This document shows positions 1-60,705 of a DNA stretch of 60,705 nucleotides, in pieces. Made by a program: the position numbers and the translations under genes. How positions within the stretch are numbered: the stretch's first letter is position 1; the number at the start of each line of letters is the position of its first letter. The stretch is from a virus, in the IMG/VR virus record IMGVR_UViG_3300024999_000109, positions 1 to 60,705 of that record; one strand, 5' to 3'. Below the pieces are notes generated by a model. That model saw nothing but the letters and a program-made list of their open reading frames with translations, had not been told where the DNA came from and made no database searches.

Positions 1-172
1 CGTCTCCATCGACGGCATCACTCTGCATACCAGCGCATCTCTCACGGCATCCGGCCGGGTTGAGATTATTCCGCACGTTCCGGTGTGTGGTGGGCTTAAA
101 ATCTCGGTGACGACGAACACCACGATTGACGCCGAAGGAGACGTTATCCCCCTGATGTTCGGAGACGCGTGA
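1..172 (+). CDS. C-terminal end of a small virion-type protein split by the linear cut
   Basis: The frame is open from the left edge to the TGA at 170-172. It is the same frame as the gene that starts at 60366, and bases 6-131 repeat the right end, so this is the tail of that protein (about 128 residues when joined). The visible part is beta-rich and Thr/Val-rich and ends with MFGDA. The stop overlaps the next start in a TGATG arrangement. Bases 1-5 differ from the matching right-end bases, so the first residue or two are unreliable. The function is unknown; the position between the endolysin and a spike-like gene suggests a minor structural role. Confidence 0.75.
   Translation, partial: VSIDGITLHTSASLTASGRVEIIPHVPVCGGLKISVTTNTTIDAEGDVIPLMFGDA
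6..131. repeat. Left copy of 126-bp terminal repeat
   Basis: This segment is identical to 60580-60705. Because one reading frame passes cleanly through the join, it most likely marks assembly closure of a circular or circularly permuted molecule rather than a functional terminal repeat. Confidence 0.9.
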
Positions 173-1176
173 TGAAGGCTCGTGATATTTTAACCAGAAT
201 GGGCCATCTCGCGCCATCCGGGTGCGTGTCGCTCTGGAACGCGAAAAGGCCGACATCGCGCATGGCTGGCCCTGCCCCTGTCTACAGCGCAGCCTCCCAG
301 CAACCCGACGCCAACGGCAATCTCGTCACCTGGCCGAACTATGTTCCGGGTCGGGGGGTGGAGGTGCATCGGGCTTATAGTAACCTCTTCACCGCTGGTG
401 CTCCTGCTGTTCAGGGCAAGACGCTGACAGCACAGAAATATTGCCTGCAAGTCTTCGGGACAGGGGCTGAGTGTGTGGCAGGTGCTTATGGCACGGCAAC
501 AACTGCAACGCCTCTCATATTCACAGCCACAGCCGGGGATACCACCTTTACCCCGACAACCTGTGAAAGATGGATGCTCACGGCAGCGGGCGGGTACGTT
601 TTTAGCTATGTCGCACCGGGGGTGTCAGTAGCCTCCACAGCCTCCACCAGCGCGGGCAATGGCCTGGCTATCCCGCTGGATGCGAGGATGACTGCTGCAC
701 TGAGTGCAGGGGGGAGATTCACCGCAACAGCCCTTGTCTGGATGGGGGTGGGGAGTGGGGAGATGCCTGCTACATCAGATTTGATTCACTTTCTAATATG
801 CAACGAATCTATCCAGAACATGCTATTTGCTTCAAACGCGGCCGGAGTTAATAGAATAGTTCGCGGTGGGGATGGGACAAATCTCACGTTTTTGGCGCAG
901 GCCTGGAACCGTGGAGAAATCCACCTCAAGGTAGTCCAGACCAACGCAGCAGGCACACAGTTCCGAGTAGGCAACCGTCGATACACCGCAGCAATGGTGC
1001 CGATAGATGCACTGACTTGGGGTGCGTGGGCAGCCTATGATGGAAGTTTTAATCCCTTAACTCACTTGAGGTTCGGGTATACCAGCACAGTGCCACTAGG
1101 ATTCTTGCAGACTCAGGTGTGGAATAAGAGCTGCGCGGATGCGGAAATCCTTTCCTTACTCAGGTATGCAGCATGA
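172..1176 (+). CDS. Putative tail spike / surface-binding phage protein
   Basis: This encodes 334 residues from the ATG that overlaps the previous stop (TGATG) behind a GGAG site; a GTG three bases earlier is less likely. I see no signal peptide. The protein is rich in Ala, Thr and Gly with many short beta-prone stretches, and residues about 110-330 look like a jelly-roll or lectin-like domain of the kind found at the end of phage spikes and fibers. No catalytic motif is visible. It is translationally coupled to the endonuclease gene that follows (ATGA overlap), and its C-terminal LRYA and stop are copied at the end of that gene. Confidence 0.6.
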   Translation: MKARDILTRMGHLAPSGCVSLWNAKRPTSRMAGPAPVYSAASQQPDANGNLVTWPNYVPGRGVEVHRAYSNLFTAGAPAVQGKTLTAQKYCLQVFGTGAECVAGAYGTATTATPLIFTATAGDTTFTPTTCERWMLTAAGGYVFSYVAPGVSVASTASTSAGNGLAIPLDARMTAALSAGGRFTATALVWMGVGSGEMPATSDLIHFLICNESIQNMLFASNAAGVNRIVRGGDGTNLTFLAQAWNRGEIHLKVVQTNAAGTQFRVGNRRYTAAMVPIDALTWGAWAAYDGSFNPLTHLRFGYTSTVPLGFLQTQVWNKSCADAEILSLLRYAA

Positions 1177-1715
1177 GCAAACTCACACAAGAACGATTGA
1201 AAGAACTTGTTAACTACGATCCTGATACGGGAATTTTCACCTGGGCGTGCAGTAGGGTTGGGGCGCATTCTGGAGACGTAGCCGGATGCTTTGACCCAAC
1301 AAAAGGATACAGATATATAGGGTTAGACAACAGGCAGTACCAAGAACATCGAGTGGCTATTCTTTATATGGACGGCTACATGCCTGAAAATACAGTGGAC
1401 CACAAAAACAGGATCAGGCATGACAACAGGTATAAAAATCTAAGGGAAGCAACCTATCAATGTCAGATCAGAAACTGTGGCCCGCTGAAGACAAACACAT
1501 CAGGAGTTAAGGGTGTAGCGTGGCATAAGGTTGTCAAGAAATGGAGAGCACAGATAGGAGACAACGGCAAGCACGTGTGTATTGGGTACTTTTCTGACTT
1601 TTTTGAGGCTGTTTGTCATAGGTTCGCCGCCGAGCAAGCACTCGGATTTCAAGACTGTGATATTAACTCAGCCGCCAAGCAATACATAGACAGCCACTTG
1701 AGGTATGCATCATGA
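1173..1715 (+). CDS. HNH endonuclease with C-terminal AP2 DNA-binding domain
   Basis: This is a 180-residue free-standing HNH homing-endonuclease-type protein. The HNH core lies at about residues 65-100, with DHKNRIRHDNRYKNLR giving the catalytic His and the Asn/Asp metal ligands. Residues about 110-150 (SGVKGVAWHKVVKKW) are a typical AP2 domain. The start overlaps the previous stop (ATGA). The last codons and stop (LRYAS) nearly duplicate the end of the upstream gene (LRYAA): a 15-bp direct repeat at 1162-1176 and 1701-1715 with one mismatch. That is what an insertion next to the upstream stop codon would leave. Confidence 0.9.
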   Translation: MSKLTQERLKELVNYDPDTGIFTWACSRVGAHSGDVAGCFDPTKGYRYIGLDNRQYQEHRVAILYMDGYMPENTVDHKNRIRHDNRYKNLREATYQCQIRNCGPLKTNTSGVKGVAWHKVVKKWRAQIGDNGKHVCIGYFSDFFEAVCHRFAAEQALGFQDCDINSAAKQYIDSHLRYAS

Positions 1716-1885
1716 CCAGACAAGAAGCAAACAGATTGAAGGCACAGATCAAGGATATTCTTGCAGGTATTGACGGCACTGAAGATGGAAGTGATGGTTG
1801 GTGGGAGACTTCCACAGGCGAAGAGTTTGGAGCAAAGAAGCTGGCTGAAGTGCTGAAGGCCATTGATGATGAGGTGTCAGAATGA
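1712..1885 (+). CDS. Small acidic protein, unknown function
   Basis: This encodes 57 residues, beginning at an ATGA overlap with the endonuclease gene and ending in an ATGA overlap with the next gene. The protein is acidic, with a helical N-terminus and a Trp-Trp pair in the middle. Before the endonuclease gene arrived, this frame would have followed the spike-like gene directly. I recognise no family. Confidence 0.7.
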   Translation: MTRQEANRLKAQIKDILAGIDGTEDGSDGWWETSTGEEFGAKKLAEVLKAIDDEVSE

Positions 1886-2400
1886 AACTCGAACGAGGAC
1901 CATCATTCGGAGCCTACTATACCACCGACCCAGCCAAGCCTCAGCGCATCTTCGGACTGAAACCCGAGAACGGATTCCCATGCGGAACGTTCACAGTGAA
2001 CGGAGTGGCGAAAGGCGTGACATTCTTTCATTTCCTCAAGGATTTGCATGAGACAGCCATAGACGACCCTGAACATGCCGAGACATTCGACGTGGCTGCA
2101 CCCTGCGGAGACAAGTACAAGGACTCCCCAGTAATGGGAGGACTGCTGATGGGTGCCGATGTGACTGAAGCACTCAAGACCCTCAAACCTGTACCGAAAG
2201 GTCTGGTGGATAAGGATCTCAAGGACGGCAAAAAAGGCGAGCAGATCGTCAACGAGCGAGCCGGGATACTGGTTGGGGAGTTCCTTGGATTCACTCTGGC
2301 TGATGTGCTGAGGGATTTTCCCGAGATCTGGCAACCAACCACAGTAGATGGGGTCGAGGTTGCGAACGTGTGGAAATGCTCATTGGAGGCTTTGGGGTAG
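1882..2400 (+). CDS. Conserved phage protein of unknown function
   Basis: This encodes 172 residues starting at an ATGA overlap. It is a soluble globular protein with no signal peptide, membrane segment or recognised motif. It is the last gene of the rightward late operon, facing the leftward integrase block, and a long RNA hairpin follows its stop within 45 bases. By position it could be a late accessory or assembly protein. Confidence 0.65.
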   Translation: MKLERGPSFGAYYTTDPAKPQRIFGLKPENGFPCGTFTVNGVAKGVTFFHFLKDLHETAIDDPEHAETFDVAAPCGDKYKDSPVMGGLLMGADVTEALKTLKPVPKGLVDKDLKDGKKGEQIVNERAGILVGEFLGFTLADVLRDFPEIWQPTTVDGVEVANVWKCSLEALG

Positions 2401-2441
2401 GTTTTCTTTCCACCCCAAAATTTCAGCCGATAAATCAAACG

Positions 2442-2511
2442 ATTCAGGCAGGTTACTCGCTACAATCCAGCGTCTATGGCGCTGAATCTTCGGCGGGTAA
2501 CTTGCCTGAAT
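2442..2511 (+). other. Long stem-loop between convergent blocks
   Basis: A 19-nt arm (2442-2460) pairs with 2493-2511. The two positions that are not Watson-Crick are both G-U in plus-strand RNA and would be A-C mismatches in minus-strand RNA. A second stem (CAGCG/CGCTG, 2468-2484) sits inside. There is no T tract, so this is not a standard terminator. It may protect or process the 3' end of the late transcript. An attachment site is an alternative because the integrase gene is nearby. Confidence 0.6.
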
Positions 2512-2521
2512 TATTCTGGTA

Positions 2522-2761
2522 TTATTTGGGTGGTTGGGGTGGATTTACCCCAATGCGGAAGCTCCAAGCTGAAATGGCATCTTCCCTGGTTTTCCCGGTG
2601 ATTTTAACAACCCTCCGTAATGGCGGCGGCCCATCAATATCACACCAGTGTATTAAATCAACTGAGATTAATTTGCTCCGCATGCCGGTCCAAAACGTGT
2701 TTTCTTTCAGTTCTGTTTCCCCGTTTCCGCAGAACGGGCACGGCTCAAACGTGTCGCTCAT
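2522..2761 (-). CDS. Lar-like restriction alleviation zinc protein
   Basis: This encodes 79 residues with a good AAAGGAG site upstream. The N-terminal CPFCG, a central Trp-Cys segment and a C-terminal Trp-containing helix match the Lar family, small zinc-ribbon proteins that relieve type I restriction. Family members normally have a second CxxCG; here only one Cys (HWCDIDG) remains, so the zinc site may be incomplete or the protein may do another job. It is the most downstream gene of the leftward block, just past the integrase. Confidence 0.75.
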   Translation of the reverse strand: MSDTFEPCPFCGNGETELKENTFWTGMRSKLISVDLIHWCDIDGPPPLRRVVKITGKTREDAISAWSFRIGVNPPQPPK

Positions 2762-2782
2762 CTCACCACTCCTTTTGTAATT

Positions 2783-3799
2783 TTACCCCAACAAATCAAC
2801 AGCCTTCTTTTTAAGCGCAGATGAAACATGCTGATACCGCATCGTCATCGCAATATTTTTATGCCCTAAAATTTGCGACACAGCTTGAGCGTCCGCCCCT
2901 GCTTCCAGCATGTCTGTGGCGCACCGATGTCGTAGGTCGTAAGGTCTTATCCTCCGCGTAATCCCGGCCCTCCGCTTCGCAGCATTCCATCCGTGCTGCA
3001 ACTTCAATATTGGTTTGCCCCTGTAATGGATTAAATGCCGTATACCAGCCTCTTTGTCCTCTACATGCCATTGGACCAGAAGGGCAAGGATCGTTGAATT
3101 TAACGGCACCATCCTCACCGGAAGACCTCCTTTGTCTGCGCTGATAACCATCAGGGTCTTATCTGCAAAATCAACCGCGTCCCAGGTTAAAGAAAGGAGT
3201 TCTATTCTTCCGACCCTCAACCCGATGTGATACGAGATAAGCATGGCCCTTTGGGTATGGGGCGAAGCGCAGGCCAGGATAGCCTCAAATTCCGCTTTAG
3301 TCGGCGGTTGGAGTATGGCATCATCCCGGCGTGGGAACGTGAAATTATCGGCAGGGTATGAGGTAATCAGCCGTCTTTTGACCGACCACCGGAGGATTGC
3401 CCGGATCACCGTCAACTCGGCGTGAATGGTGGTCATCTTGACCGTCGCTATCCTGGTTGAGATATACCTGTCGAGGACCGTGGCCGTTATCTCGTGGGCT
3501 GGTAGGTGGCCTACAATCGGCAGGATGGTATTCGGCAGGCGGTAGAGTAAACCCTCGTAGGTGGATCGTGCGAGGGTGTGGCGTTTTGCGCCTATGTACT
3601 CATTCGACAGCTCAGTAAGCGTCGGGGACCGCTGCAACGACCTGATACCCAGTCCGAGCGAAGCGTTGAAGGCTGTCGCCGCTTGCTCGGCTGCCGGACC
3701 CCTGCCGAAGTATTTCTTCGTGGCGTTGGGGTGGTCGGGGTCTTTGCCTTTGCTGTGCTGGACCTGCCAGCGGCCGTCTGGTAGTTGGTGGACGCTCAT
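2783..3799 (-). CDS. int: Tyrosine recombinase / phage integrase
   Basis: This is a 338-residue integrase that would join the circular phage genome to the host chromosome. Arm-binding (residues about 1-60) and SAM-like core-binding (about 65-160) regions precede the catalytic domain. The catalytic residues visible are Arg195 (GLRVGR), Arg290 in YDLRH (Tyr replaces the usual His of HxxR, a common variant), His313 in LGHKN and nucleophile Tyr322 (MRYQHV). The start overlaps the upstream small gene (ATGA). This gene is the main evidence that the phage is temperate. Confidence 0.95.
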   Translation of the reverse strand: MSVHQLPDGRWQVQHSKGKDPDHPNATKKYFGRGPAAEQAATAFNASLGLGIRSLQRSPTLTELSNEYIGAKRHTLARSTYEGLLYRLPNTILPIVGHLPAHEITATVLDRYISTRIATVKMTTIHAELTVIRAILRWSVKRRLITSYPADNFTFPRRDDAILQPPTKAEFEAILACASPHTQRAMLISYHIGLRVGRIELLSLTWDAVDFADKTLMVISADKGGLPVRMVPLNSTILALLVQWHVEDKEAGIRHLIHYRGKPILKLQHGWNAAKRRAGITRRIRPYDLRHRCATDMLEAGADAQAVSQILGHKNIAMTMRYQHVSSALKKKAVDLLG

Positions 3800-3975
3800 T
3801 TTTCCTCAACCGGTCCCAGCCGAACAATTTCAGAAGAGTACCCAATATCGTCAATAGCTACAGAAAACACACGCAGGCCCATTCCGTATTTCGACCCGTC
3901 AGGCTCCAGAAGCCCGAACTCAACATCAAAATCAGGGAACCTAAGCAACATCTCGGCAAGCTCTTTAGCTTTCAT
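3796..3975 (-). CDS. Small acidic protein upstream of integrase
   Basis: This encodes 59 residues behind a strong GGAGGGG site. The sequence begins with a helical ELAEMLLRFPDFDVEF segment, a common start in small phage proteins that regulate or accompany integrases. Its stop overlaps the integrase start (ATGA), so translation is coupled. A role as excisionase is possible from position only; there is no recognisable winged-helix motif and the protein is acidic, which argues against DNA binding. Confidence 0.7.
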   Translation of the reverse strand: MKAKELAEMLLRFPDFDVEFGLLEPDGSKYGMGLRVFSVAIDDIGYSSEIVRLGPVEEK

Positions 3976-4027
3976 ATCCCCTCCGCCTCAGGTTATGGGT
4001 AAGTCTAGTAGTTGGCGGGCGCTCATT

Positions 4028-4135
4028 TTAGCCTGTAAACCAATAGCCGGTGACAATGCTAAGCCACAGCAGCAAACCACCTATTCCAACAGCTACCCCG
4101 CCTAAAGTTAGAATAATGGCATCTTTTCTGGACAT
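4028..4135 (-). CDS. 35-residue single-pass membrane protein
   Basis: The gene has a GGAGGAG site six bases before the ATG. After five polar residues almost the entire sequence is a hydrophobic helix (residues 6-30). It is an inner-membrane peptide with no known family, lying in the lysogeny operon, where small membrane proteins can affect superinfection. That role is inferred from position. Confidence 0.6.
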   Translation of the reverse strand: MSRKDAIILTLGGVAVGIGGLLLWLSIVTGYWFTG

Positions 4136-4137
4136 CG

Positions 4138-4458
4138 CTACTCCTCCGGTCCGGCCGGTATCGGCATCCAATGGGTTGGTTGGTCATCGTCCCATCGCAG
4201 AAACGTATCGCTGCCCATCCCAAAACCGCCATTGCATGGGACCAGCACAAACCAACCCTCACCAATAAATGATTGTTTCTCGTAAGATGCCGTCGCCACC
4301 CTGCCGCCTGGGCACAGAATGATAACGTGTGTCCCGTCCTTTGGAACTGTCGCTATCGGTCGCCATGCCGGCACATCCTCAACTTTACACCATCCACCGC
4401 CCTCAGTCTCGGACATTACTATGCAATCGCCTAGGTCCACTGGTTCGTAGGTTTTCAT
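4138..4458 (-). CDS. DUF551-like phage protein
   Basis: This encodes 106 residues. The pattern WRPIATVPKDGT, then a beta-rich stretch, then DDQPTHWMPIP is the signature of the DUF551 family, common in lambdoid phages and of unknown function. It starts in an ATGA overlap with the lipoprotein gene behind a GGAGGGG site. A second DUF551-like gene lies in the same operon at 5019-5381. Confidence 0.85.
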   Translation of the reverse strand: MKTYEPVDLGDCIVMSETEGGGWCKVEDVPAWRPIATVPKDGTHVIILCPGGRVATASYEKQSFIGEGWFVLVPCNGGFGMGSDTFLRWDDDQPTHWMPIPAGPEE

Positions 4459-4838
4459 CTCCCCTCCATCTCAGGCCATGGATAAAGCACATTGTAAGGT
4501 GCATTGTCATAGCACCGACGGTCATTATTTATCGCAAAAATAACCCGCTGATTGTTGATCAGGTAAGAGGTGCGTTTCAACCCGGTATATCCGCCCATCC
4601 GATTTTTTCCATTCGCCTGAAGGCAGACATTGTACCCCACCGCCATTGCCAATACTCCAGGTGTAGGCTGGGAGATTCGCACATCCCGGAGGCTGTAGGG
4701 ATCGAAATAGGTCTGCTTTATGTGGGCGGCGACTACCTCCTTGTAGTTGTCCGGGTATGGGCCTGCTCCTTCCTGGGTCCATGTTGCCGCGCAGCCTGAT
4801 AGCATGGCGAGTGCGGCGAGTGCGATTAGCTTTATCAT
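4455..4838 (-). CDS. Putative lipoprotein
   Basis: This encodes 127 residues. It has a short Lys-containing start, a hydrophobic stretch and lipobox LSGC at residues 14-17, so Cys17 would be lipidated after Sec export. The mature part contains three further Cys and many Tyr/Asn and looks like a small beta domain. Expression with the lysogeny genes suggests it is made by the lysogen. Changing the cell surface or blocking superinfecting phages is a reasonable inference, not shown by a motif. Confidence 0.75.
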   Translation of the reverse strand: MIKLIALAALAMLSGCAATWTQEGAGPYPDNYKEVVAAHIKQTYFDPYSLRDVRISQPTPGVLAMAVGYNVCLQANGKNRMGGYTGLKRTSYLINNQRVIFAINNDRRCYDNAPYNVLYPWPEMEGR

Positions 4839-5008
4839 TTATCCCTCCCCTTTAATTCCAACATAGTCCGCAGGGCAGCGCCCTTCAGCAAGCGAACGCC
4901 CTGCTCCCAATTCTCGACCGCCTTTTTCGATACACCGACACGCTCGGCAAGTTCTTGCTGCGTCAGTCTTAGGTGCTGGCGGAGGGCTTTGATTTCTTGC
5001 GGGGTCAT
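4835..5008 (-). CDS. XRE-family helix-turn-helix protein
   Basis: This encodes 57 residues, essentially one helix-turn-helix domain. LTQQELAERVGVSKKAVENW is the classic XRE recognition unit. I chose the ATG at 5008 because it has an AGAGAG site; an ATG six codons earlier overlaps the upstream gene but has no ribosome site. It is probably a DNA-binding regulator of the leftward operon, distinct from the CI-like repressor. Confidence 0.85.
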   Translation of the reverse strand: MTPQEIKALRQHLRLTQQELAERVGVSKKAVENWEQGVRLLKGAALRTMLELKGRDK

Positions 5009-5018
5009 ATTGCTCTCT

Positions 5019-5381
5019 TTAGACATTCAGCGCAGAATCCGCCTTTCCTGGTGCGTCGGGCAGTGACATCCAGTGTGTTGCCCTGCCATGCAAATATGCT
5101 GTTCCTGGCGTTGCTACATCAACATTCCCCGCACTAGCAACCTCTGCGATCCACTTGCGTTCCGGCCAATCTTCGTACCATCCGAGAAGGAGGTTGGTTC
5201 CGTCCTTCGGAGAGGTGTCTATCGGCTGCCATTTGACAACTGCTTCTAGCGCCAGTTCGGCGGCTGCGTGGCGAGCGTGTTTATGGCCAACCCGGTACGC
5301 ATGGTCCTGGCCTTTCCCGCACAACTCCCAGTCTGTAGGATTGTCGCACGGGATATTCATTATTTCATCATGTAGATTCAT
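5019..5381 (-). CDS. DUF551-like protein with duplicated N-terminal module
   Basis: This encodes 120 residues from an ATG with a strong AAGGAG site; 11 extra codons upstream lack one. The C-terminal part (WQPIDTSPKDGT ... RATHWMSLPD) is DUF551-like. The first 45 residues (MNLHDEIMNIP ... HARHAAAELAL) recur at the start of the gene at 22121-22393 on the other strand, so this is a shared N-terminal module placed on two different bodies. Function unknown. Confidence 0.8.
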   Translation of the reverse strand: MNLHDEIMNIPCDNPTDWELCGKGQDHAYRVGHKHARHAAAELALEAVVKWQPIDTSPKDGTNLLLGWYEDWPERKWIAEVASAGNVDVATPGTAYLHGRATHWMSLPDAPGKADSALNV

Positions 5382-5389
5382 TTCCTCTC

Positions 5390-5427
5390 CTTGTATCGCA
5401 TCTGTTATAGACAAAACTATTTGTGTC
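5390..5427 (-). promoter_or_regulatory. Candidate promoter/operator upstream of the 5381 gene
   Basis: On the minus strand a TATAAC -10 candidate (5404-5409) sits beside an imperfect dyad GACACAAATAGTTTTGTC (5410-5427). The 10-mer CTTGTATCGC at 5390-5399 also occurs at 6901-6910 and inverted at 6706-6715 in the main operator region. This suggests the phage repressor or Cro-like protein also acts here. The -35 is weak. Confidence 0.45.
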
Positions 5428-5441
5428 TCATTAAAGCCAGA

Positions 5442-5744
5442 TTATGAGGCACAAGCCTTGACCTGAAACTGGACAACGGGGCAACGCTCTATCCCATCCT
5501 CGCCCTTGTCCCATCGGAGAAGAGGAACACGGTAATTGTCGTAACGGATATCAAGGATATAATTAGGCTGGAAATCCTTTTGTGCCACAACCCAGACCTT
5601 TTCAAACCTGCGGTTTATCTTCAATGCTGACTTCCACCCGTATTCTGTCCCGGCCTTTAATGCTTCTCCCTTGGTGCGGAATGTCTTAACAAGGCCGTCT
5701 GCTATTGGGTAAAAAAGGGCCTTTTCAAGATTATCTACGACCAT
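5442..5744 (-). CDS. Small phage protein, unknown function
   Basis: This encodes 100 residues. The ATG at 5744 is preferred because AAAGGAG lies six bases before it; the ATG two codons upstream abuts the site. It is a soluble, basic and aromatic-rich protein with alternating beta-prone segments and no recognised motif. It has its own promoter (5791-5819) downstream of the repressor operon terminator, so it may be expressed independently in the lysogen. Confidence 0.7.
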   Translation of the reverse strand: MVVDNLEKALFYPIADGLVKTFRTKGEALKAGTEYGWKSALKINRRFEKVWVVAQKDFQPNYILDIRYDNYRVPLLRWDKGEDGIERCPVVQFQVKACAS

Positions 5745-5790
5745 GGCCATCTCCTTTGGGTTGTGGGTTAATTCCCTTCCTCTTGATTAA

Positions 5791-5819
5791 ACTGTATCAC
5801 CCAACGGGGGACAGTGCAA
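5791..5819 (-). promoter_or_regulatory. Sigma70-like promoter for the 5744 gene
   Basis: Reading leftward: TTGCAC (-35, 5814-5819), a 17-bp spacer and TACAGT (-10, 5791-5796). It lies just past a leftward terminator and about 50 bp before the gene start. Confidence 0.6.
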
Positions 5820-5828
5820 GCAAATAAA

Positions 5829-5860
5829 GAGGGCAAGTGAAATTATTTTCCACCGCCCTC
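5829..5860 (-). terminator. Leftward intrinsic terminator after the repressor operon
   Basis: On the minus strand the stem GAGGGCGGTG / CACTTGCCCTC encloses an A/T-rich loop and is followed by TTTATTT. It separates repressor transcription from the downstream lysogeny genes. Confidence 0.65.
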
Positions 5861-5883
5861 AATTAAACCCAATGCTTTCCGAT

Positions 5884-6180
5884 TCAATCAGCGCACCCAG
5901 CAAGAAAAATCATCGCAACGGTCATAGCAATCCTTCCCGCCTTGCCATCCCAGTCTTTACAGCAGTGCGAGCACCGGGACAGCCAGTCGCGGTTACATGG
6001 GTTCTTCGCCCTGCTGAACAGTTTGGCCCCTGCTGATTTACAACGCTCGGTCAAGCCTTTACCGGGTGGATTAGGTGCATTTTCCGCTCCACCGGATAGC
6101 ACTGAAAATCTTTTACTGTTTGCCGGAAAACTCTTGTAGGATTTTCCCCTACGCGGTAATTTCTGACTAGCGGAGTCCAT
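5884..6180 (-). CDS. Hypothetical protein coupled to the repressor
   Basis: This encodes 98 residues whose ATG shares a base with the repressor stop (TAATG). The sequence is rich in Lys, Ser, Pro and Cys, with CSHCCKDW in the middle and a short hydrophobic C-terminus (IAMTVAMIFLAGC). It has no recognised domain and its composition is unusual, so the frame could be spurious. The coupling to the repressor is the best argument that it is real. Confidence 0.4.
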   Translation of the reverse strand: MDSASQKLPRRGKSYKSFPANSKRFSVLSGGAENAPNPPGKGLTERCKSAGAKLFSRAKNPCNRDWLSRCSHCCKDWDGKAGRIAMTVAMIFLAGCAD

Positions 6181-6650
6181 TACCCGTTCGCAGCCTGTTC
6201 CGCCCCCTTTTGGAGTCCAGTCACTATCGCAATTAACGTGTCAAGTTTCTGGCCAAGACCTTTCATTTCCCCTCTCATCCCTTCCATCTCTGCCTCATTC
6301 TTGCAAGCCTTGAATAACGCTTTGACGCTCGATACAAGCGCCGCCTTGTAAATCTGCGGGCCGGTCATGATATCCGTCATCATGGCCACCGCTTCATCAA
6401 TCTTTATTTCCCTGCCCAATCCATTCCGGAATGTCTCCGGTAATTCCTCAGCACCTGACAGCGTAGGAAGTCTATCCCTGCCCAGTTCGAGAATAGCGAC
6501 CATCGTTTCACCGTCCGGCATGGTCAAACCTGACTCCCACTTACCGACCGCCTGCTGTGTCCTGCTAAACCTGTCGGCAAATTCCGCCTGGGTGTCGCCC
6601 AGGTCCTCCCTAATTTTCTTGATCCGCAATCCGATTTGTTTCCTTTCCAT
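6180..6650 (-). CDS. CI-like phage repressor (XRE helix-turn-helix)
   Basis: This encodes 156 residues. The N-terminal XRE domain (about residues 5-60) carries the helix-turn-helix DTQAEFADRFSRTQQAVGKW. Residues about 85-150 form a helical tail, probably for oligomerisation. There is no LexA/CI-type Ser-Lys peptidase domain, so induction would not be RecA-stimulated self-cleavage. It diverges from the Cro-like gene across an operator region it presumably binds. It is the likely lysogeny maintenance repressor. Confidence 0.85.
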   Translation of the reverse strand: MERKQIGLRIKKIREDLGDTQAEFADRFSRTQQAVGKWESGLTMPDGETMVAILELGRDRLPTLSGAEELPETFRNGLGREIKIDEAVAMMTDIMTGPQIYKAALVSSVKALFKACKNEAEMEGMRGEMKGLGQKLDTLIAIVTGLQKGAEQAANG

Positions 6651-6691
6651 AGTGATCCCCTCCCAAGGAATAATAGTCTCAATTCACTCTA

Positions 6692-6715
6692 TGACACAAT
6701 TTGTAGCGATACAAG
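6692..6715 (-). promoter_or_regulatory. Leftward operator/promoter for the repressor gene
   Basis: The palindrome TTGTAgcgaTACAA (6701-6714) sits in a leftward promoter candidate TTGTAT-N17-TAGAGT. Just left of it lies CACAATTTGTA (6695-6705), an 11-mer found again at 15741-15751. Repressor autoregulation is the likely role. Confidence 0.6.
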
Positions 6716-6744
6716 AATAAAATACAATTGGTGTCATTTTTTCC

Positions 6745-6786
6745 TTGTGCTTGTAAAAAAACAAGAGTACCTTGTGTAAAAACAAG
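6745..6786 (+). promoter_or_regulatory. Rightward early promoter with two operators
   Basis: A promoter candidate TTGTGC (6745-6750), N17, TACCTT (6768-6773) is overlapped by two 16-bp palindromes with CTTGT/ACAAG arms: 6750-6765 and 6771-6786. Their centres are 21 bp apart, two helical turns, so bound dimers would lie on one face of the DNA. This is the expected control point for repressor and Cro-like protein. Confidence 0.7.
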
Positions 6787-6798
6787 GAGGATTTAAGG

Positions 6799-7002
6799 AT
6801 GACCAAACAAGAATTTTCTGAAAAGATATTAGGATGTTCGTACAGTCTTTTTAGGGCCGTTTTAGGTGGTAAGCGCAACTTCTCATACAAGAGAGCTTTG
6901 CTTGTATCGCAACTCTTAAATACAAGTTGTGGCATCTGGCAGGACGCAGAAAGGGCCGCTGAAAGGCGGATCGCTTGGATTAAATTTGCGGGGAAGAAAT
7001 AG
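6799..7002 (+). CDS. Cro-like regulator
   Basis: This encodes 67 residues from the ATG behind a perfect AGGAGG site. It is a small basic protein with a helix-turn-helix-like core (EKILGCSYSLFRAVLGGKRN), first gene of the rightward early operon and divergent from the repressor, the classic cro position. The 10-mer CTTGTATCGC found in the operators occurs inside the gene (6901-6910), so the coding region itself may hold a binding site. Confidence 0.7.
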   Translation: MTKQEFSEKILGCSYSLFRAVLGGKRNFSYKRALLVSQLLNTSCGIWQDAERAAERRIAWIKFAGKK

Positions 7003-7005
7003 GCC

Positions 7006-7031
7006 ATGGCACTCCAACCAGTACCCCAAGC
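7006..7031 (+). repeat. 26-bp direct repeat, copy 1
   Basis: This is identical to 7994-8019 and encodes MALQPVPQA at the start of both genes. The two copies flank the PAPS-reductase-like gene exactly, with a 988-bp period. Confidence 0.95.
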
Positions 7032-7992
7032 CAGAAAAATGAGGCCGACAATCCACATAGTCAGCGTCTCAGGTGGAAAGGACTCGACCGTCACCCTCGA
7101 CATAGCCATCGAGCGTGTCGGCAAGGAAAACGTCAGAGCAATCTACTGCGACACCGGCAACGAAAATCCGATTGTCTATGAGTACCTGGATTATCTGGAG
7201 GAAAGGCTCGGTGTCAAAATCGAGAGGTTGGTGGCTGATTTTTCCTCAAGGGTACTGGCAAAAAGGAAATTCATCGCCAGCGACCAGCGCAAGGGCCGCA
7301 GGAATGGCAGGAAAATTCGGTGGTCGAATAGAGCAAAACGCAGGGCTTTAGCGGTTCTTTACCCTTCTGGAAATCCATTCCTTGATCTCTGTATGTGGAA
7401 GGGGCGGTTCCCGAGCAGGAAGGCTCAGTTTTGCACCCAGGAGCTAAAGACGGCCATGGCGGTTGCCTACCAGCATCAGAAGGCAGAAGAGGGATATGCG
7501 GTAATTTCCTGGCAGGGAGTCAGGCGGGATGAGAGCCAGAACCGCAAGGATGCAAAAAAGATAGAGCGGCTGGCCGAAGGGATGTTCGCATTCCGCCCGC
7601 TGATCAAGTGGACTGCAAAACAGGTTTTTGAATATCACGCCAACCACAACATCAAGCCAAACCCGCTGTACTCACTTGGGATGACACGTGTCGGATGTAT
7701 GCCATGTATAAATGTTAACAAAGCAGAATTACGGCAAATATCATCACGGTTTCCTGAAATAATAGAGCGCATTGTTGATTGGGAATACAAGGTCGGGTGT
7801 TGCTCAAAAAGAGGATTTTCCACACTTATCTGTAAAAAAGATAACAGGCCAGACAGGCGCGAAATATTTGCCAGTTTGAATATACGCTCGTCTGTTCAGT
7901 GGTCAAAAACAACCAGGGGCGGCAAGCAAGGCGACATCCTGAGCCTATTGGAGCCGAGGGCGTGTGCATCATCCTATGGCCTGTGTGAATAA
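7006..7992 (+). CDS. Phosphoadenosine phosphosulfate reductase-like (PP-loop) protein
   Basis: This encodes 328 residues. The PP-loop SGGKDS at 22-27 binds the adenylyl group in the ATP-pyrophosphatase / PAPS reductase fold. CxW...FC (about residues 130-145) and VGCMPC (about 230-235) are Cys pairs that could ligate an Fe-S cluster or support sulfur transfer. Phage relatives are thought to act in sulfur or DNA-modification chemistry (DndC-like), but the substrate is not known. The first nine residues are copied from the next gene, so this is an inserted gene using borrowed start sequence. Met12 could be the ancestral start. Confidence 0.85.
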   Translation: MALQPVPQARKMRPTIHIVSVSGGKDSTVTLDIAIERVGKENVRAIYCDTGNENPIVYEYLDYLEERLGVKIERLVADFSSRVLAKRKFIASDQRKGRRNGRKIRWSNRAKRRALAVLYPSGNPFLDLCMWKGRFPSRKAQFCTQELKTAMAVAYQHQKAEEGYAVISWQGVRRDESQNRKDAKKIERLAEGMFAFRPLIKWTAKQVFEYHANHNIKPNPLYSLGMTRVGCMPCINVNKAELRQISSRFPEIIERIVDWEYKVGCCSKRGFSTLICKKDNRPDRREIFASLNIRSSVQWSKTTRGGKQGDILSLLEPRACASSYGLCE

Positions 7993-7993
7993 A

Positions 7994-8019
7994 ATGGCAC
8001 TCCAACCAGTACCCCAAGC
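7994..8019 (+). repeat. 26-bp direct repeat, copy 2
   Basis: This is the second perfect copy of 7006-7031, at the start of the 58-residue gene. Recombination between copies would remove the PAPS-reductase-like gene cleanly. Confidence 0.95.
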
Positions 8020-8170
8020 AATGATCTGGGCAGCCGAGCTAGAGCGCCAAGCCAAGGAACTGCTACTCAAGGCTGCGGAGATGCGGGCGAGTTGCACGGA
8101 GTATCAGCCTCGGCGGCATGTCGAGTTCATGTGGGGACGGGAGAAGAAAACGGGAGGACGGAAACGATGA
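7994..8170 (+). CDS. Small helical protein, probable original owner of the MALQPVPQA start
   Basis: This encodes 58 residues: an amphipathic helix (AELERQAKELLLKAAEMRA) followed by a basic tail. It has only a weak ribosome site and follows the upstream stop by one base, so re-initiation is likely. It ends in an ATGA overlap with the methyltransferase gene. No family is recognised. Confidence 0.65.
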   Translation: MALQPVPQAMIWAAELERQAKELLLKAAEMRASCTEYQPRRHVEFMWGREKKTGGRKR

Positions 8171-8811
8171 ATGTCCTCGATTTGTTCTCTGGTCTGGGTG
8201 GCATGAGCTTAGGGCTTGAACGCGCTGGCATGAAAACTATCGCCTTTTGCGAGGTAGACGAATTTTGCAGAAAGATACTGAAAAAACACTGGCCGACGAT
8301 ACCGATATTCAAGGACGTGAAAACGCTTTTTCCGCTTAAGTCATCTGCGGGGGATTCCCCTGCCAGGATATCAGCAATGCAGGAAAATGCGCCGGAATAT
8401 CTGGGGAGCGTTCTGGTCTATGGAAACACCTATGCGAAGGCATTCGCGTGGTACGACCGCTCTACGCGCTGCTGGAGAACGTGGCAGCGTTGCTTAAACG
8501 GGGGCTTTCAACAATACTCGGGGACCTGGCCGAGATCGGGTATGACGCGGAGTGGCATTGCATACCAGCTTCCTACGTTGGTGCCAGGCAATTACGGGAC
8601 AGAGCGTGGATTGTGGCCAACCCCGAATGCAACAGCGTTCAAGGGCGGACGGTTATCTGGGAGGCGTGGCAAAAAACGACCAGAGCGGAACAACTGGCAG
8701 GACTGGTGCAGCCTTGTGCTTGGCCAACGGTATCCAGTGCCGGAAACAGCGGAACAGGTCATGGGATACCCAACGGGGTGGAGCGAAATAAAGCCATCGG
8801 AAATTCAGTAG
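8167..8811 (+). CDS. Cytosine-C5 methyltransferase N-terminus running into an overlapping second frame
   Basis: This encodes 214 residues. Residues 1-55 are the start of an m5C methyltransferase (motif I DLFSGLGG; CEVDEFCRKIL). From about residue 58 this frame leaves the methyltransferase frame and continues as SSAGDSPARISA, TWPRSGMTRSGIAYQLP, LWPTP and MGYPTGW. I recognise this as the sequence style of a separate, widespread phage protein group often annotated beside Dcm proteins. Over 8340-8811 the same DNA also encodes methyltransferase motifs IV-X one frame away. A one-base loss near 8340, a programmed -1 shift or a real overprinted gene could each explain it. Confidence 0.7.
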   Translation: MNVLDLFSGLGGMSLGLERAGMKTIAFCEVDEFCRKILKKHWPTIPIFKDVKTLFPLKSSAGDSPARISAMQENAPEYLGSVLVYGNTYAKAFAWYDRSTRCWRTWQRCLNGGFQQYSGTWPRSGMTRSGIAYQLPTLVPGNYGTERGLWPTPNATAFKGGRLSGRRGKKRPERNNWQDWCSLVLGQRYPVPETAEQVMGYPTGWSEIKPSEIQ

Positions 8812-8873
8812 TACCTCAGCTCCCGGAACTGATCGGCAGGGCAATAATGGAAATCGAACGGAGGAAACGATGA
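8340..8873 (+). CDS. Cytosine-C5 methyltransferase, motifs IV-X, in the -1 frame
   Basis: The frame opens after a TAA at 8337-8339 and has no ATG near its start; a GTG at 8448 is the first usable start but would miss the catalytic loop. In order it encodes GGFPCQDIS with catalytic Cys (motif IV), ENVAALL (VI), ARQLRDRAWIVA (VIII) and AIGNSVVPQL (X). Joined to the first 55 residues of the overlapping gene it gives a nearly complete Dcm-type enzyme of about 235 residues, short for the family between motif I and PCQ. Without frameshifting it would be inactive. Confidence 0.7.
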   Translation, partial: VICGGFPCQDISNAGKCAGISGERSGLWKHLCEGIRVVRPLYALLENVAALLKRGLSTILGDLAEIGYDAEWHCIPASYVGARQLRDRAWIVANPECNSVQGRTVIWEAWQKTTRAEQLAGLVQPCAWPTVSSAGNSGTGHGIPNGVERNKAIGNSVVPQLPELIGRAIMEIERRKR

Positions 8874-9040
8874 TAAACCCAATAAAAAACCCAGTAATAA
8901 CCGGCTGCATAATCTCCATAATCTTCGCCCTGATCGTCGGCTTTTCAGCCATCGCTGCGAAGCGGGCCGCGGTGCTGATCATCGAGCGGGTTGAGGCGGT
9001 TAGTGGTTATGGAATTGACGAAACGGAGGCAACGAAATGA
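8870..9040 (+). CDS. Small membrane protein
   Basis: This encodes 56 residues coupled by ATGA to the methyltransferase end. One hydrophobic helix at about residues 8-30 (TGCIISIIFALIVGF) is followed by a basic then acidic tail. Its stop overlaps the next start. Function unknown. Confidence 0.6.
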   Translation: MINPIKNPVITGCIISIIFALIVGFSAIAAKRAAVLIIERVEAVSGYGIDETEATK

Positions 9041-9237
9041 CTGACACGCAATCATCAGAGCAAGGCGGAGGCTGGACAGAAGAAAAGCCAAAAGAGGCCG
9101 GGTGGTATTGGTGCAAAAGGAATGACAAATATTCGCTTGCTGGAATTGTTCGCATTCCCGAGTTTAGCCTAGGCACGATAATGGACGGCTATTTGTGGAG
9201 TGCAAAATTAGAGCCACCTACGGAGGCCCCAAAATGA
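9037..9237 (+). CDS. Small Trp-rich phage protein
   Basis: This encodes 66 residues starting at ATGA. EKPKEAGWYWCKRND is a motif seen at the start of many small phage proteins related in style to DUF551 families, followed by beta-prone segments and a final Trp. No function is known. Confidence 0.65.
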   Translation: MTDTQSSEQGGGWTEEKPKEAGWYWCKRNDKYSLAGIVRIPEFSLGTIMDGYLWSAKLEPPTEAPK

Positions 9238-9398
9238 CCAGCTATCTAAGAAAGAAAAACAGAGTGGTTTTCATCGGCCGTCTCCAGGAAGCGGCCATCG
9301 AATTTCTCCTCTCCCGCGCTCCCCTGTGTGCAGCCGGCGTAACGGTTTTGATATGGGCGCTGATTATCTTCGGGTTGGTTGAGGCTTGCGGGAAATGA
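9234..9398 (+). CDS. Small membrane protein
   Basis: This encodes 54 residues starting at ATGA. A basic N-terminus precedes a 20-residue hydrophobic helix (about residues 30-52), so it is probably a single-pass inner-membrane protein. It is the last gene before a 310-base stretch without a clear gene. Confidence 0.6.
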   Translation: MTSYLRKKNRVVFIGRLQEAAIEFLLSRAPLCAAGVTVLIWALIIFGLVEACGK

Positions 9399-9468
9399 AC
9401 GATCCATAGCACAGCAGTTTCTACCCTTCACGGCCGGTCTATCTCCTCCTTAGTCCTTTCCCGGCACA

Positions 9469-9685
9469 GGTCGCTCGCCACGACCGAAAGCTGCTGATGG
9501 TGATGCCCGCCCCATACCTGAAAAGGATGGGGTTAAGGCAGTAGACAGGGCGGAAAGCCCATTTTTGAACGGCAACGCCGAAGGAATGGTCCAACGGGTT
9601 GAGATGAAAAGTTTAGCGACGGAGGCCAGCCATGCACCGCGCCGGGGAAAGCCCGGCATCTTTAACCATCAACCGCCATGTGGCG
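9469..9685 (+). ncRNA. Candidate structured non-coding RNA with six hairpins
   Basis: The 9399-9708 gap holds six closely spaced hairpins: GGTCG/CGACC (9469-9485); CCCCAT-CCT closed by a GAAA loop (9510-9532); GGGC-GGAAA-GCCC (9548-9560); CGGC/GCCG (9570-9580); GCCGGG-GAAAG-CCCGGC (9641-9657); CGCC/GGCG (9674-9685). Repeated GAAA-type loops and dense short stems point to a folded RNA. The frame of the following gene stays open upstream to about 9456 but has poor coding character. A HEARO/omega-type RNA relic is one idea; I cannot match it to a family by eye. Confidence 0.5.
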
Positions 9686-9708
9686 ACAAATACAACAGGG
9701 AGAATGAG

Positions 9709-9879
9709 ATGGCAAAAGGCCTGATAGCGATAGTCGGCTGGCAGGAGTGCCACAAGTGCATAAACCTGGGCCGCGAGAACAAGTGCAAATTCCGGGACTC
9801 AGTGAAGTTGAATTTGAAAATGGATGGGCCGTATATCCGGTGCGGGTTGTTCAAGGAGATTGATAAATGCGAATCCTAG
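9709..9879 (+). CDS. Small Cys-rich (zinc-ribbon-like) protein
   Basis: This encodes 56 residues from an ATG behind AGGGAGAATG. ECHKC, NKCKF and IRCGL give two CxxC-like halves that could bind zinc. It lies directly after the structured RNA candidate and overlaps the RuvC-like gene by 13 bases. An in-frame upstream extension over the RNA region has unlikely composition and is not used. Confidence 0.6.
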   Translation: MAKGLIAIVGWQECHKCINLGRENKCKFRDSVKLNLKMDGPYIRCGLFKEIDKCES

Positions 9880-10313
9880 CCCTCGACCTCGCCACAAAAA
9901 CCGGATGGGCAACCAACGACCCAGAGTGCTCCGGAGTGGATACTTTCGACGTTCGCCGCGGCGAATCACCAGGTACCCGTTATCTCAGGTTCACCTCCTG
10001 GCTGCGCGAGAAGATCCGCATAATCGAACCCGAGTTGATCATTTTTGAAAAAGCCCATCACCGCGGCGGGGCGGCAACTGAAATAGCTGCAGGGTTTGCC
10101 ACTCATCTACAGTCAACCTGTGCTGACCTGGACATTGACCATACCAGCGTCCACACAGCGACACTGAAGAAACATGCTACCGGCAAGGGAAACGCCAGTA
10201 AGGAAGTTATGATGGCCGCATATCGCGGAAGATTCCAAGTTGAGCCACAGGACGACAACGAGTGTGATGCCCGGTGGCTCTTAGATTACGCAAAGGTCAA
10301 TTACGGCCGATAA
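9867..10313 (+). CDS. RuvC-like Holliday junction resolvase
   Basis: This encodes 148 residues with an RNase H fold. Visible are Asp7 in ALDLATKTGWA, Glu61 in IIFEKAHH and a C-terminal NECDARWLLDYA supplying the last acidic residues. THTATLKK...GKGNASKEVM is the family's basic substrate-binding stretch. The length is typical of phage RuvC-like proteins, which cut branched DNA from replication and recombination before packaging. Confidence 0.85.
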   Translation: MRILALDLATKTGWATNDPECSGVDTFDVRRGESPGTRYLRFTSWLREKIRIIEPELIIFEKAHHRGGAATEIAAGFATHLQSTCADLDIDHTSVHTATLKKHATGKGNASKEVMMAAYRGRFQVEPQDDNECDARWLLDYAKVNYGR

Positions 10314-10343
10314 GGAGAAATACTGCCGTTTTCTGACACTCAG

Positions 10344-10421
10344 ATGGATGACGAAGCCGAACGCGACCGGAATATAAAAAAGATGTCCCGCGTAATGGCT
10401 GGAGAAACATCAGCACTGTAG
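10344..10421 (+). CDS. Very small acidic/basic peptide, start uncertain
   Basis: This encodes 25 residues from the ATG at 10344. An AAGGAG site lies at 10313-10318 but is too far from this ATG; it matches better an ATACTG sequence at 10320-10325, which would give an N-terminal extension using a non-standard start. Downstream to 10494 another frame stays open without an ATG. Low support. Confidence 0.3.
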   Translation: MDDEAERDRNIKKMSRVMAGETSAL

Positions 10422-10518
10422 AAAAAGCGGCGGATAGAGGCAAAAGCCAGGGTGTTGCGGGTGGCTTCGCTGCCGCCGAGGGAAAGGGCCGCTAATGGCC
10501 GAGCCAAGGAGAGATTCG

Positions 10519-10752
10519 ATGAAATTTGAAACCAAGTTTCGCAAAGAGCAGAGGGAGGCAAAATTGGCCGTAAAAAACAGGGGAACGGTCCTGTGGGTAT
10601 CCTGTTACATCAACCAGTACGGCGAGAAGGTGCAGGTAGATGGCACACGCAGGTACAAAACCGCCAGATACGGCAAGGCTGAAAAGAAAGCATTTAAGCG
10701 GCGGTCACATCAGCGTGGGTATTACGCAGCCCAGAGAGTACCGGCATTTTAA
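10519..10752 (+). CDS. Small basic protein
   Basis: This encodes 77 residues. The ATG at 10519 is chosen because AAGGAGAG lies just before it; an upstream in-frame ATG (10495) lacks a site. The protein is strongly basic (Lys/Arg) with an aromatic beta-prone core (VLWVSCYINQYG), suggesting nucleic acid binding, but I know no family. Confidence 0.6.
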   Translation: MKFETKFRKEQREAKLAVKNRGTVLWVSCYINQYGEKVQVDGTRRYKTARYGKAEKKAFKRRSHQRGYYAAQRVPAF

Positions 10753-10758
10753 CCACAA

Positions 10759-10789
10759 CCGGCCCTACCGAGTCAACGGTAAGGGCCGG
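10759..10789 (+). other. GC-rich intercistronic hairpin
   Basis: CCGGCCCT-ACCG pairs with CGGT-AAGGGCCGG around a six-base loop, with one bulged base. No T tract follows, so it is more likely an mRNA stability or regulatory stem than a terminator. Confidence 0.5.
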
Positions 10790-10831
10790 GACAAACAGGG
10801 GCGAGCAGAAGCATCATAACACGGGAGGGAG

Positions 10832-10864
10832 ATGATGGGCAAGGATTTTAGGTGGTGGGTATGA
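10832..10864 (+). CDS. Possible 10-residue leader peptide
   Basis: The ORF MMGKDFRWWV follows a GGGAGGGAG site and its stop overlaps the next gene's start (ATGA). It may couple translation of the downstream gene. The short length makes it uncertain. Confidence 0.3.
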   Translation: MMGKDFRWWV

Positions 10865-11391
10865 CCGGCCCGAGCGGATGGAAAAGCCCGAAGAAAAAGC
10901 CCGATTACAGTGTATTCCCAGACGAAAAGCCGCTTACAGACTACTCGGGGTTTAAAAAAGAAAACGGGCGGCTGACAATTATACGCCCTGCTTACGTCAT
11001 GAGACTGGCCAATGGTAGCCGTCAATGGTTTTACGAGGCAGAATGTTCATGCGGCAGAAAGGTGACTCTTTCTAATGTTTTGCAAAGTCTTAGCTGTGGT
11101 TGTCTGCGGTCCGAGAGGGTAGCGGAGGAAAACGGAAAGCGCAGAGCGGCAAAAGCAGAAGGCATAAAGGTAAAGAAGTCAACCAGGGCAAGCAGAATGC
11201 CAGCCATGCCGAAAGTCAAATTCGACAGGCAGAAAGTCTGCATAAAAAACCAGATAACTTGCATCCATTATCGTGAATGCTGTGATGAACGCCTAGAGGG
11301 TAAGCCAACGTCATCGCGCTATCAACCAGACGGCGGATGCTACACGGCTGGCCGGGATGAGCGGCGATACATGGAGGGTATTGCGCCATGA
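10861..11391 (+). CDS. Zinc-binding phage protein with CxCG...SCGCL motif
   Basis: This encodes 176 residues. CSCGRKVTLSNVLQSLSCGCL (about residues 61-81) is a zinc motif common in phage and HNH-associated proteins that recognise DNA. A Lys/Arg-rich linker follows, then a second Cys cluster near the C-terminus (KVCIKNQITCIHYRECC). It is probably a DNA-binding accessory protein; the precise role is unknown. It starts at an ATGA overlap with a possible leader peptide. Confidence 0.7.
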   Translation: MTGPSGWKSPKKKPDYSVFPDEKPLTDYSGFKKENGRLTIIRPAYVMRLANGSRQWFYEAECSCGRKVTLSNVLQSLSCGCLRSERVAEENGKRRAAKAEGIKVKKSTRASRMPAMPKVKFDRQKVCIKNQITCIHYRECCDERLEGKPTSSRYQPDGGCYTAGRDERRYMEGIAP

Positions 11392-11834
11392 AAACCGTAA
11401 CAATGCGCACCCTCGATGATCTCGATGTGGTTGCCAGAGAGGTCCGTGAGTGCTTCGACAAAAACGGCTCGGTAGAGGTGACATTCTGCCCTGCCGATAA
11501 GCCGAAAAAAGGCAGGACGTGGAAGCAAAACAAATCTCTGCACCTGTATTGCACGACCATTGCCGAAAAAATGAACGCAGCAGGGATAACACAGCGGGAG
11601 CTTGTCGGTAAATTCCGGGATGGCTTTGAACTGCCTGTCGAGATGCACATGGTTAAGGCCATTTTCCGGGAAGTCGGAAAGGCATTGTACCAAAAGGAAT
11701 CTACCGCTGATCTGGAGACGGTCGAGATGATCAAAGTCTATGAGGTGGTCGACCAAAGATTTGGGGAAATCGTCGGCATTCGGGCTGAATGGCCGAGCAT
11801 GGACTCGTTAATGGGAGAACGGGTGGAGCCATGA
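11388..11834 (+). CDS. NinB-like recombination-associated protein
   Basis: This encodes 148 residues. The stretch TWKQNKSLHLYCTTIAEKMNAAG, then KAIFREVGKAL and STADLETVEMIKVYEVVDQRFGEIVGI, resembles a family of phage proteins placed next to recombination genes and often called NinB-like. The neighbours fit: a resolvase, a zinc DNA-binding protein and an AAA ATPase. The assignment rests on pattern resemblance only. Confidence 0.55.
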   Translation: MKTVTMRTLDDLDVVAREVRECFDKNGSVEVTFCPADKPKKGRTWKQNKSLHLYCTTIAEKMNAAGITQRELVGKFRDGFELPVEMHMVKAIFREVGKALYQKESTADLETVEMIKVYEVVDQRFGEIVGIRAEWPSMDSLMGERVEP

Positions 11835-12016
11835 AGATTACCGAGGAAGAGCATAAACACCACCTGAAGTCCAAAACTCAGAACGAAATCGACTTCATCC
11901 TCGGCACGATCCTAGAGGCCGAGAACAAGCCAAGGAACATCATCTCAGGGACGCTTGACGAGGTGCTGGAGCATATACGCAATACTGATTTTGCGGGGCG
12001 GAGGAAAAAACGATGA
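11831..12016 (+). CDS. Small charged protein, unknown function
   Basis: This encodes 61 residues and starts and ends in ATGA overlaps. It is highly charged and largely helical with a His-rich start and a basic tail (GRRKKR). No family is recognised. Confidence 0.6.
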   Translation: MKITEEEHKHHLKSKTQNEIDFILGTILEAENKPRNIISGTLDEVLEHIRNTDFAGRRKKR

Positions 12017-12210
12017 AACAACGAGAAGATTGTTCAATTTGCAATGCAACCGGCCTATGCGATGAACTTGGCGGGGAAGAAAGTGCATGTATGATCTGCA
12101 ATGGCAAAGGGTATATCGAGTGGGATTACGACCCGTCGCCATATTGCTCGTGCTGTGGGGCGATGAAGAAAGCCAACTGCCATTGCGGGCCAATACCGGA
12201 TAATGATTGA
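12013..12210 (+). CDS. DnaJ-type zinc-finger mini protein
   Basis: This encodes 65 residues. CSICNATG and CMICNGKGYI are CxxCxGxG-type repeats as in the DnaJ central zinc domain, and a third Cys cluster (YCSCCGAMKKANCHCG) follows. It probably binds two zinc ions. Phages carry many such free-standing zinc mini proteins; the target is unknown. Confidence 0.7.
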   Translation: MKQREDCSICNATGLCDELGGEESACMICNGKGYIEWDYDPSPYCSCCGAMKKANCHCGPIPDND

Positions 12211-12216
12211 GGATAC

Positions 12217-12513
12217 ATGAGGCCAAAACAACCAAGAATAGCCCTATCAAAAGCGAAGTACCGCAAGCTCAAGGAGTACATTTTCGAGCGGGACAACTAC
12301 TGCTGTGTGTGGTGCGGCAATCCAAGCAACCTGACCGCAGCGCACATAATCAGGCGAAGCGCAGGGGGCCCCGATAGCCCAAACAATGTCGTAACTGGGT
12401 GCTGTGTTTCGATACAGGGCGGCAAGGGATGCCACGACAGATTTGATCAATACGAAATTGGCTTGCCTGACCATATCGCTGAGATGCTGGCCGGCGAGCC
12501 GGAAGAAATTTAA
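12217..12513 (+). CDS. HNH nuclease
   Basis: This encodes 98 residues. Zinc ligands CCVWCG and GCHDRF bracket the HNH core LTAAHIIRRSAGG ... NNVVTGC, with the catalytic His in AAHII. It is short, lacks an extra DNA-recognition domain and sits inside the recombination cluster. Recombination or replication nuclease is more likely than terminase-partner HNH, because it is far from terminase. Confidence 0.85.
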   Translation: MRPKQPRIALSKAKYRKLKEYIFERDNYCCVWCGNPSNLTAAHIIRRSAGGPDSPNNVVTGCCVSIQGGKGCHDRFDQYEIGLPDHIAEMLAGEPEEI

Positions 12514-12524
12514 CGGAGGAAATA

Positions 12525-13547
12525 ATGTTCAAGAAAGCAGTGAAAGAAAAACTAAAGTGCCGTCTCGCCATCGAAGGCCCGAGTGGTAGCGGAAAATCAT
12601 ACTCAGCCCTGCTCATCGCCCGCGGGCTGGTAGGTGATGAGGGCAGGATAGCGATGATCGACACGGAAAAGGAGAGCGGTAAACTGTACGCCGACGTGAC
12701 CGAGTTTGATCATGCGACCCTCAACGAGCCATACACCCCGGAACGCTATATCTCCCTCATCGACATGGCGAAGGGGTATGACTGCATCATCATCGACAGC
12801 ATGTCTCATGAGTGGGTCGGGGCTGGCGGAATCTTGGAAATTCACGACAAGATGCCGGGAAATTCGTGGACGAACTGGTCGAAGTGCAATCCGCGCCACG
12901 ATGCGTTTATCAATGCCATCCTCAAAGCTCCATGCCACGTCATCGTAACACTACGAAGCAAGCAGTCATATACTCAGGACGAGGACGCGAGCGGCAAGAA
13001 ACAGGTAAAGAAACTCGGCCTCGCACCTCAGCAGCGTGACGGGATCGAGTACGAACTGACCGCCGTTCTGAAGATGGACGTTTCCCACCAGGCAGAGGGC
13101 GACAAGGACCGCACCGGGCTTTTCCCGATTGGAACATGGTTCACTCCATCGGTAGAGACTGGCAAAACTCTTGCCGCGTTTTTGGACGCAGGGGTGGTGC
13201 CAGAGGTCAGACCAGAGCAACCCATACAACCACACCAACCAGAGCCTGAAATAACGGCATGGGAAGATTTAGCGGCCATCGTGGATGAGTGGGAGAAAGA
13301 GGCCGACAAGAACGACAAAACGGTTGATACCCTGGGTGAGTGGTACAAGAAGAATGCCGATAAAATAAAAGCTCTCCCGTTGCCGGCAAGGACCAAGATC
13401 AACGCCTACGTGAAGCAGTTGAAGGAGGCAAAGGCCGCGCCCGTGTCATGGGAGTGCCCGCGTGGCGGCAAGGTTACGACGGTTGAGTGCGAGGCGTGTG
13501 AAGCATCGGCTGATTGCGAAAATTATCAATCGAAACTGAAAAAATAA
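12525..13547 (+). CDS. AAA-family ATPase, phage RecA/Sak4-like type
   Basis: This encodes 340 residues. Walker A GPSGSGKS is at 18-25 and Walker B-like DCIIIDSMSHEW is at about 86-97. The fold is of the AAA_24 / Sak4-like single-strand annealing or recombination ATPase type. Residues about 225-240 are a Pro/Gln linker, and the C-terminal tail carries four Cys (WECPRGG, CEACEASADC), an extra zinc-like module not usual in the family. With the resolvase and NinB-like genes it suggests a recombination module. Confidence 0.8.
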   Translation: MFKKAVKEKLKCRLAIEGPSGSGKSYSALLIARGLVGDEGRIAMIDTEKESGKLYADVTEFDHATLNEPYTPERYISLIDMAKGYDCIIIDSMSHEWVGAGGILEIHDKMPGNSWTNWSKCNPRHDAFINAILKAPCHVIVTLRSKQSYTQDEDASGKKQVKKLGLAPQQRDGIEYELTAVLKMDVSHQAEGDKDRTGLFPIGTWFTPSVETGKTLAAFLDAGVVPEVRPEQPIQPHQPEPEITAWEDLAAIVDEWEKEADKNDKTVDTLGEWYKKNADKIKALPLPARTKINAYVKQLKEAKAAPVSWECPRGGKVTTVECEACEASADCENYQSKLKK

Positions 13548-13585
13548 ATAAACCAACCAGCGCAACCGCTGGAATGAGGTGTGAT

Positions 13586-13972
13586 ATGTGCGAAATTAAA
13601 ACTGGGGATGAAGTGCTGGTATGCGGCAGCGTGGAAGTCAACGATATAAGGATATTCTTATACACCGCAAAAGACGGAAGGCATGTATGTCAAAAACGGG
13701 AAAACTGGGAGGAAGGCAAGATAAATTACGTCACAACTTGGAACGAAATCAAGCCAGCCCCCAAATACGAAACGCGGGTACTCGGGCCGGTGGCGATGAT
13801 GGAGGCGTTGATTGACCATGGGTTTACGTGTGATGAGTGTGGAGACTGGCAAGACCCGTCCGGCAGTTATGTTTTTGATTCTTCAATGTTCTGGATTTGC
13901 GGCAAGTCAACGAAAGACAGCGGATGGGAATGGAAAGAGTGGATGCTAGAAAAAATTGAGGTGAAACCATGA
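13586..13972 (+). CDS. Zinc-containing phage protein
   Basis: This encodes 128 residues from the ATG preceded by GAGGTG; longer in-frame starts lack a site. The pattern is an N-terminal Cys, beta strands, then TCDECGDWQDPSG and a Trp-rich end, likely one zinc ribbon. Its stop overlaps the next start. Function unknown. Confidence 0.6.
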   Translation: MCEIKTGDEVLVCGSVEVNDIRIFLYTAKDGRHVCQKRENWEEGKINYVTTWNEIKPAPKYETRVLGPVAMMEALIDHGFTCDECGDWQDPSGSYVFDSSMFWICGKSTKDSGWEWKEWMLEKIEVKP

Positions 13973-14172
13973 AATCAAGAGCAATCCTGAAAGCAGTAAC
14001 CAGAGCACAGCTTTTCATCCAATCCGCCCGCGCCTACCTCCAGGCAGAGCGCACCTACACCGACGCGCACCATGTCGCGCCGGGGCCTCGGTCGCTGCCG
14101 GTGGAGTCGGGGAATTTGAGGCGGAGTAGTTTGGATTTAACGCTGGCCTTGGCAGAGGTTCGACGGTCATGA
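13969..14172 (+). CDS. Small basic helical protein
   Basis: This encodes 67 residues coupled by ATGA on both sides. It is rich in Arg and Ala with two helical segments and no known motif. Confidence 0.5.
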   Translation: MKSRAILKAVTRAQLFIQSARAYLQAERTYTDAHHVAPGPRSLPVESGNLRRSSLDLTLALAEVRRS

Positions 14173-14912
14173 AACATCGTGAGGAAATAATCGGGGATTG
14201 CCGGTTGATACTGGGGGATTGTGCCGAAGTGATAAAGACATTGCCGAAGGTTGATGCGGTTATAACCGATCCTCCTTACGGAGATAGCGATACTCATGAT
14301 GGGCATCTCTCAAAGGTGACATTAAAGAATGGAGAACCTGCCCGGCAGGTTCTCGGGTTCGCTGGTATAAATTCAGTGGATATGCAGGAGATTGTTAGTC
14401 AGTGGCTTAAAATATGCACAGGATGGGTTGTGTTTACCTGTGAATGGAAATTCTGTAATGAACTTGATAATGCAGGATATCTAATCCGTTTTGGAATATG
14501 GAGAAAACCAGACGGTGCCCCTCAATTTACCGGAGACAGACCGGGAACGGGTTGGGAGGCTGTAGCTATATGCCACAACAAAGGGAGAAAGAAGTGGAAT
14601 GGTGGGGGAAAACATGGTTTCTGGATATGGCCCAAAGGAGAGAATAAAAGCGGGCACCCTACAGGCAAACCAATAGGTTTATTCCAAGACTTTATAAAAG
14701 ATTTTACATCAAAAGGGCATGTAATCCTCGACCCATTCATGGGCAGCGGCACAACCGGAGTAGCCTGCGTAAATCTAGGCCGGAAATTCATCGGAATTGA
14801 GATCGAAGAGAAGTATTTCGACATCGCTTGCCGAAGAATAGAGAAGGCCACAAAGAACAAACCGCGCCTATTCGACGCACTACCTAAGCCTAAACAAATG
14901 GCGCTGATATAG
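14169..14912 (+). CDS. DNA methyltransferase, beta class (N6-adenine or N4-cytosine)
   Basis: This encodes 247 residues. Catalytic motif IV DPPYGDSD (from residue 34) comes before the SAM-binding motif DPFMGSGTT (about residue 190), the beta-class order. FIGIEIEEKYFDIACRRI is the usual C-terminal SAM-domain helix. The gap between motifs is long enough to hold a target-recognition region. DPPY favours N6-adenine. It probably protects phage DNA from restriction or marks it for regulation; no partner nuclease gene is beside it. Confidence 0.9.
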   Translation: MKHREEIIGDCRLILGDCAEVIKTLPKVDAVITDPPYGDSDTHDGHLSKVTLKNGEPARQVLGFAGINSVDMQEIVSQWLKICTGWVVFTCEWKFCNELDNAGYLIRFGIWRKPDGAPQFTGDRPGTGWEAVAICHNKGRKKWNGGGKHGFWIWPKGENKSGHPTGKPIGLFQDFIKDFTSKGHVILDPFMGSGTTGVACVNLGRKFIGIEIEEKYFDIACRRIEKATKNKPRLFDALPKPKQMALI

Positions 14913-14938
14913 CCACCGAAGTACCAACAGGAGGAATT

Positions 14939-15739
14939 ATGGACGTAAAATATACAAGCGATGGGAAAAAGGTGGTCGTAGTTGGCCAGTTAAACACACA
15001 AGAAACTATCGTGCAGGAGGTGTTTTGCAAGTCAGACGGTGCCGAGATTCCATCCGGGCAAAACTTTGTTGTAAAATCGTTGCACGACGAGCCGGTTGTA
15101 TCGTGGCAGGAGAAGAGAAAGAAGGATATAGATGAGGCTTACGAGCGGGCCAGGGCCGCGTATGAGCGTGAGGAGAAGTCGCTAAGGTTGAAATATCGGG
15201 AAGAATTAATGGTGCTCAGATCCCTGACTAAAAAGACAAAAGAGTATCAAAAACTTGGGGATCTCGGAGAGACGATAACAAAGTTTATGGCAGGTGAAAT
15301 TACCCATCTAGTCGTCAAAGAGTATGGAGATTACGCAATAACCGAATTTGGTAGCTCTATTGCCGAAAACGATTTTGAAGAAATAAAACTATTGACCTTA
15401 TTCGGTGGCACAAAACAGGGCTTGCAGTGGAGGTTAAATCATTACAGAGATGGATCTGGGTCCGACACAGACGTATACCCAGCCACATCTATTGACGATG
15501 CAAAGCAGATAATCGAAGGCTTGATATCAGCCGACATCACAAAGGGTAAAGGTGCTACCGATAGCATGATAAAGGCAAAAAAGGTGTACGGGTTGTCTGT
15601 GCCATCACAGGAGGAAATATCCGAGAAATACAAAAAAGATCTCGCCTACATCAGGGAAAGAATAGCAAAAGCTGCTGGCGATTTGGATAAAATAAAGGCG
15701 CAAGAAATTGAATTGATGGAGAAGGCGGCTCTTAAATAA
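14939..15739 (+). CDS. Coiled-coil phage protein, unknown function
   Basis: This encodes 266 residues behind an AGGAGG site. Residues about 60-110 (EKRKKDIDEAYERARAAYEREEKSLRLKYRE) form a charged coiled coil, a compact alpha/beta domain lies in the middle, and a second helical pair (about 220-262) ends the protein. It is the last gene of the first early operon. Confidence 0.6.
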   Translation: MDVKYTSDGKKVVVVGQLNTQETIVQEVFCKSDGAEIPSGQNFVVKSLHDEPVVSWQEKRKKDIDEAYERARAAYEREEKSLRLKYREELMVLRSLTKKTKEYQKLGDLGETITKFMAGEITHLVVKEYGDYAITEFGSSIAENDFEEIKLLTLFGGTKQGLQWRLNHYRDGSGSDTDVYPATSIDDAKQIIEGLISADITKGKGATDSMIKAKKVYGLSVPSQEEISEKYKKDLAYIRERIAKAAGDLDKIKAQEIELMEKAALK

Positions 15740-15781
15740 CCACAATTTGTAACAAAAATAATCGCCTTTTCAGTCTTACAA

Positions 15782-15809
15782 TTGACGATAAAAACTTGTC
15801 CTCTATGCT
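15782..15809 (+). promoter_or_regulatory. Sigma70-like promoter before the replication genes
   Basis: TTGACG (15782-15787), a 16-bp spacer and TATGCT (15804-15809). CACAATTTGTA at 15741-15751 just upstream matches 6695-6705 in the repressor control region, hinting at common control. The leader to 16012 also holds a small TCGGT/ACCGA hairpin and the long stem described separately. Confidence 0.55.
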
Positions 15810-15878
15810 GGGCGAGGTAAAGTTAAATATCAGTTCGGTTGGCTACCGAATACACAATCTGATGAATGCTATGAAATC

Positions 15879-16016
15879 ATGAAAACAAACTCCGAAAATC
15901 TAATATCTGAAGGCAGGAAACTGACCACGCCATCAAGGGACGCAGCGTATCATAGCGCGCTGCTAAAAGCCCTTGCGGTCAGTTTCCTGCCTTTTTTTAT
16001 TCGGTGTCTCGCATGA
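15879..16016 (+). CDS. Possible 45-residue leader ORF spanning the long hairpin
   Basis: An ATG-started frame runs through the stem-loop and ends in an ATGA overlap with the next gene. Its hydrophobic C-terminus arises from the stem and T tract, so it may be an accident of the hairpin; the overlap is the only support. Confidence 0.25.
   Translation: MKTNSENLISEGRKLTTPSRDAAYHSALLKALAVSFLPFFIRCLA
15911..15998 (+). terminator. Terminator-like long stem with 50-nt capped loop
   Basis: A perfect 16-bp stem (15911-15926 with 15977-15992) is followed by seven Ts. The 50-nt loop contains further pairing (AAGGG/CCCTT and CAGC/GCTG). It may attenuate transcription into the replication genes or yield a small processed RNA. 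The loop is far longer than in an ordinary terminator. Confidence 0.65.
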
Positions 16017-16153
16017 AAAAGAAGAAGCCAAAGAAGCTCGAATGGGCCGATAGGTTGCGTCTTTATTCAGAAGAAAAACGCGCCATAATGGATTCAACGA
16101 CGGAATGGAATGAAGCCATCCATCAAAAACTGATTAAAAAATACAGGATTTGA
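16013..16153 (+). CDS. Small basic protein
   Basis: This encodes 46 residues starting 15 bases after the T tract and ending one base before the next ATG. A Lys-rich start (MKKKKPKK) precedes an amphipathic helix. No known family. Confidence 0.55.
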   Translation: MKKKKPKKLEWADRLRLYSEEKRAIMDSTTEWNEAIHQKLIKKYRI

Positions 16154-16154
16154 C

Positions 16155-16946
16155 ATGGAAAAGGACGCATTCTATTTCCCCCATTTTTGCAATGCCAGGA
16201 ATGATCGAAAGATTAAAAGACTCCGAAAGGAACTCGGAATAGAGGGATACGGGATATTCTTTATGGTGCTCGAGGTGCTCAGAGAACAGACCGACTACAA
16301 ATATCCGATTGACGATATTGATCTACTCGCAGATGAGTTTTGTACGAGCGAACAAAAGGTCAGGACGGTGGTCACAAATTACGATCTTTTCAGGGTCGAT
16401 TCAAAGAAAAAACTGTTTTCAGCGAAGTTGATTACATATTTGCAGCCAATGTTGGAAAGAAGGGAAAAAGCAAAGGTTGCGTCAATGATAAGGTGGGATA
16501 AATACAAAGCACAGTTAAATCAAGATGATATCTCGAATGCTCAAGCATTGCTCACGCATAGCTCAAGCAATGCCCAAGCTATGCAAGGAAAGGAAAGGAA
16601 AGGAAAGGAAAGTATTATAAGGCCGGACTTTATCTCCGAGAAGTCTTGGAATGATTTATTGACTCACAGAAAAGAGAAAAGAGCATCAAGGTCAAAACGA
16701 GCGATTGACACCTTGACTGGTGAAATTGAGAAAGCAGTTTCCGCCGGATTTTCGGTTGACCAGTGTATTGACGAGATGGTCAACCGGAATTGGACAGGGT
16801 TTAAAGCTGAGTGGATGGAGAACTCGAGGCCAAGGGCCGCGGCAACAGGGGCCAAAAATTGTCCACAGTGCGAATACCTCGCCCGCGGTAAGTGTGATGG
16901 GAAAAAAGAGAAATGTACAGCATTTATCAAGGTGGTGAACCAATGA
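16155..16946 (+). CDS. Replisome organizer / replication initiator (DUF4373-like)
   Basis: This encodes 263 residues. YFPHFCNARNDRKIKRLRKE with GIEGYGIFFMVLEVL is the N-terminal winged-helix signature of the Lin1244/DUF4373 family of phage replisome organizers. The middle (about residues 125-155) is low complexity and is encoded by an iteron cluster and a GGAAA repeat, probably the origin itself. The C-terminus adds a four-Cys motif (CPQCEYLARGKCDGKKEKC). It precedes the helicase gene with an ATGA overlap, like lambda O before P. Confidence 0.8.
   Translation: MEKDAFYFPHFCNARNDRKIKRLRKELGIEGYGIFFMVLEVLREQTDYKYPIDDIDLLADEFCTSEQKVRTVVTNYDLFRVDSKKKLFSAKLITYLQPMLERREKAKVASMIRWDKYKAQLNQDDISNAQALLTHSSSNAQAMQGKERKGKESIIRPDFISEKSWNDLLTHRKEKRASRSKRAIDTLTGEIEKAVSAGFSVDQCIDEMVNRNWTGFKAEWMENSRPRAAATGAKNCPQCEYLARGKCDGKKEKCTAFIKVVNQ
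16539..16610 (+). other. Candidate replication origin: 11-bp iterons plus purine repeat
   Basis: Four head-to-tail 11-bp units (GCTCAAGCATT, GCTCACGCATA, GCTCAAGCAAT, GCCCAAGCTAT; 16539-16582) are followed by five AGGAA units (16586-16610) and an A/T-rich stretch. Eleven is not a multiple of three, so the repeat is kept at the DNA level although it lies inside a gene. This matches the lambda-type arrangement of iterons within the initiator gene beside an asymmetric purine tract. Confidence 0.7.
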
Positions 16947-18274
16947 CCGCGCCAATCAGAATACCACCGCAGAACCTCGAGGCAGAGCGGGAAATACTCG
17001 GGACGGCAATTCAGATGCCGCGGTCTTTGCCTTTAATCTTGTCTGAACTTTCAGGTGATGAATTTTACAGACCGCAGCACAAAAGTATTTTTGAGGCAAT
17101 CAAAACACTCTACGCCGCGGGGCAAAATGTTGACTTGGTAACTATCGTTGACCAGTTGAGAAGGGCCGATGAGGTTGATTATTGTGGCGGGCCTGCATAT
17201 ATCGCCGGATTGGCGAATGAGATGCCGTCAATTCTCAGGGTTTCAAGCCACTGTCGCATCGTCAAGGAGCGGGCCGCGGCTCGAGATCTCATAACGCTCG
17301 CCGCGGAGATGGCAGAGGAATGCTACTCGTGCAACGACATCAAGGATATTGTCGATGGATTTGGCAAAAGGTTTTTCGATATCGCCGCGGAGAAAAACAA
17401 ATCTGCTCGAGCAATATCTGAGATATTCCCTGGACTGCTCGAGCAGATGAAAAAACGGTGCGAAAGCGGATCAGGAATGTCCGGCGCCTCGTGCGGCTTT
17501 CCCGATATCGACAGAATACTTTCCGGCCTGTCGGATTCAGACCTGATCATAATCGCCGGCCGGCCGTCAATGGGGAAAACCACTCTTGCGATGAATATGG
17601 CTCAGTCAATGGCCTTTGACGGAAAAACAGTCTTGGTCTTTAGCCTCGAGATGGACGACCGTAAGCTGGTTGAAAGGTTGATCTCGAGCGATTCAGGGGT
17701 GAATCTGAAATCAATCAGGGATGGACTTCTCAATGACACAACCTGGCCGATGGTGATGAGGTCAGTCTCGAGGTTCAGCCAGAAAAAGTTGATTATTGAT
17801 GAATCAAGCGGTTTGTCGATCACTCAGGTACGAGCTAGAGCAAAGATGCAGAAATCAAAAACCGGGCTTGATGTCATCTTTGTCGATTACCTTCAATTGA
17901 TGCGCGGCACAGGTGGAAACCGGGAGCAGGAGATTGCCGACATCGCCCGCGGGCTGAAAGGGCTTGCCAAGGAATTAAATATTCCGGTTGTCGCACTTTC
18001 CCAGTTAAGCCGTAAATGCGACGAGCGGAGCGATAAGCGGCCGGTAATGTCAGACTTGAGGGAGAGCGGGTCGATTGAGCAGGATGCCGATATCGTTGCT
18101 TTCGTTTATCGGGACGAGATTTACAATACCTCGCCAGACAATCCAATGCGGGGAATGGCTGAGTTTATCGTGCGGAAAAATAGGAGCGGGGAAACTGGAA
18201 CGGTTGAGCTCTATTTCCGCGGCGAATGCACTCTGTTTCAGAATAAGGCAAACCCTTATACCGAAGAGGTTTGA
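16943..18274 (+). CDS. DnaB-type replicative helicase
   Basis: This encodes 443 residues from the ATG overlapping the initiator stop. The N-terminal DnaB domain (PPQNLEAEREILG ... about residues 5-110) is joined to a RecA-like C-terminal domain with Walker A GRPSMGKTT (about 206) and Walker B-like IFVDYLQLM (about 309), followed by LSQLSR and a SGSIEQDAD motif. The length and motif order are those of a complete hexameric helicase. It unwinds phage DNA at the fork. Confidence 0.95.
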   Translation: MTAPIRIPPQNLEAEREILGTAIQMPRSLPLILSELSGDEFYRPQHKSIFEAIKTLYAAGQNVDLVTIVDQLRRADEVDYCGGPAYIAGLANEMPSILRVSSHCRIVKERAAARDLITLAAEMAEECYSCNDIKDIVDGFGKRFFDIAAEKNKSARAISEIFPGLLEQMKKRCESGSGMSGASCGFPDIDRILSGLSDSDLIIIAGRPSMGKTTLAMNMAQSMAFDGKTVLVFSLEMDDRKLVERLISSDSGVNLKSIRDGLLNDTTWPMVMRSVSRFSQKKLIIDESSGLSITQVRARAKMQKSKTGLDVIFVDYLQLMRGTGGNREQEIADIARGLKGLAKELNIPVVALSQLSRKCDERSDKRPVMSDLRESGSIEQDADIVAFVYRDEIYNTSPDNPMRGMAEFIVRKNRSGETGTVELYFRGECTLFQNKANPYTEEV

Positions 18275-18282
18275 GGGCACAA

Positions 18283-18298
18283 GCATAACCGAGCGGAG
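18283..18298 (+). repeat. 16-bp translation-start repeat, copy 1
   Basis: GCATAACCGAGCGGAG occurs identically at 19082-19097 and 20048-20063, each time with its GCGGAG part acting as the ribosome site of the next gene. Confidence 0.9.
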
Positions 18299-18304
18299 GG
18301 TAAA

Positions 18305-19087
18305 ATGACCAAGAATTTCGACAGCGCCAGAGCCGGCACCGGGACGAAGGAGTGGGCCGAGGTTACGGAAAACATTCAGATCGGTTGTGCTAATGGATGC
18401 CTGTACTGCTATGCCGCTGACAAGGCCGCGAAGATGTACGGCGGATGGTGCAAGCGTGAGGAATGGACAAGCGAGCGGTTGACCAAGCGGGCTATGATGA
18501 AGTCATATCCTGCCAGAGGCGGCGTGATCATGTTTCCCTCTACGCACGATATCACGCCAAACAACGTCAATGCTTATATTCGAGTGGCAAAATTGATACT
18601 CGAAAAGGACAATAGCCTGCTGATTGTCAGCAAGCCCCGGAAGGGATGTGTTAATGAGATGGTCAGGGAGTTTGCCGGACATGAGGATCAGATCCTTTTC
18701 CGTTTCACAATGGGCACTGTGGTTGAATCGGTTTCAGCATTCTGGGAACCCGGTGCACCACTACCGAAAGAGCGCCGTGACTGCCTTCATATAGCCCAGA
18801 GTGCCGGATACAGGACATCGGTATCAATAGAGCCAATGCTGCAGGGATTTCAGATGACGGAAATATTGGTCGAGTGGGTGCGACCGTTTGTGACCGATAC
18901 CATCTGGATTGGCAAGATGAACAAGGCCAGGTTGAGGGTTGATAACAAGCACCGAGCCGAGGTCGAGTTAATTGAAACACTGCAAAATGACAAGCAGATT
19001 ATGTCTCTTTATGAGTGGTTTAAGGATGATCCGGTCATCAGGTGGAAAGATAGTATCAAGGAAGTCGTGGCAAGGAATAGGGCATAA
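18305..19087 (+). CDS. Radical SAM protein
   Basis: This encodes 260 residues. Cys28-x3-Cys32-x2-Cys35 (CANGCLYC) is the radical SAM cluster motif, near the N-terminus as in SplB-like and phage DUF5131-like proteins. VIMFPSTHDI and TSVSIEPML fit later strands of the partial TIM barrel. No C-terminal extra cluster is evident. It would cleave SAM to make a radical for modifying nucleic acid or protein; the substrate is unknown. It is one of two such enzymes in this operon. Confidence 0.8.
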   Translation: MTKNFDSARAGTGTKEWAEVTENIQIGCANGCLYCYAADKAAKMYGGWCKREEWTSERLTKRAMMKSYPARGGVIMFPSTHDITPNNVNAYIRVAKLILEKDNSLLIVSKPRKGCVNEMVREFAGHEDQILFRFTMGTVVESVSAFWEPGAPLPKERRDCLHIAQSAGYRTSVSIEPMLQGFQMTEILVEWVRPFVTDTIWIGKMNKARLRVDNKHRAEVELIETLQNDKQIMSLYEWFKDDPVIRWKDSIKEVVARNRA

Positions 19088-19097
19088 CCGAGCGGAG
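19082..19097 (+). repeat. 16-bp translation-start repeat, copy 2
   Basis: This copy includes the stop codon of the first radical SAM gene and the ribosome site of the 65-residue gene at 19106. Confidence 0.9.
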
Positions 19098-19105
19098 GTG
19101 ATGAG

Positions 19106-19303
19106 ATGACAGATGAAAACGGAATAAACGAGATAGCAGAGTGCATAGAAACCTTGGACAACCTCATAGCGGCAATGGAAATACCGATGATGCCGGCAGA
19201 GATATCCGTTAAAGCACTCAAGGTTAGCCTCCCTGAATTACGAGATAGGCTTTTTGATGCCTATAGTGCCATGGGCGGCGAAAACCATTGGGGGATGGAC
19301 TAG
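19106..19303 (+). CDS. Small acidic helical protein
   Basis: This encodes 65 residues with a GGAGG site. It is acidic and entirely helical by composition (INEIAECIETLDNLIAAM). No motif is recognised; it sits between the two radical SAM genes. Confidence 0.65.
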   Translation: MTDENGINEIAECIETLDNLIAAMEIPMMPAEISVKALKVSLPELRDRLFDAYSAMGGENHWGMD

Positions 19304-19321
19304 TACTAGGGAACAGTAAAC

Positions 19322-19612
19322 ATGAAAATAAATATGTGTCTTACGCTTGATTACCATTGTCCGTGTGGTCATTCTGACGGGTCTTGTGCTGTGTTGGATT
19401 GTCCTAATAACAAAAGCAACCCAGAAAATACAGAAAAACACAGGCCGAGAATCGGGGATAAAGTGAAATATTTGACCACTAACGAGATTTTTACCGTTTC
19501 GCGGATTGAAGGCAACATCTGTCATACTGTGACAGAGCGCGGAGAACCATCATCGTTTATCTGGCGATTTCGTGATGGTTTAAATTCAAAACATATATGG
19601 GGTTCAAAATGA
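19322..19612 (+). CDS. Small Cys-rich protein, unknown function
   Basis: This encodes 96 residues. The N-terminal half has Cys/His pairs (HCPCGHSDGSCAVLDC) that could bind metal; the C-terminal half (RIGDKVKYLTTNEIFTVSRI) looks like a small beta barrel such as a KOW- or SH3-type fold. The ribosome site is weak. Its stop overlaps the next start. Confidence 0.6.
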   Translation: MKINMCLTLDYHCPCGHSDGSCAVLDCPNNKSNPENTEKHRPRIGDKVKYLTTNEIFTVSRIEGNICHTVTERGEPSSFIWRFRDGLNSKHIWGSK

Positions 19613-19827
19613 AACTTACAAAAGCAGGCGAATTAACGATGAAAATGGCACAGGTTGGATATGAAAGCTATGCCGCGTACACAGGGAATAAATCTGCTGT
19701 TACTGGTGACGATCTGCCAACATGGGATAAACTGCCTGGACAGGTATGCAATGCATGGTTTGCTGCCGCCGACGGAATGACAAAGTTTTTGGCATCGATT
19801 GGGAAAATAGAGGTTGTTGATAAATAA
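19609..19827 (+). CDS. Small phage protein, unknown function
   Basis: This encodes 72 residues starting at ATGA. It resembles in style the short phage proteins with a WDKLPGQVCNAWFAAADGM motif found in early operons. Mostly helical, no known activity. Confidence 0.6.
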   Translation: MKLTKAGELTMKMAQVGYESYAAYTGNKSAVTGDDLPTWDKLPGQVCNAWFAAADGMTKFLASIGKIEVVDK

Positions 19828-19849
19828 CCAACCTCACCAGGGGATTGAG

Positions 19850-20053
19850 ATGCCTAAAAACATGGATGAGTATTTACGGCGGAATCTTTTAGTGGCGAAG
19901 GCAATTGGCATACGATCCAACGCTGAAGCTGCAAAAAAGAGGATGTTGAAGACCAAAAAGCCTCAAAAATGGATCATTGCCATGCTCGAAGGAATTATCG
20001 AAAGGGCCGAGCAATTACCGGGAGATCTTGCAAAATATAGGGATGAGGCATAA
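19850..20053 (+). CDS. Small basic helical protein
   Basis: This encodes 67 residues from an ATG behind a GGGG-type site (CAGGGGATTGAG). It is basic and helical; no motif is recognised. Its stop codon is part of the third 16-bp repeat. Confidence 0.6.
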   Translation: MPKNMDEYLRRNLLVAKAIGIRSNAEAAKKRMLKTKKPQKWIIAMLEGIIERAEQLPGDLAKYRDEA

Positions 20054-20063
20054 CCGAGCGGAG
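20048..20063 (+). repeat. 16-bp translation-start repeat, copy 3
   Basis: This copy carries the preceding stop codon and the ribosome site of the second radical SAM gene. Confidence 0.9.
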
Positions 20064-20066
20064 CAC

Positions 20067-20882
20067 ATGAAAATAATCAGAGTATTCCCAAGAAGAACAG
20101 CGGCGACACCAGACGACGAAAACGTCAGGGTTGCCGTTGCTCCTGGCTTTTTCGATGAGGCCGACGAGGTGCATGTCTCGGTTATTTTTACTTGGGACTT
20201 GCCGGCCGCTGAACGGTTGGCGAGATTATGGAAACCTGTTGCCGAGGTGAAAATAGGTGGTCCTGCTACCGGGATGGCAGGCGGTGATTTCACCCCTGGG
20301 CAATATGTCAAACAGGGGTATGTGCTGACCTCGCGTGGATGCCCGAACAGGTGCTGGTTTTGTTCAGTATGGAGAAGGGAGGGAACGGAAATCAGGGAAT
20401 TGCCGATAACTGATGGTTGTAATGTGCTGGACGACAACCTGCTGGCCTGCTCGGATGGCCATATCAAGGCAGTCTTCGAGATGCTCAAAGGGCAGAAGAA
20501 AAACGGATATATCCAATTCACCGGGGGCCTTGAGGCGGCGAGGTTGAAACAGTGGCATGTTGACGCACTTAGGGAATTGAAACCAAAGCAGATGTTTTTT
20601 GCCTACGACACGCCGGACGACCTTGAACCGTTGCAGGTAGCCGGCCGGATGCTTCTGGGTGCAGGTTTTACAACTGCCAGCCATGGCCTGCGGGCTTATG
20701 TGTTGTGCGGATACGAAAATGATACATTTGAAAAAGCCGGGAAACGTATGGCCGAGACGATCGATGCAGGGTTTATGCCAATGGCGATGCTGTACCGAGA
20801 TGGAGAAGGGCAACGAGATCCAAAATGGATGAGATGGCAGAGACAATGGGCGCGGCCTGCTATTATGGCACGGAGGATATGA
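20067..20882 (+). CDS. Second radical SAM protein
   Basis: This encodes 271 residues. Cys92-x3-Cys96-x2-Cys99 (GCPNRCWFC) is the cluster motif, here placed about 90 residues in, after a domain that could bind a cofactor or substrate. YIQFTGGLEAARL and HGLRAYVLCGYENDT are consistent with later barrel strands. It is clearly different from the 18305 enzyme, so the pair is not a recent duplication. A longer in-frame start exists, but only the ATG at 20067 has the GCGGAG site. Confidence 0.8.
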   Translation: MKIIRVFPRRTAATPDDENVRVAVAPGFFDEADEVHVSVIFTWDLPAAERLARLWKPVAEVKIGGPATGMAGGDFTPGQYVKQGYVLTSRGCPNRCWFCSVWRREGTEIRELPITDGCNVLDDNLLACSDGHIKAVFEMLKGQKKNGYIQFTGGLEAARLKQWHVDALRELKPKQMFFAYDTPDDLEPLQVAGRMLLGAGFTTASHGLRAYVLCGYENDTFEKAGKRMAETIDAGFMPMAMLYRDGEGQRDPKWMRWQRQWARPAIMARRI

Positions 20883-20883
20883 G

Positions 20884-21075
20884 ATGAAACCAGGAGACGA
20901 AGTAATGGCAAGCGATTTCGACGGAGATATCCAAACCATAGGCGTAAGGGCGATTTTTGTCGGGATGTCAGAGGATGGGAAATTCCAGACTAGGCCGGCC
21001 GAGCCAGGGAGATACAAAAAAGACATCGTTGAGTGGAAATATTGCGAGCTGGCGTGTGATAAGGAGATGAGATGA
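20884..21075 (+). CDS. Small phage protein
   Basis: This encodes 63 residues starting one base after the radical SAM stop. KPGDEVMASDFDG and RAIFVGMSEDGKFQTRP suggest a small beta barrel. Unknown function; coupled to the next gene by ATGA. Confidence 0.6.
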   Translation: MKPGDEVMASDFDGDIQTIGVRAIFVGMSEDGKFQTRPAEPGRYKKDIVEWKYCELACDKEMR

Positions 21076-21428
21076 AACAGTACAGACTGCTGAGCGATGG
21101 GGAGATTACCCAGGCTGGTGACGAATATTATGGCCCGAAGGACGGATGGTTAGAATTGAGCGAAATTACCATTGGTAAGCCATACAAGGACGGTTTAATG
21201 CGTCCAGTCCGCCGCCTAATCGAACAAGTCCAGCCAGATATCCCGGCAGATGGCGAGCCGGTGATTGTGTGGCACGCCGATGAAGTTAAGTATAAGCGGT
21301 ATTCAACCGGGAAAATAATTGACGGGCGGCTGGAGTGCTACCAGTACGGGGCCACCAAATGGTCATCAGATAGTATGCCGTGTCGATGGGCGAACTGGCG
21401 TAGGCCAACAAAAGAAGAACTAGCCTGA
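21072..21428 (+). CDS. Conserved phage protein, DUF551-neighbour type
   Basis: This encodes 118 residues. YRLLSDGEITQAGDEYYGPKDGW is a motif common to many small phage proteins often found near DUF551 genes. The C-terminal half (HADEVKYKRYSTGKI ... WANWRRPTKEEL) looks like a second small domain, so the gene may be a fusion. Function unknown. Confidence 0.7.
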   Translation: MKQYRLLSDGEITQAGDEYYGPKDGWLELSEITIGKPYKDGLMRPVRRLIEQVQPDIPADGEPVIVWHADEVKYKRYSTGKIIDGRLECYQYGATKWSSDSMPCRWANWRRPTKEELA

Positions 21429-21493
21429 GCGCATACCCAGGCATATGCCAGCACGGAAATTGATCTTGGGGTGAAATTGGAGGTTTTGGGGAT

Positions 21494-21679
21494 ATGCCGG
21501 AAAAAATCAGCGCAAGAAAACTGAAAAGCTATCAACGGGCCGAAGCGGTGGCGAGAGAGCTCAGATGCCAGTTGGCAGATGCCCGCCATGCCAATGATAT
21601 GAATTACGCGAAACTGTTCAGGCTTCTAGCGTCATGGATGCAAACAACCGGAAAGATTAAATATGATCGGCCGGAATAA
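21494..21679 (+). CDS. Small helical protein
   Basis: This encodes 61 residues: basic, helical, no recognised motif, moderate ribosome site (GGTTTTGGGGAT). Confidence 0.55.
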   Translation: MPEKISARKLKSYQRAEAVARELRCQLADARHANDMNYAKLFRLLASWMQTTGKIKYDRPE

Positions 21680-21690
21680 GGAGGGTTGAT

Positions 21691-21891
21691 ATGGCAAAGA
21701 TAAAACCAACAACACCCGATGGCCTATCATTCGCCCAAAAGTGCGACGAAATATCGACAGCAATCCGCCATCTCCACAACTGCCGTATGTGCCTGGAGGA
21801 AGTCTACGCCCAGGTCGGACCGCAGGCGCCGGATGGGGTTGATTCGTATCTGTGGCAGCGGGTGGCTGGGTTGGTTGGGGAGGATGGGTGA
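21691..21891 (+). CDS. Small phage protein, unknown function
   Basis: This encodes 66 residues behind an AGGAGGG site. It is helical with CRMC in the middle. The stop overlaps the next start by one base (TGATG). Confidence 0.6.
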   Translation: MAKIKPTTPDGLSFAQKCDEISTAIRHLHNCRMCLEEVYAQVGPQAPDGVDSYLWQRVAGLVGEDG

Positions 21892-22124
21892 TGAATACAG
21901 GAGCAATAATGACGGTAGCACTATTCGCAGGGTTCGCTGCCTGTATGTGGGCCGTTGCTTGGCTGGCAAGCCGAGGGATGACCGGATGGGGTTGGATTCT
22001 TTTTGTCTCTATCCTGTTTTTCGGAAATATCCACATCAAGCACACAGACATAGCTAAATGCCCAAATTGCCACACGACGTTCAAGGTTGACAGCGCTGAG
22101 CGCAGCGCCGGGGAGGAACGATGA
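21891..22124 (+). CDS. Two-helix membrane protein with cytosolic CxxC
   Basis: This encodes 77 residues. Two hydrophobic helices (about residues 5-24 and 31-46) are joined by a short Arg-containing loop, then a tail with KCPNCHTTF that could bind zinc. It is translationally coupled to both neighbours. Confidence 0.6.
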   Translation: MNTGAIMTVALFAGFAACMWAVAWLASRGMTGWGWILFVSILFFGNIHIKHTDIAKCPNCHTTFKVDSAERSAGEER

Positions 22125-22393
22125 ACCTACACGGCGAAATAATGAACATCCCAAGCAAGCCCTTCAGGTTGGTGTTCAACGGGCCAGGAGAGCTGAACGC
22201 CTACCTGTACGGCCACCGGGACGCTCGCCACGCAGCCGCTGAATTGGCCTTGAAATATGACGCTATCGCCGCCTCACTCCGTCGCCTGACCGCAGCAGTA
22301 CGCCAAGCCGGGGATATCTCGGCATGGCCGGTGTGTGGCGAGGGTGATGTGGTGGCGGCGATGGTTGAGGCTGAAAAGTTAATAGGAGGTTGA
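22121..22393 (+). CDS. Small protein sharing the N-terminal module of the 5019-5381 gene
   Basis: This encodes 90 residues. The first 45 (MNLHGEIMNIP ... DARHAAAELAL) match the start of the leftward DUF551-like gene; the remainder differs. The shared module keeps the ribosome site AGGAACG/AGGAG area too, so it looks like recombination at the gene's front. Function unknown. Confidence 0.7.
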   Translation: MNLHGEIMNIPSKPFRLVFNGPGELNAYLYGHRDARHAAAELALKYDAIAASLRRLTAAVRQAGDISAWPVCGEGDVVAAMVEAEKLIGG

Positions 22394-22396
22394 TGG

Positions 22397-22576
22397 GTGA
22401 GCAAAATAACAAACGATGCAAAGGGTATTATAGGGCACCGCGTTGGCGGCGACCCGGAAAACGAGAACGATAATTTCTATATCTGTGCGGCCTGCGGTCA
22501 GGCTGTCGATTGTCGGGATCTCGGCCAGGTTTTTCATCACGAAGAACTTGGACACGAGCCAATTGACCCAAACTGA
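22397..22576 (+). CDS. Zinc-finger-like mini protein
   Basis: This encodes 59 residues from a GTG chosen because AGGAGG lies seven bases before it. YICAACGQAVDCRDLGQVFHHEE is a C2H2-like motif widespread in phage mini proteins. An out-of-frame ATG three bases earlier is not used. Function unknown. Confidence 0.75.
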   Translation: MSKITNDAKGIIGHRVGGDPENENDNFYICAACGQAVDCRDLGQVFHHEELGHEPIDPN

Positions 22577-22585
22577 GGGGCGACG

Positions 22586-22774
22586 ATGAAAGAATACTAT
22601 GAGAACCATAAAGTTTGTCCAAAATGCGGGGAACCTCCAAGCAAAAGTACATACGTGGGATTCCTGCAACCGCCAGACACAAACCAAGTTGAGTGTAAAT
22701 GCGGATGGAAGGGAATCGTTGACGACCTCTGCCCGCTAGTGCTCTTTTTTTCTGAGACGACCTGGAAGTTATAA
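22586..22774 (+). CDS. Zinc-ribbon mini protein
   Basis: This encodes 62 residues. VCPKCGEP and VECKCGWKG form a four-Cys ribbon; the C-terminal third is hydrophobic. It has a GGGGCGACG site. It may be a DNA- or RNA-polymerase-binding mini protein, by analogy only. Confidence 0.7.
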   Translation: MKEYYENHKVCPKCGEPPSKSTYVGFLQPPDTNQVECKCGWKGIVDDLCPLVLFFSETTWKL

Positions 22775-22783
22775 GGGGCTGCT

Positions 22784-22993
22784 ATGACCGGCAAGGAAGA
22801 ACGAGAGAGGAAGCGGGCGAGCGCGATAGAGGCGTATGTAACAATGTATCGGTCGGCTCTAGTGGCGGTAGCGGAAAAGAGGATCACTGGAGAAATATCG
22901 GTTTTGATCAAGGCTCACTGCGGAGGCTTTCACGAACACGTTCTACGGGTTACCGAGGAAGTGAGGGTTATGGAAGAGGGAAGAGAAATTTAA
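22784..22993 (+). CDS. Small helical protein ending the early operon
   Basis: This encodes 69 residues: charged and helical with no motif. It is the last early gene before the late control element, the place where lambdoid phages encode their late antiterminator, but its size and sequence give no direct support for that role. Confidence 0.6.
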   Translation: MTGKEERERKRASAIEAYVTMYRSALVAVAEKRITGEISVLIKAHCGGFHEHVLRVTEEVRVMEEGREI

Positions 22994-23037
22994 GGCAGGA
23001 AATCGGCAATAACAATTTTTATTTTGCATAACGTGAA

Positions 23038-23095
23038 AAATACTGTATGATTGGGTAAATATTTGTAGTTTCTTTGGTGCGAACGAGACCCCTAA
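23038..23095 (+). promoter_or_regulatory. Late control element, copy 1
   Basis: In order: AATACTGTA (23038-23046), an A/T-rich -10-like TAAATA, TTGTAGTT (23062-23069) and CCCCTAAC (23088-23095), then a terminator starting 18 bases after CCCCTAAC begins. The same four blocks in the same order lie at 53219-53285. There is no canonical -35, so a phage activator or modified polymerase may be needed. Confidence 0.6.
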
Positions 23096-23105
23096 CCACG
23101 GAATC

Positions 23106-23144
23106 TAGCCCAGTATCCTCGAAAAGAGGGTGCTGGGCTTTTTT
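23106..23144 (+). terminator. Intrinsic terminator at the start of the late region
   Basis: A 14-bp stem from AGCCCAG/CTGGGCT with a GAAAA loop, then seven Ts. It sits right after a promoter-like element and before tRNAs and head genes, so read-through must be controlled. Confidence 0.85.
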
Positions 23145-23160
23145 TATTGGTGCTGACTAC

Positions 23161-23346
23161 ATGAAAGGATTGGCTGAAGTCCATCTCCCGAACGACAAAT
23201 ACCGGGAAGGATGGGACAGAATATTCGGAGGCAAGAATGCTGGATCTGAAGGGTTTCAGGGTGGACGAGGTGGAGATCAAAGCCGAGCTGGCGGAACTGA
23301 AGACCGGCGAGAAAGTCTTTCTCCTGTCGATACCGGGGATGCGTGA
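23161..23346 (+). CDS. Small protein with KYREGWDRIFG start, tail doubtful
   Basis: This frame is 61 residues. Residues 1-25 (NDKYREGWDRIFGGK) match a common short phage protein; the Gly/Arg-rich remainder is the shadow of the next gene, which overlaps it by 110 bases. A lost stop after about residue 26 would explain this. Confidence 0.4.
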   Translation: MKGLAEVHLPNDKYREGWDRIFGGKNAGSEGFQGGRGGDQSRAGGTEDRRESLSPVDTGDA

Positions 23347-23446
23347 GGGCGTGGCTGTAGCGCAGGATGATATCGAGTCCGGGGCCATCACTCCGCAGAT
23401 GTGCTACGAGATGGTCGGGCAGGCTTGGCTTGATGAGCAGGGGTGA
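23237..23446 (+). CDS. Small acidic protein
   Basis: This encodes 69 residues behind a GGAGG site. VDEVEIKAELAELKTGEKVFLLSIPG looks like a compact beta/alpha fold. It ends just before the tRNA cluster. No family is recognised. Confidence 0.65.
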   Translation: MLDLKGFRVDEVEIKAELAELKTGEKVFLLSIPGMREGVAVAQDDIESGAITPQMCYEMVGQAWLDEQG

Positions 23447-23452
23447 GAATAT

Positions 23453-23537
23453 GGAGACGTGGCGGAATGGTAACGCGCCCGGCTGTAACCCGGCAGCACC
23501 GAATAGGTTCGAGGTTCAAATCCTCGCGGCTCCACCA
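23453..23537 (+). tRNA. tRNA-Tyr (GTA)
   Basis: An acceptor stem with one mismatch (GGAGACG/CGGCTCC), anticodon loop CTGTAAC giving GTA, a long variable arm, T arm CGAGG-TTCAAAT-CCTCG and encoded CCA. The long variable arm is normal for bacterial tRNA-Tyr. Confidence 0.85.
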
Positions 23538-23540
23538 ATA

Positions 23541-23630
23541 GGAAGGTTGGCAGAGGATGGTAATGCGCGTGATTGCTAATCACAGGCAGGTGGAAAAGCC
23601 TCATTGGTTCGAATCCAATACCTTCCTCCA
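23541..23630 (+). tRNA. tRNA-Ser (GCT)
   Basis: Acceptor GGAAGGT/ACCTTCC, anticodon loop TTGCTAA giving GCT, variable arm around GGC/GCC, T arm ATTGG-TTCGAAT-CCAAT, encoded CCA. It reads AGC/AGT codons. Confidence 0.9.
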
Positions 23631-23633
23631 TGG

Positions 23634-23719
23634 GGAAGATGCCGCTAAATGGTCGGCAACCGGTCTTGAAAACCGGGGTGCGGTAACACGCAGGGGTTCG
23701 ATTCCTCCATCTTCCTCCA
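23634..23719 (+). tRNA. tRNA-Ser (TGA)
   Basis: Acceptor GGAAGAT/ATCTTCC, anticodon stem CCGGT/ACCGG with loop CTTGAAA giving TGA, a long variable arm GTGCG/CACGC-like, encoded CCA. It reads TCN codons. Confidence 0.9.
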
Positions 23720-23729
23720 GTAAACAAAT

Positions 23730-23819
23730 ATGACCATCGACGACCTAATAGAGATCCTTTACCGATGCGCGAAACAATTCATAGCATTGATTGACAAGAA
23801 GCGAGCAGAACTGAAGTAA
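23730..23819 (+). CDS. 29-residue helical peptide
   Basis: A short helical ORF (MTIDDLIEILYRCAKQ...) follows the tRNAs with a weak ribosome site. It may be real but is short; the region to 24014 otherwise holds only a terminator. Confidence 0.35.
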   Translation: MTIDDLIEILYRCAKQFIALIDKKRAELK

Positions 23820-23874
23820 TACATAATCCACCCGTCACGCTTCGGCCTCACGGTTGAGATAAGCCATCACGCGA

Positions 23875-23917
23875 AAGCCTCATGGAGACGACATTGGTCG
23901 TTTCTGTGGGGCTTTTT
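23875..23917 (+). terminator. Intrinsic terminator after the tRNA cluster
   Basis: AAAGCC...GACGAC pairs with GTCGTTTC...GGGCTTT across an ATTG loop, followed by TTTTT. It separates tRNA transcription from the terminase genes, which then need their own promoter or antitermination. Confidence 0.75.
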
Positions 23918-24014
23918 GGTTTGTTAGGCAAAGGAAAGTATAACCCCGGCGTTTTGCGAGACAACCAAAAACGGATGTGTAATAAAATCAAAGCATAAAT
24001 CGCAAGGGAAAAAA

Positions 24015-24563
24015 TTGGCTGAAAAGGCGAAAATGGAGCGGAAACTGACCATAAACCAGGAAAAATTCGCACAAGAATACGTGCTGACTGGTAACTCAGC
24101 AGGAGCTTATCGCACAGCCTATCCTAAGTCGTTGAAGTGGAAAGACAATTCAGTATATCGAGAATCATCAATATTATTAACAAATCCAAAGGTTTCCCAA
24201 AGGGTCAAGGAATTACAGGAAAGAGTGCTGGATAAATTCGACATCAGCGCCGAACGCCTACTCCTTGAACAGTCCAGAATAGCCCTATTCGACTTCCGCA
24301 AACTCTTCACCGAAGATGGCCGGCTGATCAGCCCGGTCGATATGCCGGATGAAGTCGCGGCGGTTGTGTCGAGCGTCAAGGTTTCAAGGGTGAGGCGATC
24401 ACCAGATGACGAGACTGAGGAAGACATTGTCGAGTTGAAACTCTGGAACAAGAACAATTCCATCGACAGCCTGTTCAAGCACAAGGGCCTTTACGAGAAG
24501 GACAACACACAGAGCACTCCGCAATTCAATCTCACCATTTCCCCCCTGGATGCGAAGATATGA
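24015..24563 (+). CDS. terS: Terminase small subunit
   Basis: This encodes 182 residues from TTG with an AAGGG site; an ATG six codons later is an alternative. LTINQEKFAQEYVLTGNSAGAYRTAYP is the N-terminal helix-turn-helix signature of the Terminase_2 family, which recognises phage DNA for packaging. The central part is a helical oligomerisation region. It overlaps the large subunit gene by four bases. Confidence 0.9.
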   Translation: MAEKAKMERKLTINQEKFAQEYVLTGNSAGAYRTAYPKSLKWKDNSVYRESSILLTNPKVSQRVKELQERVLDKFDISAERLLLEQSRIALFDFRKLFTEDGRLISPVDMPDEVAAVVSSVKVSRVRRSPDDETEEDIVELKLWNKNNSIDSLFKHKGLYEKDNTQSTPQFNLTISPLDAKI

Positions 24564-25906
24564 CCTTCTCTCTTACACAGAGACAGCATGAAGCAATGCA
24601 GGTTCTCGCCGGAGATTCAACCCATATCATGCTCTTTGGTGGCTCCAGGTCTGGCAAGACATTCCTCCTTTGCCGGGCGGTTATCATGAGGGCAATCAAA
24701 GCCCCGGAATCACGCCACGCAATCCTCCGCTTTCGATTCAATCATGTCAAGAACTCGGTAGTGCTCGATACCTTCCCCAAGGTTATGAGGCTGTGCTTTC
24801 CCGACATTCAATACCGGATAGACAAAACAGACTGGTATTGCCAGCTGGATAACGGGTCACAGATATGGTTTGGCGGGTTGGATGACAAGGAACGGTCAGA
24901 GAAGATCCTTGGGATGGAGTTTGTGACCATCTATCTCAACGAGTGCTCACAGATTCCTCAGTCTTCCAGGGACATCGTTGTCACCCGCCTGGCGCAGCAG
25001 GTTGACCAGTTGATCACCGGGCAGAAACCGACGCCATTGCAGCCTCGCATGTATTACGACTGCAACCCTCCAAGTAAGGCGCACTGGTCGTATCGGTTGT
25101 TTGTGCTGAAGATGGACCTCGATACCAAGCAGGCCCTGGCCAAGCCGGAAGACTACTCATACTTCAAAATCAATCCTCAAGACAACGAGCAGAACCTATC
25201 TGCCGGCTACCTGCAAACGCTCCAAGGACTAGGGGCAAGGCTCAGAAAGAGGTTCCTTGAGGGTGAATTTGCCGAGGCCACACAGAACAGCCTGTTTGAT
25301 GAAACGAACATCGACAAATGGCGGCTGATATCATCCGAAGACGTTCCCGAGATGGTGCGAATAGTTATCGCAGTCGATCCATCCGGTTCAGGTGATGTTG
25401 ATAACGCCGACAACGATGCAATCGGGATAGTCGCTGCCGGCCTCGGGACGGATGGAAATGGCTATATCCTTGCTGACCTCACCTGTAAAGCCGGGCCTGC
25501 GACATGGGGAAGAATAGCCACAGATGCTTTTGACCGGTTCAAAGCAAACACCATAGTTGGCGAGATCAATTTCGGCGGGGCGATGGTTGAGCATGTTATC
25601 CAGACCAGCCGGCCGCGCACTCCATATCGATCTGTCACTGCCACCAGGGGGAAGATGGTCAGGGCTGAACCCGCAGCCGCTCTGTATGAGCAGGGCAGAA
25701 TCAGGCACGTGGGCTATTTCCGCGACCTTGAAGACGAACTGGCTGCATTCACTACCAATGGATACATGGGGCCGGATTCTCCCAACAGGGCAGATGCTCT
25801 AATTTGGGCAATCACTGATCTATTTGGCGAGATTGTGGCTGTAAAGAAGAGGGTAAAACGAGCCATTCAGGGCTATGCCCCCCTTGACGAAGCAATAGGA
25901 TACTGA
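24560..25906 (+). CDS. terL: Terminase large subunit
   Basis: This encodes 448 residues. The packaging ATPase domain has Walker A GGSRSGKT (27-34) and Walker B ending in Glu128 (TIYLNECSQ); the C-terminal RNase H-like nuclease has AVDPSGSGD at about 272 and a late RADALIWAI with acidic residue. Full length. It cuts concatemers and drives DNA into the prohead through the portal. Confidence 0.95.
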   Translation: MTFSLTQRQHEAMQVLAGDSTHIMLFGGSRSGKTFLLCRAVIMRAIKAPESRHAILRFRFNHVKNSVVLDTFPKVMRLCFPDIQYRIDKTDWYCQLDNGSQIWFGGLDDKERSEKILGMEFVTIYLNECSQIPQSSRDIVVTRLAQQVDQLITGQKPTPLQPRMYYDCNPPSKAHWSYRLFVLKMDLDTKQALAKPEDYSYFKINPQDNEQNLSAGYLQTLQGLGARLRKRFLEGEFAEATQNSLFDETNIDKWRLISSEDVPEMVRIVIAVDPSGSGDVDNADNDAIGIVAAGLGTDGNGYILADLTCKAGPATWGRIATDAFDRFKANTIVGEINFGGAMVEHVIQTSRPRTPYRSVTATRGKMVRAEPAAALYEQGRIRHVGYFRDLEDELAAFTTNGYMGPDSPNRADALIWAITDLFGEIVAVKKRVKRAIQGYAPLDEAIGY

Positions 25907-25907
25907 T

Positions 25908-28148
25908 GTGGAAGACGAAACCGAAGTCATAGCCGACGAGCAAGAGCAGCGGGAAATCTTCCAGGCCAAACTTGACGCCTTTGCCGAGGCCAATCTCAAA
26001 ACCCGGGCAGAGGCAATCGAGTTTCGGGCCGCGTGTGGAGTTGAGCGCCGATGGAGGCTGTCGGAGAAGCTGTACGACTATGCCAGCGGCGAGACTGATC
26101 CGACATTCATGGATTACGTGTCTGGTGAGGCCGTGGTCAAGACGAAAGGCCCGAAGCGTAGCCGGGTGACGATGAACATCATCCGCGGGCGATGTGAAAC
26201 CGCAGAGGGTCGTTTCTCTGACACCATGTTGCCGGTCGATGATCGGAACTGGGCGCTGAAGATCACGCCAAACCCTGAAATGGAGGCGATGCAGGACGAC
26301 GACCGGCCAGCCATGCAAGAAGGGATGCCGATCACCGACAAATCAGGGCAACCTGCGAAGATGGCGGATGTTGCCCAAGATATGCGGACCAGGGCAGAAA
26401 AGGCCATGTCTTTGATGGAGCGCGAGGTTGACGACCAACTCACCGAGTGTGATTACAACGGCGAGTGCCGGGATATGATTGCCAAGGCGGTGAAACTTGG
26501 GACCGGCATCCTTAAGGGTCCGTCTGTCGTAAAATCCACCAAGCGAAAATGGGAACCACTGCGTGATATCGACCCTGCAACCGGCAAAGAGATGGTTATC
26601 CACCAACTCAAAACCTCAGAAAACAACCAGCCGGCCAGCAAATCCCTTGACCCTTGGAATGTGTATCCTTCGCCTGATTGCCGAGATGATATCCGGCGAG
26701 CTTCTTATGTGTGGGAGAAGGATGTCATCCGCCCAAGAGAGGTTCGCGACCTAATCGGCCTGCCTGACTACAATGAAGACCAGTTGCGGAAAGTCCTCGA
26801 AGAAGCGCCAGTCAGGACCAGTGTAGCGACCGACAACAGGTCAAATTCCTACCGCACTCACGCTGATCATCTCAATCGCGGCGGGTTGTATGAGATATGG
26901 GAATACCACGGCGATGTGAGCGCAGAAGACCTGGCGCTTCTTGGTTGTGAATGCCCCAACGAAAAGAGCGTTTCCGCCTGTGTCGTCTATATCAACGACC
27001 GCCCTGTAAAGGCCAAGTTGAATACCCTGGATACCGGTGACCTTCCCTATGTGTTCTTTCAATGGACAAGGGTCAGCGACGAGCCGTGGGGGATAGGCAT
27101 TCCGTATATCATGATGTGGACCCAAAGGGTTATCGATGCCGCTTGGCGGGCCAGCATGGACAACGCCGGGGACTCATCCGGCACACAGATTGCGATTATG
27201 GGCCTGGAGCCGATGGACCAGAAATGGGAGATCGGCGGGAAAAGGCTATGGGTTCCAGACGGTGCCACCGAGATTGACGATGTGCGGAAGTGCTTTGCTC
27301 AGTTCCAGATCACCAACCAGCAAGAGCCTCTTCAGAGAATAATTGAACTCGCTCTCCGCTTCGCAGACCTCGAAACTTCCATCCCAACTATTTTCAGCGG
27401 CGAGATGCAGGAGATCCCCGAGACCCTTGGTGCAACGAACATCGTTGTCGATTCTGCCAACGTCTCACTTCGGAACCGAATCAAGAGATACGACGACTGC
27501 GTAACCAGGCCTCACTTGCGGATGTACTACGACTGGAACATGCAGTACGGCAAGAACCCGGAGATTAAGGGTGACTATGACGTTGATCCGCGCGGGGTGA
27601 AAGTCTTGTACGAGAAGGACCAGCAAGCTCAATTACTCCTCCAGGTCTTCAGTCTCAAGGCGGACCCGGATATCAACCGGAAAACAGACTGGGACAAAGC
27701 AATTGAGCAATTCTATTCATCCCGGCGCCTGAACATCCTGAAAGACGATGCAGCAATGCAGGCAGCAGACCAGGCCGCACAGCAGCAACCGCAGCAGGTC
27801 AATCCTGCGCTTGAGGTGGCACAGGTTCGGGTCGAAGGTGAGATGCAGAAAGCCCAACTGGTGCAGCAATCCGACATGGCCGAACTTGAGTTCAAGGCGC
27901 AGCAAGCCGACCTTGAGCGCCAGCACGACCGAGCCATGAAGGAAATGGAATTGCAGGCGAAGATGATGGAGTTTGCCGAGAAGAGAAACATGAACATCGA
28001 AGAGTTGAAGGTGCAGCTTGCCCTCGGGTCTGCCGGTATGAATCTTCAGCGAGAACTGACCGACAAGAAAGCGGCAGTTCCGCAGGTTGTTAAGCCTCCA
28101 ACGGAACCGGCGGGGAAGGCTCCAGCCGGCCAGGCATATCAGCGATGA
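25908..28148 (+). CDS. Portal protein, P22-like
   Basis: This encodes 746 residues from GTG two bases after the terminase stop. The length, the extended N-terminal segment, a central alpha/beta core (DYNGECRDMIAKAVKLGTGILKGP; YVFFQWTRVSDEPWGIGIPY) and a long helical, Gln-rich C-terminal barrel (about residues 620-720) are typical of P22-type podovirus portals. It forms the ring that DNA passes through. Confidence 0.85.
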   Translation: MEDETEVIADEQEQREIFQAKLDAFAEANLKTRAEAIEFRAACGVERRWRLSEKLYDYASGETDPTFMDYVSGEAVVKTKGPKRSRVTMNIIRGRCETAEGRFSDTMLPVDDRNWALKITPNPEMEAMQDDDRPAMQEGMPITDKSGQPAKMADVAQDMRTRAEKAMSLMEREVDDQLTECDYNGECRDMIAKAVKLGTGILKGPSVVKSTKRKWEPLRDIDPATGKEMVIHQLKTSENNQPASKSLDPWNVYPSPDCRDDIRRASYVWEKDVIRPREVRDLIGLPDYNEDQLRKVLEEAPVRTSVATDNRSNSYRTHADHLNRGGLYEIWEYHGDVSAEDLALLGCECPNEKSVSACVVYINDRPVKAKLNTLDTGDLPYVFFQWTRVSDEPWGIGIPYIMMWTQRVIDAAWRASMDNAGDSSGTQIAIMGLEPMDQKWEIGGKRLWVPDGATEIDDVRKCFAQFQITNQQEPLQRIIELALRFADLETSIPTIFSGEMQEIPETLGATNIVVDSANVSLRNRIKRYDDCVTRPHLRMYYDWNMQYGKNPEIKGDYDVDPRGVKVLYEKDQQAQLLLQVFSLKADPDINRKTDWDKAIEQFYSSRRLNILKDDAAMQAADQAAQQQPQQVNPALEVAQVRVEGEMQKAQLVQQSDMAELEFKAQQADLERQHDRAMKEMELQAKMMEFAEKRNMNIEELKVQLALGSAGMNLQRELTDKKAAVPQVVKPPTEPAGKAPAGQAYQR

Positions 28149-28165
28149 ACATACAGGGAGAAGTT

Positions 28166-28333
28166 ATGGGTGAATTACCAAAGAGAATCAGGGTAGCAGT
28201 AAAAACATGCCCGAATTGCAAGGCTGAAGGCATGGAGAAGATCGATGAACCATTACCAGATGGGACGATGTCTTTTTATGAATTCTGCCACGAGTGCTGG
28301 TCCTCTATTGTTTCGTACAAGGACGCTGAATAG
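28166..28333 (+). CDS. Zinc-ribbon mini protein in the head operon
   Basis: This encodes 55 residues from the ATG with AGGGAG; an ATG at 28145 overlaps the portal stop but has no site. TCPNCKAEG and FCHECWSSI make a four-Cys ribbon. Unknown role; small zinc proteins next to portal genes occur in related phages. Confidence 0.65.
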   Translation: MGELPKRIRVAVKTCPNCKAEGMEKIDEPLPDGTMSFYEFCHECWSSIVSYKDAE

Positions 28334-28335
28334 CA

Positions 28336-28683
28336 ATGAAATGGGCACTCATTAAAGATCTTCTTGCCTGGCTTTTCCGCTCCCCGGTGCCTCCGGTGAT
28401 TGAGCAGGAACCCGAACCGCTGATCTGTGGTGACAACGACGACAAAGAACTGAACGAGATGTCCGGGACATGGCTGTTCATCAAAGACTGGGCGCTTTCC
28501 GAAATCAAAACCGCCCGGAAGAAGAATGACGCCAGCCTGGATGTTGAGAAAACCGCCGCTCTCAGAGGGGAGATTCGAGCCCTCAAGAGACTGGCAAATT
28601 TACCCAATATTTTAACGAGCCGGGACAACCGCCTCAAATACAACGCCGCCACCGATGGTGCCGGGGGAGAAGACGATGAATGA
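28336..28683 (+). CDS. Small head-region protein
   Basis: This encodes 115 residues, mostly helical with an acidic tail. DALSEIKTARKKNDASLDVEKTAALRGEI-like content and position before the scaffold suggest an assembly factor. No recognised family. Confidence 0.6.
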   Translation: MKWALIKDLLAWLFRSPVPPVIEQEPEPLICGDNDDKELNEMSGTWLFIKDWALSEIKTARKKNDASLDVEKTAALRGEIRALKRLANLPNILTSRDNRLKYNAATDGAGGEDDE

Positions 28684-29518
28684 GATGCCAGAAGAAGAAA
28701 GATTGATGAGGGAAGAAGTGGCGCGTGAAGTGTATGGCGGCGAGGCCACCGTTGACGATCAGGTTGAAAATGAGGTTGTCGAAGAGAAAGAAGAAGTCGT
28801 TGATGCTTGGGCCGGGGTGAATCCCGCCCTGAGACAGACGCTTGAATCTCTCCAATCTCGGATCAGTGACCTCGATGTTATCAACAACCGGCTCAAGCAG
28901 GCAGAATCCAGAGTAGGTGGGATGGAGCGCAGAATCCACGAGGTCACAAAGCCTGTGGAAAAAACCGCCGAGAAGGAAGCCGTCAAGGCGCTGGAGTCAA
29001 CCGAGGCATGGAAGTCCCTGGATGATTACGACCCTGATTTGGTCGAACCGATACGGAAAGCCCTGATAAACGAGATCACCGGCAAGGTCGCTGAGATCGA
29101 AGGCAGGATACCTGACATCGGCAAGATTCGGGGTGAACTTCAGGAAACATTTGAGGCTAAGGTGGAGGCAGTCCGGCAGGAAATGGCAATTGAGGCAGTC
29201 AGGGCGGTCCATGAAGACCTGGACGAGATCAAGACAAGCCCTCAATTCATCGACTGGGCAACGAAACTCCCGCCCGAAAAGGTCGCAAAGCTCGGAAGTT
29301 GGAAGCCCATCGACGCTATCAAGATGCTCAACGAGTACAAATCATTCCGCGACCAGAAATCATCGGTCAAGGACATTGCCGCAGAACGCGAGCGCCGCCT
29401 TAACTCAGCAGCAGCAGACAACAGGAAGTCAGGAAAACCAATCAAAACCAAATCTGAAGACGATATGACCGAGGCAGAGTATCGGGCCTATATCGCCAAG
29501 CAGATTTATAAGACATGA
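28676..29518 (+). CDS. Scaffolding protein
   Basis: This encodes 280 residues from the ATG overlapping the previous stop, with GGGGGAG upstream. It is highly charged, acidic at the N-terminus, with long heptad-like helices (about residues 50-190) and a basic C-terminal tail. That composition and the place between portal and capsid genes identify it as the internal scaffold that shapes the prohead. Confidence 0.75.
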   Translation: MNEMPEEERLMREEVAREVYGGEATVDDQVENEVVEEKEEVVDAWAGVNPALRQTLESLQSRISDLDVINNRLKQAESRVGGMERRIHEVTKPVEKTAEKEAVKALESTEAWKSLDDYDPDLVEPIRKALINEITGKVAEIEGRIPDIGKIRGELQETFEAKVEAVRQEMAIEAVRAVHEDLDEIKTSPQFIDWATKLPPEKVAKLGSWKPIDAIKMLNEYKSFRDQKSSVKDIAAERERRLNSAAADNRKSGKPIKTKSEDDMTEAEYRAYIAKQIYKT

Positions 29519-29526
29519 GGTAAACA

Positions 29527-30555
29527 ATGCAGACCTATACCACCAAGGCGAGTCGTAACCTGATTCGCGCCGAGATGAAGATGTTGCCCCACGCCGAAGC
29601 CCCGATGGTTCTCGGTAGTTTTGGCACACAGGAACAGCAACCCCTTAACAAAACCGAAACTATCGTGTTCAGGAGGGTGAAACCGTTCAATTCCGCAGCC
29701 AACGAGACGGCACAGATTACCCCGGCTTCCTTTGAAACCGCTGAAGGCGTGACCCCGGATAGCTACACCATCGACTATGTAGATGTCAGCGTAACCCTGA
29801 AGCAGTATGCTGTCCTGTTCAAGCTGACCTCGAAAGCAGCCTTGATGTACGAGGACAACATCCCGGATCACATGATCAAGCAGACCGGCGAAGTCATTGC
29901 CGAGATTGCCGAGCTTGTGGCTTATGGTGAGGTGAAATCAGGCACCAACGTCGATTACAGTAATGGATCAACCCGCGCCGGTGTCAATACCGCCATTACC
30001 CTTGGAGTTCTTCGCCAGGCAGCCCGGACACTGGAGTCTTCGTATGCCAAGAAGGTAACAACCAAAGTAGCATCCGGCCCGAATTTCGATACCGAGGCGA
30101 TTGAACCTGCATACCCGGTGTTCCATCACACCAACTGCAACTCCGATATTCGGGATCTTCCCGGCTTTGTCCCAGTTACCAAGTACGGGTCTGCCGTGAA
30201 GCCGATTCATCCGCGCGAGCTTGGAGCCTGTGAAGAGTTCCGGTTTATCCCCTCGCCCCTATTCAAACCCTATCTGGCCGCAGGAAGTGCAACCCTTAAC
30301 GGCATGCTTTCAGCAGCCGGTGCCGCTGTCGACGTTTACCCGATGATCGTCATGGCTGAAGAGGCATGGGGGCATGTTTCGCTGAAGGGACACGGCAAGA
30401 CTTCAATCTCCCCAACCTACTTGCCGCCGAGCCAGAAAAGCCACTCCAACCCATCCGGCATGTTCGGATTCGTCGGCGCTGATTTCTGGTATAACGCCGT
30501 GCGGTTGAACGAAAATCACATGGTGCGTATCGAAACTGGCGTAACCGCTCTGTAA
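29527..30555 (+). CDS. Major capsid protein, N4-gp56 family
   Basis: This encodes 342 residues. NLIRAEMKMLPHAEAPMVLGSFG, then KTETIVFRRVKPF, EGVTPDSYTIDYVDVSVTLKQYA and a C-terminal KGHGKTSISPTYLPPSQK are hallmarks of the N4-gp56 capsid family (HK97 fold). A strong ribosome site is present and a GC-rich hairpin follows the gene. It forms the head shell. Confidence 0.9.
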   Translation: MQTYTTKASRNLIRAEMKMLPHAEAPMVLGSFGTQEQQPLNKTETIVFRRVKPFNSAANETAQITPASFETAEGVTPDSYTIDYVDVSVTLKQYAVLFKLTSKAALMYEDNIPDHMIKQTGEVIAEIAELVAYGEVKSGTNVDYSNGSTRAGVNTAITLGVLRQAARTLESSYAKKVTTKVASGPNFDTEAIEPAYPVFHHTNCNSDIRDLPGFVPVTKYGSAVKPIHPRELGACEEFRFIPSPLFKPYLAAGSATLNGMLSAAGAAVDVYPMIVMAEEAWGHVSLKGHGKTSISPTYLPPSQKSHSNPSGMFGFVGADFWYNAVRLNENHMVRIETGVTAL

Positions 30556-30561
30556 AATAAC

Positions 30562-30578
30562 GGGGGCGCATAGCCCCC
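30562..30578 (+). other. Hairpin after the major capsid gene
   Basis: GGGGGC-GCATA-GCCCCC without a T tract. It probably blocks 3' exonucleases and keeps capsid mRNA abundant. Confidence 0.6.
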
Positions 30579-30591
30579 AAGGAGAACCAAT

Positions 30592-31221
30592 ATGTCGCAG
30601 AGTATCAAACAGAGACTTGCCAGTCTTGCCAACAAGAGCGATGCCGCAGAACTGAGAAAGGTTCTGGAGACACAGCTTGCGGACATGACGGCAATCCGAG
30701 ATGAGGTGGTTAAGCTCGTTACCGATGTAACGGCGACCATCACCAGACAGAAAAACATGACCCTCTCTTCATGTGGCCTGGCAATCGCCGGCGGGGCGAA
30801 ACTTACCGCGCAATGCGCTTCCGCGTTTGCGTATCTTGCCAACGGTTCGCTGAAGGTCAAGGCAGTCGCTGACTGTTCAGCCTTGGTCGGCACGGTTGCA
30901 GATGGAAAGACGGCTGGGTGGGCATTTTACATCGACTCAACCGGAACCATCACAACCAGCGCCAAGACGGCGGACGCTGCCGGGAATGACGCCACTGGTG
31001 TTGCCGCAACGTATGTGCTGTTAAGCGCCATTGCTGTTCCTGCCGGAAAGACACTCATAGGATGGCTGGCAGTCGGTACAACCGGCGCAACCTTCGTAGG
31101 CGGCACGACCGCCCTCGATGCGGGCACGGCAACCGACACGTATCTTTCTCTTGTTGGTCCTGGCAGCGTCCCAACCGCAATCACCGCAGCCGCACCCGCT
31201 GCATTAACCACTATCGCATGA
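30592..31221 (+). CDS. Putative capsid decoration / head fiber protein
   Basis: This encodes 209 residues. A helical N-terminus (about 1-50) precedes an Ala/Thr/Gly-rich beta region. The C-terminal stretch ending in TFVGGTTALDAG...TDTYLSL is related to the end of the next protein, so both probably share a beta domain displayed on the head. Next to the capsid gene, decoration or head fiber is the best guess. Confidence 0.55.
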   Translation: MSQSIKQRLASLANKSDAAELRKVLETQLADMTAIRDEVVKLVTDVTATITRQKNMTLSSCGLAIAGGAKLTAQCASAFAYLANGSLKVKAVADCSALVGTVADGKTAGWAFYIDSTGTITTSAKTADAAGNDATGVAATYVLLSAIAVPAGKTLIGWLAVGTTGATFVGGTTALDAGTATDTYLSLVGPGSVPTAITAAAPAALTTIA

Positions 31222-31229
31222 GGTAAGAA

Positions 31230-31691
31230 ATGAATTTGAATGACGATCCGCGAGGCGGAACTTTTTGCAAGGGAAACGCAGGGCTTGCCATCGGTGACGG
31301 GGCAAAAACTGGGCCGGCAATCGTAGGGAAAGACAGCCTTGGCCTTACCTACTGTATTGACGGCATTGACTATTACAAGGACGATGCAGCCGCCGTTTGT
31401 CCGCTAACCGCCGCCGCTGTTCAGGCTGTTTCGACCACCTGTATGTACTTGATTCAGATCGATGCAGACGGGACCGTTACGAGCGTTAAGGGAACCGAAG
31501 TGGCAACAGGTGGAGACGACGCTCTTTATATCCCGCCTGCCGCTGCCGGAAAGTGCCCGATTGGCGCGGTCAAGATCGTAACCGACTCAACCCACACCTT
31601 CACTCCTGGCACTACGGCGCTCGACGCTGCCGGCATCACTGAGACCTATTACAACCTGACAACCGTGCCGGTCAACCCGTTCACGGCATAA
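31230..31691 (+). CDS. Putative capsid decoration protein, paralog of previous gene
   Basis: This encodes 153 residues. GKCPIGAVKIVTDSTHTFTPGTTALDAAG repeats the pattern at the end of the 30592 protein. Four Cys in the first half could stabilise the fold. It is flanked by GC-rich hairpins, in line with high expression. Confidence 0.55.
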   Translation: MNLNDDPRGGTFCKGNAGLAIGDGAKTGPAIVGKDSLGLTYCIDGIDYYKDDAAAVCPLTAAAVQAVSTTCMYLIQIDADGTVTSVKGTEVATGGDDALYIPPAAAGKCPIGAVKIVTDSTHTFTPGTTALDAAGITETYYNLTTVPVNPFTA

Positions 31692-31698
31692 CACTAAA

Positions 31699-31716
31699 GC
31701 CCCTCTTCGGAGGGGC
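31699..31716 (+). other. Very stable TTCG hairpin
   Basis: GCCCCTC-TTCG-GAGGGGC with a UUCG tetraloop and no T tract, between decoration and connector genes; likely an mRNA stabiliser or processing boundary. Confidence 0.65.
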
Positions 31717-31728
31717 ATGGAGGATTAA

Positions 31729-32190
31729 ATGGCAAGAAACCCCGGCAGTAAAGAAACATACGCAGGACATGAAACCATCGGGCAGGGAAAAGATTTTACC
31801 ATGCCAGAAGTCAACGTCGGAGCAGGCATTGAGCCGGTTGCCGAGGCAAATATCTCAAACGCCGCCGACCTTGAAGCGTTCATGAACGAAATTCTCGTTA
31901 TCAGGGTCTTTGAAGATAACGCAGAGGGTAGTCTTCCAACCGCTGAGCCAATCGTCAAGGGCATGAAGCAGATCATTGTCAGGGGGGTCGATTCAAGAGT
32001 CAAGCGCAAGTATGTTGAAGCCCTTGCACGGTCGAGAACTACCAAATACGACCAAATCCAGCGGGACATGATGGACCCGTCTTCAAGATTCATGCGCCCG
32101 AAGGCCAAAATATCTTATCCCTTTTCAATCGTCCACGATCCCAACCCACGAGGAAGAGACTGGCTCAAGGCCATACTGGCAGAGGCATAA
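31729..32190 (+). CDS. Conserved head-region protein
   Basis: This encodes 153 residues behind GGAGG. A flexible N-terminus is followed by an alpha/beta domain (EILVIRVFEDN ... QIIVRGVDSRVKRKYVEALARSRTT). It resembles proteins placed just after N4-gp56 capsid genes; function unknown, perhaps head completion. Confidence 0.6.
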   Translation: MARNPGSKETYAGHETIGQGKDFTMPEVNVGAGIEPVAEANISNAADLEAFMNEILVIRVFEDNAEGSLPTAEPIVKGMKQIIVRGVDSRVKRKYVEALARSRTTKYDQIQRDMMDPSSRFMRPKAKISYPFSIVHDPNPRGRDWLKAILAEA

Positions 32191-32877
32191 ATGAACAAAC
32201 TGGCACTCACAAAGCGACTCAGCAGGGACTGTGGGGTGAATCAGACCGGCCCGTCCACCACGTTGAATCAATCCGGGGAATACCTGCGATTGTGCAACTG
32301 GATAGACGACGCCTACAAGTCGATTCAGATCCTGTATTCCACCTGGCAGTTCTTGCGCGAAGAGTTCAACTTCGCAACGGTTATCGGCACGGCTTCATAC
32401 ACGCCGACCACTGCCGGACTGACTGACTTTGCCGAGTGGGTGTCAGATGACGACCAGGATTCAGAAGACTTCAGAATGTATCTCACGGCATTGGATGAAA
32501 GATATCTCGTTTATATGCCATGGGAGATGTTCCGAGTGGCCTACATGGTCGGAACCCAACGAACGCAGACCGGCCGGCCGAGCGTGTACACCATCCGCCC
32601 GGACGATACGGTGATGTTTTACCCCATTCCAGACCAGATTTACACATGCCTTGGAGAATATTACAAGGTGCCTGATGTAATGACCGCCGATACGGATGAG
32701 CCGATTTTCCCCGAGAGATTCCACGAGGCCATTCTTTACCGGGCGATGATGTCATACGGGGCATATTCCCAGGAGCCTGATAAATACTCAGTCGGAGACA
32801 GAGAATACCGACGGATCATTCGAGGATTGAAGAAAAGCCAACTCCCGCAAATGTCCTGGGGGGAACCCCTGGCATGA
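32191..32877 (+). CDS. Head-to-tail adaptor (tail tube A-like)
   Basis: This encodes 228 residues. NWIDDAYKSIQILYSTWQFLREEF and the later DEPIFPERFHEAILYRAMMSYG with paired tyrosines match the phage adaptor pattern seen after N4-gp56 and P22-like heads. It would form the ring below the portal. Confidence 0.75.
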   Translation: MNKLALTKRLSRDCGVNQTGPSTTLNQSGEYLRLCNWIDDAYKSIQILYSTWQFLREEFNFATVIGTASYTPTTAGLTDFAEWVSDDDQDSEDFRMYLTALDERYLVYMPWEMFRVAYMVGTQRTQTGRPSVYTIRPDDTVMFYPIPDQIYTCLGEYYKVPDVMTADTDEPIFPERFHEAILYRAMMSYGAYSQEPDKYSVGDREYRRIIRGLKKSQLPQMSWGEPLA

Positions 32878-35024
32878 TGAAACTTCCCGTCATCCCGGTC
32901 AAGACACAGTTTACCGCCTTTCAAGGTGGCCTGGACACCGAGACTCCCATGATTTCGGTGAAACCTGGAAGGCTGAGAAGGTCGCAGAATCTCTACCAAG
33001 GGACGAATGGCGGGTATATCTCGCTTGAAGGGTACGAAAGGTACAGCGGACAGCCGAAACCATCAGCGGCACAGTATGCCACCCTTGAGACTGTTCTTTC
33101 AGATACCGTAGCGGTCGGTGATGTTGTCACTGATGACGCGGGAACCTCTTATGGGACGGTCATAGCGATAACTTCTGTTTCTGCCGTCGAGGAGCTTGCA
33201 GGCGACGGTGACGGGGCGGAAATACTCGATGCAGACGGTGACGGTGTTTCTGATGCAGCCGTTACAGTGACGACCTTGATTATGACCAAACTGGTCGGCA
33301 CATTCTCGGCTGGAGACATAAAGATCGGCGCCGGGGTGGTTGGACACTGCTACGGCGCCCAAGTCGTAGGCGGGGCATCGACAAGCCTGCTCAACGCTCA
33401 ATACTTGAACCTTGCAGCCGATGAATACCGGGATGACGTTATCGCAGTCCCTGGCGCTGGATCGGTCCTCGGAATTTGGTATTACAACGGCAAGTGGTAT
33501 GCGTTCAGGAACAACGCAGCCGGCACCGACGCTGAGATGTATGTCGATTCCACCGCTGGATGGGTAAAAGTCGAGCTCGGTCTTGAATTGAATTTCACCT
33601 CCGGGGGCACGTATGTTCCCGCAGTAGGGGATACGATCACCGGGGAGACAAGTGGAGCGACCGCTGTTCTCACTGGGGTTGTCCTTCGAGACGGTGCATG
33701 GGACGCGGGCGATGCAGTTGGCAAGTTTGTCTTCGCCGCAAAAACAGGAAACTTTCAGGCAGAGACGGTGAAGGTTGGGGCAAGCCTTGATATTGCCACC
33801 ATCGCTGGAAATGCGGCCGCGATAATCTTCGACGCTCCGTCGGGAAGATTTGAGTTCGGAAATTACAACTTTACCGGGTCTGCAACCACTCAGAAGATGT
33901 ACGGGGTAGACGGGGTGAACCGAGGGTTTGAGTTTAACGGCACGGTTTTTGTTCCGATTGAGACAGGGATGTCGATATTTCCCACACACCTGACCGAGCA
34001 CAAATACCAATTGTTTTTCGCGTATGCCGGGTCTGCTCAACATTCAAGACCAGGATTCCAGTATGAGTGGGATCTCCTGGTCGGCGGTGATGAGCTTGGG
34101 CTGAGCGACTATATCACTGGTTTTGTCTCACAGCCGGGAAATGACGGTACAAGCACCCTGGCATTCTTTTCCAGAAATTCAATCAACATGCTGTACGGCT
34201 CATCCGCCGCCGATTGGAACCTCGTTTCCTACAAAAAAGGCACTGGGGCTATCCAGTGGACTACTCAATTTATCGGAAATACATTCGCGCTGGATGACAG
34301 GGGGATAACCAAACTCTCGACAAGCCAGTCTTACGGCAACTTTGAGGACGCAACTGCAAGCCAGCTTTTTCAGTCCTGGCTGAAGACCAAAAAGACCCAA
34401 GTGACAGCTTCGTGCGTGAGCCTCGATAAAAATCTCTACTGCCTGTTCTTTGCCGACAAATCAGCCCTGTTCTGCACTGTGGATAATGGCGAGATTGTCG
34501 CCGCAACTCCAATGTTATTTGGCCATAAAGTGACCTGTATCTGCACCACAGAGGACTCAAGCGGCAACGAGGTCATCATGTTTGGTAGTGATGACGGGTA
34601 TGTTCGACAGCTATTCGCTGGGACGAGTTTTGATGGGGATGATATTGAATGGTATGGAGAATTGTCGTTCGACCATCTCAAAACACCGACACAGGTTAAG
34701 CGATTCAGGAGATCCACATTTGAGATATTTGGTGAAGGGTATGCGGAGTTTCAGTTCACGTATGCTCTTGGATATGAATCGGCAGACATCGCACAGCCAG
34801 GGATTACCTCAGCAGAAATGCTTCTTACGTCTGGGAGTTGGGATACAGGAAACTGGGATGAAGGGGTATGGGACGGGGTAAACCTTGCGCCGATGTCTTT
34901 TGATATGAGCGGAAGCGCGACAAATATATCCATAAGGATAGGTGGCAATGGCGATTATCACGCGTCGCTGAAATTTTCAGGGGTTTTGACCCAATATTCT
35001 CCCACCCGGGAAACAAGGAGCTGA
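32874..35024 (+). CDS. Tail nozzle / tail hub protein
   Basis: This encodes 716 residues and begins ATGATG. KTQFTAFQGGLDTETPMISVKPGRLRRSQNLYQG is the start signature of large tail nozzle proteins of podoviruses (T7 tubular B / P22 gp10-like position). The rest is beta-rich with a C-terminal SGSWDTGNWDEGVWDG loop. It follows the adaptor with an ATGA-type overlap. Confidence 0.7.
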   Translation: MMKLPVIPVKTQFTAFQGGLDTETPMISVKPGRLRRSQNLYQGTNGGYISLEGYERYSGQPKPSAAQYATLETVLSDTVAVGDVVTDDAGTSYGTVIAITSVSAVEELAGDGDGAEILDADGDGVSDAAVTVTTLIMTKLVGTFSAGDIKIGAGVVGHCYGAQVVGGASTSLLNAQYLNLAADEYRDDVIAVPGAGSVLGIWYYNGKWYAFRNNAAGTDAEMYVDSTAGWVKVELGLELNFTSGGTYVPAVGDTITGETSGATAVLTGVVLRDGAWDAGDAVGKFVFAAKTGNFQAETVKVGASLDIATIAGNAAAIIFDAPSGRFEFGNYNFTGSATTQKMYGVDGVNRGFEFNGTVFVPIETGMSIFPTHLTEHKYQLFFAYAGSAQHSRPGFQYEWDLLVGGDELGLSDYITGFVSQPGNDGTSTLAFFSRNSINMLYGSSAADWNLVSYKKGTGAIQWTTQFIGNTFALDDRGITKLSTSQSYGNFEDATASQLFQSWLKTKKTQVTASCVSLDKNLYCLFFADKSALFCTVDNGEIVAATPMLFGHKVTCICTTEDSSGNEVIMFGSDDGYVRQLFAGTSFDGDDIEWYGELSFDHLKTPTQVKRFRRSTFEIFGEGYAEFQFTYALGYESADIAQPGITSAEMLLTSGSWDTGNWDEGVWDGVNLAPMSFDMSGSATNISIRIGGNGDYHASLKFSGVLTQYSPTRETRS

Positions 35025-35025
35025 T

Positions 35026-35922
35026 ATGCCAAGTTACAAAAGGTTTTTGACCAACTCAGTAATTGCCGTCCTGTTGGTGGTTTTTACCGGGATAGCCGGT
35101 GCGCAAACCAACGAATACTATGACAGTTCAGGAGCCCCAACGGCAAGGTCTTCATTGTCCTCAGCAACGATCAGGATTGAGTTTGATTCAATCGAGGCTG
35201 GATTCGTCAAACTCCCGACCCTTGCGGCAAACGAGAACAAGCCGATCTTTGTCAATTCTGGCGGAACCGCAATGGAGGCAAAGTCAGTTGCCGATGCAAA
35301 CACTTTGCTCGGGACAGAACTGACCTCACACAAGGACGCCTCGGGCGGTTACGCCGGTTTGACGCTGTTCAAAATCAACTTCAAGAACGCTCTCAATACA
35401 GTCACATCCTTCTTCACCAACGCCAATACAACGGCAAGGACGTACACCTTTCAGGACCGTGACGGGATAATTGCTGACAATACTGACCTTACACTTAAGG
35501 CCGACATTGCATCGCCAACCTTTACCGGGGCTCCATCTGTACCAACCGCCGCCAACGGTACAGACACTACACAGATAGCATCGACTGAGTTCGTTCAGAA
35601 TGCCGTGGAGGTCGTGGACGAGGGCATTGGGATTGGCCAGACACAGACAAATATGGCCGGCAAGGTGCTTGGGGATGTGTACCAAAACACACTTGAAAAG
35701 CCCATACAGGTCAGCGTTACAGTTTCTTCCAGTGCGAGTGCTGGATTTGCTCAACTCTTGGTTAGCCCAGATACTAATATCCCGACTTTCGCTGTTTCGG
35801 AAGTGTCCTTTCCTGCCGGCACAGGGCGAAGAGGTTCGGTTTCGGCTATAGTTCCTCCGGGCCACTATTACCTTGTGACCTCATCAAACGTCACGTTGTA
35901 TAAATGGGTGGAGCTTCGATAA
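35026..35922 (+). CDS. Fiber-like protein with signal peptide
   Basis: This encodes 298 residues. Residues 1-26 form a Sec-type signal (basic start, hydrophobic core, AGAQ cleavage site), unusual for a virion protein. The middle carries ADIASPTFTGAPSVPTAA ... TQIASTEFVQNAV, the classic phage tail-fiber repeat, and the C-terminus is beta-rich. It could be a fiber, or a secreted binder derived from one. Confidence 0.65.
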   Translation: MPSYKRFLTNSVIAVLLVVFTGIAGAQTNEYYDSSGAPTARSSLSSATIRIEFDSIEAGFVKLPTLAANENKPIFVNSGGTAMEAKSVADANTLLGTELTSHKDASGGYAGLTLFKINFKNALNTVTSFFTNANTTARTYTFQDRDGIIADNTDLTLKADIASPTFTGAPSVPTAANGTDTTQIASTEFVQNAVEVVDEGIGIGQTQTNMAGKVLGDVYQNTLEKPIQVSVTVSSSASAGFAQLLVSPDTNIPTFAVSEVSFPAGTGRRGSVSAIVPPGHYYLVTSSNVTLYKWVELR

Positions 35923-35955
35923 GATGGCAAAATCTATTTTGCAAAGGTGGCGCTG

Positions 35956-36765
35956 ATGCCTCTCAGTCTTCTATTGGAAGATCCCCCTAACACAAACCCG
36001 GTGACCACTATGCCCGCCACTCCAACAGGCCCAAGTGCCACGACTCTGAATTACAACCCGAACCTGCCGGTCTACGCGGAACCTGAAACGCAGTCCACTC
36101 AGACCGCGCTTGGCCAGCTCGCACCGGATTCGAGCTACGTTGATCCAGCGAAGGCGACGGTGGCTGGCCAGACCGCAGGGATTCTTTCTTCCGGGTCTCC
36201 ATTGCTGAGAGCAGCACAGGCCCAGTCGGAGCAGTCTTTCAATTCCAGGGGGCTGCTGAACAGTCAAGGAGGGGTAAGGGCAGGGACTGCGGCAACGATT
36301 GACAAGGCCCTGCAGATAGCCACTCCAGACGCGCAATTCTATCAAGGGCTTGCCGGCCAGACACAAAAGACCACCCAGGACGCGGCGCTCAACAATCAAT
36401 TGGCCGGTATCGAGTACAAAAAGTCCCTGAACAACGCCAAGATTACCGGGGCACTGACGACCCAGGAGCAGGCCGGCCAGGTCGAAATGCAGAAACTTGC
36501 CGACACTGCACAGATGCAACGGCTTGAGGTTGATAATCAGTGGAAGGAGCTGATTAACATGGACCAGATGGACGCCGAGGATGCCAAGAATTTGATGGCC
36601 GTCTCTGCGTCCCTTGGTACAGAACTCACAGGCGGGATCGAAAGGCTTTTGAGGGACACGAACATCACCGACAAAAAGGCTGCGGTCGAAGCCCTGATGA
36701 CCACCTATCGGTCACAACTGACGACCGCTGCGGCGATTGTCAACATACCCCTCACTTGGTCATGA
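35956..36765 (+). CDS. Internal virion / ejection protein candidate
   Basis: This encodes 269 residues from the ATG eight bases after AAGG. Gln/Ala-rich long helices (about 75-250) with no Cys resemble internal core proteins that are ejected with DNA in podoviruses. It precedes a GNAT-like gene and two more Ala/Gln-rich proteins. Confidence 0.6.
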   Translation: MPLSLLLEDPPNTNPVTTMPATPTGPSATTLNYNPNLPVYAEPETQSTQTALGQLAPDSSYVDPAKATVAGQTAGILSSGSPLLRAAQAQSEQSFNSRGLLNSQGGVRAGTAATIDKALQIATPDAQFYQGLAGQTQKTTQDAALNNQLAGIEYKKSLNNAKITGALTTQEQAGQVEMQKLADTAQMQRLEVDNQWKELINMDQMDAEDAKNLMAVSASLGTELTGGIERLLRDTNITDKKAAVEALMTTYRSQLTTAAAIVNIPLTWS

Positions 36766-37271
36766 TTGAGAAACCCCTCTATAGATATGGACCACTCGAC
36801 ACCGGTGCACTGTGCAAACTGTACCGCTCGGACGATGTGTATATCCCTTCAGCCGACGACTATACCAAACCCTCCGACCTGATGCGGTTTGTCGATAACT
36901 GCATGATGATGCCGCAGATGTATGTCCTTGGCAGAGATCCGCGACATGAGGCGTTTATCTTCGCTCCCTCCCATAACGCGACCACCTTTCTCGCGCATTT
37001 CGCAATCAGGAAGGACAAGCGGGATGGCTCGGTGGTCAAAAAGACAGCGGAAGCGGCAAGGTGGATCTTCGAGAACACGACTTGCGAGTGCATCATGGCG
37101 TTCATCAACGAAGAGAATAAGGCCGCAAGGTCGGTCCTGGCGCAAGGTGGATTGACGAGAATCGGTAAAACCAAGGGGTCTGTCCGGTTTGGCGGAAAAC
37201 TCTGCAACGAGATCATTTATCAGATGACCAAAGAAGAATTTAACACCCTTTGGGGTGACGGGAGGGTTTGA
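36762..37271 (+). CDS. GNAT-like phage protein
   Basis: This encodes 169 residues overlapping the previous stop by ATGA. VVKKTAEAARWIFENTTCECIMAFINEENKAARSVLAQGG and the following beta strand match the acetyl-CoA-binding half of GNAT folds, as in phage proteins found among ejection genes. Whether it acetylates anything is unknown. The acceptor could be a virion or host protein. Confidence 0.65.
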   Translation: MIEKPLYRYGPLDTGALCKLYRSDDVYIPSADDYTKPSDLMRFVDNCMMMPQMYVLGRDPRHEAFIFAPSHNATTFLAHFAIRKDKRDGSVVKKTAEAARWIFENTTCECIMAFINEENKAARSVLAQGGLTRIGKTKGSVRFGGKLCNEIIYQMTKEEFNTLWGDGRV

Positions 37272-37272
37272 T

Positions 37273-38187
37273 ATGGCGTGGATTGCTGGCATAGGTGCTG
37301 CGGTTGCGGGAGCATTCGGGGCAAGTGTCGCCGTTGGCGGACTGGCTTCAATGGTCATCGGCGGGGCCGTGGTTGGCGCCGCTGTCGGTGGACTGTACTC
37401 TGCCGTGACCGGGGGAGACATTTTGAAAGGAGTTCTCTTCGGAGCAGTCGGTGGGGCGGTGGTAGGGTTCGGAGGGTCTGCCTTAGGCTTCGGGCAAACT
37501 GCGGTTGGTTCGGCGACTTCAATATCCGGGGCAACATCGTTAGGGGCCAGTGAAAATGTCGCACTGGCAGCAACAACCGCGGGCACAGAGATATCTGCAA
37601 GCGGAGGCATTCTTGGCGGGGTAGCCCCAGCGGCAACAAAGTCAGCATTCTTCACCACTGAAGGAATGGCAGCGACCGGTATGGTTGCTTCTCTTGGATC
37701 CGCATTTCTCCAGGGCGGGGCAGGGAGTGACATTGCCGAGAGCAAGATTGCCTCAGACGAGAAGATGCAAGCTGAGAGGCTGGCGGCTGATAAGGAAATG
37801 GCCCAGGCCAACAACGAGACCCAACTTGCAGCGGCAGAGATAGCCAGGGCGGCAGGCGATGCCAGGAATAAATCCGCCGAGAAAATGGCAGCGGCTGACC
37901 TCGACTTCAACAAGAACAAATTCTCCCAGGAGTTTTCGGAAGACCAATGGCGGGACCGGAAAGACCGGGAAGAGAAGGCGACCGCCAAGCAGGAATTTCA
38001 GACCGGATTGGAACAGGCCAGTCAGTATGTCGCAGGGAACACACAAGTCGTCGGTCTGGTGGAAACCAGCAGGCGGCGCAAGTCCCTTCCTTCTCCAGCC
38101 TGGTATGCCCAATCAGCGAAACCGACCCAAACCGCACAGGGCACTCCACCTGTCGCGCAACCACAACAGCCTCAAGCGGTGGCATAA
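37273..38187 (+). CDS. Internal virion protein with glycine-zipper membrane segments
   Basis: This encodes 304 residues. The first 100 are Gly/Ala-rich hydrophobic repeats (GIGAAVAGAFGASVAVGG; VIGGAVVGAAVGGLY) typical of pore-forming ejection proteins; the rest is a charged helix (about 165-260) and a Pro/Gln tail. It probably spans the host envelope during DNA entry. Confidence 0.65.
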   Translation: MAWIAGIGAAVAGAFGASVAVGGLASMVIGGAVVGAAVGGLYSAVTGGDILKGVLFGAVGGAVVGFGGSALGFGQTAVGSATSISGATSLGASENVALAATTAGTEISASGGILGGVAPAATKSAFFTTEGMAATGMVASLGSAFLQGGAGSDIAESKIASDEKMQAERLAADKEMAQANNETQLAAAEIARAAGDARNKSAEKMAAADLDFNKNKFSQEFSEDQWRDRKDREEKATAKQEFQTGLEQASQYVAGNTQVVGLVETSRRRKSLPSPAWYAQSAKPTQTAQGTPPVAQPQQPQAVA

Positions 38188-39033
38188 ATGGGAATCCTAT
38201 CACTCTCAGGCGACAGTCTGAAATATGACCGGCTCAAAGAAGACCCTCTGAAGAATGAGTATGATCCGGTTGGCAAAGCTGAAGGGAAACGGGTCAAGAC
38301 CTACGACCCCGAATTGGGATGGGCCATGCACCCGGAAGAGAAAGCCGGTGTTCTTGATTATCGGAATCGGGTTAATGACGCGGTTGGGAAGCAGCAATCC
38401 GCGATAGGGAATTATCAATCGACCTTCAATTCAGCAATGTCAGACGCCGAGAAACAGGCGCAGGGTATTCTCTCAGAAGCGCAGGGTCAAGTCGCAGGGA
38501 TCAAGCGGTACACCACTCCGACCATCGCGGTCAATGTCGTGGATGCCTCCGGCGATAAAATCGAGGGCACATACCACATGCCCAAGGAAGTCGCGGAGCA
38601 ACTTGCACAAGAAAAAGGCGTGTCAACGAGATGGAATGAGGATGGAAGTTTCAACGTCTCGGTACGGACCAACGAAGAGGCGGGGGGCCGGACCATAGGC
38701 GAGGAACTTCATACGGCTTTTAGGGATGCCGAGGCACAACTGGCCGAATATCAGAAAATCTATGACTCCCAATATGACACAGCGAAAGAGGCAGGGGCTA
38801 TTCAAATAGGCTCATTGCAGAGCGAGATCGACACCCAGCGGAACATCGCCAACAACGCCTACAATTCCAATATAGGCATGGCCAGCCAACAGCTTGAAGC
38901 ACTCAAGGGAAAATGGACCGGGTTTGTCACCGAGCAAAGAGCGGCATTCCAGCAAGGGATTCAAACCAACAATGGCGGCATTGCCGATCTGGTTAATTCA
39001 GGCGCACTGACACTGAAAGGGAAGGTGGCATAA
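38188..39033 (+). CDS. Internal/ejection protein candidate
   Basis: This encodes 281 residues: a basic N-terminal segment (VKTYDPELGWAMHPEEKAG), a helical middle, a small beta domain (about 110-170) and a Gln-rich helical C-terminus. It starts directly after the upstream stop and overlaps the next start. No enzyme motif is visible. Confidence 0.55.
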   Translation: MGILSLSGDSLKYDRLKEDPLKNEYDPVGKAEGKRVKTYDPELGWAMHPEEKAGVLDYRNRVNDAVGKQQSAIGNYQSTFNSAMSDAEKQAQGILSEAQGQVAGIKRYTTPTIAVNVVDASGDKIEGTYHMPKEVAEQLAQEKGVSTRWNEDGSFNVSVRTNEEAGGRTIGEELHTAFRDAEAQLAEYQKIYDSQYDTAKEAGAIQIGSLQSEIDTQRNIANNAYNSNIGMASQQLEALKGKWTGFVTEQRAAFQQGIQTNNGGIADLVNSGALTLKGKVA

Positions 39034-39659
39034 TGGCAGAAATGAAACAGGCACTCCCCCAGCAGAATCCTGAGCAAGTCGAAGAGGTACAAGATTCCAT
39101 AATCAACGAGGATGCCGCTGAAATCTCCCCTGCACAGCAGATGCAGATTGACGCATACTCGGACAACGCCACGCTTGTAGTCTTCTCAGCGGAGTCGCAG
39201 GATGCTATCCTCCAGTCACTCCAAACCGGACAGAACCCGATGGATGCCGTAGCGAAAACCGCGAACATCATCAACAAGCGTCTTCAAGAATCACTGAGCA
39301 AAGAAGGCGAGCAGATGACCGAGATAACCCTTTGTCTCGGTGCGGCCCATCTTGTCTCAGAACTGATCGTCCTGGCCGAAGCGGCAAAACTCTTCACGCT
39401 GACACCTGAGCAGAGGTTGGAGGCATTCAGGCAGACCCTGATGCAATACTTTGCCGCAGGCTTGAAGGACGGGTCTATTGATCCGGTGGAACTCCAGAAA
39501 ACCATCGAACCATTGATGAACCAAGACCAGCGCCAGGCGGGGCAGGAGTTTGCCGATAAATCAGGAATCATGAAAACTCCCCCGGCGAATAGCGGCATGT
39601 ACCGGGGTAATCAGCAGCAGGAACAACCACAACGTCAAGGCATTCTCGGGGGGATGTGA
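39033..39659 (+). CDS. Helical virion-associated protein
   Basis: This encodes 208 residues. It is acidic and helical with a Gln/Pro/Gly-rich tail. The TAATG junction with the upstream gene and the location inside the ejection cluster suggest a small internal virion or chaperone protein. No known family. Confidence 0.55.
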   Translation: MAEMKQALPQQNPEQVEEVQDSIINEDAAEISPAQQMQIDAYSDNATLVVFSAESQDAILQSLQTGQNPMDAVAKTANIINKRLQESLSKEGEQMTEITLCLGAAHLVSELIVLAEAAKLFTLTPEQRLEAFRQTLMQYFAAGLKDGSIDPVELQKTIEPLMNQDQRQAGQEFADKSGIMKTPPANSGMYRGNQQQEQPQRQGILGGM

Positions 39660-39660
39660 T

Positions 39661-40767
39661 ATGGGCTTCAACATGACCGGGGCAGTAGCGGGATTACTTG
39701 GCGAGTACGGCAATCAGGCTGGAAAGATGGTTGAGCGACGGCAGGAGATCGAGCAGCGCAAACTTGAACAGGCCATGGCTGACCGGAAGGAACAGGCAGC
39801 GCTCGCCAAACAAGAAGCCTTGATGAAGTACAATTATTACCGGGAAGACCAGAAGGACATCCGGGACCAGAAGCGAATCGACGCACAGGCAGCGCGTGAC
39901 GATAAACGATATGCCGCACAAAATGACATGCTCGACAAGCGTATGTCGGCGCAAGAAGCAGCGGCAGAGCGCAGACACCAGCAGTCTCTTGCAAAGGGCG
40001 GTGGATCTGATAAACCATCCGCCACAGCCGAAAAGTTGCAGATGATCGAGAACGACCCGGACCTTTCCCCGGAAGAGAAGATTGCGGCCAAGAAGGCTAT
40101 TTACGGGCTTGAAGGGAAAGGTGGAAAAGGCGGATTGACTGATTACCAGATGATGCAGGCAGACGAGAAACTTGCCGAAATCGAAGTCACCGACGATGTC
40201 TCAATGAAGCAATACAACGCCATCGCCAAATATGCCGGCCGGCCACAATTGAAGAAGGTGGAGAAAACAGCAGGCCGCAAGGGCATTCTCGGTATCGGCT
40301 CGAAAGAACCTGAGTTTGAGTATGTCGAGGACTGGGAAGGCATGGGCGAGAAGGAAGATGTTTCCGTAAAACCGGAAAGCCAGAAGGGCGAGGCGAAGGG
40401 CGAGGCGCAAGCGGCTCCGATACCAAAGGCAAACATCAAAGACACGGCGATGGAGTTGTTAAGAAAGGGCCAGAAAGGACAGGATCCCGAACCAGGCATT
40501 GCAGCACCTGTAAAGGAACCAGCAAGCACAGATATCGGCTCGGTTCTCGGAACAATCGTCAACGGTGGTGTTACTGCCGTAAAGAAGATTGCAGCAGGTG
40601 GGCAAGACCTCAAAGAGCTTGAAGGTCAATTCCTCGGTCAGTTGAAAAACGCAAGAGAGCAGGAAAAGTCTGCAATCCTGAAGGCCATTGCCGCAGTCCG
40701 CCAGGTCATGATGACAGAGACGAACCCCGAAGCCGAGCTACGGTCAAGGGCATTTGCCCCGCGTTAA
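39661..40767 (+). CDS. Internal virion protein candidate, coiled coil
   Basis: This encodes 368 residues. A short Gly-rich membrane-prone start (GAVAGLLGEYGNQAGK) precedes a very charged coiled coil (about 20-115), then compact segments and low-complexity linkers. It resembles the third, largest internal protein of podovirus ejectosomes but is shorter. Confidence 0.55.
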   Translation: MGFNMTGAVAGLLGEYGNQAGKMVERRQEIEQRKLEQAMADRKEQAALAKQEALMKYNYYREDQKDIRDQKRIDAQAARDDKRYAAQNDMLDKRMSAQEAAAERRHQQSLAKGGGSDKPSATAEKLQMIENDPDLSPEEKIAAKKAIYGLEGKGGKGGLTDYQMMQADEKLAEIEVTDDVSMKQYNAIAKYAGRPQLKKVEKTAGRKGILGIGSKEPEFEYVEDWEGMGEKEDVSVKPESQKGEAKGEAQAAPIPKANIKDTAMELLRKGQKGQDPEPGIAAPVKEPASTDIGSVLGTIVNGGVTAVKKIAAGGQDLKELEGQFLGQLKNAREQEKSAILKAIAAVRQVMMTETNPEAELRSRAFAPR

Positions 40768-41021
40768 TAACAGGTCACTGATCCACCAGTATCGGTGCAA
40801 TTCACCGTACCGTAGGGCGTGTCAACGATCTTCGTATTAACCTTGAAACTCGGAAGTGGCCGGGGTTGGTAGGCAGGCTGGTCGAAAATGATAACCTGCT
40901 GAGGTCTTTGATAGACAGGCCGTTGCAACCCAGTTCCGTAATACCCGGCATTGAAAGCGGCCATATCAGCGGCGGTGCAACCTGACAAGGACAGTGCGGC
41001 GATGACCAAAAAAGTTCTCAT
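40764..41021 (-). CDS. Small lipoprotein encoded against the structural operon
   Basis: This encodes 85 residues from the ATG with GGGGGAG. Signal with lipobox LSGC at about 13-16; the mature part is Tyr/Pro/Gln-rich and ends in a short Cys-containing segment. It is the only leftward gene in the late half, with its own promoter (41042-41070), so it could be made by a lysogen: a typical moron that may alter the envelope or block superinfection. Confidence 0.75.
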   Translation of the reverse strand: MRTFLVIAALSLSGCTAADMAAFNAGYYGTGLQRPVYQRPQQVIIFDQPAYQPRPLPSFKVNTKIVDTPYGTVNCTDTGGSVTCY

Positions 41022-41041
41022 AAACTCCCCCGTTTCTTTTA

Positions 41042-41070
41042 ACCATATCAATTTCATTGAGTTATTGCAA
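41042..41070 (-). promoter_or_regulatory. Promoter for the leftward lipoprotein gene
   Basis: Leftward TTGCAA (41065-41070), 17-bp spacer, TATGGT (41042-41047), about 20 bp before the ribosome site. The whole 41022-41193 gap is A/T-rich. Confidence 0.6.
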
Positions 41071-41193
41071 GCCCGCGAAATTCTTTTATTCAGGCCGACG
41101 AAATATCAAAAAAAACATAGCAATTCTCCCCGTTTTGTGGTGAAATATAGTAGGCGAAATTAAAGATTAACCACTAACGACAGGGGTGTCAAA

Positions 41194-41577
41194 ATGGGGT
41201 GGGACGCTTACGCAATTTACCCGGATGGCAAGGAGATAGTCTTTGACCGGAAGAAGAACAAGATCAAAGACGACAAACTTGACGCTGCATTTGCCGCAGC
41301 CAATGAGATTGTAGTTGAAAAGGTTGGTATCGTTGATGGACTGTTGCGCCAAGCAGGACTTGATTGTAGTGATTGCGCATGTCAACTGCAAGAGCACACA
41401 GGAGTTGACGCGTGGAGAGAATACCCGATGACCCCCGAAGAGGTTCGTGCCGCCGCAAGTGATCTAAGGTGGGACTGCGAGCCAGAGGACGATGAAACTT
41501 GGTGGGCTTTTTATTCTGCCAAGATGTTTATCAAAACATGCGCAGCAGAAGGTCTTGCGGTGCGATTCTCGTTCTAA
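41194..41577 (+). CDS. Hypothetical protein
   Basis: This encodes 127 residues with a CAGGGG site. GWDAYAIYPDGKEI at the N-terminus is a motif of small phage/bacterial proteins of unknown function; four Cys lie in the middle (LDCSDCACQ). It begins a group of four small genes inserted between the ejection genes and the giant gene. Confidence 0.6.
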   Translation: MGWDAYAIYPDGKEIVFDRKKNKIKDDKLDAAFAAANEIVVEKVGIVDGLLRQAGLDCSDCACQLQEHTGVDAWREYPMTPEEVRAAASDLRWDCEPEDDETWWAFYSAKMFIKTCAAEGLAVRFSF

Positions 41578-41599
41578 TTTTAAATGACAGGGGAGATAC

Positions 41600-42001
41600 A
41601 TGGGAAAAAGAAAGAAGGTAGAGAAAATCACCTACCGAACCCTAAAGGCAGAAATCCGGGCCTTGCTCGGCAGACCGGGGGTTGTGGAAGATGCTGAGGA
41701 TAGAATACTTGATTGGTTGTTGCGAAGGGAACGAGATAGACAAATTGAGCAGGAGGTAGAGAAAGCCTTCAGTCTGTCTCTACCAGACTTGGCAGAAATA
41801 GCAAAGCAGGAGCAAGCCGCAAGCAAATGGAATCTGAGCAGCGAGTTCAGTTCTCACCCTGACGCTGTTAATATAACCTATCGGATGACCAGAAAAATAC
41901 CGACCGGAATCCCGCAGAATGACGTTAAGGAAATTACACTGGCAAGGGATGATATCGCCGGGTTGATGGCATTCATGCAGTCAGTGGAACAGGGGGAATA
42001 A
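41600..42001 (+). CDS. Hypothetical protein
   Basis: This encodes 133 residues: basic N-terminus, helical middle, beta C-terminus (NITYRMTRKIPTGIP). GGGGAG site. No family is recognised. The end of the gene contains the first copy of an 18-bp repeat that forms the next ribosome site. Confidence 0.6.
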   Translation: MGKRKKVEKITYRTLKAEIRALLGRPGVVEDAEDRILDWLLRRERDRQIEQEVEKAFSLSLPDLAEIAKQEQAASKWNLSSEFSSHPDAVNITYRMTRKIPTGIPQNDVKEITLARDDIAGLMAFMQSVEQGE

Positions 42002-42007
42002 CATGAA
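41990..42007 (+). repeat. 18-bp start-site repeat, copy 1 (copy 2 at 42147-42164)
   Basis: CAGGGGGAATAACATGAA occurs identically at 42147-42164. Each copy contains the stop of one gene (TAA), a GGGGG ribosome site and the ATG of the next. Confidence 0.9.
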
Positions 42008-42158
42008 AACCTTCATAGAGATCGGAAAGCCCATTGTTCTGCTTTTTATAGCCTTTGGCATATACACAGAGGCCGGCCCAGTGACGGCGATAGCTGTTTC
42101 GGCATTGCTTATTTATCAGAGTTATTATGGGCATAAACATGGAAAGCAGGGGGAATAA
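42003..42158 (+). CDS. Two-helix small membrane protein
   Basis: This encodes 51 residues. Two hydrophobic helices (about 8-20 and 26-40) with a short loop and a His/Lys tail. It lies exactly between two copies of the 18-bp repeat, so it looks like an inserted cassette. Confidence 0.6.
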   Translation: MKTFIEIGKPIVLLFIAFGIYTEAGPVTAIAVSALLIYQSYYGHKHGKQGE

Positions 42159-42159
42159 C

Positions 42160-42363
42160 ATGAACGACAAATATCAAGAACCAAGGATAACGATAAATGG
42201 CACAGAGCTTACTGCCGGTCAATCAATGACCGTTCGGGTCGCCATCAGTTCATTCATTATCAACATGCAGTCAGATGGCCTCGGTGATGATGAACATGGC
42301 AAAATAATGACCGCCGCCTACCTTGAAAGAGCAAGAGAGGTTGAGGGGTTGCTTGTAAAATAA
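42160..42363 (+). CDS. Small phage protein
   Basis: This encodes 67 residues. ITINGTELTAGQSMTVRVAISSFIINMQ with GDDEHGKIMTAAYLERAREV is a pattern seen in small phage proteins of unknown role. The start is set by the 18-bp repeat. Confidence 0.65.
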   Translation: MNDKYQEPRITINGTELTAGQSMTVRVAISSFIINMQSDGLGDDEHGKIMTAAYLERAREVEGLLVK

Positions 42364-42397
42364 CCAAGGAATAGACATCAACCACCCAAGGTGATCA

Positions 42398-42739
42398 ATG
42401 TTTGACTTCAACGAAGTCCTAGAATCTCCCGAATACCAGAACGCCACCGATGATCTTGAATGCAAACTATGCAACGGCATACCGCAGAGATGGAGGCAAA
42501 AGCCACTAATTATTCTTTCACTTTATAGGCCATTAAGTCTGTGCGAAAACCATCTTGCCGATGTGGTCAATTCTTACGGAAATAAATTTAACAAAGATAC
42601 CAGATTGTGCGCTGACTGTGGTTGTCTTGTAGAAAAAAAAGACTGGTCAACGATGGGCCAGTTGTCTCGCGGTAGAGATATCTGTGAAAAATGTTTCACC
42701 AGTCATACTTGTATGCCAGCCATCGGCCATCATGGGTAA
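42398..42739 (+). CDS. Zinc-rich protein carrying the giant protein's N-terminus
   Basis: This encodes 113 residues. The first 17 (MFDFNEVLESPEYQNAT) copy the start of the next, giant gene; the rest is a different protein with CKLC, CADCGC and CEKCF zinc motifs. The copied part is about 84% identical in DNA with many silent changes, so the peptide itself appears to be under selection and could be a virion-packaging or assembly tag. Confidence 0.7.
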   Translation: MFDFNEVLESPEYQNATDDLECKLCNGIPQRWRQKPLIILSLYRPLSLCENHLADVVNSYGNKFNKDTRLCADCGCLVEKKDWSTMGQLSRGRDICEKCFTSHTCMPAIGHHG

Positions 42740-42765
42740 TGTCCACAAACCAGTTAGGGTGACAA

Positions 42766-45700
42766 ATGTTTGACTTTAATGAGGTCTTTGATTCGCCTGA
42801 ATACCAGAACGCCACCCCGGAAGCGCAACTTGAGGTCGAGGCGCTGCTCGCTGAAAACTTCTGGACCGAGCTAACGTCTGATCCATCATGGGTTGAAAAA
42901 ACGCCTGAAGAGCAGAAGGAATACCGGAAAGCGTTTGATCAGCGGTTCCGGCCTGGCCTTGAGGTCAGACTGAAACTTGAGGGAGATGGCCGAAGCACCT
43001 TGGACGTTGCCAAAGACACCGGCATTGCCTTAACGAAGGGTGTTGTCAATGCCGGGGCTGGCGTTGTTGGTATTGCCGATATAGCCACAGGTGGACGTGT
43101 CGGCAAGTTCATGAACGACAAGACAGGGTACGACCCGAAGGCAACCAATCAATTCCTTGATGAGAAGTATTCCGAAGAGCAGCAACTTGCCAACCAGAAT
43201 GTAGAGCAGGCCGAAGGATTTGGCGGGAAGGTAAAAGCCCTCGCTCAAAACCCAAGCGCGGCGGGGATACTCACCCTTGAATCAGTACCGTCGATGGTCG
43301 GTGGCGCCGGGATAGGCCAGGGCATAAGGAAGGTTGCTGGTGCTGGCGGGATATTGGCCGCAGGTGCTGGTGAAGGTGCGATATCTGCCGGTTCAATGGC
43401 GGAACAGATCAGACAGGAAAACCCGGATGAATTATTGACACCCGGGCAGGCGGCAATGTCTGCCGGTTCTGGTGTGCTCACCGGAGCGCTTGGTGTGGTC
43501 GGTGGCAGGCTGGCGCAAAAGATGGGTTTCACCGATATCGACAGTTATCTCGTGACGGTGGGAGATGAGGCAGTCAAGGCCACAGGCGCAAAGGGCGTGG
43601 TCAACCGGATTATAGGCGGCGGCATCACTGAAGGCGCGTTTGAGGAAATGCCGCAGTCTATGCAAGAGCAGGTATGGCAGAACGCGGCAACCGGCAAGCC
43701 TCTCATGCAGGGAGTGCCGGAAGCAGGCGGCGAGGGCGCGGTTCTTGGTGGAATTATGGGTGCTGGTGCAAATCTTCTTCCGAGCAAACCAACCCCGAAA
43801 GACATAATCGACGCCCCAGATATCGACACGGCAATAGACACCTTCACCGAGTCTGTAAAATCCATTGATACCAAGATTGCCGGGATTGACGAACGGGTGA
43901 AGGGTTCGCCGGTTGATTTTGGGATACTTTCATCGCCCGTCGATCCGATTACAGGGCAAGCAATCATACAGGGGAAAACAGATGATACTATTCGGGCGGC
44001 TGGAAATAATCTGGTACAAGAAGGGCCAGCTCAAGGAAGTGTTGGCATCGAGGGTGTGCCAGAGGGTGGCGGCGGAAGTGAACGCCAGGTCAATACAGAT
44101 GCAGGCGTCAGTAATCCGCGAACTGAGGGAGGAATTGAAAGCAGCGCGAGGCGAGATTATCAGATACAAAACGGCACCACCGCCACAGCAGGAGATGCCG
44201 GGGGAGTTTTGGGAAAAGGAAATGCGCTTGAAGTCCCCGAATACACCGAATCAGCCATAAACGACGCCCTCTACGACTTCTCCGACCAAGCCCAGGACGA
44301 GCAGGACCAGGCCGACGCCCGGAAGCGCAAGAATGACTTCGTGAACATGCGCGATGAGGATCAGGCTATCACCGAACTCAATCGCCGGAACCAGCCCGAG
44401 GTCGAACCCGACCCGCAGTTATCCGCACCAATCCAGAAAACAACGCCTCTATCCAGGATCAAAAAGGATTACGGGGTTGACGTTTATAACGAGGTCAAGG
44501 CGGCAAGAGGTAATGGTGAGGCTATATCTGTAGAGGAAGCGATAAACAGGGTCGTTAAGAAGCAGGGCGGCGATGTATTTGCCGATACACAGGGAGAACA
44601 AAATGGAGACACTCGACCAAACGATAGCGCGGTTGTTCGGAGAAGCGAAGAAAGCGGAGCAGCAGCGGGATTGGGAAATACAGAGGGAGGTGCTGATCAA
44701 GAGGCAGGAATACGCGGCGGCACTGCGGAAGTACAGCCAGTTGAAGCAGGGCCACAAAATCCCCCCCAAATCCCCCAATCAGCCCAATATCTAGGCAAAT
44801 CACTCGGCGAGCATCTTTACAAGGATACTGACGGGACGTTGTATCGGAGTGAGGAGGCACCTGCTGAGAAAGCTGCCGTTGCGCCTCAGCAAATAGAGAC
44901 AAGCCAGGTTGTGTCTCAAAATAGCGAAGATATGAGTCGCAAAATCACCTCTGCGGCGAAAGATGAACAAAACTTCTCCAAAAAGAGAAAGTTCTCTGCG
45001 GCAGGCGGCCCAGACGTGGAATCGCTCTCCGAGAAGGGGAAGAGTAATGCGGCAAGTATCGCCATGGAGTGGCAAGGATACGACCCGACCCACTCAGACC
45101 GACTGCTGGCGCTTGAGTCATTTTCATCTTCTGTTGGCGATGGGTTTGTCCCAACCATAGGAAAAGATCAGGGCCTTACCAATAAGCAATCTGCTAGTTT
45201 GCTGGCTATAACTGGGGTGATTTCTGACAAGAAGATTTCTGACAAAATAATGTCACTCGTCTATGCCGGGGAGATCGATGAAGCCAATAAGCTCAGAAAA
45301 GAGCATTCTATCATTTATGACGCTAGGGGTGATGGGGATTTTTCCCCAAAATATACCATAGGCGATAAAGGCAGGAAGTTGATTCAATCGCTTCAATCTG
45401 TTGAGGCGGAAATATCCGCAGCAAGAAGAAGACCGCAAGAACTGAACAACACCCCCTCAGCCTCTGTCCCGGACACGCGCACCGAGGGGGTTACTTCTAT
45501 ACCTGCGACGGCAGACACCTACGAAGAATCCCAAGCCAACCTAGAATCAGTCCGCCCCTCAATCCAATCCGGCAAGGATATCAAAACCGCCCCAAATGTC
45601 GTCTTGATGAACGTCAGGACGAAGAAAGGCGAGAACCCGACCAAGATATCAGCCCCGCACAATGGCACCGAGGAAGACGCGTTACGGGTCGCCAAGGCAC

Positions 45701-48700
45701 TGCGGCTGTACGCAGCCGAGGAATACGATGCCTCCATGCAGCAATCGGAGACATTCGGGACTGATGATAAAGGTTCGCCTCAATACGCTTTCACTCAGGG
45801 GCAGGGGGTTACTGAGGTTGTTCGGCTGGATGATTCAGGGAAGTCCGCCCCAAGTGACAAATCCGCCACTCCAATCAAGCAAGCGTGGCAGATGAACAGG
45901 GCCGAGTTTCGGGAATCGGTTAATACTCCGAAGGTTGCGGCGATCAAGAAAGCAATCTCAGCAGGGCAGCGGATAAGCGTCAACACGCAGTTGAAGTCAA
46001 TCCCCCTCTCAAAGCCCGATCATATCCGCATTGCAAAAGATGGCGGCGTGGCGGTCCCTCAAGGCGCAAAGTGGGTATCTCTGGCTGACGATCAAGTCGA
46101 TTTACTTGCTACTCAGGCTGGAATGGAAGTGCCAGGGTTCAACGAGAAGACATACCACAGAGAAGAAGTTAAGAAAGCCAGGGAAGAGGGAAAACCCGTT
46201 CCTGAAGAGGTTCTTAGCGAATACCCCGACCTCTTTGAAACAGAGGAAGATAATATCATCACCGGCGCAACCGGCACAGCAGAAACCGAGAGTGGCAGGG
46301 AGATATCATTTCAGTGGGTGATAGCAGAGAGTGATGATGTTATCGCCAGCAACGACAAGGATACGATGGAGGTCAACCCGGACTATCCGGCAGAACTCCA
46401 ACCGAGAAACCGCGAGAACGCAGCATACAAACTCCAGGTTGCCAAGATATCAAATAACCTCAAGCCTGCCCGATTAGGATCGAGCCAGATGGTCGGAGAT
46501 GGTGCTCCTATCGTCGGACCTGACATGGCGGTTGAGAGCGGCAACGGTCGAACCATCGCCATCAAGCAGGCATACGGCAGCGGCAAGGCCAATGGGTACA
46601 AAGAATGGATTGCGAAACACGCTGAAGAATTTGGCCTGACCAGTGATCAAGTCAACGGCATGGCCTCGCCTATCCTGGTGCGTGTTCGCCAGACGGAAAT
46701 GACCACCAAGGAACGGGTTGCCTTTGCATCCGAGGCCAATGAGTCGGCGGTAACGGCAATGAGTGCGGTTGAGCAGGCCAGTGTCGATGCGAGAAAACTT
46801 GAATCCCTGGATGACTTCTACCCCTCAGAATCAGGCGAATTTGACAATGCTAGCAATCGGGGTTTTATCAAGCGGTTCATCTCTGCCATCATTGCAGCTT
46901 CAGAGCAGAACGGCATGTACACGGCGGACGGGTCCGCTCTGTCCCAAGAAGGCAAGACGAGAATCCGCAACGCGGTATTCGCCAAGGCATACGGCGCCGA
47001 TGCAAAGGTATTGTCAAGGGTGGTTGAATCGACCGACAACAATATCCGAAACATCACCAATGGAATGTTGATTGCCGCGCCGAAGATAGCCAAAATGAAA
47101 ATGGACATCGCCGCCGGCAAGCTCTATGCTTTAGATAACTCTGAAGAGATCGCCAGGGCCGTTGAAGACCTCGCCTCAATCCTGGCAGAAGGCAAGACGG
47201 TTGATAATGAATTGGCGCAGCTCGGGCTGTTTGGAGATAATCGGACAGAAGCACACAAGGCATTGCTCCGTTTCCTGGAAGAGAACAAGCGGAGCGGCAA
47301 GAAGATTGCTCTTTTTCTGACCGAGTACGTAGGAAATGTCTATGCTGCCGGCAATCCGAAACAGATGGGCATGTTTGGCGAGAAGAGAGCGGCAACCATT
47401 CAGGAAGTCATAGCGAAAGCCGTTTCGACGGTGGAGGAAAGCAAAAATGTCGGAAAACAAGCAGAAATACCCTGGAATACAGGCACTGAACGAAGCGACA
47501 AAAGACCCGCTGATATCCAGGATAATGATGGACTCGATACGAGCAGCGGAGAAGGGCGAGCCAAGAAAGGTCAAGAATCCGCTCAGGCCGGGGTTGCGCC
47601 GGAAGAAGTAGGGAAGCCCGGACCACTCCCGGAATATGCCAAGAAGGCCGGGATAGCAACATGGAAGCAGGCGCAGAGAAAAGGCGTGGCCTCGCTTATC
47701 TCTCAAGCCAAGGGCTACGCCGACGAGATAGTCAAGCACAACGTCACCATGACACGCGGCAATCCCGAATCGGTAGCCAATAAGATAGCCGAAGAGATAA
47801 TCCAGCGTACCGTCATCTCTGGCGGCCTTGATTCAACACTTCAAGGCCTCGCTGTTCAATATTGGCAGAAGGCGAAAAGCAACGGCAGCGACCCCTCAGG
47901 TGATCAGCATTATACCGCCATTGCTCGGGGGATTGAGGCACTTCGGGCCAGGCTGAAGAATTTAGGGAAGACCAAAGAGGTGGGCTCCTTAAATAGCGGC
48001 AGCATCCTTGACATTTCCCAGGGAAAAGCTGAGAATAAAGTTGAAGGCGCGGTATTCACAACCCAAGGAGAAGGAGAAGAAAATGTACTGCGGCAAACTC
48101 CCGGAATATCCATCTTCATCAATTCTTCAGCCCAAACCAGGGCAGAAAGTCTCCTTGCATCCGTCACTCACGACAGGGTCGGGGAGTTTAGAACAAAGAC
48201 CAAGCGGATCAGGACGGCAAAAGAAGTCGCTGAAGTCGTCGGCCCAAGAATTGCTGGCGAAGCTCAAGAGAATATTTTCGTCGTAGCGACAACCGAAGAC
48301 GGTTCACCCCTGGCAATCCTGCAGCACTCCTACGGAAAGAAATCATCCGCAGTTCTTGAATATGACTCAGTCATAGGCTTTGTCCACAACACAGAAGGGG
48401 CGGAACGGTTCTGGGTAATCCACAATCATCCGGTCAAAAACCCGAAACTATCAGACGCAGATAAAAGTGTCTCCAATGCGCTGTTCTCTCTAACCAGCGG
48501 CACCGGGATAGAGTTCAACGGACTGATGGCGATAGACGTTGAGGGGAATTATGAATATTCCTTTTCCGGGGACGACAATCAAACACCTTCAGGATACTAC
48601 CTTTTTGATAAAGATATCCCGCTCGTAAGGAGAGTTTTAAGCAAGTACGATACTGAAAATATTGTCAATGGCGACAATGCTGATATTGCCGTCCCTGAAA

Positions 48701-51700
48701 TGCTTGAGCCGTTTGGGAATACAAACGGCGTATTGATGTTTGACAACCAGGGCGGACCGCTTGGGTTCGTATCCTTATCGGAAGACGAAACACTCCAGTT
48801 GCGCAGTGGGCGCAAAGGCACAGGGGCATCGAAGATTCTTTCGGCCATTGAAGCATCCAATGCGACGTTCTACGCTGTTTCAACACACTCCCCAGCAAAT
48901 ACCCTCGCAAACGGCAATATTACATCATTCTTGACCCTGCATGGCGGGAATGTATTCAGGAACTACCGCGACGGTCAGAAAATTCCTTTGACCTCTGGTG
49001 ATATTGGATCTGGATCGACGTTCTTCTCCCGTGAGGCAGGGGGAGTATTCACCCAAGCCGAAGTAGAGAAAGAGCTATCCGCCCACCTTGGCGCCAATGG
49101 CATGCAGAACCTTCTCGCCACCGGCACCGTCCGCATTCTCAACACCCAGGACCAGGCCCGGAAGATCATTGACCGGCTGAAGACACGCAACGTCAAGCAC
49201 TCCATCCGCTATTCCAAGAACGGGGCTATTCAGGGATTCACCACCGCCAGCAAGGTCTATCTGGTCCGGGATGGCATAGCCAAGGGCAAATCCTTCGCGG
49301 TCCTGAAGCATGAGCTTGGTGCCCATCTCGGCCAGGCCACCTTGAATAATGCCGAATTTCAGGCGCTCCTGAAGTCAATCGAAGCCCGCAAGGATGAGCA
49401 GAGCAAGACCGGCGACGCCATCCGCGCGGCGATGGCGAGAGTGCCGAAATCCACAAACCCCGAACATTACTGGGAAGAGGTATTGGCCTACGCGGTTGAG
49501 CAATCCCCGGAAGTCGGCATAGGCCGCAGGTTCATCGCCTTAATCAAACGGATGCTCGTCAAGCTCGGCATCTCTCCGAAGATATTTACGGCGGCTGATC
49601 TGGCGGCATTGGCTGAGGCTGCTGTGAGAAGAGAAACAAGGTCGGTAGAAAATGAGAAACAGAGAGATACGAAAAGAACAGCAGAGAAAACAAATTCCGG
49701 CAATTCACGGTTATTGCGTGCATCCATATCTCCAGATGGTGAGGCGGGGAGAGATAACGCCAGAGGAATGCGGCGAGATGTTGAAGGAATTGAGGGAGTG
49801 GCACCGGAAGAAGTACGGGGTCTGAGCGATGACGAGCCTATGTTCTCCGTGCAGGCAGCCGAAGCCTACGACACCGACATGCAGGAGTCGGCGGAAGAAG
49901 AACCCAACGCCCCTATCATAGCCGACGCAGCAGGCACATTCAGCACCGGGACATACGATGATCCTGCCATGATAGCGCAGATCAAACCAGGCGTACAGGT
50001 TGAGCTTATCCGCGAGCCGGAGAACGAAGCCGACTCCGATGCAATTAGAATCGAACTGAACGGCAAGAAAGTGGGCTACGTCTCCAAGATAAAATCACCG
50101 CAACTCACCGACCTCATGGACGACAGGGTGGACCTGACTGCGAAAATCCGCACCGTAGCGAACCCCGAAAGGCCCGTATTCACCATCGAGATTGCCAAGC
50201 CCGAAGGCATGACCGATATGCAAGAGCGAAGCTGGGCGGATGCAAGGGATATCATCGGCAGGCACAAGGACGGATGGTCATTCAAGCGCATTGCCGAGAA
50301 AGCAGAGGTGGACCCGGAAGAAGACTACACCGACGACATTGAAGCAGCGGCAAGAGAAGTATTGGAAAAATCCAAGCCTGAAAAAAACTGGGTGAAAAAG
50401 ATTGTCAAGTTTGTCTCTGGATTGAAACATGACAAACTGAACCACCTGTTCAGCGTGTTGACTTTGCAGCAGTTGGACGACATCTACGGTAGAGACTTTA
50501 CCCCTGTCAAGGATTTCCGAAAGGCGGCAAAGGGTATCTCCGCGATGACCAACGAACTTTTACAGGAAGCCGACCGCCTCCACCAGAAATGGTCAAGCCT
50601 GAATCCGAAGGTAGCGGCGGACATGGCGGATGTCATGTTTAAAGCAACTACTCTCGGGTTCGACCCGGACGTAGACACCGATATCCAGACTCTCAAGGAT
50701 ACCCTGGAAGAGAAAAGGGTTGCATTAAAGGCAGCACGGCAGGCCAAACTTACGGGCGAGCAGAAAGCAAAGATTGTCCGCAAACTCATTAAGGAAGTCG
50801 GAGCGGCAAAGAAGGATCTGGCAGGTGCTGAAGACCTTATCCCGGCATTCAACGCATTGCCTGAAGAAGCAAAGGAAGTATATCGTGAGGTGCGAAAGAT
50901 TTATCAGGACCGCTTTGGTCTCCTGCAAGAAGTCCTCATTGAGCAGATTGAGAAAAGCGGAATCGGCAAGGGCAAGAGATCAACCATCGCCGCTTTGAAA
51001 CTGGAATTTGACAAGCAGATGAAGTCCGGGCCATACTTCCCCCTTTCCCGGTTTGGTGATCATATCGTCATTGCCAAGAAACTTGACAGCGAGGGCAATG
51101 AAGTGGACCGCATGGTCAAGGCCTTTGAACGGTTCGCCAACGCAGAGGAATTTTCCGTCGGCATGAGGGCGAAAGGCTTTGATGTAACCCTGCGGCGAGC
51201 GAAAGACTACAAGCCAGGGCAGCAACCTCCGCACGAATTTGCCAGCGAGGTTTTGAAGATCGTCAACTCTGCGGACATGGATTCACAGGAGCGCAGGCAG
51301 ATCATGGACGAGATCAACCAAGCCATGATCAAGGTTCTCCCCGACCTTTCCTACCGGAAGCATTTTGCCCACAGAAAAGGCGTGAAGGGGTACAGCCAGG
51401 ACGCACAGCGGGCCTTTGCTTCCCATATGCTCCACTCGGCGAAACACATTGCAAAGGTCAAATACGGCACCGACCTGAATACCGCAATCAAAGCGATGGA
51501 GAATAGCAAGTTTGCCCATGACGAGAAGTCGGCGGCGGTCGAGGGCGCACTGAGGAACGAACTGGTGAAGCGGTTTGAGTTTATCATGAACGCCAATGTG
51601 CATCCGGCAGCACAGATATTGACAAGTCTTGGGTTCGCCTGGAACATCGGGCCGTCTTTGGCATCTGCTGTGGTCAACCTCACGCAGACCCCGCTTGTCG

Positions 51701-53166
51701 CTTACCCGCTTATGGGCGCAAGGTTCGGTTTCGCAAAGTCTGCAAGAGCTTTGACAAGGGCAGCAAGGGATTACACAAGGGGTGATCTTTCATGGGAATC
51801 CGGCATGTCTCTTGAGAAAGCGAAATTCCTGAACGAACAAGAGCGGAAGATGTTCGCAGAGCTTATCAAAGACGGCACGATTGACGTTTCCCAAGCCCAC
51901 GACCTGGCGGCAGCAGCGGCGACTGACTATCTATCCCTTGCAGAGAAGGGCGGGAACCTCCATAAATACGCCAAGGTGATGAAACTGGTGTCGGCCCCGT
52001 TCCACTATGCTGAAGTGGCAAACAGGCAGATCACGGCTCTTGCAGCTTATAGAGTGGCGGTTGTCGAAGTCGGGCACGATGCAGCGGTTGACCTTGCCCG
52101 GAAGGTTGTCGAGGAAGGGCATTTTGACTACGGCCAAGAAAATCGGGCCAGGGTGATGCAGGGCAATGTCGCCAGGGTAGCACTGCTGTTCAAGCAGTAC
52201 GCCCAGAACATGAGTTATCGCCTTGTCCGTGACTTCGTGGTGGCACTCAAGAAAAGCGATGTAACCCCGGCAGAGAAACGACAGGCCAAACTGCAATTTG
52301 CCGGGATTCTCGGCGGGCATTTCATGGTTGCCGGCACTCTCGGTCTGCCTGTTGTCGGGATGCTTGGAACAGCTTTAAATATGATGGTCGGCGCTCTTGG
52401 CGATGATGATGAGCCGTGGGACTGGAAAGCAGAGTTTCGGAATTGGCTGGCTGACCGAGTAGGACTGAAGGGCGGCGAGATGATAGCGCATGGCCCGACG
52501 CGTGGCCTTCTCCCGGTTGATGTGGCTGGTCGGCTTTCCCTTGCCGACCTGTGGTGGAGAGGTGACGACCGAGATTTGGAAGGGCGTGAACTGTTCAACC
52601 ATTACATGATGAATATTGCTGGTCCGACAGCCTCAAACGCGGCATCTGTCTTCATGGGTATGGCCTCGATTGCAGACGGTGATATCTGGAAAGGCGTGGA
52701 AATGATGGTCCCGAAATTCGTCAAGGATGTCGCCAAGTCGATTCGGTACGCGAATGAAGGTGTTACCAATAGACAGCAGGACGTTCTGCTTGGCGACCTT
52801 GAGGCAATGGAATTGACCGGGCAGCTTCTCGGGTTCACCCCGGCGCGTGTCGCTGAGATGTATGAAGGGAAGTCGGCAGTCAAGAAGATCGAATATGGCC
52901 TACAGAACAGGCGGACGAGATTGAAGAACAGGTATCTCAGGGCCAAGGAGTCTGGCGACCGTAAAAAGATGGCCGAAGCATGGAAACCTATTCAGAGATG
53001 GAACTCAGCACACGCTGATGTCAAGGCCCTGCGGATAACCAAGAAGGATCTGGATCGGACTGAAAAAACAAGGCAGAGATATCGCAAAGGCACCAAGAAA
53101 GGTATATGGGTTCCAAAGACCAGGGAGTACCTGCGGGATGAGGGACGGTTCGCCAACGTAGAGTAG
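42766..53166 (+). CDS. Giant polyvalent virion protein, DarB-like
   Basis: This encodes 3466 residues, by far the largest gene. Domains seen: Gly-zipper membrane segments (about 80-330); long low-complexity linkers (about 370-720); a ParB/DdrB-like nuclease domain (about 1185-1350, QPRNRENAAYKLQVAKIS, VESGNGRTIAIKQA); a JAB/RadC-like metalloprotease domain with HNHP at 1886; HELGAH at 2182, a metallopeptidase-like motif; a HIRAN domain (about 2400-2478, REPENEADSDAIRI); and helical C-terminal regions with a hydrophobic patch (about 2950-2990) and a second one near 3190. Such polyvalent proteins of P1 DarB type are packed in the head and ejected to protect phage DNA from restriction. Small ORFs nest in its linkers. 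Confidence 0.9.
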   Translation: MFDFNEVFDSPEYQNATPEAQLEVEALLAENFWTELTSDPSWVEKTPEEQKEYRKAFDQRFRPGLEVRLKLEGDGRSTLDVAKDTGIALTKGVVNAGAGVVGIADIATGGRVGKFMNDKTGYDPKATNQFLDEKYSEEQQLANQNVEQAEGFGGKVKALAQNPSAAGILTLESVPSMVGGAGIGQGIRKVAGAGGILAAGAGEGAISAGSMAEQIRQENPDELLTPGQAAMSAGSGVLTGALGVVGGRLAQKMGFTDIDSYLVTVGDEAVKATGAKGVVNRIIGGGITEGAFEEMPQSMQEQVWQNAATGKPLMQGVPEAGGEGAVLGGIMGAGANLLPSKPTPKDIIDAPDIDTAIDTFTESVKSIDTKIAGIDERVKGSPVDFGILSSPVDPITGQAIIQGKTDDTIRAAGNNLVQEGPAQGSVGIEGVPEGGGGSERQVNTDAGVSNPRTEGGIESSARRDYQIQNGTTATAGDAGGVLGKGNALEVPEYTESAINDALYDFSDQAQDEQDQADARKRKNDFVNMRDEDQAITELNRRNQPEVEPDPQLSAPIQKTTPLSRIKKDYGVDVYNEVKAARGNGEAISVEEAINRVVKKQGGDVFADTQGEQNGDTRPNDSAVVRRSEESGAAAGLGNTEGGADQEAGIRGGTAEVQPVEAGPQNPPQIPQSAQYLGKSLGEHLYKDTDGTLYRSEEAPAEKAAVAPQQIETSQVVSQNSEDMSRKITSAAKDEQNFSKKRKFSAAGGPDVESLSEKGKSNAASIAMEWQGYDPTHSDRLLALESFSSSVGDGFVPTIGKDQGLTNKQSASLLAITGVISDKKISDKIMSLVYAGEIDEANKLRKEHSIIYDARGDGDFSPKYTIGDKGRKLIQSLQSVEAEISAARRRPQELNNTPSASVPDTRTEGVTSIPATADTYEESQANLESVRPSIQSGKDIKTAPNVVLMNVRTKKGENPTKISAPHNGTEEDALRVAKALRLYAAEEYDASMQQSETFGTDDKGSPQYAFTQGQGVTEVVRLDDSGKSAPSDKSATPIKQAWQMNRAEFRESVNTPKVAAIKKAISAGQRISVNTQLKSIPLSKPDHIRIAKDGGVAVPQGAKWVSLADDQVDLLATQAGMEVPGFNEKTYHREEVKKAREEGKPVPEEVLSEYPDLFETEEDNIITGATGTAETESGREISFQWVIAESDDVIASNDKDTMEVNPDYPAELQPRNRENAAYKLQVAKISNNLKPARLGSSQMVGDGAPIVGPDMAVESGNGRTIAIKQAYGSGKANGYKEWIAKHAEEFGLTSDQVNGMASPILVRVRQTEMTTKERVAFASEANESAVTAMSAVEQASVDARKLESLDDFYPSESGEFDNASNRGFIKRFISAIIAASEQNGMYTADGSALSQEGKTRIRNAVFAKAYGADAKVLSRVVESTDNNIRNITNGMLIAAPKIAKMKMDIAAGKLYALDNSEEIARAVEDLASILAEGKTVDNELAQLGLFGDNRTEAHKALLRFLEENKRSGKKIALFLTEYVGNVYAAGNPKQMGMFGEKRAATIQEVIAKAVSTVEESKNVGKQAEIPWNTGTERSDKRPADIQDNDGLDTSSGEGRAKKGQESAQAGVAPEEVGKPGPLPEYAKKAGIATWKQAQRKGVASLISQAKGYADEIVKHNVTMTRGNPESVANKIAEEIIQRTVISGGLDSTLQGLAVQYWQKAKSNGSDPSGDQHYTAIARGIEALRARLKNLGKTKEVGSLNSGSILDISQGKAENKVEGAVFTTQGEGEENVLRQTPGISIFINSSAQTRAESLLASVTHDRVGEFRTKTKRIRTAKEVAEVVGPRIAGEAQENIFVVATTEDGSPLAILQHSYGKKSSAVLEYDSVIGFVHNTEGAERFWVIHNHPVKNPKLSDADKSVSNALFSLTSGTGIEFNGLMAIDVEGNYEYSFSGDDNQTPSGYYLFDKDIPLVRRVLSKYDTENIVNGDNADIAVPEMLEPFGNTNGVLMFDNQGGPLGFVSLSEDETLQLRSGRKGTGASKILSAIEASNATFYAVSTHSPANTLANGNITSFLTLHGGNVFRNYRDGQKIPLTSGDIGSGSTFFSREAGGVFTQAEVEKELSAHLGANGMQNLLATGTVRILNTQDQARKIIDRLKTRNVKHSIRYSKNGAIQGFTTASKVYLVRDGIAKGKSFAVLKHELGAHLGQATLNNAEFQALLKSIEARKDEQSKTGDAIRAAMARVPKSTNPEHYWEEVLAYAVEQSPEVGIGRRFIALIKRMLVKLGISPKIFTAADLAALAEAAVRRETRSVENEKQRDTKRTAEKTNSGNSRLLRASISPDGEAGRDNARGMRRDVEGIEGVAPEEVRGLSDDEPMFSVQAAEAYDTDMQESAEEEPNAPIIADAAGTFSTGTYDDPAMIAQIKPGVQVELIREPENEADSDAIRIELNGKKVGYVSKIKSPQLTDLMDDRVDLTAKIRTVANPERPVFTIEIAKPEGMTDMQERSWADARDIIGRHKDGWSFKRIAEKAEVDPEEDYTDDIEAAAREVLEKSKPEKNWVKKIVKFVSGLKHDKLNHLFSVLTLQQLDDIYGRDFTPVKDFRKAAKGISAMTNELLQEADRLHQKWSSLNPKVAADMADVMFKATTLGFDPDVDTDIQTLKDTLEEKRVALKAARQAKLTGEQKAKIVRKLIKEVGAAKKDLAGAEDLIPAFNALPEEAKEVYREVRKIYQDRFGLLQEVLIEQIEKSGIGKGKRSTIAALKLEFDKQMKSGPYFPLSRFGDHIVIAKKLDSEGNEVDRMVKAFERFANAEEFSVGMRAKGFDVTLRRAKDYKPGQQPPHEFASEVLKIVNSADMDSQERRQIMDEINQAMIKVLPDLSYRKHFAHRKGVKGYSQDAQRAFASHMLHSAKHIAKVKYGTDLNTAIKAMENSKFAHDEKSAAVEGALRNELVKRFEFIMNANVHPAAQILTSLGFAWNIGPSLASAVVNLTQTPLVAYPLMGARFGFAKSARALTRAARDYTRGDLSWESGMSLEKAKFLNEQERKMFAELIKDGTIDVSQAHDLAAAAATDYLSLAEKGGNLHKYAKVMKLVSAPFHYAEVANRQITALAAYRVAVVEVGHDAAVDLARKVVEEGHFDYGQENRARVMQGNVARVALLFKQYAQNMSYRLVRDFVVALKKSDVTPAEKRQAKLQFAGILGGHFMVAGTLGLPVVGMLGTALNMMVGALGDDDEPWDWKAEFRNWLADRVGLKGGEMIAHGPTRGLLPVDVAGRLSLADLWWRGDDRDLEGRELFNHYMMNIAGPTASNAASVFMGMASIADGDIWKGVEMMVPKFVKDVAKSIRYANEGVTNRQQDVLLGDLEAMELTGQLLGFTPARVAEMYEGKSAVKKIEYGLQNRRTRLKNRYLRAKESGDRKKMAEAWKPIQRWNSAHADVKALRITKKDLDRTEKTRQRYRKGTKKGIWVPKTREYLRDEGRFANVE
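43982..44260 (+). CDS. Nested ORF 1 in the giant gene, +1 frame
   Basis: This encodes 92 residues from an ATG with AGGGG nine bases upstream. It reads as a normal helical protein (LASRVCQRVAAEVNARSIQMQ, VIRELREELKAARGEII), whereas the giant frame over the same DNA is a Gly/Asn/Ser-rich linker. It looks like an ordinary small gene that the giant frame reads through. Confidence 0.5.
   Translation: MILFGRLEIIWYKKGQLKEVLASRVCQRVAAEVNARSIQMQASVIRELREELKAARGEIIRYKTAPPPQQEMPGEFWEKEMRLKSPNTPNQP
44603..44794 (+). CDS. Nested ORF 2 in the giant gene, +1 frame
   Basis: This encodes 63 residues with an AGGGAG site. METLDQTIARLFGEAKKAEQ and the following charged helix have natural protein composition, unlike the Gly/Ala/Glu-rich linker in the giant frame. 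It ends in a PP-rich tail. Confidence 0.5.
   Translation: METLDQTIARLFGEAKKAEQQRDWEIQREVLIKRQEYAAALRKYSQLKQGHKIPPKSPNQPNI
47447..47611 (+). CDS. Nested ORF 3 in the giant gene, +1 frame
   Basis: This encodes 54 residues with a GGAGGAAAG site. YPGIQALNEATKDPLISRIM followed by a basic PRKVKNPLRPGLRRKK tail looks like a small phage protein. It lies in the linker just after the ParB-like region. Confidence 0.5.
   Translation: MSENKQKYPGIQALNEATKDPLISRIMMDSIRAAEKGEPRKVKNPLRPGLRRKK
48083..48286 (+). CDS. Possible nested ORF 5 or relic, +1 frame
   Basis: A strong GGAGAAGGAGAAG site precedes an ATG (MYCGKLPEYPSS...). Only the first 20-30 residues look protein-like; the rest shadows the JAB domain frame. 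It may be the remaining front of a former small gene. Confidence 0.25.
   Translation: MYCGKLPEYPSSSILQPKPGQKVSLHPSLTTGSGSLEQRPSGSGRQKKSLKSSAQELLAKLKRIFSS
49652..49825 (+). CDS. Nested ORF 4 in the giant gene, +1 frame
   Basis: This encodes 57 residues. IPAIHGYCVHPYLQMVRRGE and MLKELREWHRKKYG form a convincing helical protein; the giant frame here is a charged linker between the HELGAH and HIRAN regions. The ribosome site (AAGGTCGG) is modest. Confidence 0.5.
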   Translation: MRNREIRKEQQRKQIPAIHGYCVHPYLQMVRRGEITPEECGEMLKELREWHRKKYGV

Positions 53167-53218
53167 ATCGTCTCCCTGACATAGCGATGTGCCGCATTTT
53201 GGTTGTTTATTTTTGTAA

Positions 53219-53274
53219 AATACTGTAGTTTTGTGATAGCATAATTGTAGTTCAGAGACCAGAGCGCCCCTAAC
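53219..53274 (+). promoter_or_regulatory. Late control element, copy 2
   Basis: AATACTGTA (53219-53227), a CATAAT -10-like block, TTGTAGTT (53245-53252) and CCCCTAAC (53267-53274), then a terminator 18 bases on, as in copy 1. It lies in the gap between the giant gene and the fiber/lysis arm. Confidence 0.6.
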
Positions 53275-53284
53275 AAGAGCGACA

Positions 53285-53332
53285 AAGGCTCGGTAGTGAG
53301 GAAATCCCCCTCGTTACCGAGCCTTTTTTTTT
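53285..53332 (+). terminator. Intrinsic terminator before the fiber/lysis arm
   Basis: AAGGCTCGGTA pairs with TACCGAGCCTT, with inner GAGG/CCTC pairing, followed by nine Ts. It ends giant-gene transcription or acts as the regulated terminator of control element 2. Confidence 0.85.
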
Positions 53333-53352
53333 GACCAACAAGGAGACACGGC

Positions 53353-54852
53353 ATGAGACGGACCTTGGCCCCTGTGATTGTATTGATACTGGCCCTCGCG
53401 GTTCACGGTTGTGCAAAGACCGGCACTAGCCCTGATATCTCCCCAGCACCTCTCGGCGCTGTTCGGCCAGTGACGAGTTTCCCTTTAAAAACTGATCCTA
53501 TCGGCGCTGACCACTTCATCTTCTCAGATACCGAAAATTCTGGCCTATTCTCCCGCGTAACCCTCGATAACGTCAAGATTTCCCTTGGCATTGCCCTTGA
53601 TTCATCCGGGTTCAACAAAAACCTTACCACGAACGACGATACCCTTCAGGAGATTGTCGATAAGTTTGACGGGCTGGTATTTGCCGCAGCAATGGGGGCA
53701 GATGACAACTACGTCACGGACGCTGAAAAAACCCTAATTGGTAACACCAGCGGGACGAATACCGGCGACCAGACAACCGTATCCGGGACAGCCGGCGGAT
53801 TGGCAGCACAATACATCGACTGGAATGCCGGTTCTGGCGGGGCAAGCATAGCCAACAAGCCAACCATCCCGACAGCCAGCGACACCGCCTACGACGCAAC
53901 CACATGGGACGCCAGCACCGCAGTGCCGACAAAGAACGCCATCCGCGATGAAATAGAAACATTTCCGACCCTCACCTTCGGCGCCGGCCTGACCGAGACT
54001 GACGGCACGGTAACGGTGACGGCAAATACCTACCAGCCGATTGACGCAGACCTGACCACGGCAGCCGGGGCAGGAGCGGCCGGCAATTCGACGTTTTTCG
54101 GCAAGGACTCTGGCGGAACGGTCGGATTCCATGCGGCTAGCTCTGCACCTACTGTCCAGGCTGCAGACCCGACATCAGCCAGCGCAACAGGATGGTATGC
54201 CGCAACAGGGTCAGGGGATATTTTCTATAAATCTGATGATGGTCTGTTCACTGTTGCAGGTAGTTACGCCGCTGATCCAGCAGTTACCATTTTTTACGAG
54301 AGTTTCGATACCGCCCCAGGCCTAGATAATACCTGGGCATCATTCACCGCAGACCCCGACTATACCACAGCGCCAGCCCCATTGGTGGGGACTCAATCGG
54401 CATCGTTCGACTTCAGTGAGTCTGGCCGGGATGCCGTAACCTGGACCAGCACGTACAACATCGACTATCTCATCAGATTCGATGCAATTGATAATGCTAC
54501 TGACTCCGAACTTTTTAACCTGCGAGACAGCGGGGCAGTAGTGATAGGCAGGCTGTACCTTACGGCCGACGATAAACTCAAGGCCAGACAAGGCGCAACA
54601 ACAGAAACCTCTGTCGGAACAATCTTAGCAAACACGACGTATCATATCTGGCTTGAATATACTCCGGCCACAAGCGGAGATGGAGTGATGGCCGTTTGGC
54701 TCACTGAATACACCGGATCGGAAGTAAAGCCGGGGACGGTGTTTGTCCAGGAATCCGCTGGAGGCTCTACCGCTGTACCGGTTGATTTTGTTCTGATGCA
54801 CACTGTGGAGACTGGCGGCAATATCACAATTGATGAGGTCAAGATATGGTAA
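53353..54852 (+). CDS. Fiber / lectin-like protein with lipoprotein signal
   Basis: This encodes 499 residues with an AAGGAG site. Residues 1-20 are a lipobox signal (VHGC). The middle has tail-fiber features (STAVPTKNAIRDEIE), and residues about 315-499 (FYESFDTAPGLDNTW ... ITIDEVKIW) form a LamG/concanavalin-like jelly roll. It may be a surface-anchored binder or a fiber with an unusual signal. Confidence 0.65.
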   Translation: MRRTLAPVIVLILALAVHGCAKTGTSPDISPAPLGAVRPVTSFPLKTDPIGADHFIFSDTENSGLFSRVTLDNVKISLGIALDSSGFNKNLTTNDDTLQEIVDKFDGLVFAAAMGADDNYVTDAEKTLIGNTSGTNTGDQTTVSGTAGGLAAQYIDWNAGSGGASIANKPTIPTASDTAYDATTWDASTAVPTKNAIRDEIETFPTLTFGAGLTETDGTVTVTANTYQPIDADLTTAAGAGAAGNSTFFGKDSGGTVGFHAASSAPTVQAADPTSASATGWYAATGSGDIFYKSDDGLFTVAGSYAADPAVTIFYESFDTAPGLDNTWASFTADPDYTTAPAPLVGTQSASFDFSESGRDAVTWTSTYNIDYLIRFDAIDNATDSELFNLRDSGAVVIGRLYLTADDKLKARQGATTETSVGTILANTTYHIWLEYTPATSGDGVMAVWLTEYTGSEVKPGTVFVQESAGGSTAVPVDFVLMHTVETGGNITIDEVKIW

Positions 54853-55766
54853 GGATTGCCCTGCTCATATTCGCCCTGCTTACTCCTGTCCAGGCGTTAG
54901 CAGAGGCTTATTCAGACGACTTTGAGTCATACGCGACAAGAGCCGATGTTTCAACTAACTGGTTCGCCCCAGTTAATGCTGCTCTGACGCTGGATGCAAC
55001 AGGGGGGTATGGCGGCTCCCAGGCGATGAAGTTTGATTATGCCGCTGAATCTATATACTTCCTAAAAACCATCAGCTCATGGTCATCACCTGAGATATAC
55101 GTCAAATTCAAACTCAAGGTTACTCCAGGAGCTGTCGGCGGCATCAAATTCTTGAAAATATTCGGGGTTGATGCAGATACGAATTACGCCAACTGGACAT
55201 GGAATTACGGTGATGTCAACGCCAATCAGTCAATGCTCCCCGTCCTCTGTTATGGCGACGGATCAGGATTATCGAACGACACGAATGTCTGTGTTAGGAC
55301 CACCGGTGCGGTTTCCGGCGACACGAACGGAGCAACCATTACCTCGGCCGGCTCGTACATATACGTCGATGATGGCGAGTGGCACGATGTCTACACCTAC
55401 AATAAGTACAACACTGACGGCACCATAGACGGTGTGATGTGGGTGCAGATAGACGGGGTTGATGTGCTTAATGTTGACGGCACAAAGAACCGAAACGATG
55501 CCAATGCGCGGGTCGTGGAAAAGGTATCCTTCGGGGATTACGCAAACGCCTATGCCAACATCACGATGTGGATTGATAATGTGCAGATATCGACAACGGC
55601 AATCGACAGCCCATCGCCTGAATGCGATTTCGATCATCCGTTATTGTGCCTCACCAGTGAAACCTGCTATGCCGTGGCCGGTCTGTATTGGTGCAACGAT
55701 GCCTGTCAGGTCGGGGCGTGTGCTGGCAGAAAATTCAAGGTCAAACAGATAGTTCATCCTGAATAA
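54846..55766 (+). CDS. Secreted lectin-like protein
   Basis: This encodes 306 residues, overlapping the previous gene by seven bases. Signal peptide 1-20 (AEA cleavage), then a concanavalin-like beta sandwich (SDDFESYATRADVS ... ITMWIDNVQIS) like polysaccharide-binding domains, then a Cys-rich tail (about eight Cys) that would form disulfides outside the cytoplasm. Confidence 0.65.
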   Translation: MVRIALLIFALLTPVQALAEAYSDDFESYATRADVSTNWFAPVNAALTLDATGGYGGSQAMKFDYAAESIYFLKTISSWSSPEIYVKFKLKVTPGAVGGIKFLKIFGVDADTNYANWTWNYGDVNANQSMLPVLCYGDGSGLSNDTNVCVRTTGAVSGDTNGATITSAGSYIYVDDGEWHDVYTYNKYNTDGTIDGVMWVQIDGVDVLNVDGTKNRNDANARVVEKVSFGDYANAYANITMWIDNVQISTTAIDSPSPECDFDHPLLCLTSETCYAVAGLYWCNDACQVGACAGRKFKVKQIVHPE

Positions 55767-55776
55767 AGGGGAAATT

Positions 55777-56181
55777 ATGAAAACATTGCTCGCACTCTGT
55801 ACCATCGCTGTACTGGCCGGCTGCACGATCAAAAACGCTGAATACACTTTCAACCAGGGGGCGCCGGACTGTGATCAACCGCAGGCCGTAGCTCGTGGCC
55901 TCTCCGAGACTCCCGGCAATCAGACCGGGGCAGGATCGACAAACAGCGGCGGCGCCGGGAATACAATCATCATCATCGAAGAGACCAACCAGGACTCACA
56001 GTCCGACCTCGATGCAAGCGGGGTGATGGATGCTATGGCCAACAAGGTAAAGAGCATCATTCCCGATTTGCCATCGCTGAACCCCGTTGATAAGGTCACG
56101 CCTCCGGTAGTCGAGGAAGAAATAGCCGAGCCCGAAGCCCTTGAAGACGCGCCGGCCGGCGAAGTGATCGAGGTAGACTGA
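55777..56181 (+). CDS. Lipoprotein
   Basis: This encodes 134 residues. Lipobox LAGC at 13-16 after a clear signal. The mature chain is low complexity (Gly/Ser/Asn then acidic Pro/Glu), so likely extended. Expressed with the exported fiber-like proteins. Confidence 0.7.
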   Translation: MKTLLALCTIAVLAGCTIKNAEYTFNQGAPDCDQPQAVARGLSETPGNQTGAGSTNSGGAGNTIIIIEETNQDSQSDLDASGVMDAMANKVKSIIPDLPSLNPVDKVTPPVVEEEIAEPEALEDAPAGEVIEVD

Positions 56182-56182
56182 T

Positions 56183-56434
56183 ATGGCTGCCGAATGTGTA
56201 GGATGTGGCCGCATGTCAAGCAATGGACTTTTTTGTCTGGAGTGCGAAAACAAGATGGAGGGCGCCGGCGTCAGGCGTAGGCTGAAAAAGACAAAGGCAT
56301 CTCTTCAGAGGCTTGTTGATGCAGTCAACCATTACTGTATAGAACCAACAGGAGAAATCGCATCTATAGCAGCAGCAAGAGGAGAATTCCAGGAAGCTTT
56401 TGATGAAGCTAAGTCTTTACTGAAGGAGGGTTAA
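56183..56434 (+). CDS. Zinc-ribbon/helical small protein
   Basis: This encodes 83 residues. CVGCGRMSSNGLFCLEC is a four-Cys ribbon, followed by two helices. Cytosolic. No known family; it sits between two exported proteins. Confidence 0.65.
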   Translation: MAAECVGCGRMSSNGLFCLECENKMEGAGVRRRLKKTKASLQRLVDAVNHYCIEPTGEIASIAAARGEFQEAFDEAKSLLKEG

Positions 56435-56437
56435 GAA

Positions 56438-57226
56438 ATGATAATCCGCCTGCTCATCATCCTTGCCGTTCTTCTCCTGCCGTTGCACTCCCAAGCCTAC
56501 ACCCTGCAGGAATGCAATGCCGCTTGCGCTCAACTATTCCCGGGTGGTCCTGTTGTCCCTCCTGTAACGCCTCCTATTGTCCCGCCAGCCAGCAAAGTCT
56601 GCACGATGCCGATTACCTTCGAGCGGGCAGCCGACCAGAACGACCAGAGAGCAGCGGTCCTGTTCCGCACCTTGCAGGATAGCCAAGTGACAGCGGTTTC
56701 CGTTAATGGCGAGGTTGCGAGACGAGGACGACCGTACAAGGGTTGCCCCGTTTTTCTTCTGGAGAACGAGGGAGGCCAGTACAAGCGCCCGTTGAAAATC
56801 GTTGCTCAGACCAGCGACGGCCAGACCTGCACGGCTACGAGTGGGTCTAGTGACACGCCTTCGGGTCCGAGCACTCCGACGACAGGGTACAGTAAAAGCA
56901 AGGTGTTTACGAGCTACGGGGAAAGGAACGGCGGGAGGAAGGCTTGGCGAATCTCGGGGAAAGGCCCGTCTTACGGCAGCCAGATCAAATTCGTCTTCGC
57001 CAGTGGAAAAGAATACACAGTAAAGAACACCTCCAAGAATTGCCGTGGGAATAATCCCGATACCTGCGATATACCGTCATCTCAAAATAAAGATGGATTC
57101 GTCTATAAGCCAGGCATAGGTCCGAACGGCGAGGGTGACAAAGACACTGGCACCAGCCACGGCGGCATATATCTTCATGCTGCATACGGCGACAAGAGCA
57201 ATACAGTCACCATGTATTACAACTGA
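56438..57226 (+). CDS. Secreted protein, unknown function
   Basis: This encodes 262 residues with a GGAGG site. Signal peptide 1-20, Pro-rich linker, then two Cys-containing beta regions (CTMPITFERAADQNDQRA; YGERNGGRKAWRISG ... GIYLHAAYGD). It resembles host-surface or extracellular binding proteins but I cannot name the fold. Confidence 0.6.
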   Translation: MIIRLLIILAVLLLPLHSQAYTLQECNAACAQLFPGGPVVPPVTPPIVPPASKVCTMPITFERAADQNDQRAAVLFRTLQDSQVTAVSVNGEVARRGRPYKGCPVFLLENEGGQYKRPLKIVAQTSDGQTCTATSGSSDTPSGPSTPTTGYSKSKVFTSYGERNGGRKAWRISGKGPSYGSQIKFVFASGKEYTVKNTSKNCRGNNPDTCDIPSSQNKDGFVYKPGIGPNGEGDKDTGTSHGGIYLHAAYGDKSNTVTMYYN

Positions 57227-57232
57227 GCGCAA

Positions 57233-57319
57233 ATGACAACCTGCGAAAATTGTGGACACCGATATTACGGCGGATACTGCCCGGTTTGCGGATATCCCAG
57301 CGACGAGGATGATTGTTGA
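57233..57319 (+). CDS. 28-residue zinc-ribbon peptide
   Basis: TCENCGH and YCPVCGY give a minimal four-Cys ribbon. A weak ribosome site; supported mainly by the complete zinc motif. Confidence 0.5.
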   Translation: MTTCENCGHRYYGGYCPVCGYPSDEDDC

Positions 57320-57347
57320 GGCTGACTTATTTCCCTGGGAGGGAGAG

Positions 57348-57542
57348 ATGAGAAGAATCGAGATCGACGACCTTGAGAAAAACATAGTGAGCGGGGATCA
57401 ATACATGAAGCCAACGTGGTGCGAAGACGACAGTCCCGGTTGCTTTATCAACCATCACGGCATCATCATGCCTCGCTGCCATGGTAAATTCAGGTGGCAT
57501 CACGATGGGTTCAAGTGTGACGCTCCGAAGGAATGGAAATGA
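57348..57542 (+). CDS. Small His/Cys protein
   Basis: This encodes 64 residues from an ATG with GGGAGGGAGAG. WCEDDSPGCFINHHGIIMPRCHGKFRWHHDGFKC contains alternating Cys and His that could bind metal. Stop overlaps the nuclease start. Confidence 0.6.
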   Translation: MRRIEIDDLEKNIVSGDQYMKPTWCEDDSPGCFINHHGIIMPRCHGKFRWHHDGFKCDAPKEWK

Positions 57543-58000
57543 AATTACTTGTCTTTTTTGCAACCATCCTTCTCGCAACCTCAGCCCATTCCGAACTGGC
57601 AACTGTGACGCGGGTAATCGACGGTGACACAATCGAGGTCACACTTTCCGGAAAAACGGAATCAATCCGGTTGTACGGAATCGACGCACCGGAGAAGAAA
57701 CAAGCCTTCGGCCTCGCCGCCAAGGATTTCGTTGAGGTGATGGTCGGCGGCAAGATGGTTGACATACTGCTGGTCGGCGGCAAGGACCGTTATGAGCGCC
57801 CGGTGGCAATCGTCATGTACGGCACACAGAACCTGCAGGAACAATTGATTTTGGCCGGTTACGCATGGGTCTACCCTCAGTATTGCCGGAAATCGTTCTG
57901 TACGGCCTGGTCTACCCTGCAAGGCATCAGCGCCGGCAACCGGGTCGGCCTGTGGGCACAGCCTGCGCCAGTGCGCCCTTGGGAGTGGAGGCGGCAATGA
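57539..58000 (+). CDS. Secreted staphylococcal-nuclease-like thermonuclease
   Basis: This encodes 153 residues from an ATGA overlap. Signal peptide 1-16 (SAHS) then the SNase fold: TRVIDGDTIEV (catalytic Asp and calcium site), IRLYGIDAPEKKQAFG (catalytic Arg) and KDRYERPVA (catalytic Glu/Arg region), ending in a Pro/Trp tail. Export to the periplasm would let it degrade incoming or released DNA, for example from competing phages. Confidence 0.85.
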   Translation: MKLLVFFATILLATSAHSELATVTRVIDGDTIEVTLSGKTESIRLYGIDAPEKKQAFGLAAKDFVEVMVGGKMVDILLVGGKDRYERPVAIVMYGTQNLQEQLILAGYAWVYPQYCRKSFCTAWSTLQGISAGNRVGLWAQPAPVRPWEWRRQ

Positions 58001-58512
58001 ACCATTTTCCCGAACCAAAATTTGAGTTTATCAAGGGCGGGATTCAAGCCAGACTGCTTGAGGACTGGGCATATCAGATCGGAGAAACCAGACCGATAAT
58101 CATCCCGGAAGGATTTGAAACAGACTTCGCCAGCGTCCCGCGTTTTCTCTGGCCGATAGCCTCGCCGATGGGCATCCTGCGCTATGGCTCACTCCCTCAC
58201 GACTTCGGATATCAGCATGGCTATTTGCTCACTCCGGACTTTGGAGACTACAACCCCGGAGCCAGAGCAGAGGCAATCATGAACGGCCATAAATACGCCT
58301 TCGGTGGCAATATCCCGATCTGTATCGGCGAGACGCGGCAATTCTTTGATGCAATCCTGCGAGATGTGACCATCGCGGCTACCGGCGCGAAGTATCGAGC
58401 ATGGGGGGCATACTGCATGGTACGGCTCGGCGGTGGGATACCTTGGATGAATTACCGCAAGGTTGGGCCGACTGCGTATAACGATAATTCTCTTGGCATT
58501 CCTGGAGTGTGA
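57997..58512 (+). CDS. DUF1353-family protein
   Basis: This encodes 171 residues from an ATGA overlap. IPEGFETDFASVPRFLWPIASPMG and the later AALPHDFGYQ-like SLPHDFGYQHG are the DUF1353 signature, a family common in phage lysis and late regions with unknown function. Confidence 0.85.
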   Translation: MNHFPEPKFEFIKGGIQARLLEDWAYQIGETRPIIIPEGFETDFASVPRFLWPIASPMGILRYGSLPHDFGYQHGYLLTPDFGDYNPGARAEAIMNGHKYAFGGNIPICIGETRQFFDAILRDVTIAATGAKYRAWGAYCMVRLGGGIPWMNYRKVGPTAYNDNSLGIPGV

Positions 58513-58513
58513 A

Positions 58514-59236
58514 ATGATACTCAGAGACGGAACCGAAACGAGCGATCCACGACTTGACAGGCTGGTGCAATTCGACCCGCGCTCTCTGTCGTTTGGGGTG
58601 GCAGAAGCGGTACTTGAAAAAACCCTTGCATGGGATGGGCTGGAGAAGATTTCCAAGGTGCGGATCAAGGCAAAGGGGAACCATCTCGATCAAGGTCGAG
58701 AAGGGGCCTGCGTGGGCATGGGCTTGACGAACGCCATGCGCTACGAGCCGAATATCGGCAACCTTCAAACCTACAACGAGCGGTTTGCCATTGAGCAAAT
58801 CTACTGGGAAGCACAGAAGAATGACCCATTTCCCGGTGGCGAATATCCCGGAGCCAGTCCTCGCATGGGCGGAACATCTCTTCTTGAAGGCGTGAAGCAA
58901 CTCAAGAAACTCGGTCTGATCAAGTCCTACCGATGGGCATTTTCCCTTGAAGAGATGATACTGGGCCTCGGGTATTTTGGGGTAGCAATCGTAGGAATCC
59001 CCTGGTACAGCCGAATGTCAGAACCAGAATCGGACGGACGTATTCGTATCGGGGGCCAGATTGAGGGCGGGCATTGCTTGGATGCCGTCAGGTACAACAA
59101 GAACACCGGAATATTCGGGCTTGCTCAGTCATGGGGAATGGAACACGGCGTGGACGGCGAGGTCTGGATCATGGCCGACGAAATGGACAGACTCCTGCAT
59201 GAGAATGGCGAATGCGTGTTTTTGGAAAAAGCGTGA
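58514..59236 (+). CDS. Papain-like cysteine protease fold protein
   Basis: This encodes 240 residues. DQGREGACVGMGLTNAM carries the papain QGxxGxC motif with Cys66, and EGGHCLDAV carries His187. The usual Asn of the NSWG motif is replaced: LAQSWG has Gln205. So the triad is atypical; it may still cleave peptide or amide bonds, or be a binding fold. The location beside endolysin genes suggests cell-wall or virion processing. Confidence 0.75.
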   Translation: MILRDGTETSDPRLDRLVQFDPRSLSFGVAEAVLEKTLAWDGLEKISKVRIKAKGNHLDQGREGACVGMGLTNAMRYEPNIGNLQTYNERFAIEQIYWEAQKNDPFPGGEYPGASPRMGGTSLLEGVKQLKKLGLIKSYRWAFSLEEMILGLGYFGVAIVGIPWYSRMSEPESDGRIRIGGQIEGGHCLDAVRYNKNTGIFGLAQSWGMEHGVDGEVWIMADEMDRLLHENGECVFLEKA

Positions 59237-59272
59237 CCAATCCTGCCGGGGGGCAAGGGAAGGGGAAGAAGG

Positions 59273-59716
59273 ATGCCTGAGTCAAACAGTGCAGGATTTG
59301 TTGGCGTTATCATTGGTGGAGTTTCTTTCCTCGGCGGGGTGGCAACGTCTCTGATTGGAAAAGGGAAACGGGACCAGATAATTGACTCAGCTGTCGAGCA
59401 GTTAAAGGATCTTGAGGATGTGCCAGTGAAACTCGAGGAGCAAGGGAAAAAACTGGCAAGCCTCGAGGAAGCAATGAAAAACCTTGCGTCTTCTCTTGTG
59501 CGAGATGGCAGACCGACCTATGTAACCGGGCCAGTTTGCAAGGAAGAGCAGGGTCATTGTCGGGACCTCATAGCTCTGAAGCTAGAAGCCGGGAATGTGA
59601 GGTTTGGTGTTGTCGAGGCCGATATAAAGGAAATCAAAGCATCTCAAGACACAATGAAAGCATCTCAGGACGCAAACTTGCGAATCATTCTTGACGAGAT
59701 ACGGAAGAACAAATGA
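59273..59716 (+). CDS. Putative holin / membrane protein with coiled coil
   Basis: This encodes 147 residues with GGGGAAGAAGG upstream. One hydrophobic helix (about 8-30, GFVGVIIGGVSFLGGVATSLIG) is followed by a charged coiled coil to the C-terminus. The place next to the endolysin makes it the best holin or spanin candidate; a single membrane helix is atypical for a holin. Confidence 0.55.
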   Translation: MPESNSAGFVGVIIGGVSFLGGVATSLIGKGKRDQIIDSAVEQLKDLEDVPVKLEEQGKKLASLEEAMKNLASSLVRDGRPTYVTGPVCKEEQGHCRDLIALKLEAGNVRFGVVEADIKEIKASQDTMKASQDANLRIILDEIRKNK

Positions 59717-59880
59717 GCACAGCAAAACGAATCCAGGAATTGCTCGATTGTGCCGTCAAGGTGCCAGTGCGGGATAAGGCGGGAATAATCACGCCGGAAG
59801 GAATTGACGCTGCTGCACGGGCCAAGGCTTTGCAGGAGTGCCTGAAGATAGCCAAGGAAGAGGAAGAACGCAAGAAATGA
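59713..59880 (+). CDS. Small helical protein
   Basis: This encodes 55 residues coupled by ATGA on both sides. Helical, with a charged C-terminus EEEERKK. No signal or membrane helix. Possibly an accessory of the lysis module. Confidence 0.55.
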   Translation: MSTAKRIQELLDCAVKVPVRDKAGIITPEGIDAAARAKALQECLKIAKEEEERKK

Positions 59881-60356
59881 CGACACAGGAGCAAGCATTC
59901 CTCGATATGATTGCCTGGTCCGAGATGGGGCCGGATATACTCAGGCAGTCAGACAACGGCTACAACATTCTAGCCGGGTCGCTGCCGTCGATGGTCCTGA
60001 CGTTTTCAAGCTACCACCGGCATCCTGGCGCACTGATAGACATGGACGGTAAGACAGGGGGATTGGAGTCAACTGCCGCCGGCAGATATCAAGTCCTTTC
60101 GAGGATCTACTACCACTATAAACGCCAACTCGTATTGCCTGATTTCTCGCCAGCCAGTCAAGACAAGATTGCCATGCAGTTGATCAAAGAATGCAGGGCA
60201 ATGGATGACATCAACGCGGGGCGGATCACCTCAGCAATCCATCGCGTTCGCTCTCGGTGGGCAAGTTTGCCGGGGGCCGGGTACGGACAGCACGAACAGA
60301 AACTCGTCAACCTGCTGAGGGAGTTCTCAATGGCAGGCGGAACAATAAACCAATAG
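59877..60356 (+). CDS. Endolysin, lambda R-like (GH104 lytic transglycosylase)
   Basis: This encodes 159 residues from an ATGA overlap. Glu16 in IAWSEMG matches the catalytic Glu of lambda R; GRYQVLSRIYYHYK, DFSPASQDKIAMQLI and WASLPGAGYGQ are the conserved family segments. It cleaves the MurNAc-GlcNAc bond of peptidoglycan at lysis. There is no signal, so it needs a holin. Confidence 0.9.
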   Translation: MTTQEQAFLDMIAWSEMGPDILRQSDNGYNILAGSLPSMVLTFSSYHRHPGALIDMDGKTGGLESTAAGRYQVLSRIYYHYKRQLVLPDFSPASQDKIAMQLIKECRAMDDINAGRITSAIHRVRSRWASLPGAGYGQHEQKLVNLLREFSMAGGTINQ

Positions 60357-60365
60357 GAGCAAAAA

Positions 60366-60705
60366 ATGGCTGGATCATGGTCCCAACTTTCTTATCGCAC
60401 TGGAAGCCTCCACAATCGCACTCAATCGCTATTCGGCCTGGTAAAATCATTCGTCGCTGATCATACCGACGCATCGGTGCCGGCAGACGAGGAAATCCCC
60501 TACGTCACCGGGTTGCTCGCGGGGGTAGATGTTGTTTTCGGGACTCCCGCGCCTGACGCGGTTGTGGTGACGCTGAAAACCATCGACGGCATCACTCTGC
60601 ATACCAGCGCATCTCTCACGGCATCCGGCCGGGTTGAGATTATTCCGCACGTTCCGGTGTGTGGTGGGCTTAAAATCTCGGTGACGACGAACACCACGAT
60701 TGACG
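60366..60705 (+). CDS. N-terminal part of small virion-type protein split by the linear cut
   Basis: The ATG follows AGGAGCAAAAA. The frame is open to the right edge and joins base 131 onward at the left edge, giving about 128 residues. Predicted beta-rich, with TVVVTLKTIDGITLHTSASL-like strands (written here in part). Likely a small tail or head-attached protein preceding the spike-like gene. Confidence 0.75.
   Translation, partial: MAGSWSQLSYRTGSLHNRTQSLFGLVKSFVADHTDASVPADEEIPYVTGLLAGVDVVFGTPAPDAVVVTLKTIDGITLHTSASLTASGRVEIIPHVPVCGGLKISVTTNTTID
60580..60705. repeat. Right copy of 126-bp terminal repeat
   Basis: This segment is identical to bases 6-131; see left copy. Confidence 0.9.

Follow-up and report, generated by a model that had tools for sequence, protein, structure and literature searches.

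Candidate genes nested out of frame in the interdomain linkers of a giant polyvalent phage gene

We examined a giant viral gene whose interdomain linkers are overlain by small open reading frames in the +1 frame. It is likely that three of these ORFs (N1, N2 and N3), and probably one more (N5), are real nested genes of captured origin, with starts of their own, and that the giant reads through them. For polyvalent giants as a class, we lean slightly towards the view that their linkers are largely other genes: small, often mobile, inserted in the +1 frame, still expressed, and read out of frame as spacer. More than 150 related giant genes of phages and prophages appear to carry small +1-frame genes over their linkers.

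The giant gene and its nested ORFs

The window, meaning the whole stretch of DNA that was analysed, is a 60.7-kb viral record (IMGVR_UViG_3300024999_000109; 60,705 nucleotides) that holds the giant gene at 42766..53166 (+). Its features are listed here in window coordinates.

42766..53166, + strand: giant polyvalent (DarB/DdrB-like) gene, 3466 aa (ORF, Pfam, PHROG)
42985..43779, + strand: N-terminal domain of the giant, kin of the F116 giant protein (tblastn)
43970..43975, + strand: candidate ribosome site of N1, AGGGGA (sequence)
43982..44260, + strand: N1, nested +1 gene, 92 aa, in the linker after the N-terminal domain, giant aa 406-498 (likely)
44591..44596, + strand: candidate ribosome site of N2, AGGGAG (sequence)
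44603..44794, + strand: N2, nested +1 gene, 63 aa, giant aa 613-676 (likely)
46240..47478, + strand: ddrB-type ParB module of the giant, aa 1159-1571 (Pfam PF18763, PHROG_5143)
47433..47438, + strand: candidate ribosome site of N3, GGAGGA (sequence)
47447..47611, + strand: N3, nested +1 gene, 54 aa, directly after the ParB module, giant aa 1561-1615 (likely)
48083..48286, + strand: N4, a fifth ORF tentatively proposed earlier, unsupported as a gene
48211..48564, + strand: RadC-like JAB domain of the giant (Pfam PF04002)
49652..49825, + strand: N5, probable nested +1 gene, 57 aa, SHOCT-like C-terminal half, giant aa 2296-2353
49960..50157, + strand: HIRAN domain of the giant (Pfam PF08797)
50428..53157, + strand: LPD39 and DarB-like C-terminal region of the giant (Pfam PF18858, PHROG_30335/10089)

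The giant matches the Pfam families ddrB-ParB (6.6e-34), LPD39 (4.4e-20), HIRAN (5.5e-8) and RadC (3e-7), and the PHROG family of DarB-like antirestriction proteins (4.8e-133). By tblastn, its N-terminal domain is 36-42% identical to the giants of Pseudomonas phage F116 and Pseudoalteromonas phage Y7, and its LPD39/DarB-like C-terminal region is 89% identical in the closest relative, locus L134, which is without clear nested genes. Several effector and LPD domains thus stand in one large phage polypeptide, as expected of a polyvalent protein, and the giant is multidomain in the same way as the DarB-DdrB-like giants already described (ddrB-ParB, RadC, HIRAN, LPD39 and a DarB-like C-terminus; PMC5512222). 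A DarB-like protein has been found in virions of JC1 (PMC9144972).

The original prediction placed four ORFs, beginning at 43982, 44603, 47447 and 49652, in the +1 frame of the giant; all four are present there and start with ATG. It also credited most of them with good ribosome sites, which is true of N1 (AGGGG), N2 (AGGGAG) and N3 (GGAGG) and untrue of N5, whose AAGG is poor. For N2, the AGGGAG site precedes the ATG at 44603, whereas the codon score given below was taken for the ORF from the ATG at 44573. A second open frame with a start and a ribosome site, one of the marks of dual coding, is found at N1, N2 and N3; at N5 the site is weak. The giant frame has the character of a linker over N1, N2, N3 and N5, where 11-17% of its residues are hydrophobic (17% over N1, 13% over N2) against a gene mean of 27%. 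N4 does have an ATG and the +1 frame, but we rejected it as a gene: codon usage in the giant is normal over it, hydrophobic residues make up 28% there, and the ORF overlaps the start of RadC. The C-terminal half of N5 resembles Pfam SHOCT-like_DUF2089-C, though at 19.7 bits (E = 6.5e-4) this lies below the gathering cut-off of 27 and is a resemblance only.

Codon usage in the window

An open +1 frame is in itself unremarkable here. The giant contains 10 ORFs of at least 53 aa in this frame, and synonymous shuffles yield a mean of 6.2 (P = 0.047). Codon usage is more telling. We trained a codon model on the window's other genes and defined d as the nested minus the giant codon log-odds per codon. 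Along the giant, the giant frame scores positive almost everywhere and the +1 frame negative except over the nested ORFs, where both frames score about equally and the synonymous usage of the giant frame becomes atypical. The values for N2 (+0.10), N3 (0.00) and N1 (-0.06) stand apart from those of the remaining +1 ORFs; N5, at -0.29, gives a weak codon signal, and N4 scores -0.34. The codon usage of N1, N2 and N3 is gene-like, and that of N5 is less so.

How often such ORFs arise by chance was gauged by shuffling codons within blocks of 40, which retains the composition of the linkers. A single ORF of the quality of N1-N3 arose in 62 of 500 shuffles (about 12%), and none of the 500 produced three +1 ORFs of at least 54 aa with d of at least -0.07, the number that the window holds. 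Because this threshold was chosen after the data had been seen, 0 of 500 is strong support for the set and not an exact P value.

Nested genes in related giants

Comparison of related giants showed that the arrangement recurs. Across 202 giants, 235 of the 2771 +1 ORFs were gene-like (d > -0.1) as against 3 of the 764 +2 ORFs, and the 166 control ORFs taken from these loci gave 4 of 269 above this threshold, two of them pieces of split giants. When loci were fetched by the giant's C-terminus alone and not by a nested gene, 43 of 80 had at least one nested gene. At least one strong +1 ORF lies in the linkers of the giants of POI1126, Skulduggery, PBC5, Y7, PEp14, Pavtok, Atu_ph08, Parlo, ZX1 and 8P; none was found in the Y11 giant. 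Two large families stand out. Family A (HWKE..P..Y..L, about 105 aa; alignments A1 and A5) is nested in about 135 fetched loci, counted across collections that overlap to some extent; their phages and prophages belong to alpha-, beta- and gammaproteobacteria, plus a small number of other assigned hosts. Family B (M.QVP...WN; alignments A2 and A6) is about 129 aa long. All 110 IMG/VR loci of the two families (71 of A, 39 of B) have the small gene in the +1 frame of a longer ORF on the same strand, and in 109 the covering ORF is at least 500 aa long.

Some positions are occupied again and again. N3 starts 1156 nt after the start of the ParB domain. Among 46 other non-redundant ParB giants with at least 2000 aa, 26 fill this slot with a +1 ORF (d > -0.35) that starts 1060-1180 nt after the same point. 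None of 32 ParB proteins shorter than 1500 aa has a nested gene there. Several families occupy the slot, none of them visibly homologous to N3. Of 14 other giants, 5 carry +1 genes beyond the N-terminal domain, and their distance from it varies. N5 exactly fills a gap (aa 2294-2353) between blocks shared with L134, where homology ends at aa 2293 and restarts at aa 2354, so that the N5 linker is a mosaic junction; L134 carries about 750 other residues in its place.

Selection appears to act on both frames. Family A sequences that are 90-95% identical in DNA differ, per site, by 0.053, 0.037 and 0.155 at nested codon positions 1, 2 and 3, and the identity of the nested protein exceeds that of the giant frame in nearly every pair. 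The same bias is seen in family B and in a 29-member family (IDPP...FDTL..W, the IDPP family). Since substitutions in these large families fall mainly on the third nested base, which is the giant's first, the nested protein is what selection preserves there; the members within a family are related, and pair counts are not independent. In smaller families, including a 16-member one of the ParB slot, the bias is not clear. Ribosome sites precede 68% of nested starts and 27% of other ATG or GTG codons of the +1 frame. When nested codons were resampled synonymously, the giant frame acquired a mean of 3.3 stops and had an 8% chance of staying open (1.5% for N1, P = 0.0145; 4% for N2; 1.9% for N3; 10% for N5). 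It is nevertheless open, and thus is also constrained. The suggestion that the linkers are truly dual coding is supported in the relatives: there, selection acts on the amino acids of the nested frame, and stops are kept out of the giant frame.

The preference for the +1 frame is explained only in part. Over all nested genes, 11% of giant-frame residues are hydrophobic, compared with 26% in whole giants. Ordinary genes already give 19% when read in the equivalent frame, and 23% in the remaining alternative frame; part of the linker character thus comes from the frame itself. Stop density as the full cause of the bias is unsupported, as ordinary genes have 2.98 and 2.93 stops per 100 codons in the two alternative frames.

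Several candidates from the wider survey were set aside. The apparent nested ORF of F116 is probably a record frameshift inside a methyltransferase (L008, about 10658-11095), and a PBC5 orf with a nested family in frame is probably another (L006, about 5111-5539). P1 iddB is antisense to ddrB and unrelated to the nested genes, and P1 DdrA bears no resemblance by eye to the nested families. In L016 (Itty13), a giant ORF open for more than 4000 codons (3987-16323) holds a nested family A gene on the strand opposite to the annotation; the record annotates three other-strand ORFs instead.

Origin of the nested genes

The search for free-standing phage homologs of the window's nested proteins came back empty: N1-N5 had no match among 50,697 phage records at E<=1, and N1, N2, N3 and N5 had no significant E-value match among the nested ORFs of related giants. 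Single-protein scans of IMG/VR with N1 and N5, and a scan with an unaligned ParB query, also found nothing. Because of this, we infer the origin of N1-N5 by analogy with the nested genes of their relatives. Two of these (loci L128 and L133) are HNH endonuclease genes in the +1 frame (PHROG_3377, E about 1e-45), and the L128 giant stays open for 3860 codons across its HNH gene, with InPase, ResIII, helicase, methylase and LPD38 in frame. Family A weakly matches the Pfam family TnpV (PF14198; 21 of 34 members, best E 3.6e-5), the two members with TnpV scores reaching 20.7 and 21.9 bits, below the gathering cut-off of 27. Its 39 matches in bacterial genomes are mostly nested in a long ORF (27); six have no covering ORF, and for another six every covering ORF is below 500 aa. 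In the loci examined, free-standing copies lie near transposase, Mob or integrase genes, and family A has mobile-element neighbours at L214 (rve integrase core, Mob_Pre) and at L217 and L234 (phage integrase). For these families, the HNH genes and the free-standing kin of family A favour capture over birth in place, and the sequences favour small-gene capture with the giant reading through as linker. The proposal that small genes are read through out of frame is supported in relatives, by the intact giants across HNH genes and by free-standing family A. Its companion, that the giant was built by fusing separate genes, has circumstantial evidence only: the small ParB proteins with an empty slot, and the unfused P1 genes darA, darB (last 1843 codons) and ddrB, which have no nested genes. 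An ancestral unfused arrangement with a small gene between both halves was not found.

In the mechanism we propose, ribosomes would begin each nested gene at a start of its own on the mRNA of the giant, while those translating the giant would pass it in frame 0 and make a hydrophilic, probably disordered linker, whose sequence would matter little provided the giant frame stays open. The nested genes may be captured small genes, some of mobile families, that landed in, or became, interdomain linkers. By their position, their products would be made together with the giant as short, mostly helical proteins. AlphaFold2 models are helical both for family A, which has a confident core (first 70 residues at pLDDT 90-95; mean 80), and for family B (moderate core, mean pLDDT 77), and fold searches with these models gave no PDB match at E<=0.001. 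As a guess, the products may help to assemble, package or deliver the giant. Translation in vivo, capture of N1-N5 and function are all things that we infer.

The chief competitor to capture is that the linkers came first and the nested genes were born inside them de novo, which is possible but in our judgement doubtful. Viral overlapping genes ordinarily arise by overprinting (PMC8227390), no independent homologs of family B or of the slot families were detected, and every IMG/VR match to families A and B is nested. However, the HNH endonucleases and the TnpV-like family exist independently, and codon usage is more typical in the nested frame and atypical in the giant frame. Were the ORFs instead relics of inserted genes serving only as linker, gene-like codon usage without recognisable function would be accounted for, and N5 with its weak codon signal could fit; we hold this to be improbable, given that selection still acts on the nested frame of families A, B and IDPP and that start codons and ribosome sites are preserved.

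It is also unlikely that the window's nested ORFs yield no product and owe their open, gene-like +1 frame to chance, through the codon composition of hydrophilic linkers. Open +1 ORFs of such length are expected under synonymous shuffling, one ORF at the d threshold is no rarity, and no homologs of N1-N5 were found, but three such ORFs never occurred together in the shuffles, the ribosome sites are good, N3 sits in a conserved slot, and the homology and substitution pattern of the relatives support the same arrangement. Programmed +1 frameshifting, with each nested ORF an alternative C-terminus of a truncated giant, would suit the shared +1 register of all nested ORFs and is very hard to credit: every sequence in the first alignments of families A and B has the initial Met, ribosome sites are enriched at nested starts, and a stop in the +1 frame precedes the nested start by a median of 9 codons, so that a shift site would have little space.

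Captured genes read through as linkers would differ from the known cases they recall. Rz1 within Rz is an embedded spanin, a single pair of cooperating lysis genes. The likeness is a small phage gene wholly nested out of frame in another; here, many unrelated genes nest in the linkers of one class of giant. Overprinted viral genes (PMC8227390) likewise code in two frames, of which one is constrained and the other loose, but in the usual model the new protein is born in the old frame (PMC8227390), whereas here some nested genes have independent homologs that are older, and the derived frame is the linker of the giant. The nested HNH genes of L128 and L133 belong among phage homing endonuclease genes (PHROG_3377), yet lie out of frame in an ORF that runs on unbroken and requires neither intron nor intein to restore it. 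Family A recalls TnpV in its weak match and in its free-standing copies near mobile-element genes; it differs in that its scores are below cut-off where shown and its nested copies sit in phage giants.

We found no out-of-frame genes described in the paper on polyvalent proteins (PMC5512222), in which "overlap" and "linker" are absent and "nested" is used only of a hairpin fold. The open-access literature yielded no description of such genes in these giants; subscription papers and preprints were outside its scope, and priority is unproven. Standard annotation drops ORFs nested in a longer gene, which is why these families were missed, and the phage genes overlooked in this way probably form a large set. 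The nested families are new candidate proteins that may act with virion-delivered anti-defence giants. They also offer many partly independent cases of linkers made by out-of-frame reading of existing genes, a process that can be tested against overprinting. If linkers do come from captured genes, this would be a general route to domain fusion and a means of storing accessory genes without a longer genome.

Some further observations concern relatives and the rest of the window. In L064 (9639-10269), the giant has an in-frame stop within its helicase, followed by a +1 DUF559-type endonuclease ORF; this may be an intron or insertion, and the ORF was not counted as nested. A cluster of four loci has a further HNH-like nested +1 ORF (L195:7194-7646), and in Pseudidiomarina (L231:5974-6762) a free-standing family A domain is fused to an apparent membrane segment. 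Directly upstream of the window's giant, a 113-aa Cys-rich ORF (42398-42739) starts MFDFNEVLESPEYQNAT; its start duplicates that of the giant over 59 nt (83% identical, including GGTGA before the ATG), with differences mostly at third codon positions. Tandem repeats at 16538-16612 (an 11-mer x3.8 and AAGGA x5.6) lie within the ORF 16155-16946, where the AAGGA 5-mer could permit slippage. Genes for tRNA-Tyr (gta) and tRNA-Ser (gct) stand side by side at 23453-23630.
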